64,000 nt of DNA from Streptomyces sp. P9-A4 (lineage in GTDB: Bacteria > Actinomycetota > Actinomycetes > Streptomycetales > Streptomycetaceae), in the NCBI RefSeq assembly GCF_036634195.1, contig NZ_JAZIFY010000001.1:1374501-1438500 (forward strand), given 5' to 3'. Within the stretch, counting starts at the first letter, position 1; every line of letters starts with the position of its first letter. The notes under the pieces are model-generated. The model had not been told where the DNA came from. It saw nothing but the letters and a program-made list of their open reading frames with translations, and did not search any database. Below, one piece after another: positions 1-64,000 of the stretch. A program made the position numbers and the translations under genes.

Positions 1-863
1 GGATTGTCGGAGAGGCCGTCGTAGGCGGTGGAGCCGAGGAGGACACAGACGGTGGCGACGAGGCCGGGCGTCTGCGGGGTGGCGTCGAGGCCGTGGAAGG
101 GGGAGCGGACGACCAGCCGGCCGTCGGCCCGACGGCCCAGCGGGGAGAGCCGGGCGAGAAGGGAGGAGTAGACCTCGAAGGGGTCGGCGTGGGCGAACCA
201 GGTGGCGCCGTAGCGGGCGGCGCCGAGGAGCTGGACGGAGGTGTGGATGCCGAGGGCGACGAGGAGGGTGACCGTGGAGGTGTTGTCGGGGACGACGAGT
301 TCGAGCCAGGTGAAGAGGAGGAGTCCGGCGGCGGCGGGGCGGATGCCGAGGGCGGCGGGGAGGGGGCGGGGAGTTCGCGGCGGGTGAAGGGAGTGGAGGG
401 CGCGCAGGGGGTTGAGGAGGCGCCAGACGGGGCCGAGGAGGAGGGAGGCGGGGACGAGTCCGACCCAGAGGAGGACGTAGAGGGCGCCGGGGGCGGGGTT
501 GCGGTCCGGGTCGTCGGGGCCGAAGAGGAGGTGGAGGAGGACGACGAGGGCGCCGGCGGCGCCGAGGAGACGGAGGGCGGTACGGGTGGCGGGGGCGTCG
601 GCCACCCGTTGGAGGGCGGCGGGGAGCGGGCGGCCCGACCGGTCGCCGCGGAAGCGGGAGGTGGACCAGAGCAGGCCGAGGGCGAGGAAGGAGATGAGGA
701 GCGCGGCGAAGGCGCCCGCGTAGGCGTAGAACGGCGAGAGGGGGAGGTCGTGTTGTGAGCCGATGCCGTGGGCGAGCGGTATCCCGACCACGGGGGCGGG
801 GGCCTGGGCGGCCCCGGCGCCCCAGGCGGCCTGGGCGGCCGCCTGGGTGAGGGGTCCGGTCAT
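1..863 (-). CDS. Polytopic membrane protein, C-terminus cut by window edge
   Basis: My translation of the minus strand from an ATG at 863 stays open to the left edge (about 287 residues). After about 40 Ala/Pro-rich residues come several hydrophobic spans, roughly residues 44-66, 98-115, 126-145, 177-192 and 195-212, so this is an integral membrane protein. The ATG overlaps the TGA of the lipoprotein gene before it (ATGA), so the two are translationally coupled and are the last genes of a three-gene operon that begins with the beta-helix gene. I recognise no catalytic motif or named family. Its neighbours suggest a role at the cell surface with the lipoprotein, but that is inference. The true end is outside the window. 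Confidence 0.75.
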   Translation of the reverse strand, partial: MTGPLTQAAAQAAWGAGAAQAPAPVVGIPLAHGIGSQHDLPLSPFYAYAGAFAALLISFLALGLLWSTSRFRGDRSGRPLPAALQRVADAPATRTALRLLGAAGALVVLLHLLFGPDDPDRNPAPGALYVLLWVGLVPASLLLGPVWRLLNPLRALHSLHPPRTPRPLPAALGIRPAAAGLLLFTWLELVVPDNTSTVTLLVALGIHTSVQLLGAARYGATWFAHADPFEVYSSLLARLSPLGRRADGRLVVRSPFHGLDATPQTPGLVATVCVLLGSTAYDGLSDN

Positions 864-1726
864 CGGACGACGAGTTGGGTGAGCACGAGTCCGGACTCGT
901 GGGTCTCCACCTCGAAGAGACCGGTGCGGTCGACCGTGAAGGTGAGGGTCGCGGGTGTGCCGGGGGTGAGGGGCAGTTCACGGTCGTAGCCGTGGACGTG
1001 GACGGTGTCGGCGCGGTCGCCGGTCACCCGGAGGGTGAGGCGTTCGCCCTTCTTGAGCTCGATGCGGGAAGGGGGTGGCGCGACGGTCTTGCCGGTGATG
1101 GTGAGGGTGACGGTGCGGCCGGGTTCGGGCACGGGGGAAGCGGTCGGGCGGGGGCTCGGCGAGGTGGCGGAGGGAGAGGCGACGGGAGGGGAGGTGGCCT
1201 GGCCGGGGCCCGAGGTGGTGGGGCCGGCGCCCAGGCGGAGGGTGGCCTGGACGGGGGCGCCGGCGACGGCCCAGACCGTGTGGTCGTCGGCGTGGAGCCG
1301 GACGGTCAGGGTGTGGGCGCCGGGCGGTACGTACCCCCAGGGGCCGTAGAGGCGGGCGGTCTCCTTGCCGTCGACGAGGAGGCGGGCGTGGCCGCGGCCC
1401 GGGAGGGCCGCGCCGCCGGTGCTCTCGGGGGTGAAGCGGAACCTCTCCACGACGAGGTGGACGTTCCAGCCGCCCTCGCTGTCGGGAAGGGCGTCGGCGC
1501 GGACGGTGGGCGCGTCCGTCGTGGGCAGTTCCCTGAGCCGGTGCCCGGCCTCGTCCCGGGCCGGGAGCAGGGTGCCGCTGCTTCCGGTGTCCTCCTGGTG
1601 GCTGGTTCCGGGCTTGTGGTGGGTGGTGGCCCGGCCGCCGCAGCCCACCAGGGTCACGGCGGCGGCGAGGACGAGCGCCAGCGGCGCGAGGGGGAGGCGG
1701 GGCGTGGCCCGCCGCGTGCGGGTCAC
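860..1726 (-). CDS. Secreted lipoprotein with C-terminal cupredoxin-like domain
   Basis: 288 residues from a GTG at 1726 that overlaps the TGA of the beta-helix gene (GTGA). The N-terminus is a lipoprotein signal: Arg-rich n-region, hydrophobic core ending LVGC, lipidated Cys near residue 27. A first domain of beta-rich sequence (about 60-190) is followed by a Pro/Ser/Thr linker (about 195-220). The last 80 residues look like a cupredoxin fold, with a HVHGYD strand and a GLFEVETHESG segment where plastocyanin-like proteins carry the Cys/His/Met copper loop. The two His positions remain, but the Cys is absent and the Met is replaced by Leu, so a classic type-1 copper site is unlikely. It probably sits on the outer face of the membrane and may work with the coupled membrane protein. 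Substrate unknown. Confidence 0.8.
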   Translation of the reverse strand: MTRTRRATPRLPLAPLALVLAAAVTLVGCGGRATTHHKPGTSHQEDTGSSGTLLPARDEAGHRLRELPTTDAPTVRADALPDSEGGWNVHLVVERFRFTPESTGGAALPGRGHARLLVDGKETARLYGPWGYVPPGAHTLTVRLHADDHTVWAVAGAPVQATLRLGAGPTTSGPGQATSPPVASPSATSPSPRPTASPVPEPGRTVTLTITGKTVAPPPSRIELKKGERLTLRVTGDRADTVHVHGYDRELPLTPGTPATLTFTVDRTGLFEVETHESGLVLTQLVVR

Positions 1727-3933
1727 GCCGTCCCCTCCTCGTGCGGCCGGGCCTCGGAGGGCGCGGAACCGGGGGCGGGAGCACGACCGGAGCCGGAGCC
1801 GCTTCGGGAATCGGAGCCGGAGTCGGAGCCGGACGGGGAGCCGGACCGGGAGCCCTCGGGTGCGGAGCCGGACCCCGGCACGGCTGCCAGTTCGGCTTCG
1901 GGGGTGGGCGGGTTTTCGGGTGACGGGTTCGGGGTGCGGGCGCCGGCGGCGACCACGGCCCACAGGACCCACACCACGCCGAGGAGCAGGCGGAGCCAGG
2001 CCGGGCTCACGGGGATGCCCGGGACCATCAGGACCGCCTTGTCGAAGGCGTCGAGGAGGGTGAGGGCGCCGAGGGCCACGGTGGTCCAGGCGAGGACCGG
2101 GCGGGTGGGACGGAGGGCGAGGCCCAGGAGGGTCCACCACATGCCGGTGAGGAGCAGTGCGAGGGCCGGGACGACGGTCGGGGTGAGGGCGAGGGTCGAG
2201 CCGGCCACGTCGAGGGCCAGGCCTGCCAGGCCGAGGAGGGAGGCGACGGTGGCGAGCCTGCTGCCGCGGAGGCGGCGCCACCAGAGGGCGAAGCCGGCCA
2301 GGGCGAGGACGAGGGCGCTGCCGAGGGCGAGTTGGGTCTCGACGCGCTGGATGCCCCGGGCGCCGTACCAGTCGCAGCCGGCGGGGAGGCGGCGGGCCTG
2401 GACGTTGTAGTCGGCGCAGACGAGGAGCTGGGCGAGTTTGACGGGTTCGCCGACGAGCCGGTCGGTGTTGCCGGAGACCTCGCCGCGGCGGGCGCCGCAG
2501 CCGGGCAGGGCGCCGGGGGTGGCGGCTCCGGCGTCGGTCTGCCAGCAGTTGCCGCCGCCCTGGCCGTCCCACCAGACGTCACTGCGGTTGGGGCGGGAGT
2601 TGCCGGACTTGTCGACGCCGAGGTGGTTGTCCGCGTAGCGGTTGTGGTGGGAGGTGTCGGTCTGCTTGCCCCAGGCGGACTCGCCGCGGATGAAGGCGGG
2701 GACGGCGTTGAGGAAGAAGGCGGCGCGCTGGTGGCCGTAGACCCAGTTGTTCTCGTAGAGGTTCCAGTTTCCGCCGGCGGTGATGATGCCGGTGCCGGGG
2801 GGCATGGAGATCTGCGGGCAGACGACGCCCTGTTCGTAGCCGCGGTCGACGGGCGGCTTGGCGCAGGTTCCGTCGGCGACGTAGGGGTAGTAGTTCGAGT
2901 TGTTGTCGTGGATCAGGTTGCGCTCGAAGTGGGCGTGGTTCTGGGGCAGTCCGGGGTGTCCGGGGAAGGCGGAGTCCATGGAGGCGCCGCCCATGTTGTG
3001 GTCGAACTCGTTGTCGTGGACCCAGACGGAGTCTCCGGCGGTGCCGGAGTAGCCGACCATGTTGTGGTGGCTGCGGCAGCCGGTGATCTCGATGGAGTAG
3101 CGGGGGACGTCGTAGCCGCGGCCGTTGTTGATGTTGGAGGCCGAGCCGGGGTAGATGCCGGAGTCGCCGTTGCCGTAGGACTCGCAGTTCTTGTAGAGGC
3201 CGTGGTCGGAGGCGAAGGTGAGGAAGCCGTACTCGTCGTTCCAGCGGGTGAGGACGTCGTCGATGACGAAGCCGTCGGCGGCGAGCACGTAGAGCGAGTT
3301 GAACGTGGTGCGCTGGGCGGTGAAGTTGCGGAAGTAGACGCCGTCGGTGCCGTCGGCGCGCACGGCGTTGAGCTTGCGGTACTTGGCGTCGATGACGACG
3401 TCGAGCCGGGAGGCGCCGGTGCCCTCGATCTGGAGGTCCTTCTTGCCGAGGATGGCGACGAGGTTCTGGTTGTGCGGGCACTGCCGCTGCTGCTCGTAGC
3501 TGAGGATCTGGTAGCCGAGGGCGGAGTTGGGGGCCTTGAGGGTGGCGCAGGCTCCGGCCGGCGGCGGCAGGGAGGGCTCCTCCTCGTAGAGGCCGGGGAG
3601 GATCGCGATGGTGAGGCCGGGCCGGTCGACGGCGTCCACGGCCTGCTGGAGGTGGCGGTAGCCGCTGCGGGCGCAGCGTTCGAAGAGGGCGAGGTTGCGG
3701 GCCTTGAGGGTGGCGGGGAAGCCGGAGACGCGACGCGCGAAGTCGGTCCGGTCGGTCTTGCAGACGAGGAGGTCGGGTTCCCCGGTGCGGAGCTTCGGCA
3801 CGCTGCCGGAGCCGTCGGGGAAGGTGACGGGCCGCTCCTCGTGGGCCTGGGCCCCGGGTGCGGTGAGCAGGGCCGCGGCGAGTGCCGCGAGCACCGCGGT
3901 GAGCGCGAGGACGAACCTTCGGGTCCAGGACAT
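1723..3933 (-). CDS. Secreted right-handed beta-helix protein with C-terminal membrane anchor
   Basis: 736 residues. I chose the ATG at 3933 because it directly starts a Sec signal peptide (MSWTRRF, Ala-rich core, cleavage near AQA|HEE at about residue 29). Residues about 60-480 carry the short Asn/Gly-rich turns of a parallel beta-helix (NosD/pectate-lyase fold), with many N-N, HDN and YGNGDSG segments and several cysteines suited to disulfides. Residues about 500-663 hold around five hydrophobic spans, and the last 70 are a Ser/Gly/Pro tail. The helix should be displayed outside and held by the C-terminal membrane domain. First gene of a coupled operon with a cupredoxin-like lipoprotein and a membrane protein. 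Beta-helix proteins include polysaccharide lyases and the NosD copper-maturation protein; neither activity can be assigned. Confidence 0.85.
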   Translation of the reverse strand: MSWTRRFVLALTAVLAALAAALLTAPGAQAHEERPVTFPDGSGSVPKLRTGEPDLLVCKTDRTDFARRVSGFPATLKARNLALFERCARSGYRHLQQAVDAVDRPGLTIAILPGLYEEEPSLPPPAGACATLKAPNSALGYQILSYEQQRQCPHNQNLVAILGKKDLQIEGTGASRLDVVIDAKYRKLNAVRADGTDGVYFRNFTAQRTTFNSLYVLAADGFVIDDVLTRWNDEYGFLTFASDHGLYKNCESYGNGDSGIYPGSASNINNGRGYDVPRYSIEITGCRSHHNMVGYSGTAGDSVWVHDNEFDHNMGGASMDSAFPGHPGLPQNHAHFERNLIHDNNSNYYPYVADGTCAKPPVDRGYEQGVVCPQISMPPGTGIITAGGNWNLYENNWVYGHQRAAFFLNAVPAFIRGESAWGKQTDTSHHNRYADNHLGVDKSGNSRPNRSDVWWDGQGGGNCWQTDAGAATPGALPGCGARRGEVSGNTDRLVGEPVKLAQLLVCADYNVQARRLPAGCDWYGARGIQRVETQLALGSALVLALAGFALWWRRLRGSRLATVASLLGLAGLALDVAGSTLALTPTVVPALALLLTGMWWTLLGLALRPTRPVLAWTTVALGALTLLDAFDKAVLMVPGIPVSPAWLRLLLGVVWVLWAVVAAGARTPNPSPENPPTPEAELAAVPGSGSAPEGSRSGSPSGSDSGSDSRSGSGSGRAPAPGSAPSEARPHEEGTA

Positions 3934-4109
3934 GCGCGTGAGAGTAGAGCATTGTTCATCTTTTTTGACCCCCCTGTGCGGCACCTGATTTCCGCGCACT
4001 CGACGGCCACCCGACGACCATCCACGTCGGCCGCCCCGTTGACGGAAGGCGCGCGGAATCCTACGGTCACGCATAGGATTCCCTTGTGGGCTCAGGACAG
4101 GAGCGGGCG

Positions 4110-5432
4110 ATGACCACGGAGCAGGCCAGGAAGACGGCCGAGACGCTCGGATACAGCACCGGTTTCGGCAACGAGCACAGCTCGGAGGCGATCCCCGGCG
4201 CACTGCCGCACGGCCGCAACTCCCCGCAGCGCGCGCCGCTCGGGCTCTACGCCGAGCAGCTCAGCGGCAGCGCCTTCACCGAGCCGAGGGCGCACAACCG
4301 CCGTTCCTGGCTCTACCGGATCCGCCCCTCGGCCGCGCACCCGCCGTTCACCCGGATCGACAACGGCACGCTGCGCGGCACGCCGTTCACCGAGACCGTG
4401 CCCGACCCCAACCGGCTGCGCTGGGACCCGCTGCCCGAGCCGGTGCCCGGCACCGACTGGCTGGCCGGCCTGTGGACCCTCGGCGGCAACGGCGACGCGA
4501 CCCAGCGCACCGGCATGGCCGTCCACCTCTACCACGCCAACGCCGCCATGGAGCGGGTCTTCGGCGACGCGGACGGCGAGCTGCTGATCGTCCCGGAGCG
4601 CGGCGGCCTGCTCCTCCGTACCGAACTCGGCCTGCTCGCCGCCCACCCCGGCGAGGTCGCACTGATCCCGCGCGGGGTCCGCTTCCGCGTCGAGCTGCTC
4701 GACGAGACCGCCCGCGGCTATGTCTGCGAGAACTTCGGGGCACCGTTCCAGCTCCCCGACCTCGGCCCGATCGGCGCCAACGGCCTCGCCAACGCCCGTG
4801 ACTTCCGGGCCCCGGTCGCCGCGTACGAGGACGTCGAGGGTCCGGTGGAGGTGGTCAACAAGTACTGCGGCAACCTCTGGTCGGCGACGTACGGCCACTC
4901 CCCGCTGGATGTCGTCGCCTGGCACGGCAACCACACCCCGTACGTCTACGACCTGCATCGTTTCAATGTCATCGGGACGATCTCGTACGACCACCCCGAT
5001 CCGTCGATCTTCACCGTCCTCACCTCGCCCTCCGACACCCCGGGACTCGCGGGCGTGGACTTCGTGGTCTTCGCGCCGCGCTGGCTGGTCGGCGAGGACA
5101 CGTTCCGTCCGCCGTACTTCCACCGGAACGTGATGAGCGAGTACATGGGCCTGATCGAGGGCGCGTACGACGCGAAGACGGCCGGAAAGGGAGGTTTCGT
5201 GCCCGGCGGCGGCTCGCTGCACAACATGATGTCGGCGCATGGCCCCGACCAGGAGACCTTCGACCGGGCCAGCGCCGCCGAGCTGCGGCCGCAGAAGATC
5301 GACGACGGCCTCGCCTTCATGTTCGAGACCCGCTGGCCGGTGACCACGACCCCGCAGGCGGCGGAGGCCGACCATCTGCAGCAGGGGTACGACGACGTAT
5401 GGCAGGGTCTTGAGCGCCACTTTCGGCCGTAG
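4110..5432 (+). CDS. hmgA: Homogentisate 1,2-dioxygenase
   Basis: Opens the ring of homogentisate to maleylacetoacetate in cytosolic tyrosine/phenylalanine catabolism, with one Fe(II). The 440-residue length from the ATG at 4110 fits the family, and an AGGAG Shine-Dalgarno sits about 9 bases upstream, so I preferred it to the in-frame ATG at 4086. The family signature is intact: [12 protein letters not shown], then [16 protein letters not shown]. By comparison with human HGD the iron ligands should be H338, E344 and H377, all present. The fumarylacetoacetase and maleylacetoacetate isomerase genes are not next door. A GntR/HutC-type regulator follows 40 bases downstream and is a plausible but unproven controller. 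Confidence 0.97.
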
Positions 5433-5472
5433 TGTCTCGGCCGTAAGCCCGTAGCCTTCGTACGGAGAACCC

Positions 5473-6222
5473 GTGACCGCCTTCGCACCCGACTCGCTGG
5501 TCCTGAACCGCAAGCTGCCGCTCTGGTACCAGGTCTCGCAGTCGCTGCGCGCCTCGATACTGGGCCGCACGCCCGACGCCTCGCTGCGGCTGCCCACCGA
5601 GGAGCAGCTCGCGGCCCACTACGGCGTGAGCGTGCTGACCATGCGCCAGGCCCTCAAGGAGCTGGAGGAGGAGGGCCTGATCAGCCGGCACCGGCGGCGC
5701 GGGACCTTCATCGAGCCGGGCGCCCGGCGCTCCACCCCGCGCCGGCTGCTCGGCTCGATCGACGCGATCGTGGCCCAGCAGTCGGGCGAGCTGACGACGG
5801 TTCTCGGCCATGGCGCCGCCCCGGTGCCGGGTGAGCTCGCGGAGCACTTCCCCGGTCTGACGGAGATCGTGGCGTACCGGCGGCTGCGGCGCGACGGCGA
5901 GAGCGGGGAGCCGACCAACTGGGCGGAGAACGCCGTGCGTCCCGAGCTGGCCGCCGCGATCGACCCGGCCGATCTGGAGCGCTGGCCGATGACGAAGGTT
6001 CTGAGGGACGTCGTCGGGGTACGGATCAGCCGCATCACCGACACGGTCGAGGCCCGGCTCGCCGACCCGGAGACCGCCGCCCTGCTCCAGGTCCCGCTGC
6101 TGTCGCCGATCCTCCACTACACCGGCGTGACCTACGACGAGGACGGCAGGGTCGTCGACGTGGCCCGCATCCGCTACCGGGGCGACCGCTTCTCCTTCAC
6201 GGTCACGGTGGAGGCGCACTGA
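5473..6222 (+). CDS. GntR family transcriptional regulator, HutC/UTRA type
   Basis: 249 residues from a GTG at 5473 with GGAG upstream. Residues about 15-85 form the winged helix (PLWYQVSQSL, PTEEQLAAHYGVSVLTMRQALKEL, RRGTFIEPG). Residues about 95-245 match the UTRA ligand-binding fold of HutC/FarR regulators, ending in the usual arginine-containing strand (RIRYRGDRFSFTV). Such proteins are mostly repressors released by small metabolites. It lies 40 bases after hmgA on the same strand, so co-transcription and control of aromatic amino acid breakdown are plausible; the ligand is not evident from sequence. Confidence 0.92.
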   Translation: MTAFAPDSLVLNRKLPLWYQVSQSLRASILGRTPDASLRLPTEEQLAAHYGVSVLTMRQALKELEEEGLISRHRRRGTFIEPGARRSTPRRLLGSIDAIVAQQSGELTTVLGHGAAPVPGELAEHFPGLTEIVAYRRLRRDGESGEPTNWAENAVRPELAAAIDPADLERWPMTKVLRDVVGVRISRITDTVEARLADPETAALLQVPLLSPILHYTGVTYDEDGRVVDVARIRYRGDRFSFTVTVEAH

Positions 6223-6307
6223 CGGGCGGGAGTCCCGGATCGTGGGCCGGCGGCAGAATCCCGCCGACGCTGGAAGCCCACTGAGCGCCCTCGTTAGCAT
6301 GCGGGGC

Positions 6308-7531
6308 GTGACGGAAGCTCCCGGAGCGCACGACGCCGACCCGCCCCTCCTCGACAACCTCATGCCGTGGTCCGTCGCGCCGCTGCGCTTCGGCCGCTCG
6401 TGGATCGCGGCGCCGGACGTACGGACGCTGCGCGCCCGCTGGGACCGGCTCGCCGCCGCCGAGGGGGACGAGCGGGATGCCCTGTTCCGGCCCAGCCGGG
6501 CGCGGACCCCGGCGAGCGCGGTCGCCGCACTGCCCGGGCAGCGGACCGGGACCGCCCGGTGGGCCCGCGAGCCGGGCCCCTGCCCCGAGCCCGTACGGAT
6601 CGCCCGGGGGCCGTACGAGGAGCAGTGGCTGCTGCCCGACCACCGACTGATCGACACCGCCCGCCCCGAGCTGTGGCGGGTCGCCGGCGCACCGCAGCTC
6701 TTCGCGGTCGAGCAGGGGTACGTGCCGGGCGCCGCCGGCCCCGCGCTCCTCGTGACGGCCGCGCTGCCGGAGGGCCGCTCCCCCGCCGGCCGGCCGGGCC
6801 GCATCCGGCCGCTCTTCCGGCGCCCCGGTGGCCACGAGCCCAATCTCGCGCCGGGTCTCCTCGCGTTCCTCGGGGAGCGGTACGGGCACGAGGTCGACGC
6901 CCACGCGTGGCTGGCGTGGACGGTGGCGGCGGCCCGCCCCTCCCCCGCCGGGTGCCGGGTGCCGCTCCCCGAGGACCCGGAGGTCTGGGCGGCGGGCGTG
7001 GCGCTCGGCCGGGACCTCGTCGACGTCCAGGCGCGCGGCGCCCTCAGCGGGACGAGGCCGCGGCTGCCGGGCGGACGCCGCCCGTACGTGCGAGCGGCGG
7101 TCCCGGCGCGCCCCAGGACGGTGACGTACGACGAGGGGGACGAGGCGCTGTGCCTCGACGAGGGCCGGATCTCCCCCGTACCGGCGGAGGCCTGGGAGTT
7201 CCGGGTCGGCGGGATGCGGGTCCTTGAGCAGTGGTTCGCGCACCGGACCGCCGCGGCGGAGCCGGGCTCGCTGGAGGCGATCGGGCCGGCGGCCTGGCCG
7301 CAGGAGTGGACCTCGGAGCTGCTGGAACTGATCACCGTGCTCGCACTGCTCGGCGCGCGGGAGCCGGAGCGCGCCGCGTTCACGACGGGAACGGCGGGAA
7401 CGGCGGGAAGCGCGACCCGGGAGGAGCTGCGGGCGGCCGGGATCCTGCCCCCGCCCGGCCGGGCCCGCCGCCCCGCGTCCGTACTGGACCATCAGGAGGA
7501 AGGCCCGGAGGGGCAGTTCATGCTCCTGTGA
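6308..7531 (+). CDS. Stand-alone type ISP restriction enzyme C-terminal-like domain protein
   Basis: About 407 residues from a GTG at 6308; an ATG at 6299 in the same frame is the alternative, and neither has a strong Shine-Dalgarno. The sequence (LMPWSVAPLRFGRSWIAAPDVRTLRARWD near the start, LFAVEQGYVPG in the middle, EFRVGGMRVLEQWFAHR towards the end) resembles the C-terminal target-recognition domain of type ISP restriction-modification enzymes, as I recall it. There is no helicase, nuclease or methyltransferase motif here or nearby, so this is not a working restriction system. It is widespread in Streptomyces as a single-domain protein. Its 3' end overlaps the convergent TetR gene by 14 bases. 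A DNA-binding role is inference. Confidence 0.7.
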   Translation: MTEAPGAHDADPPLLDNLMPWSVAPLRFGRSWIAAPDVRTLRARWDRLAAAEGDERDALFRPSRARTPASAVAALPGQRTGTARWAREPGPCPEPVRIARGPYEEQWLLPDHRLIDTARPELWRVAGAPQLFAVEQGYVPGAAGPALLVTAALPEGRSPAGRPGRIRPLFRRPGGHEPNLAPGLLAFLGERYGHEVDAHAWLAWTVAAARPSPAGCRVPLPEDPEVWAAGVALGRDLVDVQARGALSGTRPRLPGGRRPYVRAAVPARPRTVTYDEGDEALCLDEGRISPVPAEAWEFRVGGMRVLEQWFAHRTAAAEPGSLEAIGPAAWPQEWTSELLELITVLALLGAREPERAAFTTGTAGTAGSATREELRAAGILPPPGRARRPASVLDHQEEGPEGQFMLL

Positions 7532-8282
7532 CGGAACCCGCCGATTCGGCCGAGCCGCCTGCCGCACCCACCTCAGGATCGAACGAGTCCAGGAGGCGCG
7601 TGATCGTCAGCGTGAAGACCGCGTCCGCGTCGATCGGGGCGGGTGCCTCGGCGAAGAGCCCCGCGAGGTGCGGGTACCGTCCGCTCGCCAGCTGACTCCC
7701 GAGGTAGGCGCCGCGCACCGCCTGCTCCTCCGCCTCGGACCAGGGCAGCCCCCGGGCCCGCTCGGCGATGGCGTGCTCGTTGGCGACGGTGGCCATGACC
7801 GTGCCGTTGACCATGGCGATCAGCTGCATCTTCAGCCCGGCGGGGATGCCGAGGGGGGTCAGGCAGGCCAGGCACCACTCCAGGAAGGCCAGGGCGTTCG
7901 GGCTGAACCCGTAGGCGGTGGTCATGATCCGGGGCAGCCAGGGGTGCCGGTACATGATCGCGCGGCCCTGGCGGGCGATGCCGGTCATGTCGGCTCGCCA
8001 GTCGCCGCTGGGCTCCTCGGGCAGCTGGTACTCGCCGCTGACGGCGTCGACCATCAGCTCGTACAGGTCCTCCTTGCGGGGGACGTAGTTGTAGAGCGAC
8101 ATGGTGCCGCAGCCGAGTTCGGCGGCGATGCGACGCATGGACACCGCGTCGATCCCGTCCGCGTCGGCGATGCGGACGGCCGCGTCCACGATGTCCCGTC
8201 GGCTGTACGCCGGTTTGGGGCCTCGGCCCGCGCGCTCGGGCCGCGCCCAGATCACTTCCGGTTCGGCCGCTCGGCCCGCCAT
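7518..8282 (-). CDS. TetR/AcrR family repressor of the adjacent ABC exporter
   Basis: 254 residues. After a 25-residue basic N-terminus, the TetR helix-turn-helix spans about 27-72 (SRRDIVDAAVRIADADGIDAVSMRRIAAELGCGTMSLYNYVPRKEDL). The rest is an all-helical effector/dimer domain of the TetR_C_1 type. The ATG at 8282 has a GAGGTG Shine-Dalgarno. It is divergent from a DrrAB-type exporter, and the 62-base gap holds one of two matching 21-bp palindromes with the other just inside the exporter gene, the expected arrangement for a drug-responsive repressor controlling itself and the pump. The inducer cannot be told from sequence. Confidence 0.92.
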   Translation of the reverse strand: MAGRAAEPEVIWARPERAGRGPKPAYSRRDIVDAAVRIADADGIDAVSMRRIAAELGCGTMSLYNYVPRKEDLYELMVDAVSGEYQLPEEPSGDWRADMTGIARQGRAIMYRHPWLPRIMTTAYGFSPNALAFLEWCLACLTPLGIPAGLKMQLIAMVNGTVMATVANEHAIAERARGLPWSEAEEQAVRGAYLGSQLASGRYPHLAGLFAEAPAPIDADAVFTLTITRLLDSFDPEVGAAGGSAESAGSVTGA

Positions 8283-8307
8283 GGATCATCACCTCGCCTC
8301 CATCGTA

Positions 8308-8328
8308 GTTACGTACGCCGTACGCAGT
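8308..8328. promoter_or_regulatory. Candidate TetR operator 1
   Basis: 21-bp imperfect palindrome fitting ACTAnGTACnnnGTACnTAGT (here GTTA-c-GTAC-gcc-GTAC-g-CAGT), midway between the divergent TetR and exporter genes. It matches operator 2 at 18 of 21 positions. Its left part coincides with a possible -35 (TTACGT) of the exporter promoter. Confidence 0.65.
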
Positions 8329-8338
8329 GAGGTAGGGT
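8309..8338 (+). promoter_or_regulatory. Putative promoter of the DrrAB-type exporter, possibly leaderless
   Basis: TTACGT (8309-8314) and TAGGGT (8333-8338) are separated by 18 bases. A start 7 bases after the -10 would fall on the ATG at 8345, and no clear Shine-Dalgarno precedes that ATG, so the mRNA may be leaderless. The -35 lies in operator 1 and operator 2 lies just downstream, so the repressor could block both polymerase binding and escape. Confidence 0.4.
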
Positions 8339-8344
8339 CGCGCC

Positions 8345-9283
8345 ATGACGACTACGTACGCTGTACTTAGTGAAGGTCTGCAGAAGCGGTACGGCGAGGT
8401 CCACGCCCTCCGCGGCCTCGACCTCGCCGTCCCCGAGGGCTCCGTCTGCGGCGTCCTCGGACCCAACGGCGCCGGCAAGACCACCGCCGTCCGCGTCCTC
8501 ACCACCCTCGCCAGGCCCGACGCGGGAAGTGCGCGGGTCGCGGGCCACGACGTGGTGCGCGACCCGGCGGGGGTACGGAAGCGGATCGCGGTGACCGGGC
8601 AGTACGCCTCGGTCGACGGCGACCTGACCGGCGCCGAGAACCTGCGCCTCTTCGCCCGGCTGCTGCGCGCGCCGCGCTCCCGCGCCGATGAACTCCTGGA
8701 GCGGTTCGGCCTGACCGCGGCCGCCGGGCGGCCCGCCCGCACGTACTCCGGCGGTATGCGGCGCAGGCTCGACCTGGCGGCGAGTCTGCTCGTACCGCCC
8801 CGGGTCCTCTTCCTCGACGAGCCCACCACCGGGCTCGATCCGCACAGCCGCAACGACATCTGGGACGCCGTAAGGGAGTTGGCGTCCGAGGGCACGACCG
8901 TGCTGCTGACCACGCAGTACCTGGAGGAGGCCGACCAGCTCGCCGACGACATCGTCCTGATCGACGAGGGGCGGGTCGCCCAGCGCGGCACCCCGGCCGA
9001 ACTCAAGGCCCTCGTCGGCAGCTACGCCGAGGTCGTCGTCGCCCCCGCCTCCCCGCTCGAAGCCGCCGCGGCCGTCCTCGACCAGCTGACCGGTTCGGCG
9101 CCGGCCCTGGACCCGGAGCGCCGCACGGTCGGCGCGGTGACCACGGACACCACGCTCACCCTCCCCCGGATCGTCCGCGAGATCGACGCGGCCGGGGTGC
9201 TCATCGTCGACGCGTCGCTGCGTCCGCCCACCCTCGACGAGGTGTTCCTGCGCCTCACCGACCGGAAGGAGCTCGCCGCGTGA
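8345..9283 (+). CDS. Daunorubicin-resistance type ABC exporter, ATP-binding subunit
   Basis: 312 residues. Walker A GPNGAGKT begins at residue 39, the signature is YSGGMRRRLDLA, Walker B is VLFLDEPTTGLD, and a switch histidine region is replaced by LLTTQYLEEADQLAD as in DrrA proteins. The C-terminal 80 residues (after RVAQRGTPAELK) match the DrrA extension ending in TLDEVFLRLTD. It pairs with the permease through a GTGA overlap to form an ABC-2 exporter for a lipophilic compound. Codons 3-9 lie inside an operator palindrome, so the sequence TTYAVLSEG is constrained by DNA function. Product exported: unknown. Confidence 0.95.
   Translation: MTTTYAVLSEGLQKRYGEVHALRGLDLAVPEGSVCGVLGPNGAGKTTAVRVLTTLARPDAGSARVAGHDVVRDPAGVRKRIAVTGQYASVDGDLTGAENLRLFARLLRAPRSRADELLERFGLTAAAGRPARTYSGGMRRRLDLAASLLVPPRVLFLDEPTTGLDPHSRNDIWDAVRELASEGTTVLLTTQYLEEADQLADDIVLIDEGRVAQRGTPAELKALVGSYAEVVVAPASPLEAAAAVLDQLTGSAPALDPERRTVGAVTTDTTLTLPRIVREIDAAGVLIVDASLRPPTLDEVFLRLTDRKELAA
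8351..8371. promoter_or_regulatory. Candidate TetR operator 2, inside the exporter ATPase gene
   Basis: 21 bp with perfect arms, ACTA-c-GTAC-gct-GTAC-t-TAGT. It spans codons 3-9 of the ATPase gene, and its centre is 43 bp (about four helical turns) from operator 1, so two repressor dimers would bind on the same face of the DNA. Confidence 0.65.
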
Positions 9284-10059
9284 GCACCGCCCTCGTCCAC
9301 GACGGGACGGCCGTCCTCGGCCGCCATCTCCGCCGTGTCCTGCACGTACCCGCGATCACCGTGATGACGCAGACGATGCCGATCGTGTTCCTGCTCTTCT
9401 TCGGGTACGTGTTCGGCAGCGCGCTCGCCCTGCCCGGCGCGGAGTACCGGTCCCAGCTGGTGCCCGGTCTGCTGGTGGCGACGGCGGCGGGCGGGCTCAT
9501 GACCGGCATGTTCCAGTCCGCCCAGGACGCGCACCGGGGTGTCATGGACCGCTTCAGGACCATGCCGGTGAGCCGGGCCGCCGTCCCCCTCGGGCAGGCA
9601 CTGGCCGACCTGGTGGCCAGTGCGGTCGGCACGGTCCCGCTGGTCCTGGTCGGGCTCGCCATGGGCTGGCGGATCGAGGGGACGGCGGCGGAGGCCCTGG
9701 CCGCCCTCGGTCTGCTGCTGCTCTTCCGGTTCGCGACGACCTGGGTGGGCATCCTGCTCGGGCTGGCGTCCAAGAGCGAGGAGGCCGCCGGGCAGCTCGG
9801 CAGCGCCACCTTCATGCTGCCGCTGCTGTCCAACGCGTACATCCCGACGGACAACCTGCCGGGCTGGCTGCGGACGGTCGCCGAGTGGAACCCGATCTCG
9901 GCGGTCACCACGGCGGTCCGGACCCTCCTCGGCAACGCGCCGGTCCCCGCCGACGGGGCCTGGCCGGTGACCCACCCGGTCGCCGGGGCGCTCCTCTGGT
10001 CCCTGGGCCTGATCGCCGTCTTCGCCCCGCTCGCGGTACGCCGCTACGCCCGGGGCTGA
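9280..10059 (+). CDS. ABC-2 type exporter permease, DrrB family
   Basis: 259 residues with six predicted membrane spans and the usual DrrB/ABC-2 features: FFGYVFGSALALPG after the first span, GLMTGMFQSAQDAHRGVMDRFRTMPVSR coupling region, and the conserved late segment SNAYIPTDNLPGWLRTVAEWNPIS. GTG start at 9280 overlaps the ATPase stop (GTGA), so the two subunits are coupled. It forms the membrane channel of the exporter controlled by the divergent TetR protein. Confidence 0.95.
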   Translation: MSTALVHDGTAVLGRHLRRVLHVPAITVMTQTMPIVFLLFFGYVFGSALALPGAEYRSQLVPGLLVATAAGGLMTGMFQSAQDAHRGVMDRFRTMPVSRAAVPLGQALADLVASAVGTVPLVLVGLAMGWRIEGTAAEALAALGLLLLFRFATTWVGILLGLASKSEEAAGQLGSATFMLPLLSNAYIPTDNLPGWLRTVAEWNPISAVTTAVRTLLGNAPVPADGAWPVTHPVAGALLWSLGLIAVFAPLAVRRYARG

Positions 10060-10070
10060 CGGACCGGCCC

Positions 10071-10140
10071 AGGGCCTGTCGTCAGACTCCCGCCTGCCCC
10101 ACGACGCCTGGCATGCGCTCCCGCCGCACCGGGCGGGAAG
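10071..10140. repeat. Possible Streptomyces dispersed intergenic repeat remnant
   Basis: A 70-base stretch after the exporter (GGCCTGTCGTCAGACTCCCG, then ACGACGCCTGGCATGCGCTC and a run ending GCCGCACC) resembles, from memory, a short non-coding sequence scattered through Streptomyces genomes. Only one copy is present in this window, so this rests on recall and needs a genome-wide search. Confidence 0.3.
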
Positions 10141-10209
10141 CGGGCCGGGCCCACCGGTGAGATACCCCCTGATGACAAGCACCGCCCCCGCAGGGTAGGC
10201 AGGGCTTCC

Positions 10210-11406
10210 ATGAGCACTCAGCCACTCCCCCTCGAAGGCATCACGGTCGTCGCCGTCGAGCAGGCCGTCGCCGCCCCCTTCGCCACCCGGCAGCTCGCCG
10301 ACCTCGGCGCCCGCGTCGTCAAGGTCGAACGGCCCGACGGCGGGGACTTCGCCCGGGGGTACGACACCGCCGCCCGGGGTCTCGCCTCGCACTTCGTGTG
10401 GTGCAACCGCGGCAAGGAGTCCGTGGCGGTCGACCTCAAGGACCCCCGGGGCCTGGCGATCGTCCGGCGGCTGGTGGCCGGCGCGGACGTCTTCGTGCAG
10501 AACCTCGCCCAGGGCGCGGCGGCCCGGCTGGGCCTCGACGCCGCCACCCTGTGCGCCGCGCACCCGAGGCTGATCGCGGTGGACGTCTCCGGGTACGGGG
10601 CGGAGGGACCGTACGCGCTCAAGCGGGCGTACGACATGCTCGTGCAGTGCGAGGCCGGCCTCGTTTCGGTGACCGGGACGCCGGAGCAGCCGGTCAAGTC
10701 CGGGATCCCGGCGGCCGACATCGCGGCCGGCATGTACGCCTTCTCGGGCGTCCTCGCCGCGCTCGTACGGCGCGGCACCACCGGGCGGGGCGGTCCGGTG
10801 GAGATCTCGCTGCTCGACTCGCTCGCGGAGTGGATGGGGCACCCGTTGCACCACGGGATGCATGGGGGTACGCCCCCGGCGCGCACGGGGCTCGCGCACG
10901 CGGTGATCGCCCCGTACGACGCCTATCCGACGGCCGACGGCGGTCTGGTGCTGCTCTCCGTGCAGAACGACCGGGAGTGGCGGCGGCTCGCCGAACAGGT
11001 CCTCGGCCGGCCGGAGCTGGCCGACGCCCCGGACTTCGCGACGAACACGGCGCGGGTGGCCGGGCGCGCGGCGACGGACGCGGTGGTCGCGGAGGCCCTG
11101 GCCCCGCTGACGGCACCCGAGGCGCTGGCGCGCCTGGACGCGGCGGGCATCGCCTGCGCCCGGCTCAACTCGGTCGCGGAGCTGGCGGACCACCCGCAGC
11201 TGACGGCCCGTGACCGCTGGCGGGAGGTGGAGTCACCGGCCGGGCCGCTGCGCGCGCTGCTGCCGCCGATCGTGTTCCCGGACGCGCCGGAACCACGGAT
11301 GGACCGGATCCCGGCACTCGGGCAGGACACGGACGGGGTACTCGCCGAGCTGGGTGTGCCGGAGACGGAGGTGGAGGAGCTGAGGAGTGTGGGGGTGATC
11401 GCCTGA
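10210..11406 (+). CDS. CaiB/BaiF family (type III) CoA-transferase
   Basis: 398 residues. Moves CoA between acyl groups through an aspartyl-CoA anhydride. The N-terminal LEGITVVAVEQAVAAPFATRQLADLGARVVKVERP is the family hallmark, and the catalytic Asp is expected at D142 in the KRAYDMLVQ segment. The later GIPAADIAAGMYAFSGVLAAL and YDAYPTADGGLVLLSVQND blocks are also typical. It stands alone, with no dehydrogenase or ligase beside it, so its acid substrate cannot be named. The ATG at 10210 lies about 12 bases after a purine-rich GGCAGGG. Confidence 0.93.
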   Translation: MSTQPLPLEGITVVAVEQAVAAPFATRQLADLGARVVKVERPDGGDFARGYDTAARGLASHFVWCNRGKESVAVDLKDPRGLAIVRRLVAGADVFVQNLAQGAAARLGLDAATLCAAHPRLIAVDVSGYGAEGPYALKRAYDMLVQCEAGLVSVTGTPEQPVKSGIPAADIAAGMYAFSGVLAALVRRGTTGRGGPVEISLLDSLAEWMGHPLHHGMHGGTPPARTGLAHAVIAPYDAYPTADGGLVLLSVQNDREWRRLAEQVLGRPELADAPDFATNTARVAGRAATDAVVAEALAPLTAPEALARLDAAGIACARLNSVAELADHPQLTARDRWREVESPAGPLRALLPPIVFPDAPEPRMDRIPALGQDTDGVLAELGVPETEVEELRSVGVIA

Positions 11407-11550
11407 GACCGGGGGGAGTCACGACGGCGGGTACGAAGGGCCGGTCGGCAGGACGACGGGCCCGGTCGGGCCGGCCTTCGGGTGCGCACCGGTCGGGGGC
11501 GCGAACGGGTCTTCCCTCGGGTGCGAACCGACCGTCAGCGGGCACGAAGG

Positions 11551-11582
11551 AGCGCCGGACGGGCGGGGACACGTCCGGCGCT
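11551..11582. terminator. Stem-loop terminator between convergent genes
   Basis: Ten-base perfect arms AGCGCCGGAC and GTCCGGCGCT with a 12-base loop, followed by TTTC on the plus strand. It lies between the CoA-transferase and the convergent 90-residue gene and could stop both. Confidence 0.6.
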
Positions 11583-11665
11583 TTCACTGGCGCCGCGCTT
11601 TCGCTCTGCCGGGCAGGGGCGGGCGGGAACCTCGCGGGTACGCGACGGCCCGGCGCGCCCGACCG

Positions 11666-11938
11666 TCAGCGGCGCGTGCCGAAGAGCGAGCGGCGGAGTC
11701 TGCGGAGCGGGGCGAAGAGCGAGACCCGCGCGCTGCGGCTGCGGTGACCGTGCACCGGCGCCTCGTGCGTACGCGTCGTCAGTTCCCGCATCAGCAGCGT
11801 CGCCTCGGCCGCCTCGCGCTGGGGCACGGCGGGTCCGCCGAGCACCGCGAGATGGCGGTCGAGCCGCGAACTGGTCGCACTGCTCCCGCAGGTGATGGCA
11901 GGCACTCGCGGCCTGCTGCGCATTGCTATCTGTTCCAT
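11666..11938 (-). CDS. Small conserved Streptomyces protein of unknown function
   Basis: 90 residues from an ATG at 11938 with GGGGAG upstream; a longer in-frame start at 12148 has no support. The N-terminus (MEQIAMRSRPRVPAITCGSSATSSRLDRHLAVLGGP) and the following QREAAEATLLMRELT helix match a small hypothetical I remember from many Streptomyces. The C-terminal third is strongly basic (RRLRRSLFGTRR). No signal peptide or membrane span. One Cys. It is divergent from the pseudokinase gene. Function not known; a nucleic-acid or membrane-surface contact through the basic tail is only a guess. Confidence 0.75.
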   Translation of the reverse strand: MEQIAMRSRPRVPAITCGSSATSSRLDRHLAVLGGPAVPQREAAEATLLMRELTTRTHEAPVHGHRSRSARVSLFAPLRRLRRSLFGTRR

Positions 11939-12252
11939 GTCACTCCCCACCCGTACAAGGGCACCCGACCCAGGGCAGGTTAACCCTATCGCCCCGCCGT
12001 GACACCCGTGTATCCCGGCGGCGGGATTCGTCGCACTCGTACGGGGGTTGACGGTCACCGTCCGAATCCATCTGATTCCAGGGCGAGTTGGACAGGCATC
12101 GAACACCTGCCGAACCGTCATGAACCATCCTGCCCCCAGGGTGGTCACCGACGGACACCCGGGTCGGTGTGATCTCCGCCACCAAGATCGTCCGAGCGGT
12201 TCCGGGCCGAAGGACCGGCGCCCGGAGGACCCTCCTCGGCTACCGTGGATCC

Positions 12253-13326
12253 ATGACGGTGATCGCGGGTCGTTACCGGCTTCTGGACGTCCTCGCCGAG
12301 GGGGTGACCGGCACCGTCTGGCGCGCCCTGGACGAGACGGACGGCCACGAGGTGGCCCTCAAGGAGTTCCGGGCCCCGGACGGGCTCCCCGCCGACGAGG
12401 CACCCCTGCTGTTCGCTCGGCGGGAGCGCGCGGCGCGGGCCGCCGCCCGGATCTCCCACCCCTCCGTCGTACGGACCCTCGGTGTGGCCACCGAGGACGG
12501 CCGGCCGTGGGTCGTGACGGAGCTGGTGCGGGGACTCACCCTCGCCGAGACGCTGGAGGCGGCCGGCCCGCTGTCCCCGCGCGAGGCCGCACGCGTCGGC
12601 GCGGAGGTGCTCGGAGCCCTGCGGGCGGCGCGCGAGGCGGGTGTGGCGCACCGGGGCGTGGGGCCGGGGCACGTCCTCCTCGCCAACGACGGGCGGATCG
12701 TGGTGACCGGCTTCGGCACCGCCCCCGAGGACGAACCGGGGCCGGAGGGGGACCTGCGCGCCCTGGGGGAACTCCTCGACGCGGCGGCCGGGGCACCGCC
12801 GTCGGGCGGCCCGGCCCGCCGGACCCCGGCGGACGACGAGCGCGAAGCACTCGGTGCCGTGATGGAGGGACTGCGGCGCCCCGACACCGGACACCCTCTG
12901 ACGGCGGACCATGTCGAGCGGGAGCTGCGCCGGGTGGCGGCGGGCGGGGCCCGGGTCGCACGGGCGGAGCCGTACGCGGCGGAGGGCGGGGCCGGCACCT
13001 CGGCCGACGGCGGCGGGAACGGGCGCCGGGCGCGGGACGGCGACGAGGGGGACGGCGGAGGCCGGGCGGGTGGGGGCGGCAAGGCCTCGACGCCGGAGGC
13101 GGGTGCGGCGGCGTCCCGCGTGACCGGCGCGCCCCGCCGGGGGCCCGTGCTCGTCGCCGGGCTGCTCGGCGCACTGCTGATCGCGGGGGCCCTGACGTAT
13201 CACCTGGTGGTGGACGACGACGGCCCCGGCACCGGGCCCGGTCCGGGCGGTGTGACGAGCACCGCTCCGGCCGGTCCCGGCGCCACTGACGGCGTGGGCG
13301 GCGGTACCGCTACACCGCGTTCCTGA
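12253..13326 (+). CDS. Membrane-anchored Ser/Thr pseudokinase
   Basis: 357 residues from the ATG at 12253. Residues about 6-235 form a protein-kinase fold of the actinobacterial PknB type: a degenerate glycine loop (LAEGVTGTVWRA), the ATP-binding Lys conserved at K37 (VALKEF). The catalytic loop HRDxxxxN has become HRGVGPGHV (H133-R134-G135), losing the catalytic Asp and Asn, and the metal-binding DFG is GFG (153-155). Phosphotransfer is therefore unlikely, and the fold probably serves as a scaffold or sensor. A low-complexity linker leads to one transmembrane segment (about 297-320) and a short Gly/Pro/Thr-rich outer tail. Its 3' end overlaps the convergent esterase gene by 17 bases. Confidence 0.9.
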   Translation: MTVIAGRYRLLDVLAEGVTGTVWRALDETDGHEVALKEFRAPDGLPADEAPLLFARRERAARAAARISHPSVVRTLGVATEDGRPWVVTELVRGLTLAETLEAAGPLSPREAARVGAEVLGALRAAREAGVAHRGVGPGHVLLANDGRIVVTGFGTAPEDEPGPEGDLRALGELLDAAAGAPPSGGPARRTPADDEREALGAVMEGLRRPDTGHPLTADHVERELRRVAAGGARVARAEPYAAEGGAGTSADGGGNGRRARDGDEGDGGGRAGGGGKASTPEAGAAASRVTGAPRRGPVLVAGLLGALLIAGALTYHLVVDDDGPGTGPGPGGVTSTAPAGPGATDGVGGGTATPRS

Positions 13327-14116
13327 AGCTCGGCAGGTAGCCGCCGGACTGTCCGGCCGCGGTCGGGTGGTAGGACTCCCCGATGTTGAGCCAGTTGACG
13401 CTGTGCAGCCACGAGGAGCTGGAGCAGATCTCGTGGCCGGTGAAGGCCGGGACCACGCTGGAGTAGGTGTAGCCGTGGTTGGCGGCGCGCTTGGCGACGG
13501 CGGCGTTGAGGTAGTCGGAGGCGCCGTTGATGGCGGTGCGCTCATTCTCGCTCAGGCCGGCGATGCAGCTGCCGCCCAGCTGGTAGAAGCGCGGGTAGCC
13601 GAGGACGACGACATGGGCGGAGGGCGCCTTGTTCCGGATCGCGGTGTAGACGGCGTCGAGCTTCCCGGGGAGCGTGCTGTCCACGTAACTCCTGGCCTGA
13701 TTCACACGGTCGATACAGGTGGCCTCGGACTGAAGCACACAGGTCGTCATGACGTCGGCGAAACCGGCGTCATTTCCCCCGATCGTGATGGAGACCAGGT
13801 CTGTGGCGGCCGAGAGGGGGCCGAGCTGATTCGCGGTCACATCACCCGTTCGGGCGCCCGAGCAGGCGGTGAAGGCGAACGAGGAGGGGGCGTTCGCGTT
13901 CTTCCACAGCACCGGGTACGCCTTCGTGGAGCGCTTGCAGTCGCCGCTGGCGCTGTCGTAACTCCCCGAGCCGACACCGGAGGAGTACGAGTCCCCCAGG
14001 GCCACGTAGTCGAGTGCGGCGGTCCCGGCGGCCTGAGCGGCGCCCGCCCCGGTGAGGGCGAGGACGGCTCCGAGCAGGAGCGCGGAGGAAAGGGCGGTAA
14101 AGCGGGGCAGTCTCAT
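13310..14116 (-). CDS. Secreted SGNH/GDSL esterase-lipase
   Basis: 268 residues. Sec signal peptide 1-30 (GAAQA|AGT). The SGNH blocks are all present: block I ALGDSYSSGVG with nucleophile S43, block II TSGA-type glycine region (ACSGARTGDV), block III ITIGGNDAGF, and block V ESYHPT with H250. Six cysteines outside the signal suggest three disulfides, as in the extracellular Streptomyces lipases of S. coelicolor and S. rimosus. It hydrolyses ester bonds outside the cell. ATG at 14116 with GGGAGG Shine-Dalgarno. Confidence 0.94.
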   Translation of the reverse strand: MRLPRFTALSSALLLGAVLALTGAGAAQAAGTAALDYVALGDSYSSGVGSGSYDSASGDCKRSTKAYPVLWKNANAPSSFAFTACSGARTGDVTANQLGPLSAATDLVSITIGGNDAGFADVMTTCVLQSEATCIDRVNQARSYVDSTLPGKLDAVYTAIRNKAPSAHVVVLGYPRFYQLGGSCIAGLSENERTAINGASDYLNAAVAKRAANHGYTYSSVVPAFTGHEICSSSSWLHSVNWLNIGESYHPTAAGQSGGYLPSFRNAV

Positions 14117-14755
14117 GGAACCTCCCTGTAGCAGGATCTCTGCGTTACCAGGTAGTAGCATCGGATCCGCCTCGCCGGAAGTGTTCATGTCAAAACTGGG
14201 GGTGAACGTCTTCCGATCCTCCGTCAGGGACCGTCGAGATCCGGCCACGAGAGGAACCGGAGCCTCCGGTCCCACCGAAGCGGTCGGACGAGAACGCGAC
14301 ACATTCACACAGCAATGCACAGCGGCGTGGTCTTGAATCACCGTTCCCCGCATGCGGACGGATTGATCGAATCCGACCGGTCGTTTAGACATCCGACCGT
14401 CGAACCTTCGCCAAACTGCCGAAAACCAGGCCGAAGATGAGGGACTTGCCATACAGTCCCCTTCATCAATACCGTCGTAGACCTCACTCGCACCGGTCCG
14501 TCACGCAAAAGCGGCTCAGGGGAGGGCTCTAGCGTCGCTGGTGGTCCCGGGGCGGGGCGCGGTAGGGGGGTGCCGTGCTCGGTGCTCGAACGTGCGCCGA
14601 GTCGCGGGTGCCGCGCGGCCAGACATGCCAACTCACCTGTCCCGCAAGGAGATCGCTTCTGTGCGGGTGGGGCGAGAACCCCCCTTTCGAACCGGACACA
14701 CCATCGGACCGCCCAAGGGGTGGGCGGCCCACCGGACGAGAGGGAAACCGGATCC
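14117..14755. other. 639-base non-coding stretch: divergent promoters and long leader
   Basis: Lies between the divergent esterase and glycosyltransferase genes. The first 250 bases are less GC-rich than the surroundings and probably hold the esterase promoter. A plus-strand promoter candidate is at 14456-14485. The remaining 270 bases before the glycosyltransferase ATG would be a long leader; it includes a small hairpin (CCGCCC...GGGCGG near 14710-14730). No convincing gene. Confidence 0.5.
14456..14485 (+). promoter_or_regulatory. Putative promoter of the glycosyltransferase operon
   Basis: TTGCCA (14456-14461) and TACCGT (14480-14485) with an 18-base spacer, close to the consensus for the main Streptomyces sigma factor. 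It would give a leader of about 265 bases before the ATG at 14756. Confidence 0.35.
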
Positions 14756-15586
14756 ATGAGCTCGTTCCTGCGCCCGACCGCCACGGGCCAAGAATTGACC
14801 GAGCCGAGCCGAATAGCCGCCCAGTACCGCGCGATCACCTCGCATTTGGCGATCACTCCGCCGGTGAGCGTCGTCATTCCCGCGATGAACGAGGCCGAAA
14901 ATCTTCCGTACGTCTTCAAGACGCTGCCGGAATGGATACACGAAGTCGTCCTCGTCGACGGAAATTCCACCGATGCCACGGTCGACGTCGCCCGTGAACT
15001 CCGGCCCGACGTGAAGGTCGTCAAGCAGGTCGGCAAGGGCAAGGGCGACGCGCTGATCAGCGGATTCGCCGCCTGCACCGGCGACATCATCGTCATGGTC
15101 GACGCGGACGGCTCCGCCGACGGCCAGGAGATCGTCTCCTATGTCTCCGCCCTCGTCGGCGGCGCCGACTTCGCCAAGGGCTCCCGGTTCGCCAACGGCG
15201 GCGGTACGGACGACATGACGACCATCCGCCGACTGGGCAACTGGGCTCTCTGCACCCTCGTCAACCGGAAGTTCGGCGCCCGGTACACCGACCTCTGCTA
15301 CGGCTACAACGCCTTCTGGCGCCACTGCCTCGACAAGATCACCCTCGACTGCACCGGGTTCGAGATCGAGACCCTCATCAACATCCGGGTCGTCACCGCG
15401 GGCCTCAAGGTGCAGGAGGTGCCCAGCCACGAGTACAACCGCATCCACGGCGTCAGCAACCTCAACGCCGTCCGTGACGGCATCCGGGTCCTCAAGGTCA
15501 TCCTCAAGGAGAAGGCCATCAGCAAGGCGGCCCGCCGCCGGCCCGCGCCGTTCTCGGTGAACGTCCCCCGGGGAGAGGCGTCTTGA
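14756..15586 (+). CDS. Family 2 glycosyltransferase, dolichol-phosphate-mannose-synthase-like
   Basis: 276 residues from ATG 14756. The GT-A fold is clear: VSVVIPAMNEAENLPYV, DGNSTDATVDVARE, GKGKGDALISGF, metal-binding D116-A-D118 (VMVDADGS), then KGSRFANGGGTDDM and CYGYNAFWR. There are no C-terminal membrane spans, so it is cytosolic and close to single-domain DPM1/polyprenyl-phosphate glycosyltransferases. It is coupled by a TTGA overlap to a second GT2 and then by GTGA to a polysaccharide deacetylase, so the three probably act on one exported glycan. The sugar is unknown. Confidence 0.9.
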   Translation: MSSFLRPTATGQELTEPSRIAAQYRAITSHLAITPPVSVVIPAMNEAENLPYVFKTLPEWIHEVVLVDGNSTDATVDVARELRPDVKVVKQVGKGKGDALISGFAACTGDIIVMVDADGSADGQEIVSYVSALVGGADFAKGSRFANGGGTDDMTTIRRLGNWALCTLVNRKFGARYTDLCYGYNAFWRHCLDKITLDCTGFEIETLINIRVVTAGLKVQEVPSHEYNRIHGVSNLNAVRDGIRVLKVILKEKAISKAARRRPAPFSVNVPRGEAS

Positions 15587-16800
15587 GCGACGGCACCTCC
15601 CCGTACGGCTTCTCGGTGGTGATCTGCGTCTACACGGAGGATCGCTGGGAGGACATCCTCGCCGCCGTCGACTCCGTACGGAAGCAGTCCCTGCCGGCCC
15701 GCGAGACGCTGCTCGTGGTCGACCACAACGAGCGGCTGCTCTCCCGGCTCACCGAGGAGTACGCGGACCGGCCGTCCCCCGCGTCCGGTGCGGAGGTGCG
15801 GGTGCTCCCCAACGCGGGCCCCCGCGGCCTGTCCGCCGGCCGCAACACCGGGATCGCCGCCGCCCACGGCGCGTTCGTGGCCTTCCTCGACGACGACGCC
15901 GTCGCCGAGCGGGACTGGCTCCACCACTTCTCCGCCGCCTACGACGACCCGCGCGTCATGGCCGTCGGCGGCCGGACCCTGCCCGCCTGGGCGTCGGGCC
16001 GCCGGCCGGACTGGTTCCCCGAGGAGTTCGACTGGGTCGTCGGCTGCACCTACCGGGGCCTGCCCCCGGGCCGGGTCCCCGTGCGCAACGTCCTCGGCGG
16101 CAACGCCTCCTTCCGCCGTACGGCCTTCGACGCGGCGGGCGGCTTCGCCACCGGCATCGGGCGGGACGGCAGCCGGCGGCCCCTCGGCTGCGAGGAGACC
16201 GAACTGTGCATCCGGCTCTCCAAGGCGTTGCCCGAGGCGATCCTCCTCATCGACGACCGGGCGGTCATCCACCACAAGGTGCCCACCGCCCGCGAACGCT
16301 TCGGCTACTTCCGCACCCGGGTCTACGCCGAGGGCCTGTCCAAGGCGCTGGTCGCGCGGAGCGTCGGCGCGCAGAAGGGCCTGGAGTCCGAACGGCGCTA
16401 TACGACACGGGTGTTGCCCGCCGGAGTCCTGCGCGGGGTACGCGACGCACTGCGCGGACGCGAGGGCGGCGCGGGCCGGGCCGGGGCGATCGTCACGGGC
16501 GTGACACTGGCGGCGGGCGGCTACGCACTGGGCACACTACGGACGAGACACGGCGGCACCAGGTTCTCGTGGGGGCCGATCGAGGGGGCGGGGGGCGCCC
16601 CGACCGACGCCGCTGAGGCCGGGACCGAAGCCGGGACCGAAGCGGGGGCCGGGGCCGGAGCTGGGATCGGGCCCCAGGCCGGGACGGAAGCCGGGGGCGA
16701 GGCCAGGGCTGGGACCGAAGCCGGGGGCGAGGCCGGGACCGAAGCCGGGTCCCGGGTCGGGACCGAAGCCGCAGGCCGGACCTCCGGAGTTCGTCCGTGA
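15583..16800 (+). CDS. Family 2 glycosyltransferase with repetitive Gly/Thr/Glu/Ala tail
   Basis: 405 residues from a TTG at 15583 that overlaps the preceding TGA. Residues about 8-270 form a GT2 catalytic domain: FSVVICVYTEDRW, SAGRNTGIAAAHG, D103-D104-D105 (FLDDDAV), NVLGGNASFRR, and the acceptor-site ED equivalent GCEETELCIRL. Residues about 345-395 are a low-complexity run of GTEAG and AGAG units encoded by tandem DNA repeats and are not part of the fold. The tail may vary in length between strains. Middle gene of a coupled three-gene glycan operon. Confidence 0.9.
   Translation: MSDGTSPYGFSVVICVYTEDRWEDILAAVDSVRKQSLPARETLLVVDHNERLLSRLTEEYADRPSPASGAEVRVLPNAGPRGLSAGRNTGIAAAHGAFVAFLDDDAVAERDWLHHFSAAYDDPRVMAVGGRTLPAWASGRRPDWFPEEFDWVVGCTYRGLPPGRVPVRNVLGGNASFRRTAFDAAGGFATGIGRDGSRRPLGCEETELCIRLSKALPEAILLIDDRAVIHHKVPTARERFGYFRTRVYAEGLSKALVARSVGAQKGLESERRYTTRVLPAGVLRGVRDALRGREGGAGRAGAIVTGVTLAAGGYALGTLRTRHGGTRFSWGPIEGAGGAPTDAAEAGTEAGTEAGAGAGAGIGPQAGTEAGGEARAGTEAGGEAGTEAGSRVGTEAAGRTSGVRP
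16617..16770 (+). repeat. Tandem repeats encoding the glycosyltransferase tail
   Basis: Units of the type GGGACCGAAGCCG. Two adjacent 30-base copies, 16681-16710 and 16711-16740, agree at 26 of 30 positions. All units are multiples of three and stay in frame, so copy-number change would lengthen or shorten the tail without a frameshift. Confidence 0.8.
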
Positions 16801-17603
16801 CCGAGTGCGCGGCCCCCAGTCCCCCCGTCCCGGTCCTCATGTACCACGCCGTCTCCCTCGACCCCGCGCCCGCCGCCCTCGGGCTCTCCGTCACCCCCGA
16901 GGCCTTCGCCGCGCAGATGGGGGTCGTCGCCGAGCGCGGGTTCACCCCGCTGACCACCGCCGGGCTCGCCGCCGCCTGGCGTTCCGGGGCGCCGTTGCCC
17001 GCGCGCCCGCTGCTCGTCACCTTCGACGACGGGTACGAGGGCGTGCACCGGTACGCCCTGCCGGTGCTCGCCGCGCACTCCTTCGCGAGCACCGTCTTCG
17101 TCTCCACCGGCTGGCTGCCCGGAAAGCACGGGACCGGTGGCGCCCTCGACACCATGCTCGACTGGGCGCAGGTGCGCGAACTCGCCGACGCGCGGACCGA
17201 GATCGGCGGGCACAGCCACACCCACCCGCAGCTCGACCAGCTCGACGCGCGCCGGCTCCGGTTCGAGACGCTGCGCTGCCGGGAGATCGTGGCCGAGGAA
17301 GTCGGCACCGCGCCCGCCTCGTTCGCGTACCCCTACGGCTACTCCAGCCGCCGGGTCCGCCGTACCGTCCGGGAGGCGGGTTTCACCCAGGCGCTCGCCG
17401 TCGGCAACGCGCTGGCCAGGCGCTGCCAGGGCCCGTACGCCCTGGAGCGGGTGACGGTGCGCCGGTCCACCGGCCTCGCGGAGTTCACCCGGCTCGTCGA
17501 GGGCCGGTCGGTCGCGTGGAACTTCGCCGCCGACCGGGCCATGACGAAGGGGTACGCGCTCGCCCGACGCGCCCGGGGCGCGGTCCGGGGCCACTGGATC
17601 TGA
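16797..17603 (+). CDS. Polysaccharide deacetylase (NodB homology, CE4)
   Basis: 268 residues from a GTG at 16797 overlapping the previous stop (GTGA). NodB motifs: VLMYHAV near the start, TFDDGY with D77-D78 (catalytic base and metal ligand), HSHTHP with H139 and H143 (metal ligands), and FAYPYGYSS. It removes acetyl groups from N-acetyl sugars. There is no signal peptide, unlike exported CE4 enzymes, so it may act on a lipid- or nucleotide-linked intermediate inside the cell, which fits its coupling to two cytosolic glycosyltransferases. Confidence 0.92.
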   Translation: MTECAAPSPPVPVLMYHAVSLDPAPAALGLSVTPEAFAAQMGVVAERGFTPLTTAGLAAAWRSGAPLPARPLLVTFDDGYEGVHRYALPVLAAHSFASTVFVSTGWLPGKHGTGGALDTMLDWAQVRELADARTEIGGHSHTHPQLDQLDARRLRFETLRCREIVAEEVGTAPASFAYPYGYSSRRVRRTVREAGFTQALAVGNALARRCQGPYALERVTVRRSTGLAEFTRLVEGRSVAWNFAADRAMTKGYALARRARGAVRGHWI

Positions 17604-17696
17604 AGCCCCGGTCGGGCGGCGGGACGCGCAGGGCCGGGGCGGCGTCCCGGCCAAAACCCGGTGCGCGCCCTGTCCGGTTGCCGGATCATGGGCGCC

Positions 17697-18806
17697 ATGG
17701 CTGACACCCCACCGGCACCGTCCGAGCCGCAGCGCTCGCTGCCGATCCGGCTGAACATCGACGACAGCGACTCCCCTTCGGACGTCGTCGACGCGCTGTT
17801 CCTCGGCCGCTTCGCGACCGGGGAGCAGCCGCACTCGCACAGCACCACCCTGGACCGGGTCAAGCCCGACGCGACGCTGCTCCCGGCCGGAGCCACGGTG
17901 CTGCGGGCGGCGAAGGACGACGACCGCAGCGCGCAGCTCTCCGAGGGCGAGGGCTGGACGCTGCTGGTCTCCCGCTGGAACCGGGGTGCGGACGTCACCG
18001 TGACGGCCACCGACGCGGACCTCGCGCAGCGGGTCCTGAAGGAGGCCACCGAAGGGGCGAAGGACGAGCCGGAGCCCCAGCCGGAGAACGTGACGATGGG
18101 GTTCTGGTACGTGTCGCCCCGGCGCGGCCCGCACCGGACGACCCGGCAGATCAGCGCGGGCACGTGGGACGAGGTCCGGCCCAACTACTCCGCGCCGGTG
18201 GCCGAGTCCATGGACCGGCTGATGAAGGTGACGCCCGACTCCATCGCCGGCCGTCTCCTGCTGCTGCACGGCCCGCCGGGCACCGGCAAGACGTCCGCGC
18301 TGCGGACCCTGGCCCGGTCCTGGCGGGACTGGTGCCAGGTGGACTGCGTGCTCGATCCGGAGCGGCTCTTCAACGACGTCGGCTACCTCATGGACATCGC
18401 CATCGGCGAGGACGAGGGCACGGCCAAGGGCCGCTGGCGGCTGCTGCTCCTGGAGGACTGCGACGAGCTGATCCGGGGCGAGGCGAAGCACACGGCGGGG
18501 CAGGCCCTGTCCCGGCTGCTGAACCTGACGGACGGCCTGCTCGGCCAGGGGCGCAACGTCCTGGTCGGGGTCACCACCAACGAGGACCTGGAGCGGCTCC
18601 ACCCGGCCGTGGTCCGGCCGGGCCGCTGTCTGGCCCGGATCGAGGTCGGGCCGCTGAGCCGGTCCGAGTCGGTGGAGTGGCTGGGGCGCTCGGAGGACGT
18701 GCCGCGTGAGGGCGCGACGCTGGCGGAGCTGTTCGCCCTGCGCCGCGGCACGCCCTCGACGGAGCTCCCGGAACCCCGCACGGCGGGGGCGGGCCTGTAT
18801 CTGTAG
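17697..18806 (+). CDS. DUF5925 domain / AAA ATPase
   Basis: 369 residues from ATG 17697. Residues 1-140 are an uncharacterised N-terminal domain (DUF5925 as I recall), and about 160-350 an AAA module: Walker A GPPGTGKTSA from G192, Walker B LLLLEDCDE (E253-E257), sensor-1-like VGVTTNE and the arginine region RPGRCLARIEV. It is of the CbxX/Vps4-like classical AAA type that remodels protein complexes. Common as a single gene in Streptomyces, no fixed partner visible here. Substrate unknown. The gene ends 84 bases before a convergent GntR gene. Confidence 0.88.
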   Translation: MADTPPAPSEPQRSLPIRLNIDDSDSPSDVVDALFLGRFATGEQPHSHSTTLDRVKPDATLLPAGATVLRAAKDDDRSAQLSEGEGWTLLVSRWNRGADVTVTATDADLAQRVLKEATEGAKDEPEPQPENVTMGFWYVSPRRGPHRTTRQISAGTWDEVRPNYSAPVAESMDRLMKVTPDSIAGRLLLLHGPPGTGKTSALRTLARSWRDWCQVDCVLDPERLFNDVGYLMDIAIGEDEGTAKGRWRLLLLEDCDELIRGEAKHTAGQALSRLLNLTDGLLGQGRNVLVGVTTNEDLERLHPAVVRPGRCLARIEVGPLSRSESVEWLGRSEDVPREGATLAELFALRRGTPSTELPEPRTAGAGLYL

Positions 18807-18846
18807 ACCCGGGCCACAGGTCGTGCCCGCGGGTCCCGTCCTCAGG

Positions 18847-18888
18847 CCTTCGCCTCAGGTCCTTCGCCTCGGGTCCTTCGCCTCAGGG
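18847..18888. repeat. Three tandem 14-bp repeats after the GntR stop
   Basis: CCTTCGCCTCAGGT (18847-18860), CCTTCGCCTCGGGT (18861-18874) and CCTTCGCCTCAGGG (18875-18888), directly beyond the stop codon of the minus-strand GntR gene (stop at 18891-18893). Probably slippage-generated; role unknown. Confidence 0.8.
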
Positions 18889-18890
18889 GC

Positions 18891-19265
18891 TCAGTTGTCG
18901 TAGGCCGCGCGCAGCGCCTCGTTCAGTGCCGCCTCGGCCGCCTCGCGGCTGAGGCCGAGGCGGCGGGCCTCCTCGGCGTACTGGGCGGCGGCGGTGGCGG
19001 CCCGGCGGGTCGCCGCGTCCCCCGCGGCGGCGACGAAGGTGCCGTGCCGCCCGCGCGTCTCGATCACCCCGTCCGCCTCCAGCGCCTTGTACGCCTTGGC
19101 GACCGTGTTCGCGGCGAGGCCCAGCTGTTCCGCGAGCCCTCGTACCGTCGGCAGCTTGTATCCGACCGGCAGTCTGCCCGACCGGGCCCGCTCCGAGATC
19201 TGGGCACGCAGCTGTTCGTACGGAGCGGTGGTGGATTCGTGGTCCACGGCGATGGTGAGTGTCAC
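18891..19265 (-). CDS. Short GntR family regulator, YtrA type
   Basis: 124 residues from a GTG at 19265. The winged helix occupies about 14-80 (PPYEQLRAQI-like start, LPTVRGLAEQLGLAANTVAKAYKALEADG, TRGRHGTFV). The remaining 45 residues are two helices, too short for a ligand domain, as in YtrA regulators that dimerise through the tail and often control transporters. It is divergent from a GNAT gene 74 bases away. Target not evident: there is no transporter next door. Confidence 0.9.
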   Translation of the reverse strand: MTLTIAVDHESTTAPYEQLRAQISERARSGRLPVGYKLPTVRGLAEQLGLAANTVAKAYKALEADGVIETRGRHGTFVAAAGDAATRRAATAAAQYAEEARRLGLSREAAEAALNEALRAAYDN

Positions 19266-19339
19266 CCCGCCGATTCTGCCCCCACCCCACCGGAAAATGG
19301 GAGGCGGCGGAGCGTGCCCGGCCCGTAGCGTGCGACCAC

Positions 19340-20263
19340 ATGACAGTGATCGTCCGTGATGTACGGGCCGAGGACGCCGCGGATTTCGCCCGGGTCCGCC
19401 GTGCGGCCATCCCCTTCATGCTCGCGAGCGCCGAGCAGTGCGCGTTCGACTGGGCGCACGCCCATCCGGAGAGCCACGAACGTCCGCTCGTCGCCGTCAC
19501 GGAGGACGGCGAGGTCATCGGGACGGCGCAGCAGCGGATCGCCCATGACGCCCCGGAGCCCGGGATCGGCTCGGTGAACGTGTACGTGGACCCGGCGCAC
19601 CTCGGTCGTGGTGCCGGGACGCTGCTGCTGCGCGCCGCCGAGGAGCACCTCGCCGAGCGGGGTGCGCGGACCCTGTACAGCTGGGTCCTGGACGCCCCCG
19701 AGAACGTGGCCTGGGCCGGTCGGCGCGGGTACTCCCCCAGCCGTTCCGCGTACTTCCTCCGGCTCGACCTGGCCGCGGCCGGACTGCCGCCGCTCCAGGC
19801 GCCGCCCGTCGGTGTGGAGCTGTGTACGGCCGAGGACTTCGCGGCCGATCCGCGACCGCTGTTCGAGCTGGACGCGGTGACGACCGCCGACGAGCCGGGT
19901 GACGTGGGGGCGGAGCTGGACGATTACGAGCACTGGCTGGCGACCACCTGGAACCACCCGCTGTTCGACCGGGCGCTGACGACGGTCGCGGTCGTGGACG
20001 GCGTACCGGCCGCGTTCAGCGCGGCGCAGACGGACGGTCTGGGCCGGTACAACTCGGGGATGACGGGCACGGCCCCGTCGTTCCGGGGGCGTGGGCTCGC
20101 GAAGCTCGCCAAGAACGCGTCGCTGCACCGGGCGCGCGCCGCGGGCTGCGCGGAGGCGTTCACCGGGAACGACACCGGGAACGAGCCGATGCTCGCGATC
20201 AACAAGTGGTTCGGTTACGAGGTCTGCGCGCGGGAGGTACGGCATGTCCGGACGATCGGTTGA
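19340..20263 (+). CDS. Double-domain GNAT acetyltransferase
   Basis: 307 residues from ATG 19340. Two GNAT folds in tandem: the first with the acetyl-CoA loop VDPAHLGRGAGTLLLRAAEEHL (about 85-106), the second with the loop PSFRGRGLAKLAKNASLHRA (about 235-260) and a downstream NDTGNEPMLAINKWFGYE motif. This two-lobed form resembles mycothiol synthase MshD and aminoglycoside/Eis-like acetyltransferases, but the substrate is not clear. Its last 20 bases overlap the DUF402 gene, so the two are co-expressed. Confidence 0.9.
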   Translation: MTVIVRDVRAEDAADFARVRRAAIPFMLASAEQCAFDWAHAHPESHERPLVAVTEDGEVIGTAQQRIAHDAPEPGIGSVNVYVDPAHLGRGAGTLLLRAAEEHLAERGARTLYSWVLDAPENVAWAGRRGYSPSRSAYFLRLDLAAAGLPPLQAPPVGVELCTAEDFAADPRPLFELDAVTTADEPGDVGAELDDYEHWLATTWNHPLFDRALTTVAVVDGVPAAFSAAQTDGLGRYNSGMTGTAPSFRGRGLAKLAKNASLHRARAAGCAEAFTGNDTGNEPMLAINKWFGYEVCAREVRHVRTIG

Positions 20264-20723
20264 GGTCACCCTGACGAAGGCGGGCCGGACGAAGATCCGC
20301 TACCCGGCCGAGGTGCTCGCGGAGGACGGCGCCCGGCTCTCGGTGCGTGCCCCGTGGGCGGCCGAGGGGGTGCGGGACTTCGGCTTCGTACGGTTCGAGC
20401 CGGGCGATGTCTTCGTGGAGCACTACTGGCGCGACCGCTGGTTCACGGTCAAGGAGGTGTGGTCCGCCGAAGGCTCCCTCAAGGGCTGGTACTGCGACAT
20501 CACCCGGCCGGCCGTGATCGACGGCTCGGGGGTGGTGGTCGAGGACCTGGACCTGGACCTGTGGGTGTCGGCGGACGGGAGCGAGGTGCTGCGGCTCGAC
20601 GAGGACGAGTTCGCGGCGAGCGGGCTCGCCGCCTCCGACCCGGAGGCGGCGGCGTGTGCCGTGGTGGCCCTGGACGAGCTGGAGGTCCTGGGCCGCGAGG
20701 GCCTGGTGGAGCTGTTGCGCTAG
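20244..20723 (+). CDS. DUF402 family protein
   Basis: 159 residues from an ATG at 20244 inside the end of the GNAT gene (20-base overlap) with GGGAGG upstream. The central block (HYWRDRWFTVKEVW, GWYCDITRPAVIDG, DLDLDLWV) is the DUF402 signature with its cluster of Asp residues that bind metal. Characterised DUF402 proteins are nucleoside di/triphosphatases or FomD-like nucleotidyl-phosphonate hydrolases, so a small phosphohydrolase role is likely; exact substrate unknown. Confidence 0.88.
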   Translation: MSGRSVEVTLTKAGRTKIRYPAEVLAEDGARLSVRAPWAAEGVRDFGFVRFEPGDVFVEHYWRDRWFTVKEVWSAEGSLKGWYCDITRPAVIDGSGVVVEDLDLDLWVSADGSEVLRLDEDEFAASGLAASDPEAAACAVVALDELEVLGREGLVELLR

Positions 20724-20733
20724 CGCGCTCCTG

Positions 20734-21153
20734 TCAGCTCATTTCGACGGCCGCGTCCTCGGCGGCGAGGGTGCCGGGTTCGGGACGGCCGCTGTCGCCG
20801 GTGGTGAGCTGCGTGAGCGCGGCCCGCACCGTGGCCGCGCCGGGCCGGTAGGCGGGATCCTTCACGACGGCGGTGTTGACCCATTCGTGGAGGTGTCCGT
20901 CGCAGACGGCCTGGGTGCCGCCGATCCCGGCGGAACGATTCCCCTGGACGAGGGCGGAGCTGACGAAGACGGGTCCCGCACTGTCGTCGAGGCAGTGGTA
21001 GGTGCCGGAGAGGGTCACCGTGCCGTCCTCGCCGATGGTGCCGTATCCGTAGACGGAGAGGCCGTCGCCCCCTCCCGCGTGGGCGAGGGGGGCGACGGCC
21101 GTGGCGGTGGCGGCCAGCAGGGCGCCTGCGGCGAGGGCGAGTCGGACGCGCAT
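20734..21153 (-). CDS. Small secreted protein, DUF6299 type
   Basis: 139 residues. Sec signal peptide 1-26 (LAHA|GGG). The mature part (GTVTLSGTYHCLDDS, VSSALVQGNRSAGIGGTQAVCDGHLHEW) is a small beta-rich domain with one Cys pair and is, from memory, the DUF6299 family found in Streptomyces. It ends 11 bases from the convergent DUF402 gene. Function unknown. Confidence 0.75.
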   Translation of the reverse strand: MRVRLALAAGALLAATATAVAPLAHAGGGDGLSVYGYGTIGEDGTVTLSGTYHCLDDSAGPVFVSSALVQGNRSAGIGGTQAVCDGHLHEWVNTAVVKDPAYRPGAATVRAALTQLTTGDSGRPEPGTLAAEDAAVEMS

Positions 21154-21357
21154 GTGCGGGGGTCCCTTCGGGGTGGGGGATGGCGCTGCCCGCCAGGAAT
21201 ACCGGATTCGGCCGCCGCCCGGCCGAAACTCACCCTATCGGGGGCGAGTTGGGCGAAACCGCCGTGCATATCGTCGTACGGTCACGCCTGCCGAGGCCCG
21301 TACCGGCAACCTCGCGACCCGTCCCCGTACGGCAACCGCGCCCCACGACCCGTACGG

Positions 21358-22848
21358 TCACCGCCCTGCGCGACCCGTGGTCACCTTCCTCAGCAGTGGC
21401 CAGGCGAGCAGCAGCGCGACGACCGTGTACACGGTGATCGAGAACGGCGTGTTCACCAGGCCCGCCAGGGAGCCGTCGCTGATCTGCAGGGCGCGGCGCA
21501 GCTGCTGTTCGGCGGCCGGGCCGAGGATGACCCCGATGACGGCCGGCAGCACCGGCAGCCCGTACCGCCGCATCCCGAGCCCGATCAGGCCGATGACCAG
21601 CAGGATGACCAGGTCCAGCGCCTCGCCGCCCACCGCGTACGCGCCGACGGCGGCGAAGAAGAGGATGCCGGCGTAGAGGTACGGGCGGGGGATGCGCAGC
21701 AGCTTGGCCCAGACGGGCGCGAGCGGCAGGTTGAGCGCGAGCAGCAGCACCATGCCGACGAACAGCGAGGCGATGAGCCCCCACACCAGCTCGGGTTCCC
21801 GCTCGAACAGCAGCGGGCCGGGCTGGATGCCGTACTGCTGGAACGCGGCCAGCATCACGGCGGCGACCGCCGTCGTCGGCAGTCCCAGGGTCAGCATGGA
21901 GACGAGCGTCCCGGCAGCCGAGGCCGAGGCCGCCGACTCCGGACCCGCCACGCCCTCGATGGCACCCTTGCCGAACTCCTCCTTGTGCTTGGAGAGGCGC
22001 TTCTCCGTGACGTACGAGAGGAACGTCGGGATCTCCGCGCCGCCGGCCGGGATCGCGCCGAACGGGAAGCCGATGAGGGGGCCGCGCAGCCAGGACTTCC
22101 AGGTGCGCTTCACATCGCCCCTGCCCAGCCAGGGGCGGCCGACCGGGATGGCCTCGCCGGTCGAGCGGCGCAGGTGCGCGGCGACCCACAGGGCCTCGCC
22201 GATGGCGAAGAGACCGACCGCGACGATGACGACGTCGACGCCGTCGGCGAGCTGGAGCGAACCGAAGGTGAGGCGCTGCTGCCCGGTCATCTGGTCCAGG
22301 CCGACCAGGCCGATGGTGAGGCCGATGAGCAGCGAGGCGAGGCCCCGGATGCGGGAGGAGCCGAGGACCGAGGTCACCGCGATGAAGGCGAGGACCATCA
22401 GGGCCAGGTAGTCGGGGGCGCCGATGCCGACGGCGAGCGCGGCGACCGTGGGGGCGAGGACGACGAGCAGGACCGTGCCGATCATGCCGCCGGCGAAGTG
22501 CCCGACGGCGGCGGCGGCGAGCGCCTGCGCGCCGCGGCCCGCCTTGGCCATCGGGTTGCCCTCGATGGCGGCGACGACGGCCGCGCTCTCCCCCGGGGTG
22601 TTGAGGAGGATGGAGGTGGTGGAGCCGCCGAACATGGCCCCGTAGTAGATGCCCGCGAACATGATGAACGCGCCGGTCGGTTCGAGCCCGTAGGTGACCG
22701 GGAGCAGCAGGGCCACGGCCATCGCGGGGCCGATGCCGGGCAGGACGCCGATGGCGGTGCCGAGGAGCACGCCGATGGCGGCCCACAGCAGGTTCATCGG
22801 GGTGAGGGCGGTCCCGAAGCCGTCGATGAGGGAGTTCAGGGAATCCAT
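21358..22848 (-). CDS. tctA: Tripartite tricarboxylate transporter, large permease (TctA)
   Basis: 496 residues with about 11-12 membrane spans. TctA signature: [50 protein letters not shown] near the N-terminus and the matching repeat with [14 protein letters not shown] and [17 protein letters not shown] in the second half. With TctB and the binding protein TctC it takes up di/tricarboxylates such as citrate using an ion gradient. Last gene of a tctCBA operon, three bases after tctB. Confidence 0.95.
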
Positions 22849-22851
22849 GGG

Positions 22852-23358
22852 TCAGATCACTCCCATCAGCGGACCGCCGGGCAGCGGGACGCCGAGCAGC
22901 ATGTCGAAGACGACGTAGGTGAGGAGCGAGAGGCAGGCCGCGATCAGCGGGTCGCGGTGGAAGTGGCGGCTGCCGAGGGCGTAGGCCGAACCCCAGAAGA
23001 GCAGGGCACCGGAGACGGGGAAGCCGGCGGGTCCGATGAGGACGGCGAAGGCGAGGAAGACTCCGGCGAGGAGGAGGACGGTGCGCCAGTCGGCGGGCTC
23101 CGTCAGGTCGACGTCCTCGCCTGCCTCGGCCTCGCCGCGTCCGCCGCGCAGGACGTCGACGGAGAGGAGGACGGCGACGACGAGGAGGCCGCAGCCGACG
23201 ACGAGGGGGACGGTGGCGGGGCCGACGGGACCTCGGCCGGTGAGGTCGGTGTCGAGGGTGAGGGCGTCGGTGAGGACGAGGACGCCGAGGGCGAACAGCA
23301 GGACGCCGACGCCGAGTTCGGAGCGGCCGCGGAGCCAGGAGGGCAGGGTCGGTTTCAC
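22852..23358 (-). CDS. tctB: Tripartite tricarboxylate transporter, small permease (TctB)
   Basis: 168 residues from a GTG at 23358 overlapping the TctC stop (GTGA). Four hydrophobic spans (about 15-33, 48-70, 90-125, 138-160) and the TctB/DUF1468 pattern of two-plus-two helices separated by an acidic loop (GEAEAGEDVDLTEP). Small membrane subunit of the carboxylate transporter. Confidence 0.9.
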   Translation of the reverse strand: MKPTLPSWLRGRSELGVGVLLFALGVLVLTDALTLDTDLTGRGPVGPATVPLVVGCGLLVVAVLLSVDVLRGGRGEAEAGEDVDLTEPADWRTVLLLAGVFLAFAVLIGPAGFPVSGALLFWGSAYALGSRHFHRDPLIAACLSLLTYVVFDMLLGVPLPGGPLMGVI

Positions 23359-24338
23359 AGGCCGAGCTCCTTGAGGACGGAACCGACGCGGCGGTCCTGC
23401 TCGGTGAGGAAGATGCCGAACTCCTCGCCCGGCAGGAAGGCGTCGTTCCAGCCGTGGGTCTTCAGCGACTCGCGCCACTGCGGGGAGTCGTGCAGTTCGG
23501 TCACCAGCGCCACGAGCTTCTCGCGCTCGGCGTCGGAGAGGCCGGGCGGGGCGACGATGCCGCGCCAGTTGGTGAACTCGGTGTCGAGGCCGGCCTCGCG
23601 GAGGGTGGGGGCGTCGAGGCCGGGGACGCGCTTCGGGCCGGTGACGGCGAGGAGGCGCAGTTCGCCGGCCTTGATCTGGTCGAGGTACTCGCCGACGCCC
23701 GAGACGCCGAAGCCGACCTTGTTGCCGAGGATGGAGGCGAGGAGTTCGCCGCCGCCGTCGAAGGGGACGTAGTTGACGTCCTTCGGGGCGATGCCGGCGG
23801 CCTGGGCCATCAGCATCGGGGCGAGGTGGTCGGGGCCGCCGGGCGAGGAGCCGCCGCCGACGGGCAGCTTGCCGGGGTCCTTCTTCCAGGCCGCGAGCAG
23901 CTCGTGGATCGTCCTGTACGGGGAGTCCTTGCCGACCACGACGATGTCCTGCTCCTCGGTGAGCCGGGCGATCGGGGTGGTGTCGGCGAGGGTTCTGGGG
24001 GTCTCGTTGGTGTGGACGGCGCCGACGACGCCGAGGCCCATGGACATGGCGAGACGGCCGTTGCCCCGTTCGCCGACGAGCCGGGTGAGGCCGACGGTGC
24101 CGCCCGCGCCGGGCAGGTTGAAGACCTCGATGTCTCCGGTGAGGCCCGCCTCCTCGGCGTTCTTGGCGGCGGTTCGGGCGGTGATGTCGTAGCCGCCGCC
24201 GGGGGTGTTGGGGACCATGAAGCGCAGGCCGGGTATCTGCGTACCGGAGTCGGAGCCGCTGCCGGTACTGAGCAGCGGAGGACCCACCAGGACGAGCAGA
24301 GCGGCCCCGAGGAGGGCGAAGGGGGTGCGCAACCGCAC
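23355..24338 (-). CDS. tctC: Tripartite tricarboxylate transporter, binding protein (TctC)
   Basis: 327 residues from a GTG at 24338. TctC fold: PGLRFMVPNTPGGGYDITART at the mature start, FNLPGAGGTVGLTRLV, PVGGGSSPGGPDHL, VPFDGGGELLASILGNKVGFGVSG. The N-terminal hydrophobic segment has no lipobox Cys (sequence ends LLSTGSGSDSG), so it is not a lipoprotein; it is either released or stays attached by its N-terminal helix, unusual for a binding protein in a Gram-positive cell. First gene of tctCBA. Confidence 0.93.
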   Translation of the reverse strand: MRLRTPFALLGAALLVLVGPPLLSTGSGSDSGTQIPGLRFMVPNTPGGGYDITARTAAKNAEEAGLTGDIEVFNLPGAGGTVGLTRLVGERGNGRLAMSMGLGVVGAVHTNETPRTLADTTPIARLTEEQDIVVVGKDSPYRTIHELLAAWKKDPGKLPVGGGSSPGGPDHLAPMLMAQAAGIAPKDVNYVPFDGGGELLASILGNKVGFGVSGVGEYLDQIKAGELRLLAVTGPKRVPGLDAPTLREAGLDTEFTNWRGIVAPPGLSDAEREKLVALVTELHDSPQWRESLKTHGWNDAFLPGEEFGIFLTEQDRRVGSVLKELGL

Positions 24339-24422
24339 GTGTGCCGCCTCTCAGGCAGTAGGGAACGGGGGTGTGAGGTGGCCCACATGTTGCCCGCGCG
24401 TTAAGAAGCTGTCTCTCTTCCG

Positions 24423-24452
24423 CAACCAACGGACGTTGTGGTCGTTGTGGTC
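24423..24452. promoter_or_regulatory. Repeated half-sites between tctC and the response regulator
   Basis: The gap holds CAACCAAC followed by GGAC and a directly repeated GTTGTGGTC pair; CAACCAAC and GTTGTGG form an imperfect inverted repeat. A reasonable binding site for the CitT-type regulator controlling both directions; unproven. Confidence 0.4.
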
Positions 24453-24472
24453 GGGACCTAGCGTGGGTCGGC

Positions 24473-25141
24473 GTGACGAACGTGCTGGTGGTGGACGACG
24501 ACTTCATGGTCGCCAGACTGCACTGCCGCTATGTGTCGGCGGTGGCGGGCTTCACGGTGTCCGGGGTCGCGCACAGCGGCGCCGAGGCACTGCGGGCGGC
24601 GGAGCGGCTCCGGCCCGACCTGGTGCTGCTCGACGTCTTCCTGCCTGACATGGACGGCATCCGGGTGCTGCGGGAGCTGCGGGCGGCGGGCCTGGCCACG
24701 GACGCGCTGTTCATCACGGCGGCGCGGGACGTGGGCACGATCCGCGAGGCGCTGCGGGCGGGGGCGCTGCACTATCTGATCAAGCCGTTCAGCCAGGCGG
24801 CGCTGCACGAACAGCTCCGCCATGTCGCCTCGCTCCGCAGCCGCCTCGACGAACTGGACGAGGCCCGCCAGGAGGACGTCGACCAGATCTTCGGCACCCG
24901 CCCGCGCGGCTCCCGGGAACTCCCGAAGGGCCTCGCCGCCCACACCGCCGACCTGGTCGACTCGATCCTCCGCGCCCACCCGGAGGGCCTCTCGGCCACG
25001 GAATGCGCGGAAGCCGGCTCCCTCTCCCGCGTGAGCGCCCGCCGCTACCTGGAGTACTTCACGGAAACGGGCCGCGCGGAGGTGACACTGCGGTACGGAG
25101 GGACGGGGCGACCGGAGCGGCGGTACCGGCGGGTGGGGTGA
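24473..25141 (+). CDS. Response regulator, CitT/DcuR type, no adjacent kinase
   Basis: 222 residues from a GTG at 24473. Receiver domain 1-125 with the acidic pocket D8-D9-D10, phospho-acceptor D54 (LVLLDVF), T/S position at FITAAR and Lys at LIKPF. The C-terminal domain (about 150-215) is the winged/HTH type of CitB-family regulators (HPEGLSATECAEAGSLSRVSARRYLEYFTETG). It is divergent from tctCBA, 134 bases away, so it should control carboxylate uptake. The usual PAS-containing CitA/DcuS kinase is missing on both sides, so the phosphate donor must be elsewhere. Confidence 0.92.
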   Translation: MTNVLVVDDDFMVARLHCRYVSAVAGFTVSGVAHSGAEALRAAERLRPDLVLLDVFLPDMDGIRVLRELRAAGLATDALFITAARDVGTIREALRAGALHYLIKPFSQAALHEQLRHVASLRSRLDELDEARQEDVDQIFGTRPRGSRELPKGLAAHTADLVDSILRAHPEGLSATECAEAGSLSRVSARRYLEYFTETGRAEVTLRYGGTGRPERRYRRVG

Positions 25142-25303
25142 CGGGGGCTCCCGGCTCCGCCGTTCCTCAGCCGCTTCTTTCCTGCGCCTTAAAGCGGCCC
25201 TAAGGATCGTCACCTTCCCCTTCTCACGTGCGATTTCGTGGATTCGGGCGGCTAGTTTCCTGGGCAACCCCCCACCTCACCCTCGTGAAGGAGCTGTCCC
25301 CCC

Positions 25304-26305
25304 ATGACCTCACGCCGTACGGCCGCAGCCGTCGCCACCGTCGCTCTGGCCCTCTCCGGGTTCGCCGCCGCCCCCGCTTTCGCTCACGGGTCGATGACCG
25401 ATCCCGTGAGCCGGGTCTCGGCCTGTTACGCGGAGGGGCCCGAGGCGCCGAAGTCGGCGGCCTGCAAGGCGGCGGTGGCGGCCAGTGGGGCCCAGGCGTT
25501 CTACGACTGGAACGCGGTGAACATCGCCAACGCGGCCGGTCAGCACCGGCAGTTGATCCCGGACGGCAAGCTGTGCAGCGCCGGCAACGACAAGTACCGG
25601 GGGCTCGACCTGGCGCGGGCCGACTGGCCGGCGAGCCCGATGGCCTCCGGGGCGCACACCTTCCGCTACAAGGGGACGGCCCCGCATCGGGGTTCGTTCG
25701 CGCTGTATGTGACGAAGGACGGGTACGACCCGTCGAAGCCGCTGAAGTGGTCGGACCTGGAGGCGAAGCCGTTCGCGACGGTGACCGACCCGGGGATGCA
25801 GAGCGGTGACTACGTCTTCCGGGGGACGGTGCCGAAGAAGTCCGGCCGCCACCTGATCTACTCGATCTGGCAGCGCTCCGACTCCCCCGAGGCCTTCTAC
25901 ACCTGCTCGGACGTGGTGTTCGGGAAGGACAGCGGGGGTACGGCCCCGGCGCCGACCGCGTCCGCGCCGAGCGACCAGCAGATCGAGGACGGTCAGGACG
26001 AGTCCTCGGTCGAGCACGGCGGGCACGGGGACGGCGACGCCTCCACGGGTGCCGGGGAGACGGCCGCCGCCCCCGACGCGGGTGCGCCCGAGTCGCCCGG
26101 GTCCGCCCCGGAGTCCTCCGGGGCGCCCGCGTCGCAGTCGCCCAACGCGCCGGCTCCCGCGGCCGGTTCGGGTTCCGGTGTGGAGCTGGCCGAGACCGGT
26201 GGCGACGCCACCACCCCGTATCTCGCGGTCGGTGGCGCCGCCGTGCTGGCGGTCGGCGCGGCCGTGCTCTTCGGGACCACCCGCCGCCGCCGTACGCAGG
26301 GCTAG
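25304..26305 (+). CDS. Cell-wall-anchored AA10 lytic polysaccharide monooxygenase
   Basis: 333 residues. Sec signal 1-27 (AFA|HGSM) frees the N-terminal His (H28), first copper ligand of the histidine brace; the second should be H118 (ASGAHTFRYKG). The AA10 domain runs to about 210 and oxidatively cuts chitin or cellulose. A long Ala/Pro/Ser/Glu-rich linker follows (about 212-290), then LAETG at 295-299, a hydrophobic span and RRRR: a class E sortase (LAXTG) signal that would link it covalently to peptidoglycan. AAGGAG precedes the ATG. It faces a secreted lipase gene with a 5-base gap. I recall S. coelicolor SCO1734 as the counterpart. Confidence 0.94.
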   Translation: MTSRRTAAAVATVALALSGFAAAPAFAHGSMTDPVSRVSACYAEGPEAPKSAACKAAVAASGAQAFYDWNAVNIANAAGQHRQLIPDGKLCSAGNDKYRGLDLARADWPASPMASGAHTFRYKGTAPHRGSFALYVTKDGYDPSKPLKWSDLEAKPFATVTDPGMQSGDYVFRGTVPKKSGRHLIYSIWQRSDSPEAFYTCSDVVFGKDSGGTAPAPTASAPSDQQIEDGQDESSVEHGGHGDGDASTGAGETAAAPDAGAPESPGSAPESSGAPASQSPNAPAPAAGSGSGVELAETGGDATTPYLAVGGAAVLAVGAAVLFGTTRRRRTQG

Positions 26306-26310
26306 CCGGG

Positions 26311-27183
26311 TCAGCCGACCACCGACAGACAGGTGGTCGGGGTCGCGTGGGCCGGGTCGAGGGCGTTGGCCACCTCGTGGAAGGTGACCCGGTCCACGGT
26401 GCCGATCGCCACGTGCTCGGAGAGGTCGAGCGCGCACTTGTCCTGGATGAGGACGTTGGTGACGTTCGGGCCGGTCAGGAACTGGGAGCGGTAGGGGGTG
26501 ACCACCTCGTCGTACTGGCTCGCGATGACGTGGTAGCGGACCCCCGGCACGGTGTCGCCGCCCTCGTTGAGCTTCGTGATGAAGGCCGAGCCGGCGATCT
26601 GGTCGGCGAGCCCCGGGGTGGTGGAGCTGATGACGTCCTCGGCCCCGGGGAAGTACGGGAGCAGTTCGGTGAGGCCGAGCAGGGTGGTGCCGTGGTTGTC
26701 GGGGGCGATCCCGACGAGCGTGTTCACCTTCTCGGCCCCGCCGAGGAACTTGAGGTACCAGCGCGGCATCATGCCGCCCTGGGAGTGTCCGACGAGGTCG
26801 GCCTCGGGGGCGCCGGTGGCGGCGAGGACCCGGTCGACGTAGGTGTCGAGCTGTCCGGCGGACGCGGCGATCGGGCCGAGCCCGTTGAAGAGGGGAACGC
26901 CAGGCAGCTGACCGTAGTCGAGCGAGAAGACGCAGTAGCCCCGGTTGACCAGGTACGGCGCGAGGGCCAGCCAGTTGTCGACGGAGTTCCCGAAGGTGCC
27001 GTGGACGAGGACGACGGGGCGCGGGTGCGCGGCGGACGGCTTGCAGGAGAAGTCGTTCCAGCCGCGGCCGGCGGTGTCGGCCTGGGCCGTGGCGGCGGTG
27101 GTCGGGGCGAGGGTGGCGGCGGCGGTCAGCAGCAGGACGGACAGCGCTCTGACGGCGTGCTTCCAGGGGGTCCGGGGCAGCAT
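26311..27183 (-). CDS. Secreted class-2 triacylglycerol lipase
   Basis: 290 residues from an ATG at 27183 with GGAG upstream. Signal peptide 1-35 (TAQA|DTA). Alpha/beta hydrolase of the lipase class 2 (EstA/EstB) group: oxyanion region VLVHGTFGNSVDNW, nucleophile elbow GHSQGGMMPRWYLKFLGG, Asp in SQYDEVVTPYRS, catalytic His in LDLSEHVAIG. Two Cys pairs suggest disulfides. It hydrolyses acylglycerols outside the cell. Expressed away from imuB, with a TTAC-cgacgc-GTAA palindrome near 27309 in the likely promoter zone. Confidence 0.92.
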   Translation of the reverse strand: MLPRTPWKHAVRALSVLLLTAAATLAPTTAATAQADTAGRGWNDFSCKPSAAHPRPVVLVHGTFGNSVDNWLALAPYLVNRGYCVFSLDYGQLPGVPLFNGLGPIAASAGQLDTYVDRVLAATGAPEADLVGHSQGGMMPRWYLKFLGGAEKVNTLVGIAPDNHGTTLLGLTELLPYFPGAEDVISSTTPGLADQIAGSAFITKLNEGGDTVPGVRYHVIASQYDEVVTPYRSQFLTGPNVTNVLIQDKCALDLSEHVAIGTVDRVTFHEVANALDPAHATPTTCLSVVG

Positions 27184-27308
27184 CGGGCGATCTCCTTGCG
27201 GCTCAAGGGGAAGGTGGGGGTACGCCCTGCGGTCCGGACCACAAGTGGGGATGGCGCGGTGGGGATGCGCTCCAGCCAAGCTACGCACGGGTAGCCTCGA
27301 CTGGGAAG

Positions 27309-28412
27309 TTACGCGTCGGTAAAAACTGATGTGTCGTCACAACGCCCTGGTGGAGCGGCCGTCGACAGCCCGGAAGGGCGCCGGTGCGGCCGTCGGACGG
27401 CCGCCGGGCAGCCCTCGGACGACCCTCGGGCAGCTGCCAGCGAGCCCGGCAGGACGGCCCTGGGGCCGAATTTCGCCCGCGCCCGGTCCGCGACCGCCTC
27501 GATCCGCCGCGCCTTCTCGTCCGCCGGGTCCAGGGACAGCTGGTGCGCCGCGCCCTCCGCGCCCGTCAGGCCTTCCGCGCGCAGGGCGACGCCCCGCACC
27601 CGGGCCCGCTGGAGGCCGAAGGAGTCGTGGACGGCGTACGCGAGGGCGGTGAGCGCCGCCGAGTGGGCGGTGGGTTCGGGCAGGGTGCGGCTCCGGGTGG
27701 TCGTGGTCCGGTCCGCGTACCGCACGGTGACGGCGAGCGCGCGGCACACCTGGCCCTCCGTACGGAGCCGGGTGCCCAGTTCCCCGGCGAGCGAGAGGAG
27801 GGCCCGGCGCTGTTCCGTCCGGTCGGTCTCGTCGCGCGGGAAGGCACGTTCGACAGCGACGGACCGGGAGGCCGCGTGGGGGACGACGGGGGTGCGGTCG
27901 ACGCCCCGGGCCCGCTCCCACAACTCACGGCCGGCCTTCGCGCCGACGAGCCGCTGGAGCACGGCGAGCGGGGCGTCCGCGACGCGGCCGACGGAGTCGA
28001 GTCCGTAGCCGCAGAGGGTACGGGCGGTGGCGCGGCCGACGCCGTCGAGCGCGACGACCGGCCGGTCGCGCAGGAAGGCGGCGGGGTCCTCGACGACCAG
28101 GGTGACTCCGGGCCTGGCCTCGTCGGCCGCCATCCGGGCCAGCATCGGGTTGGGCCCGGCGCCGATCACGCAGTCGACGCCGTACAGGGCGAGCGCCCTG
28201 ACCCTGATCACGGAGGCCAGCTCGGCCGGGCCCCGGCCGAAGTAGCGCAGCGCACCGCGCACGTCGGCGAGTGCCTCGCGGGGCGGGGCGGCCTCGACGA
28301 CGGGGGTGAACTCGCCGAGCAGGTCGACGAGCGGGGAGAAGAGGGCCTCTTCCCCTCCGGGGGGAGCGAGGGGAGCCGTGGGCCCGAGGCGGAACCGTAC
28401 GCAGAGAATCAT
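27309..28412 (-). CDS. ImuB-like Y-family DNA polymerase protein
   Basis: 367 residues from an ATG at 28412 with GGGAGG. The Y-family fold is visible: palm region, helix-hairpin-helix thumb (VVALDGVGRATARTLCGYGLDSVGRVADAP), then little finger (RSVAVERAFPRDETDRTEQRR...VRYADRTTTTRSRTLPEPT). The N-terminal metal motif DxDxFFAxVE is missing (start is MILCVRFRLG) and the SxDE motif is not recognisable, as in catalytically dead ImuB that recruits DnaE2 in the mycobacterial mutasome. No beta-clamp motif was confidently located. A LexA-type box is 53 bases upstream. dnaE2 lies 1.8 kb away on the same strand, separated by three genes on the other strand. Confidence 0.82.
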   Translation of the reverse strand: MILCVRFRLGPTAPLAPPGGEEALFSPLVDLLGEFTPVVEAAPPREALADVRGALRYFGRGPAELASVIRVRALALYGVDCVIGAGPNPMLARMAADEARPGVTLVVEDPAAFLRDRPVVALDGVGRATARTLCGYGLDSVGRVADAPLAVLQRLVGAKAGRELWERARGVDRTPVVPHAASRSVAVERAFPRDETDRTEQRRALLSLAGELGTRLRTEGQVCRALAVTVRYADRTTTTRSRTLPEPTAHSAALTALAYAVHDSFGLQRARVRGVALRAEGLTGAEGAAHQLSLDPADEKARRIEAVADRARAKFGPRAVLPGSLAAARGSSEGCPAAVRRPHRRPSGLSTAAPPGRCDDTSVFTDA

Positions 28413-28464
28413 GCCGCCTCCCGCCTTCCCGTCCTCGTGCCTGTCCTTCCAGCCTAGGACATGT

Positions 28465-28480
28465 TCGAATATTTGTGCGA
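28465..28480. promoter_or_regulatory. Putative LexA (SOS) box of the ImuB-like gene
   Basis: TCGAATATTTGTGCGA against the actinobacterial consensus TCGAACnnnnGTTCGA: two mismatches (T for C, G for T). Lies 53 bases before the ATG at 28412 on the minus strand. Confidence 0.7.
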
Positions 28481-28504
28481 ATGAATGACGGGCGCCCGTT
28501 CGGC

Positions 28505-28549
28505 GTCAACTGCGGTTGACATCGGGAGCCCTGTCAACGTACGTTGACA
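28505..28549 (+). promoter_or_regulatory. Double palindrome over a putative leaderless promoter
   Basis: Two inverted repeats with the same half-site: GTCAAC-TGCG-GTTGAC (28505-28520) and the perfect 18-bp TGTCAACGT/ACGTTGACA (28532-28549). They cover a promoter, TTGACA (28516-28521), 18 bases, TACGTT (28540-28545), whose start would fall on the ATG at 28552. No Shine-Dalgarno precedes that ATG, supporting a leaderless mRNA. Probably the operator of an autoregulated HTH/Clp-N pair. Confidence 0.6.
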
Positions 28550-28551
28550 CC

Positions 28552-28761
28552 ATGACCGATGCGACCGATCTCGCCGCACGGGCCGGCGACCGCGACCCCC
28601 GGGTCGGGCTACGGGCCGTCTCCGCCCTGCGGCGTCTGCTGGAACAACTGGAAGCCGTCCAGGTGCGCGCCGCGCGCAACCAGGGCTGGTCGTGGCAGGA
28701 GATCGCGACCGAGCTGGGAGTCAGCCGACAGGCCGTCCACAAGAAGTACGGGAGGCAGTGA
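28552..28761 (+). CDS. Small helix-turn-helix protein, partner of a Clp N-domain protein
   Basis: 69 residues from ATG 28552. N-terminal half is helical (ARAGDRDPRVGLRAVSALRRLLEQLEAVQVRAARN); the C-terminus is a helix-turn-helix (QGWSWQEIATELGVSRQAVHKKYG). No ligand domain. Its TGA shares bases with the next ATG (TGATG), so it is strictly coupled to a protein made of two Clp N-terminal domains. The promoter carries two palindromes, so autoregulation is likely. A conserved pair in Streptomyces as I recall; function unproven. Confidence 0.88.
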   Translation: MTDATDLAARAGDRDPRVGLRAVSALRRLLEQLEAVQVRAARNQGWSWQEIATELGVSRQAVHKKYGRQ

Positions 28762-29318
28762 TGTTCGAACGGTTCACGAAGGCCGCGCGCGCCGTGGTGA
28801 AGGGGGCGGTCGAGCACGCGGAGCGGGGCGGGGCGGCGGCCGTCACCCAGGAGCACCTGCTGCTGTCCCTGCTCGACCGGGAGGACACCCGGGCGGCGGA
28901 CGCCCTGTGGACGCTGTGCCCGCCGGACCGCCGCGCGTCCCTGGTCGCCGACCTGGCCGACGCCCGGCGCCGGGCGGGACTGTCCCGGGCGGACACGGAG
29001 GCCCTGGCGGACCTCGGCATCGACGTCGGCGCGATCGTGGCGCGGGTGGAGGAGACCCACGGCGCGGGCGCGCTGGCCGGCGACCGGAAGGACTCCGGAC
29101 GGCGGTCGGGCCGCCGCCCCTTCTCGCGGGAGGCCAAGACCGTCCTGGAGAAGTCCCTCCGGGTGGCGCTGGCCCGCGCGGACCGGGAGATCGGCGACGA
29201 GCACATCCTCCTGGCGCTCACCAGCACCGGCGGGGTCGTCGCGGAGGTCCTGGCCGACCACGGTGTGACGTACGCGTCCGTCGACACGGCGGTACTGCCG
29301 TCCGGCCACCGCGCCTGA
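28761..29318 (+). CDS. Stand-alone double Clp N-terminal domain protein
   Basis: 185 residues from ATG 28761 with GGGAGG. Two copies of the Clp R/N domain: FTKAARAVVKGAVEHAERGGAAAVTQEHLLLSLLDRE (first) and FSREAKTVLEKSLRVALARADREIGDEHILLALTSTGG (second), joined by an Arg/Ser/Gly linker near residue 115. There is no ATPase module, so it cannot unfold proteins; it resembles the adaptor-binding part of ClpC alone, like ClpC-interacting decoys. Coupled to the HTH protein, with which it may form a sensor of damaged protein or of ClpC occupancy. Confidence 0.92.
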   Translation: MFERFTKAARAVVKGAVEHAERGGAAAVTQEHLLLSLLDREDTRAADALWTLCPPDRRASLVADLADARRRAGLSRADTEALADLGIDVGAIVARVEETHGAGALAGDRKDSGRRSGRRPFSREAKTVLEKSLRVALARADREIGDEHILLALTSTGGVVAEVLADHGVTYASVDTAVLPSGHRA

Positions 29319-29413
29319 CCGCGCGCCGCACCGCACAACGGCCGGCGCCAGAGGCCAAGGTCGGAGGCCGAGGTCGGAGGCCGGTGTCAGTGCCCCCTGC
29401 CAGACTGCTCCGC

Positions 29414-30211
29414 ATGTCTCTCTCCGCACTCACGCTCGACCAGTGGCGGTCCCTCGACCTGCCGTCCGCACGCCGTGTCGCCCACGAGGCCGCGGAGTCG
29501 GTCGGCGGCCGAGTGACCTCCGTCGAGACCGTGGAGCACCTCGACGCCCCGCTGCACCGCGTCCGGATCGAGCGGAGCGCCCAGGAGTTCGCCCTGATAC
29601 CCGGCGGCACGGTGACGCTCGGGTTCGACCCCGACACCTGGCGGCCGACGCCCGAGCAGGCAGCCGACTACGCGGAGAGCCTGGACCAGGGCTTCGGCTT
29701 CGGTCCCGATCTCCGGGCCCACCTCGCCCAGGTCCTCAGCCCGCGCCGGACCGTCACGCTGGCCACGGTGCTCATGGGCGTGGAGGACGAGAGCCTGACC
29801 GGGCCGCCCGCCGGCATCCCGGCCGCGCTCGCGGCCCGCGGTCTGCGGATGCCGAGCGCGGACGAGTGGGAGCACGCCTGCGGGGCCGGCTCCACGACCC
29901 TGTTCCGCTGGGGCGACGACTGCCCCCTCGACCGCACCCCCTACGAGCACCCGGAGGGACCGCAGACCCGGCCGAACGCCTTCGGCCTGCGCATCGCCCA
30001 CGACACCTACAGCGCGGAACTGACCAGCGACACCACCGCCGTCCACGGCGGGGACGGCGGCGAGTCGGTCTGCGGCGGCTACGGCACCCTGCTGGGGTGG
30101 CTGCCCCTGGCGACCGCCAACCGCAATCCCTTCATGGCCGAGTTCGTGTACGGCCCGGACGGCGAGGACCTCTGCGAGGACTTCTCCACCCGTCCCGTGC
30201 TCACCCTCTGA
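29414..30211 (+). CDS. Formylglycine-generating-enzyme-fold protein
   Basis: 265 residues from ATG 29414. The middle and C-terminal parts match the FGE-sulfatase (SUMF1) fold: EFALIPGGTVTLGFD, MGVEDESLTGPP, then GLRMPSADEWEHACGAGSTTLFRWGDDCP, PNAFGLRIAHDTYS and the GGESVCGGYGTLLGWLPLATANRNPF ending. The CX4C pair that catalyses formylglycine formation is not present; only one Cys lies near that place (ESVCGG). So sulfatase activation is doubtful, and no sulfatase is nearby. It may be an ergothioneine EgtB-like or binding-only member. It meets dnaE2 tail to tail, 7 bases apart. Confidence 0.8.
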   Translation: MSLSALTLDQWRSLDLPSARRVAHEAAESVGGRVTSVETVEHLDAPLHRVRIERSAQEFALIPGGTVTLGFDPDTWRPTPEQAADYAESLDQGFGFGPDLRAHLAQVLSPRRTVTLATVLMGVEDESLTGPPAGIPAALAARGLRMPSADEWEHACGAGSTTLFRWGDDCPLDRTPYEHPEGPQTRPNAFGLRIAHDTYSAELTSDTTAVHGGDGGESVCGGYGTLLGWLPLATANRNPFMAEFVYGPDGEDLCEDFSTRPVLTL

Positions 30212-30218
30212 GCCCGCG

Positions 30219-33200
30219 TCACCCCGCGCTCCCCGGGCTGCTGTGCCACAGCTTCCTTCCGCCCGGCATCCCCTTGGGGACCCCTTCGCCGGCCGGCTTC
30301 AGGTCGGCCCAGGGGTTCATCTCGTAACCGGTGGACAGGGTGATGCGACGGCCGGAGTCGCCCTTCCCCCCGGCCGTCGCGGACTCGGTCGAAGCGGACC
30401 CAGCGGGCTCGGGCGCCGGCTCGGCGAGCAGGTCCCCCACCGCGCCCAGGCCGCCGGACGCCCGTAGTTCGACGAGGTCGGCGAGGTTCCAGGCGGCGGC
30501 GCCGACCACGCTGACGCTGCGCGGGCCGCGCCGCTGCACCACACCCCTGACCAGGAGCAGCCAGGAGTGGAAGACGGTGTGGGCGCAGCGCTCGTGGGCG
30601 TCGTCGAAGAAGGCGAGGTCGACCAGGCCGGTCCCGTCGTCGAGGGTGGTGAAGATGACCCGTTTCCCGGAGCGGATCGGTGGGGTCTGGGTGGCGGCCT
30701 TGGCGCCGGCGACGAGGACGGTGCGGCCGTGGGGGGTCTCGCGGAGGCGCTGTGCGGAGACGACGCCGAGTTCGCGGAGGAAGGCGTGGTGGTCGTCCAT
30801 GAGGTGGCGGGAGGCGTCCATGCCGAGGATGCCGAGTTCGGCGCTGAGGCGTTCCGTCTCGTCGAGGTCGGGCAGTCCGACGGGGGCGGTCTTCCCGCCC
30901 TGGGCGAGCGGGAGCTGTCCGCCGTGGGAGGCGGCTCCCCGGTGGACGCGCCGGAGTTCGGTCAGATGGAGGAGGAGGTCGCGGCGGTTGGCGCCGAAGG
31001 CGTCGAGCGCGCCGACCTGGGCGAGCCGTTCGGCGACGGGGGTGCGGGGGCGGGCCCGTTCCCAGAAGTCGAGGAGGGAGGTGTAGGGCTGTCCGGCCTC
31101 GATGCGGGCGCTCTCGGTCTCGCCGATGCCGTGGACGTCGGTCAGGCCGAGCCGGAGTCCCCACACCGCAGGGTTCTCGGACACCAGTTCGATACGGTGG
31201 GCGACCGCCGACCGGTTCACATCGAGCGGCAGCACCGGCACCCCGCGCCGCCGCGCGTCCGCGAGCAGCAGCCGCTTGGGGTACATGCCGGGGTCGTGGG
31301 TGAGCAGCCCGGCGTAGAAGGCGGCCGGGTGGTGGGCCTTGAGCCAGGCCGACTGGTACGTCGGTACGGCGAAGGCCACCGCGTGCGCCTTGCAGAAGCC
31401 GTACGAGCCGAAGGCCGCCACGATCTCCCAGGTGCGGGCGACGACCTCGTCCCCGTACCCGCGCTCCGAGGCCCGCCGGGTGAACCAGAGCTCGATCCGG
31501 CCCTGTGACCCGGCGTCCGAGAGTCCGCGCCTGACCTGGTCGGCCTCGGCCCGGTCGCAGCCGGTCATGATCCGTACGATCTCGATGATCTGCTCGTGGA
31601 AGACGACCACGCCGTACGTCTCCCGCAGCGTCTCCGCCAGGTCGGGGTGCGGGAAGCGGACGGGCGCGCGGCCGTGCCGGGCCTCGATGAAGGGGCGGAC
31701 CATGTCGGCGGCGACCGGGCCCGGCCGGAAGAGCGAGATGTCGACGACGAGGTCGTGGAAGGTCGCGGGCTGGAGCCTGCCGACCAGGTCGCGCTGGCCG
31801 GGCGACTCGATCTGGAAGCAGCCGAGGGTCTCGGTGGAGCGGATGAGGCGGTATGTCTCGGGGTCGCCCTCCGGGACCGCGTCGATGTCCGGGCGGGTGC
31901 CGGTGGCCCGCTCGACCTCGGCGACGGCGTGGGCCATCGCGGACTGCATCCGCACCCCGAGGACGTCGAGCTTGAGCAGCCCGAGGTCCTCCACGTCCTC
32001 CTTGTCGAACTGGGACATGGGGAACCCTTCGCCGCTGGTGGGGACGACGGGGGTACGGGTGAGCAGCGAGGCGTCCGAGAGCAGGACCCCGCAGGGGTGC
32101 ATGGCGGTGCCCCGGGGCAGCGCGTCGAGGGCCTCGACCAGCTCCCAGAGCTTTCCGTACTTCTGCTTCTCGCCCGCGAGTGCGCGCAGTTCGGGCAGTT
32201 CGTCGAGGGCGGCGAGCGCATCCCGGGCGCGGATGTGCGGGAAGGCCTTGGCGATCCGGTCGGTCTCGGCGGGGTCCATGGAGAGGGCGGCGCCCACGTC
32301 GCGTACGGCGTGCCGGACCCGGTAGGTCTCGGGCATGGCGACGGTGGCGACGCGGGCGGTGCCGAAGCGGTCGATGATCGCCCGGTAGACCTCCAGGCGG
32401 CGGGCGGACTCCACGTCGATGTCGATGTCGGGCAGGGCGGTGCGGCGCTTGGAGAGGAAGCGTTCCATCAGCAGGCCGTGCTCGACCGGGTCGGCGTGCG
32501 CGATGCCGAGGAGGTGGTTGACGAGGGAGCCGGCGCCGGAGCCGCGGGCGGCGACCCGGATGCCCATGCCCCGCACGTCGTCGACGACCTGGGCGACCGT
32601 CAGGAAGTAGGTGGCGAACTGGTGGTGGGCGATGATGTCCAGCTCGCGGTGCATCCGGTCCCAGTAGGCACCCCGTTTCTCGTACCCCTTCAGGACCATG
32701 CCGGCGGCGGCCCGGGAGGCGAGGACGCGCTGTGCGGTGCGGTGTCCGGCGCCGACGAGGCGCGCTTCGGGGAAGTGCGCGGAGCCGATGCCGAGGTCGT
32801 CCTCGGGGTCGACCAGGCAGGCGGCGGCGACCGCTTCGGTCTGTTCGAGGAGCCGGTGGGCGGTGTCCCGGCGAAAGCCGGCGGCCTCGACGGTCCGTTC
32901 GGCGGCGGCCCGCATGCCTTCGGCGCCCTCGGACCCCCCGGAGCCCTTGGGCCCTCTGGTGCCTTCGAGCCCCTTGAGCCAGGCCTCGCCGCTGTCGAGT
33001 TCCTTGCGGGGGTCGACGGGGACGAGCCGGCGGGCGGAGTCGAGGACGTCGGCCACCGGGCCCTGGCCGGGGTCGGCGTAGCGGACGGCGTTGCCGAGGA
33101 CGGGCCGGATGCCCTGTTCGGCGGCGAAGCCGACGGTACGGGCGGCGAGCCGCAGGGAGCCGGGCCCGGTGCCGGTGCGGCCGTGGTCGACGGCCATGAG

Positions 33201-33737
33201 GCGCAGGGCGTCGCCGTACCGCTCGCGCCAGGGGGCGAGCAGCCGGGCGGCCCGGTCGGGGCGTCCTGCGGCGAGGGCGCGGCCGATGTCGGAGGCGGGG
33301 CCGAGCAGCACGAACACGTCGCCGTGGAGGGCGGACCAGGGCAGCAGGGGCCGGCCCCCTCCCCCGGCGTGGGCGGCGGTGACCATCGCGCAGAGGGAGG
33401 CCCAGCCGGTGCGGGAGCGGGCGAGGAAGACGGCCCGGGGTGCGGACTCGTCGATGAACGCGCCGCCCCGGACGGGCGCCCGGCGCACGTCCTGCGGGCC
33501 GCCGGCCGGGCCCCGCGCCGCCGGTTCGTACGCCAGGTCGACGCCGAACAGGGGGCGGACGCCCTCCTTCTCGCAGGCCTTCGCGAAGCGGATCGTGCCC
33601 GCGAGGGTGTCGCGGTCGGTCAGGGCGAGCGCGTCCAGGCCACGGGCGGCGGCGCGGGCGGCCAGCCGTTCGGGGTGGGAGGCGCCGTAGCGCAGGGAGT
33701 AGCCCGACGCGGTGTGCAGGTGCGTGAATCCCGGCAT
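30219..33737 (-). CDS. dnaE2: Error-prone DNA polymerase III alpha subunit DnaE2
   Basis: 1172 residues from ATG 33737 (preferred over the upstream in-frame start because MPGFTHLHTASGYSLRYG is the family start). PHP domain 1-260; polymerase core with RGSGAGSLVNHLLGI, KRRTALPDIDIDVES (catalytic Asps) and the third region around SLFRPGPVAADMVRPFIEARHG; HhH domain around GIGETESARIE; OB fold RVIFTTLDDGTGLVDLAFF; short C-terminus without a tau-binding tail. Length and layout are those of DnaE2, the SOS-induced translesion polymerase, rather than replicative DnaE. A LexA-type box lies 75 bases upstream, and the ImuB-like gene lies downstream on the same strand. Confidence 0.96.
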   Translation of the reverse strand: MPGFTHLHTASGYSLRYGASHPERLAARAAARGLDALALTDRDTLAGTIRFAKACEKEGVRPLFGVDLAYEPAARGPAGGPQDVRRAPVRGGAFIDESAPRAVFLARSRTGWASLCAMVTAAHAGGGGRPLLPWSALHGDVFVLLGPASDIGRALAAGRPDRAARLLAPWRERYGDALRLMAVDHGRTGTGPGSLRLAARTVGFAAEQGIRPVLGNAVRYADPGQGPVADVLDSARRLVPVDPRKELDSGEAWLKGLEGTRGPKGSGGSEGAEGMRAAAERTVEAAGFRRDTAHRLLEQTEAVAAACLVDPEDDLGIGSAHFPEARLVGAGHRTAQRVLASRAAAGMVLKGYEKRGAYWDRMHRELDIIAHHQFATYFLTVAQVVDDVRGMGIRVAARGSGAGSLVNHLLGIAHADPVEHGLLMERFLSKRRTALPDIDIDVESARRLEVYRAIIDRFGTARVATVAMPETYRVRHAVRDVGAALSMDPAETDRIAKAFPHIRARDALAALDELPELRALAGEKQKYGKLWELVEALDALPRGTAMHPCGVLLSDASLLTRTPVVPTSGEGFPMSQFDKEDVEDLGLLKLDVLGVRMQSAMAHAVAEVERATGTRPDIDAVPEGDPETYRLIRSTETLGCFQIESPGQRDLVGRLQPATFHDLVVDISLFRPGPVAADMVRPFIEARHGRAPVRFPHPDLAETLRETYGVVVFHEQIIEIVRIMTGCDRAEADQVRRGLSDAGSQGRIELWFTRRASERGYGDEVVARTWEIVAAFGSYGFCKAHAVAFAVPTYQSAWLKAHHPAAFYAGLLTHDPGMYPKRLLLADARRRGVPVLPLDVNRSAVAHRIELVSENPAVWGLRLGLTDVHGIGETESARIEAGQPYTSLLDFWERARPRTPVAERLAQVGALDAFGANRRDLLLHLTELRRVHRGAASHGGQLPLAQGGKTAPVGLPDLDETERLSAELGILGMDASRHLMDDHHAFLRELGVVSAQRLRETPHGRTVLVAGAKAATQTPPIRSGKRVIFTTLDDGTGLVDLAFFDDAHERCAHTVFHSWLLLVRGVVQRRGPRSVSVVGAAAWNLADLVELRASGGLGAVGDLLAEPAPEPAGSASTESATAGGKGDSGRRITLSTGYEMNPWADLKPAGEGVPKGMPGGRKLWHSSPGSAG

Positions 33738-33811
33738 GGCTCGCCTCACCGCACTCTCACATCGAATTCGTACGTACGTTCCCACCCCCTTGTTCCTCAC
33801 CTTAGCCCATT

Positions 33812-33827
33812 TCGAACGTTCGTACGA
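33812..33827. promoter_or_regulatory. Putative LexA (SOS) box of dnaE2
   Basis: TCGAACGTTCGTACGA, one mismatch from TCGAACnnnnGTTCGA. It lies 75 bases upstream of the dnaE2 ATG and 96 upstream of the divergent membrane-protein gene. Confidence 0.75.
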
Positions 33828-33922
33828 TAAGCGAGACGGGCCGCCCTCCCGACGGCCCCAGGTTCAGCCATTCGGGCGTGTCCCACCTGCGCAAACGCCT
33901 CCCGGCCCGGAACCTGGGGGGC

Positions 33923-34957
33923 ATGAGTCTCGTCGATGAACTGAAAAGCGCCGTCACCCCCAGAGCCGCCCTGCTGGTCGTCGGCGTCTTCGCCCTCCAG
34001 CTGCTGTTCATCACCTCGTACGTCGGAGCCCTGCACCACCCCAAGCCGACGGACGTCCCCTTCGGTGTCGTCGCACCGCAGCCGGTCGCCGAGCGGCTCG
34101 TCGGACAGCTGGAGAAGCTGCCCGGAGACCCGCTCGACCCCCGTACGGTCACCGACGAGGCCGAGGCCCGGAAGCAGATCCTGAACCGGGACATCGACGG
34201 CGCCCTGCTCGTCAACCCCGGCCGCACCGACACCCTGCTCGTCGCCTCCGGCGGCGGCACCGTGCTCTCCTCCGCCCTGGAGACGATCTTCACCAAGGTG
34301 GAGGCCACCCAGCAGCGCACCGTACTGACGATCGACGTGGCCCCCGCGTCGCCGGAGGACTTCGACGGACTCTCGGCCTTCTACCTCGTGGTGGGCTGGT
34401 GCGTCGGCGGCTACATCTGCGCGGCGATCCTGGCGATCAGCGCCGGTTCGCGGCCGGCCAACCGGGAGCGGGCGATCATCCGGCTCGGGGTGCTCGCGCT
34501 CTACGCGGCGCTCGGCGGCCTCGGCGGCGCGATCATCGTCGGCCCGATCCTGGGCGCGCTGCCCGGCAGCATCGCGGCCCTGTGGGGCCTGGGCACCCTG
34601 GTGGTCTTCGCCGTCGGCGCCGCCACCCTCGCCCTCCAGTCGGTCTTCGGGATCGTCGGCATCGGCCTGGCGATCCTGCTGATCGTCGTCGCGGGCAACC
34701 CCAGCGCGGGCGGCGCCTTCCCGCTGCCGATGCTGCCTCCGTTCTGGAAGGCGATCGGCCCCGCCCTGCCACCGGGCGCGGGCACCTGGGCGGCGCGCTC
34801 GATCGCCTACTTCAAGGGCAACGACATGACCGCCTCGATGCTGGTGCTCTCGGCCTGGGCGGTCGTCGGCACGGTGGTCACCCTGGTGATGTCCTCGCTG
34901 AAGCGGAAGCCGGAGGCGGAGCCGATCGCCTCGGAGGTGGGCGAGGCCAAGGCCTGA
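33923..34957 (+). CDS. YhgE/Pip or DUF3533-like membrane protein
   Basis: 344 residues from ATG 33923. One N-terminal span (about 15-35), an outer domain of about 120 residues (LHHPKPTDVPFGVVAPQPVAERLVGQL ... DIDGALLVNP), then five spans between about 150 and 330 and a charged tail. This is the ABC-2-like layout of YhgE/Pip and DUF3533 proteins (phage-infection protein, type VII secretion-linked, lipid export), here without an ATPase. Transported molecule unknown. A strong hairpin follows the stop. Confidence 0.8.
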   Translation: MSLVDELKSAVTPRAALLVVGVFALQLLFITSYVGALHHPKPTDVPFGVVAPQPVAERLVGQLEKLPGDPLDPRTVTDEAEARKQILNRDIDGALLVNPGRTDTLLVASGGGTVLSSALETIFTKVEATQQRTVLTIDVAPASPEDFDGLSAFYLVVGWCVGGYICAAILAISAGSRPANRERAIIRLGVLALYAALGGLGGAIIVGPILGALPGSIAALWGLGTLVVFAVGAATLALQSVFGIVGIGLAILLIVVAGNPSAGGAFPLPMLPPFWKAIGPALPPGAGTWAARSIAYFKGNDMTASMLVLSAWAVVGTVVTLVMSSLKRKPEAEPIASEVGEAKA

Positions 34958-34961
34958 GACG

Positions 34962-35003
34962 CACGACGAGGGGCCCCCGTCGCGGCGGGGGCCCCTCGTC
35001 GTG
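34962..35003. terminator. Strong bidirectional terminator hairpin
   Basis: Perfect 17-base arms (CACGACGAGGGGCCCCC and its complement, 34962-34978 and 34987-35003) with an 8-base loop, between the convergent membrane-protein gene and adhE. No U-tract, usual for Streptomyces. Confidence 0.85.
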
Positions 35004-35011
35004 TGCGCGGG

Positions 35012-37606
35012 CTACTTGCCGTAGTACGCCCGGGTCATCAGTTCCTTCATGTCGTCGATCATCGGCATCCGGGGGTTGGCCGGGGCGCACTGGTCGGCGT
35101 AGGCGTTCATCGCCTGCTGCGGCAGGGCCGCCAGGAAGGCCGCCTCGTCGACGCCCTCCTCCTGGAAGGAGGCGGGGATGCCGCACCGGGTGCGCAGTTC
35201 CTCGACCGCTCGGGCGTAGGACTCCACGCCCTCCTCCGGGGTCGCGGCCGGCAGCCCCAGCATCCGCGCGATCTCCTGGAACCGCTCCGGGGCCCGGTAG
35301 ACCTCGGCCTTCGGCCACGGCACGGCCTTGTGGGTGACGGTGCCGTTGTGGCGGATCACGTGCGGGAGCAGCAGCGCGTTGGTGCGGCCGTGGGCGACGT
35401 GGAAGGTGTTGCCGAGGGTGTGGGCCATGGCGTGGACCAGGCCGAGGAAGGCGTTGGCGAAGGCCATGCCGGCGATGGTGGACGCGTTGTGCATCTTCTC
35501 GCGGGCCTCGGGCGCCTCGGCGCCCTCCGTCACACAGGTCTCCAGGTTCTGGAAGATCAGCTTGATCGCCTGGAGGCACTGGCCGTCGGTGAAGTCGTTC
35601 GCGTAGGCGGAGACGTAGGCCTCGGTGGCGTGGGTCAGGGCGTCGAAGCCGGAGTCGGCGGTGACCGTGGCCGGGAGGTTCAGCGGGAGGACCGGGTCGA
35701 CGATGGCGACGTCCGGGGTGAGCGCGTAGTCCGCCAGCGGGTACTTCCGCGCGGCCTCCGGGTCGGAGATCACCGCGAAGGGGGTGACCTCGCTGCCGGT
35801 GCCCGAGGTGGTCGGGACCGCGACGAGCCGGGCCTTCTTCCCGAGCTGCGGGAAGCGGTAGGCGCGCTTGCGGATGTCGAAGAACTTCTCCTTGGTGTCC
35901 GCGAACTCGACCTCGGGCCGCTCGTACATCAGCCACATGATCTTCGCCGCGTCCATCGGGGAGCCGCCGCCGAGGGCGACGATGGTGTCCGGGCGGAACT
36001 CCCGCATGGCGGCGGCGCCGGCCTGCACGGTGGCGAGCTCCGGGTTGGGCTCGACGGAGTCGATGACCTGGATGGTGACCGGCTCCTCGCGTCCGTTGAG
36101 GATGTCGGTGACCTTCTGGACGAAGCCGATCTCCCCCATGGTCCGGTCGGTGACGATCGTGACCCTCTTCAGGCCCTCCATCTCGCCGAGGTAGCGGATG
36201 GCGTTGCGCTCGAAGTAGATCTTCGGCGGCACCTTGTACCACTGCATGTTGGTGTTGCGCCGTCCGATCCGCTTGACGTTGACGAGGTTGACCGCGGTGA
36301 CGTTGTCGGACACGGAGTTGTGGCCGTACGAGCCGCAGCCGAGGGTGAGCGAGGGGAGGAAGGCGTTGTAGACGTCGCCGATGCCGCCGAAGGTGGAGGG
36401 GGCGTTGACGATGACGCGGACCGCCTTGACCCGCTTGCCGAACTCCTCGGCCAGCGCCTCGTCCTCGGTGTGGATGGCGGCGCTGTGGCCGAGGCCGTGG
36501 AACTCGACCATACGGGCGGAGAGGTCGAGGCCGTGCTCGGTGGATTCGGCCCTGAGGGCGGCCAGGACCGGGGAGAGCTTCTCGCGGGTGAGCGGTTCGG
36601 CCTCGCCGACCTCGGCGCATTCGGCGAGGAGGATCGAGGTGTCCTCGGGGACCTCGAAGCCGGCCTGCTCCGCGATCCAGTGCGGGGACCTGCCGACGAC
36701 GGCCGCGTTGAGCTTGGCGCCGCCGCAGTTGGTGGCGTAGGCGGTGGTGCCGAAGACGTACTCCTCCAGCTTGGTCTTCTCGGCGGCGGTGACGACATGG
36801 GCGCCGAGCCGCTCGAACTCCGCGATGCCCTCGCCGTACACCTCCTCGTCGAGGATCACGGCCTGCTCGGAGGCGCAGATCATGCCGTTGTCGAAGGCCT
36901 TGGAGAGCACGATGTCGTGGATCGCGCGCTGGAGCCTGCCGCTCCTGGTGACATAGGCGGGGACGTTGCCGGCGCCGACGCCGAGGGCGGGCTTGCCGCA
37001 CGAGTAGGCGGCCTTGACCATCGCGTTCCCGCCGGTGGCGAGGATGGTGGAGACGCCCTCGTGGTTCATCAGGAGGCCGGTGGCCTCCATGGAGGGCTCC
37101 TCGATCCACTGCACGCAGGCGGCGGGCGCACCGGCGGCGACGGCCGCGTCGCGGACGATCCGGGCGGCCTCGGCCGAGCAGTTCTGCGCGGAGGGGTGGA
37201 AGGCGAAGACGATCGGGTTACGGGTCTTGAGGGCGATCAGCGCCTTGAAGACCGTGGTCGAGGTGGGGTTGGTGACGGGGGTCATCGCGCAGACCACACC
37301 GACGGGCTCGGCGATCTCGGTGATGCCGTTCAGCTCGTCGCGGCGGATGACTCCGGCGGTCTTCAGGCCGGCCATCGAGTGGGTGACGTGCTCGCAGGCG
37401 AACAGGTTCTTGACGGCCTTGTCCTCGAAGAGTCCGCGCCCGGTCTCCTCGACGGCGAGCTTCGCCAGCTCGCCGTGGGCGCTCAGCGCGGCGAGCGAGG
37501 CCTTCTTGACGATGTGGTCGACCTGCTCCTGGTCGAAGGTCTCGAACCGGTCGAGCGCCCCGAGGGCTTCCCGCACCAGTCCGTCCACCATCTCCTTGGC
37601 CTCCAT
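35012..37606 (-). CDS. adhE: Bifunctional acetaldehyde-CoA / alcohol dehydrogenase
   Basis: 864 residues from ATG 37606 with AAGGAG. N-terminal acylating aldehyde dehydrogenase (about 1-430): NAD site region, CAMTPVTNPTSTT, catalytic C244 in GMICASEQAV. C-terminal iron alcohol dehydrogenase (about 450-864): GGGSPMDAAK, TTSGTGSEVTPFAV, DALTHATEAYVS, HAMAHTLGNTFHVAHGRTNALLLPHV (metal His). Both halves are complete, so it can reduce acetyl-CoA to ethanol with two NADH, or run in reverse. Full-length AdhE is a fermentation enzyme, notable in an aerobe. No clear Rex palindrome seen upstream; a 46-bp palindrome separates it from the protease genes. Confidence 0.97.
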   Translation of the reverse strand: MEAKEMVDGLVREALGALDRFETFDQEQVDHIVKKASLAALSAHGELAKLAVEETGRGLFEDKAVKNLFACEHVTHSMAGLKTAGVIRRDELNGITEIAEPVGVVCAMTPVTNPTSTTVFKALIALKTRNPIVFAFHPSAQNCSAEAARIVRDAAVAAGAPAACVQWIEEPSMEATGLLMNHEGVSTILATGGNAMVKAAYSCGKPALGVGAGNVPAYVTRSGRLQRAIHDIVLSKAFDNGMICASEQAVILDEEVYGEGIAEFERLGAHVVTAAEKTKLEEYVFGTTAYATNCGGAKLNAAVVGRSPHWIAEQAGFEVPEDTSILLAECAEVGEAEPLTREKLSPVLAALRAESTEHGLDLSARMVEFHGLGHSAAIHTEDEALAEEFGKRVKAVRVIVNAPSTFGGIGDVYNAFLPSLTLGCGSYGHNSVSDNVTAVNLVNVKRIGRRNTNMQWYKVPPKIYFERNAIRYLGEMEGLKRVTIVTDRTMGEIGFVQKVTDILNGREEPVTIQVIDSVEPNPELATVQAGAAAMREFRPDTIVALGGGSPMDAAKIMWLMYERPEVEFADTKEKFFDIRKRAYRFPQLGKKARLVAVPTTSGTGSEVTPFAVISDPEAARKYPLADYALTPDVAIVDPVLPLNLPATVTADSGFDALTHATEAYVSAYANDFTDGQCLQAIKLIFQNLETCVTEGAEAPEAREKMHNASTIAGMAFANAFLGLVHAMAHTLGNTFHVAHGRTNALLLPHVIRHNGTVTHKAVPWPKAEVYRAPERFQEIARMLGLPAATPEEGVESYARAVEELRTRCGIPASFQEEGVDEAAFLAALPQQAMNAYADQCAPANPRMPMIDDMKELMTRAYYGK

Positions 37607-37700
37607 GGCAGGCACTCCTTCTTCGGTCCCTTTGTCTCTGATGTCTCCATTCGACACCCGGTGACCTGCGAGAAGGGGCGGTAAAGGGCCTGCGGGGAGG

Positions 37701-37746
37701 GGCCGGAAGTCCTCTTGCGAATGCATTCGCAAGAGGACTTCCGGCC
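37701..37746. terminator. Perfect 46-bp palindrome between protease and adhE genes
   Basis: Left arm 37701-37722 (GGCCGGAAGTCCTCTTGCGAAT) is exactly complementary to 37725-37746 with GC at the centre, which is itself palindromic. It begins 10 bases beyond the protease stop and about 95 bases before the adhE ATG. As RNA it forms a very stable stem and probably ends the protease transcript; as DNA it could be a cruciform or a protein site. Confidence 0.8.
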
Positions 37747-37755
37747 GGGTGGGGC

Positions 37756-38637
37756 CTAGTACACGCTGACCCCGTACGCGCTCAGCGCCTCCGTCACGGG
37801 CTGGAAGAACGTCGTCCCGCCCGAGGAGCAGTTGCCGCTGCCGCCGGAGGTGAGGCCGATGGCGCGGCTGCCCGAGTAGAGCGGGCCGCCGGAGTCGCCG
37901 GGCTCGGCGCAGACGTTGGTCTGGATCATGCCGTAGACGATGTCGCCGCCGCCGTAGTTCACGGTGGCGTTCAGGCCGGTCACGGAGCCGCTGTGAATGC
38001 CGGTCGTGGAGCCGCGACGGGTGACGGACATGCCGACGGTGGCGTTGGCGGCGCTGGTGATGTCGACGCTGCCGACCGTGCCGGACTTGGTCACCGAGCT
38101 GTTGGTGTAGCGCACGATGCCGTAGTCGTTGGTCGGGAAGCTCGACCCGGCCGTGGAGCCGAGCACGGTGGCGCGGCCCGAGTCGGAGTACCAGGTGCCC
38201 GCGCCGTCGGTGCAGTGGCCGGCGGTGAGGAAGTAGTAGTTCCCCGCGCTGTCCTTGACGTTGAACCCGAGCGAGCAGCGCCAGCCGCTCGTGTAGATCG
38301 CGTCGCCGCCGGAGATCAGCTTGTTGAAGGTGCCGGGGGTGCGTTCGATGCGCAAGGCGCCCGCGTTGGCTCCGGCCTGCCGCTTGATCTTCGCGATCTC
38401 GGCCGGGGAGACGGTGGAGTCCGCGGTGACGACCACCGCGCCGGTGGCGGTGTCGACCCGCCAGGCGGTGCCGGCCACATCGGCGGCGAGTACGGCGTCG
38501 CCCGCCGCGGAGAGCTGGGTGGCGCTGAACGTCTGCGCGGAGTCGGCGTTCGCGGTGGGGACGGCGAGCGCCGCGGCGGCGGCGAGTCCTGCGGTGACGG
38601 CGAGCAGCCGGATCGTTCTCGTGGGGGTGGTGCGCAT
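37756..38637 (-). CDS. Streptogrisin-type secreted serine protease (S1E), copy 1
   Basis: 293 residues from ATG 38637. Signal peptide 1-34 (ANA|DSA), a propeptide with repeated [21 protein letters not shown] motif (alpha-lytic-protease propeptide), and a mature enzyme starting at about [12 protein letters not shown], residue 105. Triad: H141 (TAGHC), D171 (NDYG), S249 (GDSGGP). Six mature Cys fit two or three disulfides. Close to S. griseus proteases A and B, which are also tandem genes. Autoprocesses and degrades extracellular protein. Confidence 0.95.
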
Positions 38638-38800
38638 GGTCCTCACTTCTCGTTCCTCCCGAGGGGAATCGGGGGCCCGCCGTGGGGTGCCGGGCCCGTG
38701 AGGCGCGGCCCGGGGGCCGGCGCTGTGGGGGAGTCTCGGGCCGTACGACTTCACGCCGCAAGGGCGCATTTCGGCCGTGCGGCCATCAACTCCCCAGTAA

Positions 38801-38817
38801 ATCAAGGGACTTGATGG
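38801..38817 (-). terminator. Weak hairpin between the two protease genes
   Basis: On the minus strand ATCAAG-TCC-CTTGAT followed by TTACT, inside a wider CCATCAA...TTGATGG repeat (38783-38817), 14 bases beyond the stop of protease copy 2. May attenuate read-through into copy 1 or be an operator for it. Confidence 0.4.
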
Positions 38818-38830
38818 TCCGATCGCCGGA

Positions 38831-39697
38831 TCAGTACAGGCTCACCTTGTACTTGGCGAGCGCCTCGGGCACCGGCTGGAAAAACGTGGTGCCGCCGGTG
38901 GAGCAGTTGCCGCTGCCGCCCGAGGTGATGCCGAGCGCCTTGGTGCCGTCGTAGAGCGCGCCGCCGGAGTCGCCGGGCTCGGCGCAGACATCGGTCTGGA
39001 TCATGCCTCGGACGGTGCCGCCGCCGGAGTAGTGGACGGTGGCGTCGAGGCCGGTGACCGTGCCGCCGTGGGTGCCGGTGGTGGAGCCGGAGCGCTTGAC
39101 GGACTCCCCCACGTAGGCGTCGGCCGCGCTGAAGCCTCCGGTGTGGCTCAGCGAGGCGTTGTCGTAGCGGACGAGCGCGTAGTCGTTGCCGGGGAAGCTG
39201 GACCCGACGGTGGCGCCGATCAGGGTGGACTGCGCGGAGTTGGTGTACCAGGTGTTCGCGATGTTGCCGCAGTGGCCGGCGGTGAGGAAGTAGTACGTGC
39301 TCCCGCTGCGTACGTTGAAGCCGAGCGAGCAGCGGTAGCCGCCGCCGTAGATGGCGTCGCCCGCGCCGAGCAGGGGCTTGAAGACGCCGGGGGTGCGCTG
39401 GACGCGGAGAGCTCCGGCGTCGGCGCCGGCCGCCGCGCGGATCTTCGCGATCCCCTCCTCGGTGACGGTGGCGTCGGCGGTGACGACGACCCGGCCGGCC
39501 GCTCTGTCCACGTACCAGGCGGTGCCGCCGACCCCGGCGGCGTCGACGGCGGCGTCGGCGCGGGCGAGCTGCGCCGCCGCGGCCGGGCCGGGGACGGGGG
39601 CGGCCTGGGCGCCGGGAAGTCCGATGGCCGTCACGGCCGCGATGCCGGCGGCGAGGGCGAGCAGACGGGTGCGGGTGTTCCTCACTGTGCTCCTCAC
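38831..39697 (-). CDS. Streptogrisin-type secreted serine protease (S1E), copy 2
   Basis: 288 residues from a GTG at 39697 with AAGGAG just upstream (a GTG four codons later is possible). Signal peptide to about AQA|APV (residue 32), propeptide with [20 protein letters not shown], mature start near [19 protein letters not shown]. Triad H142 (TAGHC), D172 (NDYA), S244 (GDSGGA). Clearly a paralogue of copy 1 and in the same orientation, so the pair arose by tandem duplication. Mature domains differ around the substrate pocket, so specificities may differ. Confidence 0.95.
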
Positions 39698-39830
39698 AAT
39701 TCTCCTTCTGGGAAAAGCGGAGGGGCCCGTGGGTGACGGGCCCGTGAGGCGCCATCAGGTGTCGTGTCCCTGACATGCACCGCCAGCGATAGTGGCCCCC
39801 TCGGAGCGGACGCACAAGACCGCGGGACGG

Positions 39831-39867
39831 ACGGGTGCCCCCGGCCGTCGCGGCCGGGGGCACCCGT
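39831..39867. terminator. Strong terminator hairpin at the end of the sulfur operon
   Basis: Perfect 17-base arms (ACGGGTGCCCCCGGCCG, 39831-39847, and 39851-39867) with a TCG loop, 30 bases beyond the DUF1684 stop. Ends the long minus-strand sulfur operon. Confidence 0.85.
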
Positions 39868-39896
39868 CATCCGTAGCTCTGACACCGCGTCCCAGG

Positions 39897-40685
39897 TCAG
39901 GAGGGGAGCAGCAGCCGCTCCCCCGCCGCCACGGCGGTGTCGAGCGTGTTCCCCGGGGGCGGGAAGGGACAGATGAAGTGGTCCGCGAAGGCGCACGGGG
40001 GCAGCAGCGCGCGGTTGAGATCCACGGTCACCGAACCGTCCGCCGCCGGGGCCGCCGGGCGCAGGAACCGGAAGCGGTAGCTGTCCCGGCCGCTGGTGGC
40101 GTCCGCGAAGACCGCCCACAGCGAGCCGTCCTCCTCGACGGCCACCTGGAGGGTGTGCTCGCCGCCGTGCAGCTCGAAGACCAGCTCTCCGGCCAGCCCG
40201 AGGCCGCGCTCGACGCCGTCGGCGTTCTCCACCCGCACGCTGCGGGTCTCCCCGTACGGGCGGTAGACGCCGGGCACCACCCAGCGCTCGTCGTACGGGG
40301 TGGCCTCGATGCCCCGGAAGGCGGCGCGGGCCTCGGAGCCGGGGTCGAAGTCCCGTACCGCCCAGTGCCCTTCCCGCCGCAGCACCACGAGCCGCCGGCC
40401 CGCCGACTCGACCCGGGACTCGTGGATCGGGCCGTGGTCGGCGCCGAGCCCGACCGTGCCGGCGAGGGGCTTGCCGTCGACGGTGACCCCGTCCTCGGCG
40501 CGGGCACTGAGGAGCACCTCGTCACCGTCCTCCCGCCACTCCCCCGGAACGGCCGGAATTCGCCCCTCCGGGTAGTCCGAGAGCCAGTGGGTGCCCGTGA
40601 GGGAGAGCGGGCCGTACGAGGAGGAGACCGCGGCCTCCCGCTGTTCGTGCCAGTGCTGCCAGTCCTGCCGGTGATCCGTACTCAT
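39897..40685 (-). CDS. DUF1684 family protein
   Basis: 262 residues from ATG 40685. DUF1684 pattern: DWQHWHEQREAAVSSSYGPLSLTGTHWL at the start, then the beta-rich core with YRPYGETRSVRVENADGVERGLGLAGELVFEL, and the closing VDLNRALLPPCAFADHFICPFPPPGNTLDTAVAAGER. No signal peptide. Conserved His and Cys residues near the end (PPCAFADHFICPFPP) may bind a metal or substrate. It is the last gene of the sulfur operon, five bases after a flavin monooxygenase. No activity is known to me for the family; here a step after C-S cleavage is plausible. Confidence 0.85.
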   Translation of the reverse strand: MSTDHRQDWQHWHEQREAAVSSSYGPLSLTGTHWLSDYPEGRIPAVPGEWREDGDEVLLSARAEDGVTVDGKPLAGTVGLGADHGPIHESRVESAGRRLVVLRREGHWAVRDFDPGSEARAAFRGIEATPYDERWVVPGVYRPYGETRSVRVENADGVERGLGLAGELVFELHGGEHTLQVAVEEDGSLWAVFADATSGRDSYRFRFLRPAAPAADGSVTVDLNRALLPPCAFADHFICPFPPPGNTLDTAVAAGERLLLPS

Positions 40686-40690
40686 GGTGC

Positions 40691-41992
40691 TCAACCCTTC
40701 CATACGGGCCCGGGAAGCCCGAGGTGCGACCGCAGCGTCGTGCCCGAGTACTCCGTACGGAAGACCCCGCGCTCCTGGAGCAGTGGGACGACCCGGTCGA
40801 CGAAGCCGTCGAGGCCGCCCGGGGTGAGGTGCGGGACCAGGATGAAGCCGTCGGCGGCGTCCTCGGCGACGAACTCCTCCAGGGCCGCCGCCACCGTCGC
40901 CGGGCTGCCGACGAAGGACTGGCGGCTGGAGGACTCGATGACCGTCTGACGGATCGACAGCCCCTTGGCCTCGGAGAGCGCCCGCCACCTCCGGGCCACC
41001 GCCACCGGGTCGGCGACCCTCACCCGGCCCTGGACCAGCGCCGATTCGGGGTCGGGGTCGATCTCCGGGAGCGGTCCGTCGGGGTCGTGGCCGGACAGGT
41101 CGCGGCCCCAGATCTGCTCCAGGGCGAGGATCGCGTTCTGCGGGGAGACCTGCTGCCGACGGATCTCGGCGGCATGCTCCCGCGCCTCGGCGTCGGTGTC
41201 CCCGAGGACGTACGTCACGCCCGGCATGATCTTCAGGTCGCCGGGCCGCCTCCCGTACCGGGCGAGCCGCCCCTTGACGTCGGCGTAGAAGTCCCGGCCC
41301 GCCTCCAGGGTCGAATGGCGGGTGAAGATCACGTCGGCGCCCGAGGCGGCGAACTCCCGGCCCTCGGCGGAGTCCCCGGCCTGGATGACGACCGGGTGCC
41401 CCTGCGGGGAGCGCGGGACGGTGAACACGCCCTCGATCCCGAACTGCGGCCCGCTGTGCGCGAAGGGCCGCCGCTCGCCGTCCGGGGTCCAGGAGTCCCA
41501 CAGCTCGCGGGCGGTGGCGAGGAACTCGGCGGCCCGGGTGTACCGGTCGGCGCGGTCCAGATAGCCGCCGCGGCGGAAGTTCTCGCCGGTGAAGGCGTCC
41601 GAGGAGGTGACGACGTTCCAGGCGGCCCGGCCCGCGCTGAGGTGGTCGAGCGAGGCGAGCCGGCGGGCCAGTTCGTACGGTTCGTTGAAGGTGGCGTTGA
41701 CCGTGGCGGCCAGACCGAGCCGGTCGGTGACGGCCGCGAGCGCGTTGAGGACGGTGATCGACTCGGGCCGGCCGACGACGTCCAGGTCGTGGACCCGCCC
41801 CGCGTGCTCGCGCAGCCGCAGCCCCTCGGCCAGGAAGAAGAAGTCGAACAGGCCGCGCTCGGCGGTCCTGGCCAGGTGCTCGAAGGAGGAGAAGTCGATC
41901 TGCGAACCGGAGCACGGATCGGCCCAGACGGTGGTGGAGTTGACGCCGGGGAAGTGCGCGGCGAGGTGGATCTGCTTCCTGTCCCGGCTCAT
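40691..41992 (-). CDS. FMN-dependent monooxygenase, NtaA/SnaA/DszA (CmoJ/YxeK-like) family
   Basis: 433 residues from ATG 41992 overlapping the previous stop (ATGA). Luciferase-like TIM barrel of the NtaA/DszA/SoxA group: IHLAAHFPGVNSTTVWADP, FDFFFLAEGLRLR, WNVVTSSD, NFRRGGYLDRADRY, HPVVIQAGDSAEGREFAA. Such enzymes use FMNH2 from a separate reductase to oxidise C-S or C-N compounds. In Bacillus the family members beside tcyJKLMN open N-acetyl-S-alkyl cysteines, which fits the acetyltransferase and transporter here. No flavin reductase gene is visible in the window. Confidence 0.9.
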   Translation of the reverse strand: MSRDRKQIHLAAHFPGVNSTTVWADPCSGSQIDFSSFEHLARTAERGLFDFFFLAEGLRLREHAGRVHDLDVVGRPESITVLNALAAVTDRLGLAATVNATFNEPYELARRLASLDHLSAGRAAWNVVTSSDAFTGENFRRGGYLDRADRYTRAAEFLATARELWDSWTPDGERRPFAHSGPQFGIEGVFTVPRSPQGHPVVIQAGDSAEGREFAASGADVIFTRHSTLEAGRDFYADVKGRLARYGRRPGDLKIMPGVTYVLGDTDAEAREHAAEIRRQQVSPQNAILALEQIWGRDLSGHDPDGPLPEIDPDPESALVQGRVRVADPVAVARRWRALSEAKGLSIRQTVIESSSRQSFVGSPATVAAALEEFVAEDAADGFILVPHLTPGGLDGFVDRVVPLLQERGVFRTEYSGTTLRSHLGLPGPVWKG

Positions 41993-43014
41993 GCGGTCGC
42001 TCCCGTCGTCGCGTACTGGCTGACCGGCCGGGCGAGTCCCAGATGGTCGCGGAGGGTGGTTCCCTCGTGGGCCGTACGGAAGAGGCCCCGGTCCACGAGC
42101 CGGCGCACGGTGTCGCCGGTGAACCGCTCCAGGTCCCGTTCGGGGACGGCCGGCACGAGGTGGAAGCCGTCGACCGCGCCGCCGCCGTGCCAGCCGGCGA
42201 TCAGCTCGGCGAGCGCCCCCGGCCCGCCCTCGTACGCGTCGAGGTCGACGGTCTCCGAGAGCAGGACGCGCAGCTGCCCGGGGTCCCGGCCGTGGGCGCG
42301 GGCCCCCTCCCGCAGTTCGGCGCGGAGGGCGGCGGCCTCCTCGGCGGAGGAGGCGCGGATCAGGACCACGTCGGCGTGGCGGGCGGCGGTGTCCCGGGCG
42401 GCCGGGCGGGTGGCGTCGACGACGGTCACCGGGTTGCCCTGCGGGGGCCGGGGGACGATCGAGGGGCCCTTGACCGAGAAGGTCGCGCCCTGGAAGTCCA
42501 CGTGGTGGAGCTTGCGGCGGTCGACGAACCGGCCGGTCGCCACGTCCCGTATCTCGGCGTCGTCCTCCCAGCTGTCCCACAGCTTCCGGGAGACCTCGGC
42601 GACCTCGCCCGCCTCCTGCCACAGCTCGGCGGTCGGCGGGGCCGGCCTGCGGCCGAAGAGCCGGGCCTCGGCCCCGGTCGGGGAGACCTCGATCCGCCAG
42701 CCCGCCCGGCCCCGGCTCACCCAGTCGAGGGTGGCGACGGCGGCCTGGACGTGGAAGGGCTCGGTGTGGGTGGTGGTCACGGTCGGTACGAGGCCGACGG
42801 AGCGGGTCTCGGGGGCGACCCGGGCGAGGACGGCGAGCGCGTCGAGGCCGGGCCGGCCGAAGGAGTCGTCGTGGGTGAGGAAGTCGAGCGCGGCCGTGTC
42901 GGCGAGCCGGGCGAGGGCGACCGTACGGGCGGTGGTGTCCGGGCCGGGCTCGGCCCCGCCGGAGCCCGGGGCGAGCTCGGCGGCGAGGTGGAGTGGCCGG
43001 GTGCTGGTGGTCAT
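41989..43014 (-). CDS. Second luciferase-like flavin monooxygenase
   Basis: 341 residues. Luciferase-like barrel of the shorter LLM type (LAAELAPG, DFLTHDDSFGRPGLDALAVLARVAPETRSVGLVPTVTTTHTEPFHVQAAVATLDWVSRGRAGWRIEVSPTG). It aligns by eye with the start and end of the neighbouring 433-residue enzyme, including HLGLARPVSQY against HLGLPGPVW, so the two are distant paralogues and could act in sequence or as a heteromer. ATGA overlap downstream. About 150 bases with tandem repeats separate it from the binding-protein gene upstream. Confidence 0.88.
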   Translation of the reverse strand: MTTSTRPLHLAAELAPGSGGAEPGPDTTARTVALARLADTAALDFLTHDDSFGRPGLDALAVLARVAPETRSVGLVPTVTTTHTEPFHVQAAVATLDWVSRGRAGWRIEVSPTGAEARLFGRRPAPPTAELWQEAGEVAEVSRKLWDSWEDDAEIRDVATGRFVDRRKLHHVDFQGATFSVKGPSIVPRPPQGNPVTVVDATRPAARDTAARHADVVLIRASSAEEAAALRAELREGARAHGRDPGQLRVLLSETVDLDAYEGGPGALAELIAGWHGGGAVDGFHLVPAVPERDLERFTGDTVRRLVDRGLFRTAHEGTTLRDHLGLARPVSQYATTGATA

Positions 43015-43045
43015 GCGGTCTCTCTCGAAGCAGGTGAGGGCGGGT

Positions 43046-43200
43046 CGGTTCTCGGTACGGGCAGCCGGAGAGGGGCAGTTCTCGGTGCGGGGCAGGCCGG
43101 GGTGGTCGGTTCTCGGCGCGGGACGGACCGGAGAGGGTCAGTTCTCGGTACGGGCAGCCCGGAGAGGGTCAGTTCTCGGTGCGGGGCAGGCCGGGCGGGT
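43046..43200. repeat. Five degenerate ~31-bp tandem repeats derived from a gene's 3' end
   Basis: Copies of the type CAGTTCTCGGTGCGGGGCAGG start at 43048, 43078, 43109, 43141 and 43172 (GTTCTCGG core). The last copy is the coding end of the binding-protein gene (codons for PGLPRTEN and stop), so the others are duplicates of that end lying beyond its stop, before the monooxygenase start. Confidence 0.8.
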
Positions 43201-44143
43201 TGATCTCCGACTTCGTCACGGCCTCGGTGCTCAGGCCCCAGCGCTTGAGGACCTGGGCGTAGGTGCCGTTCTCGACGAGGTGGTCGATCGCCGCCGCGTA
43301 GGCGGCGACGAGGCCGCTGTCCTTCTTCGTGGTGGCCGCGATCTTGCCCTGGAGTCCGGCGCCCGCTCCGGAGAACTTCCCGACGGACTCGGTCTGTCCG
43401 GCGGAGTTCACGTGGTGGGCGACGGAGGGGTTGGGGCCGAGGTAGCCGTCGATCCGGCCCGACTGGAGGGCGAGGTAGTAGTCGGTGGTGTTGTCGTAGT
43501 ACTTGATGTCGACGCCCTTGCGGCCGGCCTTCTCGTTCTGCCGGGACCAGTCGACGAGGATCTTCTCCTGGTTGGTGCCCGAGCCGACCGCGATCCGCTT
43601 GCCCGACACGTCCTCGGGGCCCTTCACCGTCCAGCCGGAGCCCTTCTTCGCCTCGAAGGCGAGGTCGTCGAGGCGGTAGGTGGCGAAGTCGTACTTGTCC
43701 TTGCGCTCCTCGGTGACGGTGACGTTGGAGAAGACGGCGTCGAACTTGCCGCTGTCCAGGCCGACGAAGAGGTTCTCCCAGGAGACCGGCTCGAACTGGG
43801 GCTTCAGCCCGAGGGTGTCGGCGACGAGGACGGCCAGGTCGAGTTCGACGCCGATCAGCGTCTTGTCGTCGGTGGCGCGGAAGGTGAGCGGCGGGTTGCT
43901 CTTGGCGGAGACGCCGAGGATCAGGGTGCCTCTCTTGCGGACGGCCTCGGGAAGCTTGCCGGCGATGGCGTCGACGGCGGCGGTGCGGACGCGCTTCTGG
44001 TCCGGGCCCACGTTGATGCCGGTGTCCTTCTGGCCCTCCGGCTTGATCTCGTTGACGGCGGCGTCACCCGCGCCGCAGGCGGTGAGGACCCCGAGGGCGG
44101 TGAGCGAGGCGAGGGCGGTGAGGACGGTGCGACGGGTCTTCAT
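43169..44143 (-). CDS. ABC transporter solute-binding lipoprotein, cystine/amino-acid family (TcyJ/K-like)
   Basis: 324 residues from ATG 44143. Lipobox LGVLTAC gives a lipidated Cys near residue 22. Family 3 binding-protein fold: RGTLILGVSAKSNPPLTFRATDDKTLIGVELDLAVLVADTLGLKPQFEPVSWENLF, FDAVFSNVTVTEERKDKYDFATY, RIAVGSGTNQEKIL, TDYYLALQSGRIDGYLGPN. Second binding protein of the locus; it lies 47 bases after the ATPase gene. Likely ligands are S-containing amino acids, from context. Its last codons form one unit of a five-copy repeat. Confidence 0.92.
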   Translation of the reverse strand: MKTRRTVLTALASLTALGVLTACGAGDAAVNEIKPEGQKDTGINVGPDQKRVRTAAVDAIAGKLPEAVRKRGTLILGVSAKSNPPLTFRATDDKTLIGVELDLAVLVADTLGLKPQFEPVSWENLFVGLDSGKFDAVFSNVTVTEERKDKYDFATYRLDDLAFEAKKGSGWTVKGPEDVSGKRIAVGSGTNQEKILVDWSRQNEKAGRKGVDIKYYDNTTDYYLALQSGRIDGYLGPNPSVAHHVNSAGQTESVGKFSGAGAGLQGKIAATTKKDSGLVAAYAAAIDHLVENGTYAQVLKRWGLSTEAVTKSEINPPGLPRTEN

Positions 44144-44190
44144 GGCGGTACTCCTGTGCACGAGAGAGAGGGAGAGACGGAGAGAGGGGG

Positions 44191-44991
44191 TCAGAGGACC
44201 TTGGAGAGGAAGGCGCGGGTGCGTTCGTGGCGCGGCCGGTCGAGGACCTCGGCCGGCGGGCCCTGTTCGACGATCCGGCCCTCGTCCATGAAGACCACCG
44301 TGTCGGCCACCTCGCGGGCGAAGCCGATCTCATGGGTGACGACGATCATGGTGGTGCCGGAGGCGGCCAGGTCCTTGATGACGTCGAGGACCTCGCCGAC
44401 GAGTTCCGGGTCGAGCGCGGAGGTCGGCTCGTCGAAGAGCAGCAGGCCGGGTTCGAGGGCGAGCGCGCGGGCGATGGCGACCCGCTGCTGCTGTCCGCCG
44501 GAGAGCTGCTTGGGGTACGCCCGCGCCTTGTCGGCCAGTCCGACGCGGGTCAGCAGCTTCAGGGCCGCGGCCTCGGCGTCCTCGCGGCGGCGCCTGAGCG
44601 CCGAGACGGGGGCCTCGACGATGTTCTCCAGGACCGTGAGGTGCGGGAAGAGGTGGAAGTTCTGGAAGACGAAGCCGATCCGGGTGCGCTGCTTGAGGAT
44701 GTCCCGCTCGCGCAGCTCGTACAGCTTGTTCCCGGAGCGGCGGTAGCCGACGAGGGTGCCGTCGACGCTGACGGTGCCGCTGTCGACCTTCTCCAGGTGG
44801 TTGATGGTCCGCAGCAGGGTGGACTTGCCGGAGCCGGAGGGGCCGAGGACGACGGTGACCTCGCCGGCCCGGACGTCGAGGTCGATGCCGCGCAGGACGT
44901 GGAGCGCGCCGAAGTGCTTGTGGACGGACCGGATCTCGACCTTGGCGGTGGTGGTGGCCGGATCGGCCGGGGCGGTGGTGACGGAGCTCAT
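44191..44991 (-). CDS. ABC transporter ATPase, polar amino acid type (TcyN-like)
   Basis: 266 residues from ATG 44991 overlapping the permease stop (ATGA). Walker A GPSGSGKS, Q-loop GFVFQNFHLFPHLTVLEN, signature LSGGQQQRVAIARAL, Walker B LLLFDEPTSALDPE, switch VTHEIGFAREVAD. It is the only ATPase in the locus, so it should power both permeases. The 12-residue insertion around GYRRSGNKLYELRERD is seen in cystine-type transporters such as TcyN and TcyC. Confidence 0.95.
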   Translation of the reverse strand: MSSVTTAPADPATTTAKVEIRSVHKHFGALHVLRGIDLDVRAGEVTVVLGPSGSGKSTLLRTINHLEKVDSGTVSVDGTLVGYRRSGNKLYELRERDILKQRTRIGFVFQNFHLFPHLTVLENIVEAPVSALRRRREDAEAAALKLLTRVGLADKARAYPKQLSGGQQQRVAIARALALEPGLLLFDEPTSALDPELVGEVLDVIKDLAASGTTMIVVTHEIGFAREVADTVVFMDEGRIVEQGPPAEVLDRPRHERTRAFLSKVL

Positions 44992-45890
44992 CGGACGCTC
45001 CCCTTCGCGTAGTGGCGTTCGACGTAGTGCTGGACGACGGAGAGCGCGGTGGTGAGCAGGACGTACCAGGCGGTGGCGACCATCAGCAGCGGGACGACCC
45101 GCCCGTTGCGGCCGTAGACGACCTGGACCTGGTAGAAGAGTTCGCCGATCGCCATGACGGAGACGATCGAGGTGCCCTTGAAGAGCGAGATGATCTCGTT
45201 GGCGGCGTTGGGCAGGATCGAGCGCATCGCCTGCGGGAGCACGATCCGCCGGACCTGCCGGAGCCTCGGGATGCCGAGGGAGGCCGCCGCCTCCGACTGG
45301 CCCCCGTCCACGGCGAGTACACCGCCGCGGACGATCTCCGCCGCGTAGGCCGCCTGGTGCAGGGCGAGGCCGAGGACGGCCGCGCTCATCTCGCCGACCA
45401 GGCCCATGGTGTCGAAGCTGAGGAAGCTCGGCCCGAAGGGGACGCCGATGCTCAGTTCCTTGTAGAGGTAGGCGAGGTTGAACCAGAAGAGCAGCTGGAC
45501 GATGAGCGGGATGGAGCGGAAGGCCCAGATGTAGCCGAAGGCGACCGACCGCAGGAACGGGCTGGCGGAGAGGCGCATGAAGGCGAGCACGATGCCGATC
45601 GCGAAGCCGAGCGCGGTGCCGTAGAAGGTGAGCTGGAGGGTGACCCAGACGGCCCGGAGGACCGTCTCGGTGGTGAAGAAGGCGGCGAAGACGCCCCATT
45701 CCCAGCCGGGGTTGGTGACCAGCCCGTGGGCGAACTGGACGAGCAGGACGGCGGTGACGACGACGGCCACCCAGCGCCAGGGGTGGCGCACGGGGACGAC
45801 CACCGGATCGGCCGGTGCCGGCGGCAGGGGCGGGGCGGCGGGTTCCTTCCCGACCGGGCGGGTGGCGGGCGGATCGCTGGTGAGAGACAT
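44988..45890 (-). CDS. ABC transporter permease, polar amino acid type, 1 (TcyL/M-like)
   Basis: 300 residues from ATG 45890. A Pro-rich cytosolic N-terminus, then about five or six spans with the HisM-type domain: TLQLTFYGTALGFAIGIVLAFMRLS and the ATPase-contact EAA loop GQSEAAASLGIPRLRQVRRIVLPQAMRSILP. 43% or so of positions match the other permease of the locus by eye, including the ends HYVERHYAKG and HYVERHYARG, so they are paralogues that probably form a heterodimer. Confidence 0.93.
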   Translation of the reverse strand: MSLTSDPPATRPVGKEPAAPPLPPAPADPVVVPVRHPWRWVAVVVTAVLLVQFAHGLVTNPGWEWGVFAAFFTTETVLRAVWVTLQLTFYGTALGFAIGIVLAFMRLSASPFLRSVAFGYIWAFRSIPLIVQLLFWFNLAYLYKELSIGVPFGPSFLSFDTMGLVGEMSAAVLGLALHQAAYAAEIVRGGVLAVDGGQSEAAASLGIPRLRQVRRIVLPQAMRSILPNAANEIISLFKGTSIVSVMAIGELFYQVQVVYGRNGRVVPLLMVATAWYVLLTTALSVVQHYVERHYAKGSVR

Positions 45891-45954
45891 GGCGGTTCCT
45901 CGGAAGGGACTCGGGGGGAGCGGGAGACGCGGCGCGGGAGGTGCCGGGCCGGAG

Positions 45955-47775
45955 CTACGACGCGGGGGTCAGGGCGCCCGGCAGGGCCGGGGGCCGACAC
46001 TCCGGGGCGCGCAGGAAGCCCAGCGCGGCCCGTGCCGTGATGTCGTTCTGCCGGAAGACGATTCCGCCGGTACGGGGCCGGGTGAAGGCGCTGTCGGTGC
46101 GGACGCTGGTGTGCGGTCCGAGGGCGAAGCGGCGGGGGTGGGGGCGTCCGTCGTGCTCCAGGAGCCGGCCGTCGACGGGGTCGACGACGAGGCGGCCGCC
46201 GGCGGTGGCGCGGATCCCCTCCTCGTACAGGCCGCGCAGCAGCGGGCTGCCGGTGTGTTCGAGGGTGGGGTCGGGGATGCGGGCCTCGACGAGGGCGCGG
46301 GCCTCGGTCCACTCCCCCGGTACGGCGGCGGACGCGGCCCGGAAGAGGCCGCGTTCCTCGTCGGTCTCGACGGTGATCCGCGGACCGAGGAAGCGGACGA
46401 CGCCGGCCCGGGAGAGCGCGAGGAGCCGGCGCAGCCGGGGGCCGGGCGGTCCGGAGGCGAGGTAGCTGAAGAAGCCGTGCCACCAGGCGCCGGGGTCGAC
46501 GTGCTTGCCGAGGCGCAGGAGCTGGCCGTAGACGGAGAGCAGCCCTGCGAAGACGGCGGCGTCGGAGCTGTGGGCGGGGTCGTGGCGGCGGGCCAGGTCC
46601 TCGGTGATGTAGTCGCGCAGACCGTGCTGGAGGGCTTCGGCGGATTCGTAGCGGAGGCCGTCCAGGGGGTGGTCGAGGGCGTCCAGGTCGAGCCGGTCGG
46701 CGGGGTCGGGGACGGCGGCGGCGACGACCGCGGCGAGTTCGGCCCCGCGCGGCGGCGCCGCCTCGTAGGCCCGCTCGAAGTCCTCCCAGGCGAGGGCGGT
46801 CCGCTCGGGGTGGGTGGAGAAGAGCCGGTGGTAGTGGGCCCAGCCGAGTTCCTTGTCGATGAGCGGCCACACGTCGCGGCGGAAGTCGACCGGCCCGCCG
46901 CGGGCGAGCAGGGCGCCGGTCTGCTCGGGGCCGAAGAAGCGGGGCAGCGGGGGCCGTTCGCCGTCGAGCTCGTAGCCGATCTTGGAGTGGTACGGGACTC
47001 CCCGCCGCGAGCCGACGTGCAGCACGGGCTCCTTGCCCGAGGGCACGTAGACGAGTGCGTCGCCCTCGCCCTCGTACCGGCCGCCGCGGCCCTCGGTGAG
47101 CAGCACCATCAGGTCGACGAAGGCGAGGCCGAAGCCCCGGACGAGGACGGGTTCGCCTGCGGGCAGGGCGTCCAGGTCGGTGTCGGCGGTGAAGTCGGGC
47201 GGCAGGTGGACGAGCCGGTGGCGGGCGGCGAACTCGGCCAGGTCCCGCTGCTCGGCGTCCGGCCGGGCGTCGACGTGGCCGACGGTGAGGACCACGAGGT
47301 CGGCGAGGAGCGGCACGGCCTCGCCGTCCAGCCAGACCCGCTGGTGTCCCTCGCGGGGGCCGCCGATCCGCAGGGCGGTGGTGCGGTGTTCGTGGACGGT
47401 GACGGAGGGGGGCAGTGCGTCGCGGGCCCGCTCGTACACCCAGCGCAGATAGGCGCCCTGCTGGGGGCGGGTGGGGAAGGCGCGGCCGTCGATGCCGGCC
47501 CAGGCGGCGAGGGTGGGTCCCGGGCGGACGGGTCCCGCCAGGTCCACGGTCTCGTCGGTGAACATCGTGACGTCCCCGGCGCGGGAGTTCATCCAGAGCA
47601 GCGGGGACTGCTCGGTGCGCCAGATGCGGCCGGGTCCCGCCGGGTGCGGGTCGACGAGGTGGATGTCGAGGGGGGCGTCGCCGTACAGCTCGGGCAGGTT
47701 GGCGGCGAGCCGTTCGAGGAGGCCGGTCCCGCGCGGTCCGGCGCCGACTATCACGATCGAGGGGCGGCGGCTCAT
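45955..47775 (-). CDS. Large FAD/NAD(P)-binding protein in the sulfur operon
   Basis: 606 residues from ATG 47775, overlapping the permease stop (ATGA). N-terminal dinucleotide site IVIVGAGPRGTGLLERLAANL followed by DIHLVDPHPAGPGRIWRTEQ and the MNSRAGDVTMFTD segment typical of the FAD-NAD(P) family PF13454; a second site region at LVVLTVGHVDARPD and a third VRGFGLAFVDLMVLLTEGRGG. No membrane spans. The family is related to flavin N-hydroxylases and reductases. Sitting between two transporter permease genes it may reduce flavin for the two monooxygenases or oxidise the sulfur compound itself. Not proven. Confidence 0.88.
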   Translation of the reverse strand: MSRRPSIVIVGAGPRGTGLLERLAANLPELYGDAPLDIHLVDPHPAGPGRIWRTEQSPLLWMNSRAGDVTMFTDETVDLAGPVRPGPTLAAWAGIDGRAFPTRPQQGAYLRWVYERARDALPPSVTVHEHRTTALRIGGPREGHQRVWLDGEAVPLLADLVVLTVGHVDARPDAEQRDLAEFAARHRLVHLPPDFTADTDLDALPAGEPVLVRGFGLAFVDLMVLLTEGRGGRYEGEGDALVYVPSGKEPVLHVGSRRGVPYHSKIGYELDGERPPLPRFFGPEQTGALLARGGPVDFRRDVWPLIDKELGWAHYHRLFSTHPERTALAWEDFERAYEAAPPRGAELAAVVAAAVPDPADRLDLDALDHPLDGLRYESAEALQHGLRDYITEDLARRHDPAHSSDAAVFAGLLSVYGQLLRLGKHVDPGAWWHGFFSYLASGPPGPRLRRLLALSRAGVVRFLGPRITVETDEERGLFRAASAAVPGEWTEARALVEARIPDPTLEHTGSPLLRGLYEEGIRATAGGRLVVDPVDGRLLEHDGRPHPRRFALGPHTSVRTDSAFTRPRTGGIVFRQNDITARAALGFLRAPECRPPALPGALTPAS

Positions 47776-48623
47776 CGCGCACCGGCCGTTCCGCGGGCGT
47801 AGTGCCGCTCGACGTAGTGCTGGCCGAGGCCGAGGACCGAGGTGACGGCGACGTACCAGAGGGTGGCGACCAGGAGCAGCGGGATGATCTCGTACGTGCG
47901 GTGGTAGACGAGCTGGGTCGAGTAGAGCAGGTCCTGGACCGCGATGACGGAGACGATCGAGGTGCCCTTGAGGGTGCCGATCAGCATGTTCCCCGCGGGC
48001 GGGACGATGGCGCGCATGGCCTGGGGCAGCACGATCCGGGAGAGCCGGCGCCACCGGCCGAGGCCGAGGGACTGGGCGGCCTCGATCTGGCCCCGGTCGA
48101 CGGAGAGGATGCCGCCGCGCACGACCTCGGCGGCGTAGGCGGCCTCGTGCAGGGTGAGGCCGATGACGGCGACGGAGACGGGGCCGAGGAGGTTGACCGT
48201 GTTCACGCCGAGGATCTGCGGGTAGAGCGCCCCGATGTTGAACCAGAACAGCAGCTGGACCAGGATCGGGGTGGATCTGAAGAACCAGACGTATCCCCAG
48301 CTCACCGCCCGTAGCACGGGGTTGGCGGAGAGTCTGAGCACGGCGAGCAGGGTGCCGAGGACGAAGCCCAGGGCCATCACGAGGGCGGTCAGCCACAGGG
48401 TGAGCCCGAGGCCGCGCAGGACGGACGCGGAGGTGAAGTACTGCGCGACGACGTCCCATTGGAAGGCCTTGTTGCGGACGACCGAGACGAGGCCGAGCGC
48501 GAGCAGGGCGAGGACGAGGGCCGCGGTGGTCCACTGCCCGATGCGGCGGGCGGGGACGACCCGGAGGGGTGTCGGTGCGGCCGGCGGGGCCGTGGAGGGG
48601 GCTTTGACGAGGGTCGCGGACAT
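47772..48623 (-). CDS. ABC transporter permease, polar amino acid type, 2 (TcyL/M-like)
   Basis: 283 residues from ATG 48623 (an upstream ATG at 48677 is less likely). HisM-type permease: TLWLTALVMALGFVLGTLLAVLRLSAN, SWGYVWFFRSTPILVQLLFWFNIGALYP, EAA loop GQIEAAQSLGLGRWRRLSRIVLPQAMRAIVPP. First gene of the minus-strand sulfur operon, coupled to the FAD protein. A promoter candidate lies about 100 bases upstream. Confidence 0.93.
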   Translation of the reverse strand: MSATLVKAPSTAPPAAPTPLRVVPARRIGQWTTAALVLALLALGLVSVVRNKAFQWDVVAQYFTSASVLRGLGLTLWLTALVMALGFVLGTLLAVLRLSANPVLRAVSWGYVWFFRSTPILVQLLFWFNIGALYPQILGVNTVNLLGPVSVAVIGLTLHEAAYAAEVVRGGILSVDRGQIEAAQSLGLGRWRRLSRIVLPQAMRAIVPPAGNMLIGTLKGTSIVSVIAVQDLLYSTQLVYHRTYEIIPLLLVATLWYVAVTSVLGLGQHYVERHYARGTAGAR

Positions 48624-48724
48624 GCGGACGCTCCGTGGATGCCAGAGGGCGGATCGAACACGGGGGTGCGCCTTCACACGCTGAGCCGCGGACCCTGGCC
48701 CCTCAGCCCGATCCGCCCTTCGAG

Positions 48725-48753
48725 GCTATGCGGTCAACACGCCCCGCTGTCAA
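48725..48753 (-). promoter_or_regulatory. Putative promoter of the minus-strand sulfur operon
   Basis: On the minus strand TTGACA (48753-48748), 17-base spacer, CATAGC (48730-48725), about 100 bases before the permease ATG. The -35 is perfect, the -10 fair. Confidence 0.45.
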
Positions 48754-48824
48754 GGGTGTCCGCACTGTGAGCCGTACGTCTCATCGCGGTTGACGCGGGA
48801 ACGGATGCCTGTTCCACTGGGGCC

Positions 48825-48893
48825 ATGCATCCGCAGCAGCTGGTCACGCGCTCCCACATCGACTTCGGTCGCGTGTGGTCCTCTTCCTGTTGA
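48825..48893 (+). CDS. Cysteine-ending leader peptide of the sulfur locus (attenuator uORF)
   Basis: A 22-codon ORF, MHPQQLVTRSHIDFGRVWSSSC, then TGA. It has the RSHIDFGRVxxxxC pattern of the short putative leader peptides that precede sulfur-assimilation genes in actinobacteria (R-x-H-[IV]-D-[LF]-x-R-V...C), with cysteine as the last codon before stop. It is 148 bases upstream of the GNAT gene on the same strand. Scarcity of charged tRNA-Cys would stall ribosomes at the end and change the fate of the downstream RNA. Weak GGGG Shine-Dalgarno, or near-leaderless from the TTGACG at 48790. Too short for ordinary gene callers. Confidence 0.8.
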   Translation: MHPQQLVTRSHIDFGRVWSSSC

Positions 48894-49041
48894 GCCGACC
48901 TCCCGCTCTGCCCGTTGCACCCTGCCCGCGTGCTGTTTTCCGCGGCGCCTTCACATCCGGTCCCCTCGTGGGTGCCTGAGCTCTCCCCTCCCCTCGCCCT
49001 GCCCCGCTTCCCCTGTGTCTCCTTCGTCCTGAAGGACCGTC
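48894..49041 (+). promoter_or_regulatory. C-rich, G-poor tract after the leader peptide, possible Rho-dependent attenuator
   Basis: The 148 bases between the leader stop and the GNAT ATG are strongly pyrimidine-rich, above all 48970-49035, where C and T dominate and G is scarce, in contrast to the G-rich plus strand elsewhere. I found no convincing terminator hairpin. Such a tract fits a Rho loading site uncovered when ribosomes leave the leader. GAAGGA precedes the ATG. Confidence 0.5.
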
Positions 49042-49521
49042 ATGACCTTCGCGTTGTCCGTGCACCGGACCACGACCACCGACCCCCTGGCGCGCCCGCT
49101 CCTCGATGAGCTGGCGCACGAGTACACGACCCGGTACGGCTCCGCGCACGATCTGAGCCGCTATCCGGCGGCGGAGTTCGCCCCGCCGCACGGCGCCTTC
49201 CTGCTCCTCCTGGAGCAGGGCCGGCCCGTGGCGGGCGGCGCGTACCGCCGCTACGACGAGCGGACCGCCGAGCTGAAGCGGATCTGGACCCACTCGGCGC
49301 ACCGCAGGCGCGGCCTCGCCCGCCGGGTCCTCACCGTGCTCGAACGGGAGGCCGCCGCCCGCGGCTACTCCCGCCTCTATCTGACGACCGGACCGCGCCA
49401 GCCGGAGGCCAAGGGCCTCTATCTGGCGAGCGGCTACCGCCCGCTCTTCGACGTGTCCGCCGACCCCGAGTCGATCGGCCCGCTGCCGTTCGAGAAATTC
49501 CTGGAGACCCCGAGACCATGA
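49042..49521 (+). CDS. GNAT N-acetyltransferase of the sulfur locus
   Basis: 159 residues. Single GNAT fold with the acetyl-CoA loop RIWTHSAHRRRGLARRVLTVLEREAAARGYSRLYLTTG and the closing ASGYRPLF. In the Bacillus S-substituted-cysteine pathways (YtmI, SnaA/YxeL) a GNAT next to a TcyJKLMN-type transporter N-acetylates the imported amino acid before monooxygenase attack; the same role is the best guess. It overlaps the binding-protein gene by ATGA and follows the leader peptide. Confidence 0.9.
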   Translation: MTFALSVHRTTTTDPLARPLLDELAHEYTTRYGSAHDLSRYPAAEFAPPHGAFLLLLEQGRPVAGGAYRRYDERTAELKRIWTHSAHRRRGLARRVLTVLEREAAARGYSRLYLTTGPRQPEAKGLYLASGYRPLFDVSADPESIGPLPFEKFLETPRP

Positions 49522-50486
49522 GTACGCGTACGCGTTCCGGCACCGCCCGCACGACCCTCGGCTTCGCGCTGATCACCGCCGCCGCGCTCACGCTCACCGC
49601 CTGCGCCGGGGGTGAGCCCGCGACGGCCCCGGCCGGGGCGGCGGGCGTGGCGAAGGGCGCGCTGCCGACCGAGGACGTGGTGTCGGCGGTCAGGAAGAAC
49701 GAGGCGGCGGCGAAGCTGCTGCCCGCCGAGGTCAGGCAGCGGGGGAGCTTCACCCTCGCCGCCTCGGTCGGGACCCCGCCCAGCTCGGCGTATCTCGCTG
49801 ACGGGAGGTCGGTGGTGGGGGTGGACGCCGACTTCGCCGCGGCCGTGGCGAAGGCCCTCGGTCTTGAGGTGCGGCGCGAGGTGGTCGGCTTCGAGGCGAT
49901 CCTGCCGGCGCTGGGCAGCGGCAAGTACGACGTGGGCACCGGGAACTTCGGGGTGACGGAGGAGCGGCGCAAGGCCATCGACTTCGTGACGTACGTCAAC
50001 GACGGCCAGGGCTTCGCGAGCCGGGCGGACAGCTCGCTGAAGGCGGTCACCGACCTGACGCAGCTGTGCGGACTGAAGGTGGCGGTGAACGCGGGCACCA
50101 CCTTCGAACGGACCCTGGAGGAGAACAAGGGCCGGTGCGCGGAGGCCGGAAGGCCGCCGTACGAGGTGAACGTCTACAGCGAGACCGGGGCGATCTGGAT
50201 GTCGCTCCAGCAGGGCCGCAGCGATGTCGTGATGAACACCATCAACGGTGTGCGGTACGCGGTGACCCAGCAGAAGAACGTGAAGTTCCTCAACGAGTAC
50301 CGGCGGCTCGACGTCGGCTTCGCGTTCCGGAAGGGCACCCCGCTCGCGCCCGCCTTCCAGGCCGCGGTGAACGGCCTGAAGACGGACGGGACGTACGACC
50401 GCATCCTCCGGAAGTGGGGGGTGACGGGCTCGGGCATCGCGAAGTCGGAGATCTCCCCGCCGGAGATCCCGGCGCCGACGAAGTAG
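49518..50486 (+). CDS. ABC transporter solute-binding lipoprotein, amino-acid family (TcyJ/K-like)
   Basis: 322 residues, ATG overlapping the GNAT stop. Lipobox LTLTAC; family 3 fold with RQRGSFTLAASVGTPPSSAYLADGRSVVGVDADFAAAVAKALGLEV, KYDVGTGNFGVTEERRKAIDFVTYV, VAVNAGTTFERTLEE, GAIWMSLQQGRSDVVMN. Its C-terminus (KSEISPPEIP) resembles that of the other binding protein (KSEINPPGLP), so they are paralogues feeding the same permeases. Being under the cysteine leader, this arm may be tuned separately from the permeases. Confidence 0.92.
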   Translation: MSTRTRSGTARTTLGFALITAAALTLTACAGGEPATAPAGAAGVAKGALPTEDVVSAVRKNEAAAKLLPAEVRQRGSFTLAASVGTPPSSAYLADGRSVVGVDADFAAAVAKALGLEVRREVVGFEAILPALGSGKYDVGTGNFGVTEERRKAIDFVTYVNDGQGFASRADSSLKAVTDLTQLCGLKVAVNAGTTFERTLEENKGRCAEAGRPPYEVNVYSETGAIWMSLQQGRSDVVMNTINGVRYAVTQQKNVKFLNEYRRLDVGFAFRKGTPLAPAFQAAVNGLKTDGTYDRILRKWGVTGSGIAKSEISPPEIPAPTK

Positions 50487-50524
50487 CGGCGGGGGCTCCG
50501 GCCGACGGAACTCCGACGGGGGCG

Positions 50525-51814
50525 TCAGCAGTCGCAGCCGCAGTCGCAGCCCCCGCAACAACCGTCCCCCTCGCAGCAGGAGGAGCAGTTGCTGCAGCAG
50601 TCACAGCAGTCGCAGCAGTTGCCGGGGTCGCACTGCTGGCAGAGGCCCTCGCGCCGCTGACGGTTCCAGGGGTCCTCGAAGGTGCCGCAGCACATCTGGC
50701 AGGTGCAGGCCAGGCCGACCCAGAGGGCGCATCCGGCGATCAGCCCGCGCCGGTTCGGCGGTCCGGGCGGGAGCGGGCCGCCGCCCCCGGGTCCACCGGG
50801 ACCGGGAGCCCAGGGACCGCCCGGGCCGCCGGGACCCCCGGGGCCGGGGGCGTACGGGTTGCCGGGGACGGGTCCCGGACCCTGGGGGGCGTACGGGTTG
50901 CCCGGCCCATGGGCGTGCACCGGTCCCTGTCCCGCACCCGGCGCTCCGTGCGAACAGCTCGTCGTGCCGAAGGCGCGGTCGACCGAGGTGCGGAGTTCAT
51001 GGGCGAGGAGGACGTGGACCAGCTTACCGTCGGTGAACTCGGCGTCCTTCAGGGCGAGGCGTATACCGTGCAGGGCGTCGTCGGCGAGCCGGCGGGCCTC
51101 CTCGCGGGAGGTGCCGGTCGCGGTGAGCGGGTTCCAGGCGCCGGCGGCCGCGTCGGCGTTCTGGTCCTCGACGGCGTCGAGGAGGTGGGCGAGCCGGCCG
51201 AAGAGCCGGCCGGCCTCGGCGAGCGGCGCCGCGTTCCCGGGGCGGCCGGCGAGGACGGCGGTGTGCGCGAAGGCGGCCGCGGTCGCCGTCTCGGTCGGCT
51301 CGGTGACGGTGAGCAGGGGGGTGCCGAGTCCCGCGAGGGTCTCGATGCCGGTCTGGCGGTCGACGGCGTCGACGAGGACGGCGGTGTCGAAGCCGAGGGC
51401 GCGGCCGGTCCTGGCACCGGCCCGGTCCCAGGAGCGGGCGACGCGGCGGGCCGCCACGGCGACCGGCCGGCGCGCCAACAGGCCGTCCCGGTCGGCGACG
51501 TGGTCCCGCACCTTCGCCGAGGCGAGGACGAGCGAGACGGCGGCGGCGAGCCGGGCGCCCTCCCCCTGGGCCACGGGCGCGGTCCGCATACCACGCAGCG
51601 GACAGGGGCCCGCGGTGCGGCGACCGCCCGCCACGGTGCCGGTCTGAGCCTCCGTCAGGACCGAGACGATGAGCCCGTCGTAGTTGGTGACGACGCGGGC
51701 GAACTGCCCGTGGTCGGCGCGAAGTGCCAGGCAGAGGCCGCAGAGGTGCGCCATCCACTCGACCTTCAGGCCGTCGGTGAGCCGATGGGTGCAGGGTCTG
51801 ACGATTCCGAACAA
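50525..51814 (-). CDS. DUF5685 family protein with Cys-rich tail
   Basis: 429 residues from a TTG at 51814, chosen because the family begins (M)FGIVRPCTHRL and GGGGAG lies just upstream; an ATG at 51898 is the alternative. Residues 1-290: helical domain with an early CTH...CGLC cluster (C8, then CGLCLALRADHGQFARVVTNYDGL). Residues about 290-370: Gly/Pro/Ala linker. Then a possible span (GLIAGCALWVGLACTCQMCCG), and a final 35 residues with about 17 Cys in CC/CxC pairs (CCDCCDC, CCGGCDCGCDC). Looks metal-binding or membrane-associated with a metal cluster tail. Function unknown. Confidence 0.8.
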   Translation of the reverse strand: MFGIVRPCTHRLTDGLKVEWMAHLCGLCLALRADHGQFARVVTNYDGLIVSVLTEAQTGTVAGGRRTAGPCPLRGMRTAPVAQGEGARLAAAVSLVLASAKVRDHVADRDGLLARRPVAVAARRVARSWDRAGARTGRALGFDTAVLVDAVDRQTGIETLAGLGTPLLTVTEPTETATAAAFAHTAVLAGRPGNAAPLAEAGRLFGRLAHLLDAVEDQNADAAAGAWNPLTATGTSREEARRLADDALHGIRLALKDAEFTDGKLVHVLLAHELRTSVDRAFGTTSCSHGAPGAGQGPVHAHGPGNPYAPQGPGPVPGNPYAPGPGGPGGPGGPWAPGPGGPGGGGPLPPGPPNRRGLIAGCALWVGLACTCQMCCGTFEDPWNRQRREGLCQQCDPGNCCDCCDCCSNCSSCCEGDGCCGGCDCGCDC

Positions 51815-52137
51815 GGACTCCCCCGTGAGTCGTGGGTCTGGCCGATTTCCGTGGCCGGCGGGCGGCCTCGCGGCATCGTAGCGAGCGGGTTCGTTCACCC
51901 GTACGCGCCCATCGTCACCCTTCCGGCACGACTTTCATATTTTCATCTGCATGGCCCTCCTTCAGGCCCCGCATACCGCAAGTTTCCTGACGAATCGCCA
52001 GCAAACGGTGCTCACGTTCTGCACCAGTACCGTCACGAATCCCCTGCGCGCCGACTATCCACTTGGCGCGCGATCCGCATCATGAAGGACGATAGGGATT
52101 GCGGAACCACAAGTGACCGCGCTGAAAGGAGGCGTCC
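51815..52137. other. 323-base divergent regulatory region
   Basis: Separates the DUF5685 and SepF-like genes. It includes a local AT-rich patch (51932-51952, TTTCATATTTTC), a likely promoter zone, and a perfect AAAGGAGG Shine-Dalgarno at about 52126-52133. I see no additional gene or clear palindrome. Confidence 0.5.
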
Positions 52138-52572
52138 ATGGGATCGGTGCGCAAGGCCAGTGCCTGGCTGGGACTCGTCGAGGACAACGACGAGCGTTAC
52201 TACGACGACGAGTACGCCGACGGTGCCGAGGGCGGCGACGCCTGGGTGACGGACCCCCGGGTCCGGGTGGCCACGGACACCGCCGAGGATCGGGGCCGCC
52301 GGATCGCCACCGTCTCCCCGGACGGCTTCCGGGACGCCCGCGGCATCGGCGAGCTCTTCCGGGACGGCGTCCCGGTGATCGTGAACCTGACCGCGATGGA
52401 GGGGAACGACGCCAAGCGCGTGGTCGACTTCGCCGCCGGTCTCGCCTTCGGCCTGCGCGGTTCGATCGAGCGCGTGGCGACGCGGGTCTTCCTGCTGACC
52501 CCGGCCGACACCCAGATCGTCACGGGCGAGACGGGCCGGCGCCGCCAGGACGGATTCTTCAACCAGAGCTGA
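52138..52572 (+). CDS. sflA: SepF-like cell division protein, probably SflA
   Basis: 144 residues from ATG 52138 with an AAAGGAGG Shine-Dalgarno. Short N-terminal helix ([18 protein letters not shown]) that could touch the membrane, acidic linker, then the SepF domain (about 55-135): [69 protein letters not shown]. The ylm/fts genes that flank true sepF in actinobacteria are absent, so this is the paralogue; by remembered gene order it is SflA (SCO1749), which influences hyphal branching and FtsZ. The call rests partly on synteny. Confidence 0.85.
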
Positions 52573-52574
52573 GC

Positions 52575-52601
52575 GGGTCCCCCGGCCCGGCCGGGGCACC
52601 C
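52575..52601. terminator. Hairpin between convergent sflA and MFS genes
   Basis: GGGT-C-CCCCGGC, loop CCG, GCCGGGG-C-ACCC, one mismatch. A second 6-bp hairpin (ACCCGA-GGGA-TCGGGT, 52602-52617) follows and reaches the MFS stop. Confidence 0.65.
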
Positions 52602-52616
52602 ACCCGAGGGATCGGG

Positions 52617-54353
52617 TCAGTGCGCCGGACGCCCCGAGCCGGCCGACTCGATCGCTTCCCGGGTCGCGGGCACCCGCGGCTCGGCGGACTCCACGGGCAT
52701 CAGGCGTCCGGGAGCCTCCACGGAGGGCCGCACCACCGCCGGAACCACCGCCGTCTCCAGCGTCTCCGCCGCCGGGACCGCCTCCGTCGCCTCCGCCCCG
52801 TCCGGGTCCACCGCCGGGCACTCCATCACCCGGGGCAGCCGCCGGGCCATCACCGCGCCCAGGAGCAGCAGTCCCGCGCTCACGCAGAGCGTGATGTGCA
52901 GCCCGTTCACGAAGGCGTGCCGGGCGGCCTGGTGCAGGGCCTCACCCGCCGTGCCGCCGATCTGGCCGGCGACCTGGTACGCCTCGCCCAGCGAGTTCGC
53001 GGCGGCCCGGCTCGCCTCGGCGGGCACCCCGGGGACCGAGGCCAGCCCGGGGGCGTACGCCGCGTTCATCACACTGCCGAGCAGCGCGATGCCCATGCCC
53101 GCGCCCAGCTGGTACGAGGTCTCGCCGATCGCCGCCGCGCCCCCCGCGCTCCGCGCCGGCGCCTCGCTGAGCATCGACTCGTACGCCGAGAAGAGCGTGG
53201 TCTGCAGGCCGAAGCCGAGCAGGACGAAGCCCACCGTGAGCAGCATCGGCCGGTCGTGCTCCCCCATGAGGACGAGCAGCAGCACGGCGGCGGCGGTGAG
53301 GACGAAGCCCCAGCCGACCATCCGGCGGGGTCCGATCCGGCGCAGGGTGTACGAGCCGGTGGCGCCGGCGGCCATCGCGGCGAAGGTGAGCGGGAGCAGT
53401 CTCAGCCCGGTCTCCAGCGGGCTGAGGCCGAGGACCAGCTGGAGGTACTGGACGGCGATGAGCTCCAGGCCGACCAGGGCGAGCATGCCGATGACGATGC
53501 AGCCGACCGAGGTGGTGAAGGCGGCCCGGGAGAAGAGCCCCATGTCGATCAGCGGGTGCGGGCGCCGCTTCTGCCGCCGTACGAAGAGGACGAGGAGCGC
53601 GGCGCCGATCAGCAGCGGCCCGGCGGTCGGGAGGGCGAGCAGCGGGTCGCCGGCCCCGGCGCGCTTGACCCCGAGGACGCAGCCCAGCACTCCGGCCGCC
53701 GCCATGAGCGCGCCGAGGACGTCCCAGGGGCCGTCGGCGGCTCCCCGGGACTCGGGGAGGAGGCGGCGGCCGAGCGGGAGGATCATCGCCATCAGCGGGA
53801 TGTTGATGAGGAAGACGGAGCCCCACCAGTAGTTCTCGACGAGGAAGCCGCCGAGCACCGGTCCGGTGGCGGCCCCGATCGCGGCGGTGGCGGTCCAGAC
53901 GCCGATCGCGGTGGCCCGCTCCCGGCGGTCGGGGAAGACCGCGCGGAGGATGGAGAGCGTGGCGGGCATGATCATGGCGCCGCCGACGCCGAGCAGCGCG
54001 CGGGCCGCGATGAGGACCGAGGGTTCGGTGGCGAGCGCGGCGACCGCCGAGGCGATGCCGAACAGCCCGTAGCCGAGGAGGAGGATCCGCCGTCTGCCGA
54101 CCCGGTCGCCGAGGGTGCCGAAGAGGATCAGCAGCGACGCGCAGACCAGGGGGTAGGCGTCGACGATCCAGAGCAGCGCGGTGGAGCTGGGGCGCAGGTC
54201 CTCGGTGAGCGAGGGGACGGCGACATGGAGGATGGTCGCGTCGAGGGCGACCAGGAGAAGACTGACGCAGAGGACGACGAGGACGACCCAGCGGTTGGCT
54301 CCGTCGCCGGTGGCGGCGGGCGGTCGTGCTGGGGCCGTGTTCGTCCGCGACAT
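52617..54353 (-). CDS. DHA2 family MFS multidrug exporter
   Basis: 578 residues from ATG 54353 with GGGAGG. Fourteen predicted spans and DHA2 motifs: LDATILHVAVPSLTEDL in helix 1, GDRVGRRRILLLGYGLFG loop 2-3, antiporter motif GAATGPVLGGFLVENYWWGSVFLINIP, RKRRPHPLIDMGLF after the sixth span. It expels hydrophobic or cationic compounds against protons. The C-terminal 70 residues are a Glu/Pro/Val-rich cytosolic tail. No regulator gene beside it. Confidence 0.95.
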   Translation of the reverse strand: MSRTNTAPARPPAATGDGANRWVVLVVLCVSLLLVALDATILHVAVPSLTEDLRPSSTALLWIVDAYPLVCASLLILFGTLGDRVGRRRILLLGYGLFGIASAVAALATEPSVLIAARALLGVGGAMIMPATLSILRAVFPDRRERATAIGVWTATAAIGAATGPVLGGFLVENYWWGSVFLINIPLMAMILPLGRRLLPESRGAADGPWDVLGALMAAAGVLGCVLGVKRAGAGDPLLALPTAGPLLIGAALLVLFVRRQKRRPHPLIDMGLFSRAAFTTSVGCIVIGMLALVGLELIAVQYLQLVLGLSPLETGLRLLPLTFAAMAAGATGSYTLRRIGPRRMVGWGFVLTAAAVLLLVLMGEHDRPMLLTVGFVLLGFGLQTTLFSAYESMLSEAPARSAGGAAAIGETSYQLGAGMGIALLGSVMNAAYAPGLASVPGVPAEASRAAANSLGEAYQVAGQIGGTAGEALHQAARHAFVNGLHITLCVSAGLLLLGAVMARRLPRVMECPAVDPDGAEATEAVPAAETLETAVVPAVVRPSVEAPGRLMPVESAEPRVPATREAIESAGSGRPAH

Positions 54354-54758
54354 GTACGTACCTCCCAGTGAAGCTCTCGCCCCCGGCAGGCCCCGACCAG
54401 GGGATATGGCCCTGGGGCGGCCCGGCATCGAAGGGCGAGTGAGCCGTCAGCGTACGCGAGTTCAAGCGTCGAGCGCGTGGTGCAGCTCTCACCCCGGCGG
54501 GCCTCGTGGTGTGGCGTACGCCACTCGGGTCGAGCCGCGCGTCGCATGGAATTCCGTACGGACATGCGTTTGAAGCTTTTCCGCTGCGTTCAAACATTCA
54601 TACGGAATGAGCTTCGCGACAATAGGGCGGAAGGTCATCGGATTTCCCGACGGATGCCGGGAAAAGGACGGTCGCTGAGACCCACTCCACATCACATCAA
54701 CATCACGAAGGGACCGGATCGACCGGGTCGGCTTCTCACTCCCTGTAACGTCGATTGG
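54354..54758. other. 405-base intergenic region with a long-armed stem-loop
   Basis: Lies between the divergent MFS and PAP2 genes and has lower GC than its surroundings from 54540 to 54720. It contains an interrupted inverted repeat: ATTCCGTA (54551-54558) with TACGGAAT (54601-54608), enclosing GTTTGAA (54568-54574) with TTCAAAC (54589-54595). A TAACGT at 54746-54751 is a possible -10 for the PAP2 gene. No gene found. Confidence 0.5.
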
Positions 54759-55643
54759 GTGCGTACCGACATCTTTGCCCGGCTGGACCGGGAGCCGGAA
54801 CCGCCGAAGATAGAGGTCCCGCGGATGACCCGCACGCGTCTCGCCCTCTTCGGCGGGACGTCGGCGTTCTATCTGGCCATGGTCGTCGCCGTTCTGCTGT
54901 CGTCGTGGCTGGTGACCCTCGACTGGAAGATCATGCTCTTCCGGCCCTACCAGCAGTGGCCGGAGATCCACGGTTTCCTCGACTACTACGTCGTCCTCGG
55001 CCAGCGCGGGCCCACGGCCGTCATGGTGGCCGCCTGGCTGGGCTGGCGCTCCTGGCGCCAGCACACCCTGCGGCCCCTGCTCTGCCTCGGCGCCGCCCTC
55101 CTGCTGCTCAACGTCTCGGTCGGCGCGGTCAAGCTCGGCCTCGGCCGTCTCGGCCCCCACTACGCGACCCAGGTCGGCTCCGCCGAGCTGTTCGCGGGCG
55201 GCGACATATTCCCCTCGGGTCACACCGCCAACGCGGTCGTGACCTGGGGCATCCTCGCCTATCTGGCGACCACCCCGAGAGCCAGGCGCTATCTGTCGGC
55301 GCTCTCGGCCGTGGTCGCGCTCGGCGTCGGCCTCACCACCGTCTACCTGGGCACGCACTGGCTGAGCGACGTGCTGCTCGGCTGGGCCGCCGGGCTGCTC
55401 GTCCTCCTTGCGCTGCCCTGGTGCGAGCCGGTCCTCGCGGTGGCCGAGTCGTGGATCCTCGCCGCGCGCGACCGGATCAGGGAGCGGCTGCGGGACCGCC
55501 GCCGTCTGGTGCCCTCGCTGCCGGTGGCCTCCGGCGGTCCGCGTCCCGGGTTCTTCCCGCCGCGCCCGCAGGGGTCCGAGGAGCCCGTCAGGGAGCCCGT
55601 GGGGGTGGCCGGCGGACGCCGCGCCCCGGTGACCCGGGGCTGA
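54759..55643 (+). CDS. PAP2-family membrane phosphatase
   Basis: 294 residues from a GTG at 54759 (the longer open frame upstream has no coding look). Six spans and the three PAP2 motifs: KLGLGRLGP (motif 1, imperfect: KxxxxRLGP in place of KxxxxxxRP), PSGHTANA (motif 2, catalytic His) and YLGTHWLSDVLLGW (motif 3, H and D present; the usual SR replaced by YL). It dephosphorylates a lipid phosphate such as phosphatidate or undecaprenyl diphosphate on the outer face. Close TAACGT and no Shine-Dalgarno suggest near-leaderless translation. Strong hairpin follows. Confidence 0.88.
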   Translation: MRTDIFARLDREPEPPKIEVPRMTRTRLALFGGTSAFYLAMVVAVLLSSWLVTLDWKIMLFRPYQQWPEIHGFLDYYVVLGQRGPTAVMVAAWLGWRSWRQHTLRPLLCLGAALLLLNVSVGAVKLGLGRLGPHYATQVGSAELFAGGDIFPSGHTANAVVTWGILAYLATTPRARRYLSALSAVVALGVGLTTVYLGTHWLSDVLLGWAAGLLVLLALPWCEPVLAVAESWILAARDRIRERLRDRRRLVPSLPVASGGPRPGFFPPRPQGSEEPVREPVGVAGGRRAPVTRG

Positions 55644-55657
55644 CCACCCAGCTGCGC

Positions 55658-55693
55658 GGAAGGGCCCCGGCCGATCTCGGCCGGGGCCCTTCC
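55658..55693. terminator. Strong terminator hairpin after the PAP2 gene
   Basis: Perfect 16-base arms (GGAAGGGCCCCGGCCG at 55658-55673 and its complement at 55678-55693) with an ATCT loop. It sits between the convergent PAP2 and I78-like genes and can serve both. Confidence 0.85.
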
Positions 55694-55713
55694 GTATGCG
55701 CGCGTGCGGCCGG

Positions 55714-55929
55714 TCAGCCGGCCCAGCAGCGGGTGACGGTGCCGCCCTCGACCTCGAAGTTGAGGCGTCCGTGCAGGTACTCCATGGTGATGATCGAGCC
55801 GGGCGGCAGGGACCTGACGGCGCTCCAGCCGCGCGTCCTGGCGAGCTGCTCGGCGCCCTCCGCGTCGAGGCCCACATAGGACTCGGGGGCGTCGCGGGGC
55901 GGCTGGGGAGTGCGCGATGTGGGTGCCAT
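55714..55929 (-). CDS. I78-type peptidase inhibitor family protein
   Basis: 71 residues from ATG 55929. The core (ARTRGWSAVRSLPPGSIITMEYLHGRLNFEVEGGTVTRCWAG) has the I78/elastase-inhibitor-like pattern with the VR-LPPG--T-EY---RLN reactive loop and ends at a single Cys. No signal peptide, so it may act inside the cell or on its own proteases. Reads away from the cytochrome oxidase gene. Confidence 0.82.
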   Translation of the reverse strand: MAPTSRTPQPPRDAPESYVGLDAEGAEQLARTRGWSAVRSLPPGSIITMEYLHGRLNFEVEGGTVTRCWAG

Positions 55930-56237
55930 GTGCCTCACGTTAGTACCTCGGCGGTCACGCTTGTGTCACAAGTTCTCGACATGTGCCCGGCGCGGCCTCC
56001 GTTACTCGGAGGGCCCGTTTCCGGCCGTTTCTCCAGCAATTCCGAAGGCCGCCCACCAGTTCGCACGAACGGCCCGGAAGCCGCGATTCAACGCGTGCAA
56101 TTCCCTCTTCCCGCAGGCCCGTCCCGAATTGTGTCGGCGACGCGCGCGCGAGTCACTCACTCTTCCCTTACACAATGCTTACGCTTGCCGAACGCCCGGA
56201 GACGCGGAGCCGGGTCGACGGCGAGGCGGAGGCAGCG
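55930..56237. other. 308-base region upstream of ctaD
   Basis: Contains a 13-bp inverted repeat CTTGTG-T-CACAAG (55960-55972) near the inhibitor start, a possible operator, and a long leader of ctaD. An in-frame ATG at 56175 would give a 21-residue longer oxidase, but the ATG at 56238 has a better Shine-Dalgarno (GGAGG). No other gene seen. Confidence 0.5.
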
Positions 56238-57950
56238 ATGGGCAACGGGACAGTGACCGCAGCCGTCGAATCGACCCCACAGCGGCACGGGCGCGTGCTG
56301 ATCGACTGGCTCACCACCACCGACCACAAGAAGATCGGCCACCTCTACCTGGTGACCTCGTTCCTCTTCTTCCTGGTGGCCGGGCTGATGGCCATGCTGA
56401 TGCGGGCCGAGCTGGCTCGCCCGGGGCTCCAGCTGGTCACGAACCAGGAGTTCAACCAGGCGTTCACCCTGCACGGCACGATCATGCTGCTGCTCTTCGC
56501 GACGCCCACGTTCGCCGGCTTCGCCAACGAACTGGTGCCGCTCCAGATCGGCTCGCCCGACGTCGCCTTCCCGCGGCTCAACATGTTCTCGTACTGGCTG
56601 TTCCTCTTCGGCGGGCTGATCGTGCTCGGCTCGCTCCTGGTGCCCAGCGGACCGCCGGCCTTCGGCTGGACCGCGTACGCGCCCCTCAACAGCCTGGAGC
56701 GCACCCCCGGCATCGGCGCCGACCTGTGGATCATGGGCCTCGCGCTCGCGGGCTTCGGCACGATCCTCACCTCGGTGAACTTCCTGGCGACGATCATCGG
56801 GATGCGGGCGCCCGGCATGACCATGTTCCGCATGCCGATCTTCACCTGGAACGTGCTCTTCACCGCGATCCTGGTTCTGATGGCCTTCCCGGTCCTCGCC
56901 GCCGCGCTGCTCGTCCTTGAGTCGGACCGGCGCCTCGGCTCCGTGGTCTTCCAGCCCGAGAACGGCGGCGCGCTGCTCTGGCAGCACCTCTTCTGGTTCT
57001 TCGGGCACCCCGAGGTCTACATCATCGCGCTGCCGTTCTTCGGCATCATCAGCGAGATCATCCCGGTCTTCGCCCGCAAGCCGATCTTCGGGTACACGAC
57101 GCTGATCGCCGCGACGATGGCGATCACCGGCCTCTCGGTGGTCGTCTGGGCCCACCACATGTTCGCCACGGGGGCGGTGCTGCTGCCGTTCTTCTCGCTG
57201 CTCTCGTTCCTCATCGCGGTGCCCACCGGGGTGAAGTTCTTCAACTGGACCGGCACGATGCTGCGGGGCTCGCTCTCCTTCGAGACCCCGATGCTGTGGT
57301 CCGTCGGCTTCCTGGTGTCCTTTCTCTTCGGCGGTCTCACCGGGGTGATCCTCGCGTCGCCGCCGATGGACTTCCAGGTCACCGACTCGTACTTCGTGGT
57401 CGCCCACTTCCACTACACGGTCTTCGGCACGGTCGCCTTCGCGACCTTCGCCGGCTTCTACTTCTGGTGGCCGAAGTTCACCGGCCGGATGCTCGACGAA
57501 CGGCTCGGGAAGATCCACTTCTGGACCCTGTTCGTCGGCTTCCACCTGACCTTCCTGGTCCAGCACTGGCTCGGCGCCGAGGGCATGCCCCGGCGGTACG
57601 CCGACTACCTCCAGGCGGACGGCTTCACCGGCCTCAACACCGTGTCCACCATCGGCGCCTTCCTGCTCGGCAGCTCCACGCTGCCGTTCCTCTACAACGT
57701 GTGGCGGACCTGGCGGTACGGGACGAAGGTCGACGTCGACGACCCCTGGGGCTTCGGCCGCTCCCTGGAGTGGGCGACCTCCTGCCCGCCGCCCCGGCAC
57801 AACTTCGCCGCCGTGCCCCGCATCCGCTCCGAGGCACCCGCCTTCGACCTGCACCACCCGGAGTTCGCCGCCTACGAGCGGATGCGGCTCACCGGCCCGC
57901 CGCAGGAGGACCGCCCGGCCGATCGAGCGCCCGGGACAGACGGTCCCTGA
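56238..57950 (+). CDS. ctaD: Cytochrome c oxidase subunit I, stand-alone copy
   Basis: 570 residues. Twelve-span heme-copper oxidase subunit I of the aa3 type: [13 protein letters not shown] start, HGTIMLLL (low-spin heme His), [19 protein letters not shown] (CuB His and the His-Tyr crosslink pair), WAHHMF (CuB His pair), and [11 protein letters not shown] (heme a3 and a His). D-channel asparagine region and K-channel Lys ([13 protein letters not shown], next to [11 protein letters not shown]) look intact, so it is likely active. The subunit II, III and ctaB genes are absent, so this is an extra copy that must borrow partners. C-terminus overlaps the convergent WYL gene by 62 bases. Confidence 0.95.
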
Positions 57951-58875
57951 GCGCCCGCACCGCCTCCGCGAGCTGCGGCGGGTCGAGCACCTCGAAGTCG
58001 AAGCCCATGAACGCCACGTGGAACACCATCGCGTCGAGGCCGGGTGCCCCCGTCCGCAGCAGACAGGCGTCCTCGCCGTCCGCTGTCAGGACCCCGTCAA
58101 GGGGGCTGACCACAGCGGCCGCCTCGGCGAGCGGGACGAACAGCCGGACCGTCGCCTCCGCCGCGTAGGCACGGCCCGAGACGCCCTTCGACACATAGGC
58201 GGCCAGGTCCTCGGCGGGCGGTTCGCGGGGCGTGAAGCGGGGGCCGTGCGGCGGTGTCGGCACGATCCGGTCGGCCCGGAAGGTACGCCAGTCCGCCCGG
58301 TCCACGTCCCAGGCGACCAGGTACCAGCGGCGCTCGCTGCACACCAGACGGTGCGGCTCGACGGTCCTGCGGGTGGCCGTCCCGCCGTGGTCGCGGTACT
58401 CGAACCGCAGCCGCTCGGTGTCCCGGCAGGCATGGGCGAGTTCGGTGAGGACCGCCGGGTCGATCCGCTCGCGCGGGGTGCGCAGCATCGGCACGGTGAA
58501 GGCGTTGAGGGCGCTCACCCGGCGCCGCAGCCGCCCCGGCAGGACCTGCTCCAGCTTGGCCAGGGCCCGTACGGAACTCTCGCCGATGCCCTCGACGCCC
58601 TGCCCGGCGGCGGCGCGCAGGCCGACGGCGACCGCCACGGCCTCCTCGTCGTCGAGCAGCAGCGGGGGCAGTTCGGCCCCGGCGCCCAGCTGGTAACCGC
58701 CGCCGGTGCCGGGGCTCGCGTTGACCGGGTAGCCCAGCTCCCGCAGCCGGTCGACGTCCCGCCGGACGGTGCGGGGCGTGACCCCGAGCCGGTCGGCGAG
58801 GGCGGCGCCGGACCACTCGCGGTGGGCCTGGAGCAACGAGAGCAGACGCAAGAGCCGTGCTGAGGTCTCCAACAT
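57889..58875 (-). CDS. WYL-domain transcriptional regulator (DeoR-like HTH)
   Basis: 328 residues from ATG 58875. N-terminal helix-turn-helix 1-55 ([44 protein letters not shown]), a GTGGGYQL wing, then a WYL domain (about 140-230: [32 protein letters not shown]) and WCX tail. Such proteins sense nucleotides or DNA ends and often repress neighbours. The last 62 bases overlap the end of ctaD; both tails are low-complexity, so neither is obviously wrong. Confidence 0.92.
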
Positions 58876-59014
58876 GGCGCCGAGTCTGCCAGCCCTCGCG
58901 GACGGCTTCTGTCCTCGATGGGCGCGATGCGCGGACGTACGGCCCTGGGTGTGCCTGAGCCGGTAGTGCCGGTGTCGGGCGGGCCGGAGCCCTCGTCCGC
59001 CGCTCTCGGTGCCG

Positions 59015-60289
59015 TCAGCGGAAGCGGCGGACCAGCCGGCCGGCCTTCGCCTTCAGGGTGTAGACCGCGTCGACGGCCCGGCCCGTCGCCCGGTGGAACG
59101 CCGCCCGGCCCGGCGAGTGACTGCGCCCGCGCGCGCCCCGCTCGACCAGCTCCGTCCACAGGGCCTCGTGCCGGGCGGCGATCCGGGCGGGGTCGAAGCG
59201 CTCGGAGGCGTCGAGCGCGGCCCGCGCGGTCTTGGCGCGCAGCTCCTCGTCCTCCACGAGCCGGCGCAACGCCCGCGCGAAGCCGGCCACGTCGTCGACC
59301 GGCACCAGGAACCCGTCGACACCGTCCTCGATGATCTCGCCCGGCCCGTGCGGGCAGTCGGTGGAGACGACGGGGAGGCCGCAGCGCATCGCCTCGACGA
59401 TGGTCATGCCGAAGGACTCGCGCTGCGAGGTCACGGCGGCGATCGAGCCCTTGGCCAGTTCGGGTTCCAGCGGGGTCACCGAGCCCATGAGGAAGATCTG
59501 CTCGCCCAGGCCCCGGTCCTTGATCTGCCGGGTCAGCGGCCCCTTGAGGTCCTGGACGGCGTCCCCGGTGCCGTAGATCCGCAGTTTCCAGTCGGGGTGG
59601 TCGGCGGCGACCTCGGCGAAGGCGTCGATCAGCACGTCGTACCGCTTGACGCGGGTCAGCCGGCCGGCGGAGACGACGGTCTTCGCCGCGGGGTCGGCGG
59701 GCGGCCCGGAGGGCGCGGGCACGCTGTTGGGCACGCCCTCGATCCGTACGCCGGGCAGTCCGAGCTTCCGGTACGCGCGGGCGTCCGCCTCGGTGACCGT
59801 GGTGACGGCGTCGAGGAGTGCGTACTCGTGGCCGATGTCCCGGCGCAGCCGGTAGCTGTGGCCGTCCAGGATCAGGTGCTCCTGGCCGATGAGGACCGGC
59901 CCGCGCCTGGCCTGCCGGGTGAGGTGCACGTTGAGGCCGGGGCGGGTGCCGACGAGGACGTCGGCCTCCACTCCGCGCAGGTGCTCCCCGATGCGGGCGT
60001 CGGTGAGAGCGCTGTACTGCTTCCAGCGTCCGTCGCCGCGCGGGAAGACCTCGGCGGGGCGGTGGAAGTCGGGGTGGTCGCCGTCGTATCCGGGGCTGTC
60101 CTTGCGCAGGTCGACGAGGTGGCGCAGGACCACGCCGGAGGGCAGGCCGAGGAGTGGGTGGTCGCGGTGGCGGAACACCGAGACGATCTCGACCTCGTGA
60201 CGCTCCGCCAGTTCCTCGGCGAGGGTGAAGGTCGTCCGGATCGTGCCGCCGTAGTGGTAGCCGTTGTGGAGCAGAAAGGAGATTCGCAT
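59015..60289 (-). CDS. Family 4 glycosyltransferase
   Basis: 424 residues from ATG 60289. GT-B fold: FLLHNGYHYGGTIRTTFTLAEELAERHEVEIVSVFRH (N-lobe), VVSAGRLTRVKRYDVLIDAFAEVA and the nucleotide-sugar motif SQRESFGMTIVEAMRCGLPVVSTDCPHGPGEIIEDGVDGFLV (E7E-type: ESFGMTIVEAM). Retaining enzyme, cytosolic, very like the many GT4 proteins that extend teichoic-acid-type or capsular chains in Streptomyces; the sugar is not identifiable. A basic C-terminal tail (KAKAGRLVRRFR) may contact membrane. Confidence 0.9.
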   Translation of the reverse strand: MRISFLLHNGYHYGGTIRTTFTLAEELAERHEVEIVSVFRHRDHPLLGLPSGVVLRHLVDLRKDSPGYDGDHPDFHRPAEVFPRGDGRWKQYSALTDARIGEHLRGVEADVLVGTRPGLNVHLTRQARRGPVLIGQEHLILDGHSYRLRRDIGHEYALLDAVTTVTEADARAYRKLGLPGVRIEGVPNSVPAPSGPPADPAAKTVVSAGRLTRVKRYDVLIDAFAEVAADHPDWKLRIYGTGDAVQDLKGPLTRQIKDRGLGEQIFLMGSVTPLEPELAKGSIAAVTSQRESFGMTIVEAMRCGLPVVSTDCPHGPGEIIEDGVDGFLVPVDDVAGFARALRRLVEDEELRAKTARAALDASERFDPARIAARHEALWTELVERGARGRSHSPGRAAFHRATGRAVDAVYTLKAKAGRLVRRFR

Positions 60290-60356
60290 CGCGCTGCCGG
60301 TTCCCCCCGGTCAGTTGATCGGTCGCCCGACTGTACTGCCGGTGACGGGCCGGTGT

Positions 60357-60455
60357 TGACGGCCGGTGGCCGAGCCGGGGTCACGGACGGTGGCGGACGG
60401 GGGTTACGGGCGGTGGCCGGGGGAGGTCACGGCCGGTAGCCGAGCTGGGGCACGG
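60357..60455. repeat. Duplicate of a gene's 3' end beyond its stop
   Basis: GGCCGGTGGCCGAGCCGGGG (60361-60380) repeats, with few changes, GGCCGGTAGCCGAGCTGGGG at 60431-60450, the coding end of the solute-binding gene (codons for PQLGYRP). The intervening bases contain further partial copies (CGGTGGC units). Confidence 0.65.
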
Positions 60456-61719
60456 TCGCGCAGTTCCGGGTCATCTCGCCCTGGCTCACCCAGCCCCTGC
60501 CGTCCTGCCACCGGGCCACCGACAGGCAGGTGTTCCGGGTGGCGGGCGGGCGCGCCAGGTGCTCGAAGCGGACGGGGAGCAGCAGCCCGCGGGCGGTGTA
60601 CGGCTCCGGACGGTTCATGAACCGCTCCACGCACGCGCGCGTGAGTCCGTCGCCGGCGGGACAGGAGCGGGCCGCGTCGGTGAACCACATCGCCGCCGCC
60701 CAGCCCTCCAGCTGCCACTGGGACAGCGGCCGGTCCCCCATCGCCGCCCGGAACTCGCGGACTGCCGGGTTCCCGGTGTCCTGGTGGTTGCGGCTGGACG
60801 CGGTCGCCCACAGGGAGTTCCGGCAGCCGGGGGCGCGGGCGTAGTCGCGGGCGACGGAGGAGGACCAGTTCTGCACGTTGGTCACCTTGGCGTCGACGCG
60901 TACCCCGAGGGTCTCCATGGCCTCGCAGAGGCGGACGTTGCCGTGGGTGTCCATGGCGTCGAAGAGGACGTCGACGTGCTGGGCCCGCAGATCGGCGGCG
61001 ACGGCCCGGAAGTCGGGCAGCGCGAAGTCCACCTGCTCCTGGACGACCCGGTAGCCCTCGGCGCGCAGGCCCCGGGTGACCAGCCGGGCGTACGCGGCGG
61101 ACGCGGTCTGGTTGTAGGAGACGACGGCGGCGGTCCTGGCGCCCCGCTCCCTGGCGAACCAGCGGTAGACCTCGGTGCCGCCGTACAGGACCCCGCCCCA
61201 GCCGGGTTCCTTCCCGGTGCGCGGGGCGGAGCTGCCGTAGATCCCGTACAGGTGCGGATACGTGTCGTACGCGGGGGTGAGGGGCTGGCCGCCGATGTCG
61301 GGGACCCCGGCGCGGGCGACGAGGGGCGCGCCGGCGTAGTCGAGGGCGGTGGTGGCGACGAGGGCGAAGACCTTGCGTTCGTCGACGAGCCGGTGCACGC
61401 ACGCGTTGTTGCCGACGCCGCTGCCGCCGTCGTCGCAGGTCTCGACCTCGATCCGGCGCCCGTCGAGGCCTCCGCGCGCGTTGAGGGCGTCGAACCAGGC
61501 GCGGGCCCCGTCGCGCGGGCCGGTGAACGCGTCGCCGCCGACCGGGCTGGTGGCGCTGGTGATGATCCCGACGCGGAGCGGCTCACCGCCGGAGGGGTGG
61601 GCGGTGGGCCGCGTCTCGAAGGCGCGCTCCGGGAGCCGGCTGCCGCAGGCGGTGAGGAGAAGGAGCAGCAGGCCCAGGAGCAGCGCCGCTCCCGCCTCAG
61701 CAGCCCGGAACGGTGACAC
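60427..61719 (-). CDS. ABC solute-binding lipoprotein, branched-chain amino acid type
   Basis: 430 residues from a GTG at 61719 that overlaps the previous gene by 23 bases. Lipobox LLLTAC near residue 25. Type I periplasmic-binding fold (Peripla_BP_6): EPLRVGIITSATSPVGGDAFTGPRDGARAWFDALNARGGLDGRRIEVETCDDGGSGVGNN at the start, then LVDERKVFALVATTALDYAGAPLVARAGVPDIGG. Several Cys may be disulfide-bonded. It likely feeds the fused permease across the divergent gap; ligand could be amino acids, amides or urea. Confidence 0.88.
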   Translation of the reverse strand: MSPFRAAEAGAALLLGLLLLLLTACGSRLPERAFETRPTAHPSGGEPLRVGIITSATSPVGGDAFTGPRDGARAWFDALNARGGLDGRRIEVETCDDGGSGVGNNACVHRLVDERKVFALVATTALDYAGAPLVARAGVPDIGGQPLTPAYDTYPHLYGIYGSSAPRTGKEPGWGGVLYGGTEVYRWFARERGARTAAVVSYNQTASAAYARLVTRGLRAEGYRVVQEQVDFALPDFRAVAADLRAQHVDVLFDAMDTHGNVRLCEAMETLGVRVDAKVTNVQNWSSSVARDYARAPGCRNSLWATASSRNHQDTGNPAVREFRAAMGDRPLSQWQLEGWAAAMWFTDAARSCPAGDGLTRACVERFMNRPEPYTARGLLLPVRFEHLARPPATRNTCLSVARWQDGRGWVSQGEMTRNCATVPQLGYRP

Positions 61720-62221
61720 CGCTCAGCTCGACCAGGGCGCAGAGGGTCTTCACGGAGACCTTCCAGGTGTCGTTCTGCAGGACGGAGGTGCCCTTGGCGC
61801 CGGGCAGGGCGGGGTTCCCGCCGACCAGCAGGTCGTAGGTCACGTTCGCCCCGGTGGCGGAGGTGAACTCCACCCCGGTGACCTTCGCGGAGGTCATGGC
61901 GGCGTTCTTGTCGCCGCCGAAGGCACCGAGGACGGGCTGCATCCGCTCGCCGTTCTCCAGGAGCTTGACCCGCTCGGCGGCCGGGGTCCTCGGGTCGAAG
62001 AACGCGGTCCAGTTCCTGATGATCTCGGCCTTGGCGGCGACGGGGTCGGCGGGCCGGCCGACGGGGGGCGTGATCTTCGTCGTCGTGGGCGGGGCGGTGG
62101 TCGTGCCGGTGCCGCTGTTGCCGTTGTCGGAGCAGCTCGCCAGGGCGGGGGCGAGGAGCAGGACGCCCGCAGCCGCGAGGACCCCCGCTCGGAGGTGTCC
62201 GCCGCGTCGTTCGAAAACCAT
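61697..62221 (-). CDS. Lipoprotein resembling low-molecular-weight antigen MTB12
   Basis: 174 residues from ATG 62221 (in-frame GTGs a few codons upstream are possible). Signal and lipobox LASC near residue 30, Thr/Pro-rich spacer, then a small NTF2-like alpha+beta domain (ADPVAAKAEIIRNWTAFFDPRTPAAERVKLLENGERMQPVL...AKVTGVEFTSATGANVTYDLLVGG...WKVSVKTLCALVEL). This fits the mycobacterial MTB12 antigen family, of unknown function. Its end is coupled to the solute-binding gene. Confidence 0.82.
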   Translation of the reverse strand: MVFERRGGHLRAGVLAAAGVLLLAPALASCSDNGNSGTGTTTAPPTTTKITPPVGRPADPVAAKAEIIRNWTAFFDPRTPAAERVKLLENGERMQPVLGAFGGDKNAAMTSAKVTGVEFTSATGANVTYDLLVGGNPALPGAKGTSVLQNDTWKVSVKTLCALVELSGVTVPGC

Positions 62222-62320
62222 CTGGCTCACCACCGGATGTCCCTCCGGGCCGTACGGCCCACTGCTTCCAGGGTGGGACGGAACGGGGCATAGTGCAAGG
62301 AAGAGACGAGGGAGGCCACC

Positions 62321-62722
62321 GTGCCGACATCCCGGATCCTGCTGTGGAGCGGTCTCGCGGCGCTCGCCGGAGGGGCGGTGCTCTGCGCGCTCGGCTGGTA
62401 CGGGATCTCCGGCGAGCGGTTCGCGGAGCGGCAGCTGCCCTATCTGGCCTCGTGCACAGTGCCGGGGGCGGCGCTGATCGTGGCGGGCGCGGTGTTCGTC
62501 GTGGCGGGCGCGGTGCTTCCCGGACCCCCTCGGGAGCGGCGGCGTCCGACGGCGCCGGAGGAGGACCCGGCACCCTCTTCCGACGGTCCGCTCCTCCGGG
62601 TCCCCGGCGGGACGCTGGCGCACCGGCCGGACTGCCCCCTGGTGGCGGACAAGCCGGAGGCGGTGGCGGTGGGAGGGGCGTCCCTGGCCCCCTGTCCGGT
62701 GTGTGAGCCGTGGCCTCCCTGA
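62321..62722 (+). CDS. Small two-span membrane protein with a His/Cys tail motif
   Basis: 133 residues from a GTG at 62321. Two spans (about 7-27 and 45-68), an Arg/Pro/Glu linker, and a tail HRPDCPLV...LAPCPVC (H, C, C, C) that resembles a zinc site of the Ada-metal-binding/zinc-ribbon type. Its last 14 bases overlap the permease gene. Common beside branched-chain permeases in Streptomyces as I recall; a role in the transporter is inference. Confidence 0.75.
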   Translation: MPTSRILLWSGLAALAGGAVLCALGWYGISGERFAERQLPYLASCTVPGAALIVAGAVFVVAGAVLPGPPRERRRPTAPEEDPAPSSDGPLLRVPGGTLAHRPDCPLVADKPEAVAVGGASLAPCPVCEPWPP

Positions 62723-64000
62723 CGTACGAGCTGACGGTCGCCGGCCTCGCGGTCGGCAGCGCCGCCGCGCTCACCGGCATCGGTCTGGTCGTCACCTACC
62801 GGGCGACGGGGGTGCTGAACCTGGCGCACGGCGCGGTGGCGATGATCTGCGCGTACGTGCTCCGCCAGCTGGTCGTCGTGTGGGGCTGGCCGCTGCCGGC
62901 GGGCGCACTCGTCACGCTCCTCGTCGTCGCCCCCGGCATCGGGCTCGTCCTGGACCGGCTGGTGTTCCGCCCGCTGGCGCGGCGCGAGGCGAACCCGGCG
63001 CAGACCCTGGTGGCCTCCATCGGGGTCTTCGTACTGCTGGTGGGCGCGGCGGTGGTCCTCTGGGGTCCCGGGGCGCGGGACGACGCTCCGGTCCTGCTCG
63101 GGGACGATCCCTGGGCCCAGCTGGCGACAGTGGTGGCGCTGGCCTGCCTGGTGGGGGCGGTGACCCGGTGGACCCGGTTCGGGCGGAAGCTGCGGGCGGT
63201 GGTCGACAACCGCCCGCTCGCCGTCCTGTCGGGCATCGACGCGGACCGGGTCGCGGCGGCGGGGTGGGCGTTCGGCGCGTTCACCGCCGGGCTCACGGGG
63301 GTGCTGCTCGCCCCGTACGTACGGCTCGACCCGTACGGGATGCCGCTGCTCGTCATGGAGGTGATCGCGGTCGCGGTCATCGCCCGGATGCGGTCGCTGC
63401 CGGTGGCCGTGGCCGCCGCGCTCGCGATCGGCGTGACCCAGGCACAGCTGACCCGGCTGCATCCGGAGGGCTGGGCGGGCCCGCTGCTCCAGGCGGTCGG
63501 GGCGAACCTGTTCGTGGTGGCGCTGCTGGTCGCCGCGCTCGTCCTGCCGGGGATCGGCGGGAAGGGCCGGGACGCGCTGCCGCCGCCGGCGCGGTCGGGC
63601 CGGGTGCCGGGGGGCGTGTGGCCGGTGGTGGGGATCCTGTTCCTCCTGCCGCTCGGCTTCGCGGGCTCCGACCTGCACACGGCCGTCCAGGTCCCGGCGC
63701 TGTCGGTGATCCTCCTCTCTCTGGTCGTGGTGGCGGGGCGGGGCGGCCAGATCGCGCTGGGGCAGGCGGCGTACGCGGGTCTGGGCGCCCTGTTCACAGC
63801 GCTGCTCACCGCCCGGGGGGTGCCGGGTCTGGCGGCGCTCGGCCTGGCGGTGCCGCTGGTGGCCGCGGCCGGCCTCCTGACGGGCGGACCGGCGATCCGC
63901 CGCCACGGGCTCGCGCTGGCGCTGGTGACGCTGGCGACCGGGGTGGCGGTGAGCCGCTTCGTCCTCACCCAGCCGTACGCGACGGCGGACCTGTCCCTCG
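62709..64000 (+). CDS. Fused LivH-LivM branched-chain amino acid ABC permease, 3' part outside window
   Basis: My translation of the plus strand from a GTG at 62709 stays open to the right edge (over 430 residues). First half is LivH-like: LTGIGLVVTYRATGVLNLAHGAVAMICAYVL and the EAA-like VDNRPLAVLSGIDADRVAAAGWAFGAFTAGLTGVLLAPYVRLDPYG. After a break near residue 295 the LivM-like half begins (LSLVVVAGRGGQIALGQAAYAGLGALFTALL). Fusion of the two halves is seen in actinobacterial urea/amino-acid systems. The ATPases are presumably farther right. Confidence 0.9.

Follow-up and report, generated by a model that had tools for sequence, protein, structure and literature searches.

The locus lies in a window of 64,000 nucleotides from a soil Streptomyces, the whole stretch of DNA that was analyzed, and consists of ten genes held in two divergent operons, which are listed together with the regulatory features between them in Table 1. 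A Pfam domain above the gathering score is found in each of the ten proteins, namely SBP_bac_3 (two proteins), BPD_transp_1 (two), ABC_tran, GNAT, Bac_luciferase (two), NAD_binding_9 in the 606-residue protein and DUF1684, and the gene content agrees with that of the original prediction. Four neighboring gene pairs overlap by 4 bp with the gene starts adopted in the analysis; for the DUF1684 gene, comparison with relatives makes 40685 the most likely start. Previously, neither the leader ORF nor the conserved regulatory stretch spanning 48748-48893 had been noted.

Table 1 Genes and regulatory features of the divergent locus, with positions in the window
Feature	Position	Strand	Basis
DUF1684 protein, 262 aa, candidate thiol relay or reductant	39897..40685	-	Invariant C231-x7-C239
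LLM_A, NtaA/DmoA-family FMN monooxygenase, 433 aa, predicted catalytic subunit	40691..41992	-	TIGR03860 398 bits, cut-off 280
LLM_B, short LLM, 341 aa, predicted non-catalytic partner	41989..43014	-	TIGR03860 226 bits, below cut-off 280
SBP1, amino-acid solute-binding lipoprotein	43169..44161	-	PF00497; top NCBIfam match cystine SBP, 128 bits, cut-off 312
ABC ATPase, TcyN-like	44191..44991	-	NF008428 TcyN 320 bits, cut-off 406
PERM2, permease	44988..45890	-	PF00528; top NCBIfam match cystine permease, 134 bits, cut-off 300
FAD/NADPH monooxygenase, 606 aa, FzmM-like, altered substrate chamber	45955..47775	-	PF13454; 8cp2 E 2e-93; pocket signature
PERM1, permease	47772..48623	-	PF00528
Candidate -35 box of the PERM1-FAD operon (TTGACA on minus strand)	48748..48753	-	TGTCAA in 105/106 distinct upstream sequences
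Palindrome TGAGCCGTACGTCTCA, candidate shared operator between both -35 boxes	48768..48783		0 mismatches
Promoter TTGACG-N17-TCCACT	48790..48818	+	Pattern in 106/106 distinct upstream sequences
Leader ORF MHPQQLVTRSHIDFGRVWSSSC*, Ms4527A-like cysteine leader peptide, 22 codons, Cys-ending	48825..48893	+	NF042936 E 7.9e-5
GNAT acetyltransferase, lineage-specific, outside core	49042..49521	+	PF00583; 25/69 loci
SBP2, amino-acid solute-binding lipoprotein	49518..50486	+	PF00497; 4-bp overlap with GNAT

The synteny of the locus is far beyond chance expectation. In 69 related loci from Streptomyces, each 21 kb or longer, chosen by similarity to the FAD enzyme so that the frequency of the latter is ascertained, and scored with our own identity thresholds and a simple gene caller, genes were called for the FAD enzyme in 68, DUF1684 and LLM_B in 61 each, SBP2 and PERM1 in 58 each, the ATPase in 56, LLM_A in 55, PERM2 in 39, SBP1 in 37 and the GNAT in 25. 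The FAD gene itself is present in 51 of 101 Streptomyces genomes sampled.

The leader ORF is located between the divergent operons, ahead of GNAT-SBP2, and is accompanied by a leaderless-type promoter and a Cys codon before the stop; with the promoter 6 nt 5′ of the ATG, its transcript is predicted to be leaderless. The ORF is found in 108 of 110 FAD loci and its third codon positions vary more (0.138 vs 0.029 and 0.035), a coding-type conservation. It scores 22.2 bits against the NCBIfam Ms4527A profile, under the cut-off of 45, and the profile has no match above cut-off across the genome. The Ms4527A cysteine leader peptides of mycobacteria (Canestrari 2020, as cited in PMC9094748 and PMC13236596) are, as far as the available portions of these sources describe them, likewise short, leaderless, Cys-ending ORFs 5′ of sulfur genes, whereas the leader of the window type has one or two Cys and no run, falls below the NCBIfam cut-off and is at times orphaned. 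The palindrome, for which 0.19 matches with up to two mismatches would be expected, has its sole exact copy in the genome here, and 80 of 106 distinct relatives carry it with no more than two mismatches. No Rfam elements were found.

Several other leaders stand near sulfur genes. Another Cys leader of the same genome lies 5′ of genes for a nitrite/sulfite reductase and CysH (271 bits, cut-off 154), and two further ones precede SsuA-family binding proteins that score below cut-off. At the 20 sites with close leader variants, the leader precedes a gene for an SsuD-like LLM in six (185-204 bits, cut-offs 510-518) and for SsuE in one (223 bits, cut-off 164). On the other side, a leader of this kind within about 1.5 kb accompanies only 5 of the 29 loci with DUF1684 and 2 of the 30 with TIGR03860. 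In the sister loci L234-L237 the orthologues share one operon with an SsuD-like LLM, and around two of these loci SsuE (218 bits, cut-off 164), SfnG (626, cut-off 383) and SsuA (203, cut-off 163.5) are encoded, although no leader was found 5′ of the SsuD-like operon in L236. The role in sulfur acquisition suggested earlier is therefore backed by the Cys leader and the organosulfur neighbors of the sister loci, evidence that does not depend on gene names.

The transporter genes fit the TcyJKLMN-like importer described in the original prediction, with two binding proteins, two permeases and one ATPase of the polar-amino-acid/cystine type, and the nearest NCBIfam families of SBP1, PERM2 and the ATPase are those of cystine transporters, all three below cut-off. 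SBP2 is classed as a generic polar amino-acid binder, and both binding proteins match such generic families, which counts against the sulfur reading. An S-substituted cysteine is a plausible candidate substrate.

Such substrates are degraded in Bacillus subtilis by the products of the ytm/ytn (CmoO-CmoJ) and yxe (ScmK/YxeK) genes, which have in common with the Streptomyces locus an amino-acid ABC importer, a YtnJ/CmoJ-related LLM and, in some lineages, a GNAT. It is conceivable, though rather unlikely, that the locus represents a Streptomyces version of that pathway, in which the GNAT would acetylate the substrate, the flavin enzymes would cleave the N-acetyl-S-substituted cysteine, and cysteine would be released by a deacetylase whose gene lies elsewhere. 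The GNAT does sit within the leader-side operon and is present in all four sister loci read as well as in the 25 of the 69, of the 21 genomes that have a close GNAT, 19 also carry the FAD gene, LLM_A is nearest to YtnJ/CmoJ, and acetylation is needed in every described case of S-modified cysteine breakdown, as far as the accessible text of PMC12757645 states. However, a GNAT match with over 50% identity is present in 19 and absent from 32 of the 51 FAD-gene genomes, where another GNAT could substitute; no deacetylase domain was detected by Pfam among the ten proteins, and neither LLM qualifies as a CmoO-type chain by NCBIfam. The GNAT is dispensable and, since the locus also has no deacetylase, the Bacillus route of acetylation, oxidation and deacetylation is not its conserved core, and its operation as an N-acetyl pathway is not supported. 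Instead, the Streptomyces locus brings an FzmM-like FAD enzyme, an LLM pair, a DUF1684 protein and a cysteine leader ORF.

By its sequence, the FAD protein is a homologue of the L-aspartate N-hydroxylase FzmM/CreE (8cp2) which has retained the flavin site and lost the aspartate-binding cluster. The two enzymes are 41% identical and share the fold, the FAD/NADPH site and the residues W51, N62, R13 and R577, and the model of the FAD enzyme gave E 4e-48 and TM 0.82 in Foldseek. In contrast, the Arg/Asn cluster that holds aspartate, R266/R276/R409/R412/N413/R416 in FzmM, is replaced by K/P/L/Y/G/variable residues (with one A for P and one A for G) in 22 of 22 locus-type sequences, while 11 of the 16 paralogues compared retain all six positions. 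The identity and retained residues would also suit an aspartate-type N-hydroxylase in a locus for synthesis or degradation of a nitro or N-oxy metabolite rather than for sulfur, yet this is highly improbable given the missing aspartate-binding cluster, the absence of a lyase domain from the ten proteins as judged by Pfam, and a leader and neighbors of the sulfur type, a context that sets the locus-type enzyme apart from FzmM/CreE.

The same pocket bears on the possibility that the substrate is an amino acid or amine carrying a sulfonate or sulfinate group (cysteate, homocysteate or a taurine-like compound), with the LLM pair acting as a desulfonating monooxygenase beside SsuD. The SsuD-like LLM in the operon of the sister loci, with SsuA, SsuE and SfnG nearby, and the sulfate bound in the arginine site of FzmM, reported in the available part of PMC10404684, are consistent with it, but the residues that accommodate the anionic side chain in FzmM are those replaced in all 22 sequences and LLM_A is closer to YtnJ, NtaA and DszA than to SsuD in the PDB comparison, which makes this option improbable. 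Sulfonated amino acids stay among the candidate substrates beside S-substituted cysteines.

The likeness to YtnJ/CmoJ noted earlier is borne out for one of the LLMs: the top PDB match of LLM_A is YtnJ (1yw1, E 4.5e-79), making it a putative CmoJ-type protein by homology. LLM_B, whose gene overlaps that of LLM_A by 4 bp, aligns over nearly the full length with the NtfO1 chain 7e36_A and, in alignments to YtnJ, NtaA and NtfO2, has kept the side loop and is devoid of the lid. According to the lid and side-loop criterion for heterodimeric LLMs, as given in the accessible part of PMC8027225, the short subunit has the loop without the lid and the long subunit the lid without the loop, and the alignments display this StmO1-StmO2 arrangement. 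LLM_A and LLM_B look like one catalytic/non-catalytic heterodimer. Short and long LLMs from overlapping genes, one missing the lid and the other the side loop, are likewise seen in StmO1-StmO2 and NtfO1-NtfO2, which however hydroxylate a polyketide, whereas LLM_A and LLM_B stand in a sulfur locus. Seven of the eight FMN-site residues of NtfO2 are kept in LLM_A; the eighth, H151, needed by NtfO2, is replaced by R, a point against the salvage reading of the locus.

The DUF1684 protein exceeds the PF07920 gathering score and contains a Cx7C motif, and may function as a thiol relay. On account of this motif the Haloferax DUF1684 protein HVO_1043 was assigned to a thiol-relay group, according to the available portion of PMC9426492; the protein of the window shares the family and the motif with it but has about 110 extra N-terminal residues ahead of the DUF1684 domain and belongs to a sulfur operon.

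Taken together, the locus probably serves sulfur-starvation salvage by cysteine-repressed import and oxidative desulfurization of an amino acid resembling an S-substituted cysteine, a substrate that we infer, possibly without acetylation. Low levels of charged tRNA-Cys would alter ribosome behavior on the leader and lead to expression of the GNAT-SBP2 operon; the divergent one would be co-controlled by a regulator acting at the central palindrome. The substrate of the importer would be an amino acid whose side chain bears sulfur and is largely uncharged, such as an S-alkyl- or otherwise S-substituted cysteine or its sulfoxide, which the FzmM-like enzyme could oxygenate either at the sulfur, in a CmoO-like sulfoxidation, or at the α-nitrogen. 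The LLM_A/LLM_B heterodimer would then split the C-S bond with FMNH2 from a reductase encoded elsewhere, and the DUF1684 protein may reduce the sulfenate or mixed-disulfide product to cysteine or a precursor; in some lineages, acetylation by the GNAT would be a dispensable addition. Such a model would join three orphan items, the FzmM-like flavoenzyme, DUF1684 and the paired luciferase-like monooxygenases, in one testable process, and predicts that acetylation is not an obligatory first step in the breakdown of S-modified cysteines, contrary to the rule published in PMC12757645, as far as the text available from it goes.

Simple cis attenuation does not account for the leader in 13 loci where it is followed by no gene in the same direction, nor in 8 others where the nearest such gene is 538-1748 bp away. 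Tentatively, one may envisage a third, acetylation-independent route from S-substituted cysteines to cysteine, in which an FzmM-type enzyme that has come to accept a neutral thioether amino acid in place of aspartate would yield an S-oxide or N-oxygenated intermediate for cleavage by the LLM heterodimer and reduction by DUF1684, while the leader, retained even without a following gene, would influence the divergent operon or function in trans. The leader is a candidate for a cis element by which Streptomyces responds to cysteine; in a transcriptome-based list of eight Streptomyces leader peptides none is named as cysteine-dependent in the accessible part of the source (PMC8079986). Among 12 cases of LLM_B-LLM_A paralogues at other places, 8 come with a Cys leader of their own, and the pattern has no unrelated matches in 3.27 Mb of strand.

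The ten-gene divergent locus of the original prediction is borne out, with eight genes on the minus strand and two on the plus strand of a 7.5 Mb, two-contig genome (GC content 67-76% across the window) and Pfam domains above the gathering score in all ten. The nearest named relatives of the gene for the 606-residue FAD-dependent monooxygenase (FAD) are from Streptomyces, with 91% in Streptomyces sp. Root1304, and 51 of the 101 Streptomyces genomes sampled, counting the window's own, contain an FAD match above 500 bits. Eighty loci were fetched by FAD similarity, and the 69 of at least 21 kb were scored with a simple gene caller which may miss genes, such as FAD in L047. The full set was found in 18 loci, nine genes with only the acetyltransferase (GNAT) absent in 13, one binding protein and one permease without GNAT in 14, a transporter-less form with FAD and some or all of the two luciferase-like monooxygenases (LLM_B, LLM_A) and DUF1684 in 9, and mixed content in the remaining 15. 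The enzymatic core thus consists of FAD, LLM_B, LLM_A and DUF1684, while the transporter parts and GNAT vary. Among the 101 genomes, 21 have a GNAT match of at least 69% identity, including 19 of the 51 FAD carriers; the next best matches reach at most 50%. In L059, L090 and L110 a third luciferase-like protein, CE1758-like and below cut-off in L059, sits between the leader described below and GNAT.

Acetylation is crucial in every described case of S-modified cysteine breakdown, according to PMC12757645, whereas here it is not conserved and has no deacetylase paired with it in the locus. The Bacillus-type N-acetyl route originally proposed is therefore dropped as the conserved core, while the sulfur reading is kept, S-substituted cysteines being the most likely substrate.

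The FAD protein shares 41% identity with the L-aspartate N-hydroxylase FzmM (8cp2). Among 22 locus-type sequences Arg566 is kept in all, and Arg15, Trp52 and Asn63 are kept where covered (18/22). The sulfate held in FzmM by an arginine/asparagine cluster is reported to overlap the aspartate side-chain carboxylate (PMC10404684). The FzmM residues Arg266, Arg276, Arg409, Arg412, Asn413 and Arg416 are all kept in 11 of 16 paralogues, whereas the locus-type proteins have Lys265, Pro275 (one Ala), Leu413, Tyr416, Gly417 (one Ala) and a non-arginine at 420, respectively. Given this altered cluster, the enzyme of this locus is expected to act on a substrate lacking the anionic side-chain group, a claim resting on the alignment since the structure model is moderate (pLDDT 74). 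A FzmM-like paralogue in the same genome (L214) keeps the pocket arginines and has Gln for Asn413.

Of the eight FMN-holding residues of NtfO2, the long subunit of the heterodimer NtfO1-NtfO2, LLM_A keeps seven, with His151 replaced by Arg, and its side loop is 14 residues short. LLM_B keeps the side loop, lacks about 85-90 lid residues and, as read from the alignment, has Val, Thr, Trp and Val at the positions of Thr133, His151, Tyr155 and Gln203. This complementary split is the one that PMC8027225 suggests may explain heterodimers. DUF1684 carries two invariant cysteines seven residues apart, a motif on which a Haloferax member was assigned to a thiol-relay group (PMC9426492, the one paper found naming the family). 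The Bacillus CmoJ product is described as a sulfenic acid needing reduction (PMC10863075), a step that DUF1684 would fit as a dithiol protein.

A leader ORF precedes the plus-strand genes and matches the Cys-rich leader peptide Ms4527A of NCBIfam at 22 bits, below the 45-bit cut-off. Of 110 FAD loci (L003-L112), 108 carry it according to a motif scan, which also gave two unrelated extra matches; the misses were L043, where the contig stops within the permease gene PERM1, and L112, picked up by a second scan. A second motif yielded no unrelated match over 3.27 Mb of strand, nor did it match after shuffling. Variation among 37 distinct sequences is concentrated at third codon positions (0.138 versus 0.029 and 0.035), so the leader is very likely translated. 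A promoter, TTGAC-N17-19-TC[CA]A[CT]T, whose second -10 base is C where A is usual, ends 5-8 nt upstream of the ATG in all 106 distinct upstream sequences, close to the leaderless spacing given for S. lividans (PMC8079986). The palindrome TGAGCCGTACGTCTCA is situated between this promoter and the oppositely oriented TTGACA of the PERM1 operon, and 80 of the 106 sequences carry it with at most two mismatches.

In 13 loci (L009, L011, L014, L019, L023, L073, L075, L078, L080, L085, L088, L099, L106) the gene after the leader is antisense, and the first divergent gene is FAD in every one; in eight further loci the only following gene is distant. A cis attenuator without a downstream gene should decay. 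Across 11 distinct sequences the protein encoded by these orphan leaders is still conserved (0.016 and 0.048 versus 0.091 at third positions); the leader may influence the divergent operon, work in trans, or have lost its downstream genes recently.

The company kept by the leader points to sulfur. Its core DNA pattern matches 19 of 394 Actinomycetes genomes, all among the 40 Streptomyces, and the reversed control gave no match. After 20 leaders so found, the next gene is this locus's SBP2 (binding protein) or GNAT at seven, an SsuD-like luciferase-like gene at six (best NCBIfam match alkanesulfonate monooxygenase, far under cut-off), SsuE, above cut-off, at one, and unclear at six. In the window's genome the Ms4527A model gives seven sites at E <0.01; at a loose E of 10 it also matches in 9 of 14 control genomes. 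One site precedes a nitrite/sulfite reductase with CysH (above cut-off) and two lie at SsuA-family binding proteins (below cut-off); the remaining four precede a GST-type gene, a 2OG-Fe(II) oxygenase, a second DUF1684 gene and this locus. Cys leaders are known upstream of mycobacterial cys genes (PMC1262725, PMC4633059). The GST-type and oxygenase genes are candidates for new sulfur genes, and sister locus L237 contains a similar oxygenase. Cys leaders were found at 5 of 29 DUF1684 loci and 2 of 30 loci from the general TIGR03860 model. Outside the genus, HIDFGRVWS-type leaders adjoin DUF1684 paralogues in L140 and L149, which come from a different family of the order.

In the sister loci L234-L237, taken from four genomes whose FAD proteins show 51-55% identity, an operon of SsuD-like protein, GNAT, SBP2 and ABC parts lies divergent to PERM1-FAD. 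A leader is found upstream of it in L234, L235 and L237, and none was found before it in L236; in L234 and L235 a separate leader precedes a nearby LLM_B-LLM_A pair. SsuE in L237 and SsuA and SfnG in L236 score above NCBIfam cut-offs, and the SfnB/DszC-like and SsuD-like genes below. Elsewhere, 8 of 12 LLM_B-LLM_A pairs have a Cys leader upstream on the same strand, in contrast to the low counts at the general TIGR03860 and DUF1684 loci.

Features of the window and of related loci, with positions as recorded
Feature	Position	Strand	Remarks
Leader ORF	48825-48893	+	translation MHPQQLVTRSHIDFGRVWSSSC*
Long frame	35012-38761	-	partly AdhE-like bifunctional aldehyde/alcohol dehydrogenase (by eye)
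Two adjoining serine proteases beside locus	37756-39697		alpha-lytic prodomain (Pfam); similar genes there in L033 (by eye)
SepF-family gene close to locus	52138-52569		look-alikes on same side in relatives (by eye)
Third luciferase-like gene, L059	7551-8639
FzmM-like paralogue, L214	G000:C1:6100870-6102519
Leader-like ORF MTPLVTRRHVDYVRVTTTSCSG before second DUF1684 gene, L130	G000:C2:396800-401200
Cys-leader-like ORF before 2OG-Fe(II) oxygenase, L129	G000:C1:4348000		oxygenase by Pfam
Cys-leader-like ORF before GST-type gene, L126	G000:C1:475700		GST-type by Pfam; adjoins Rrf2-like regulator (by eye)
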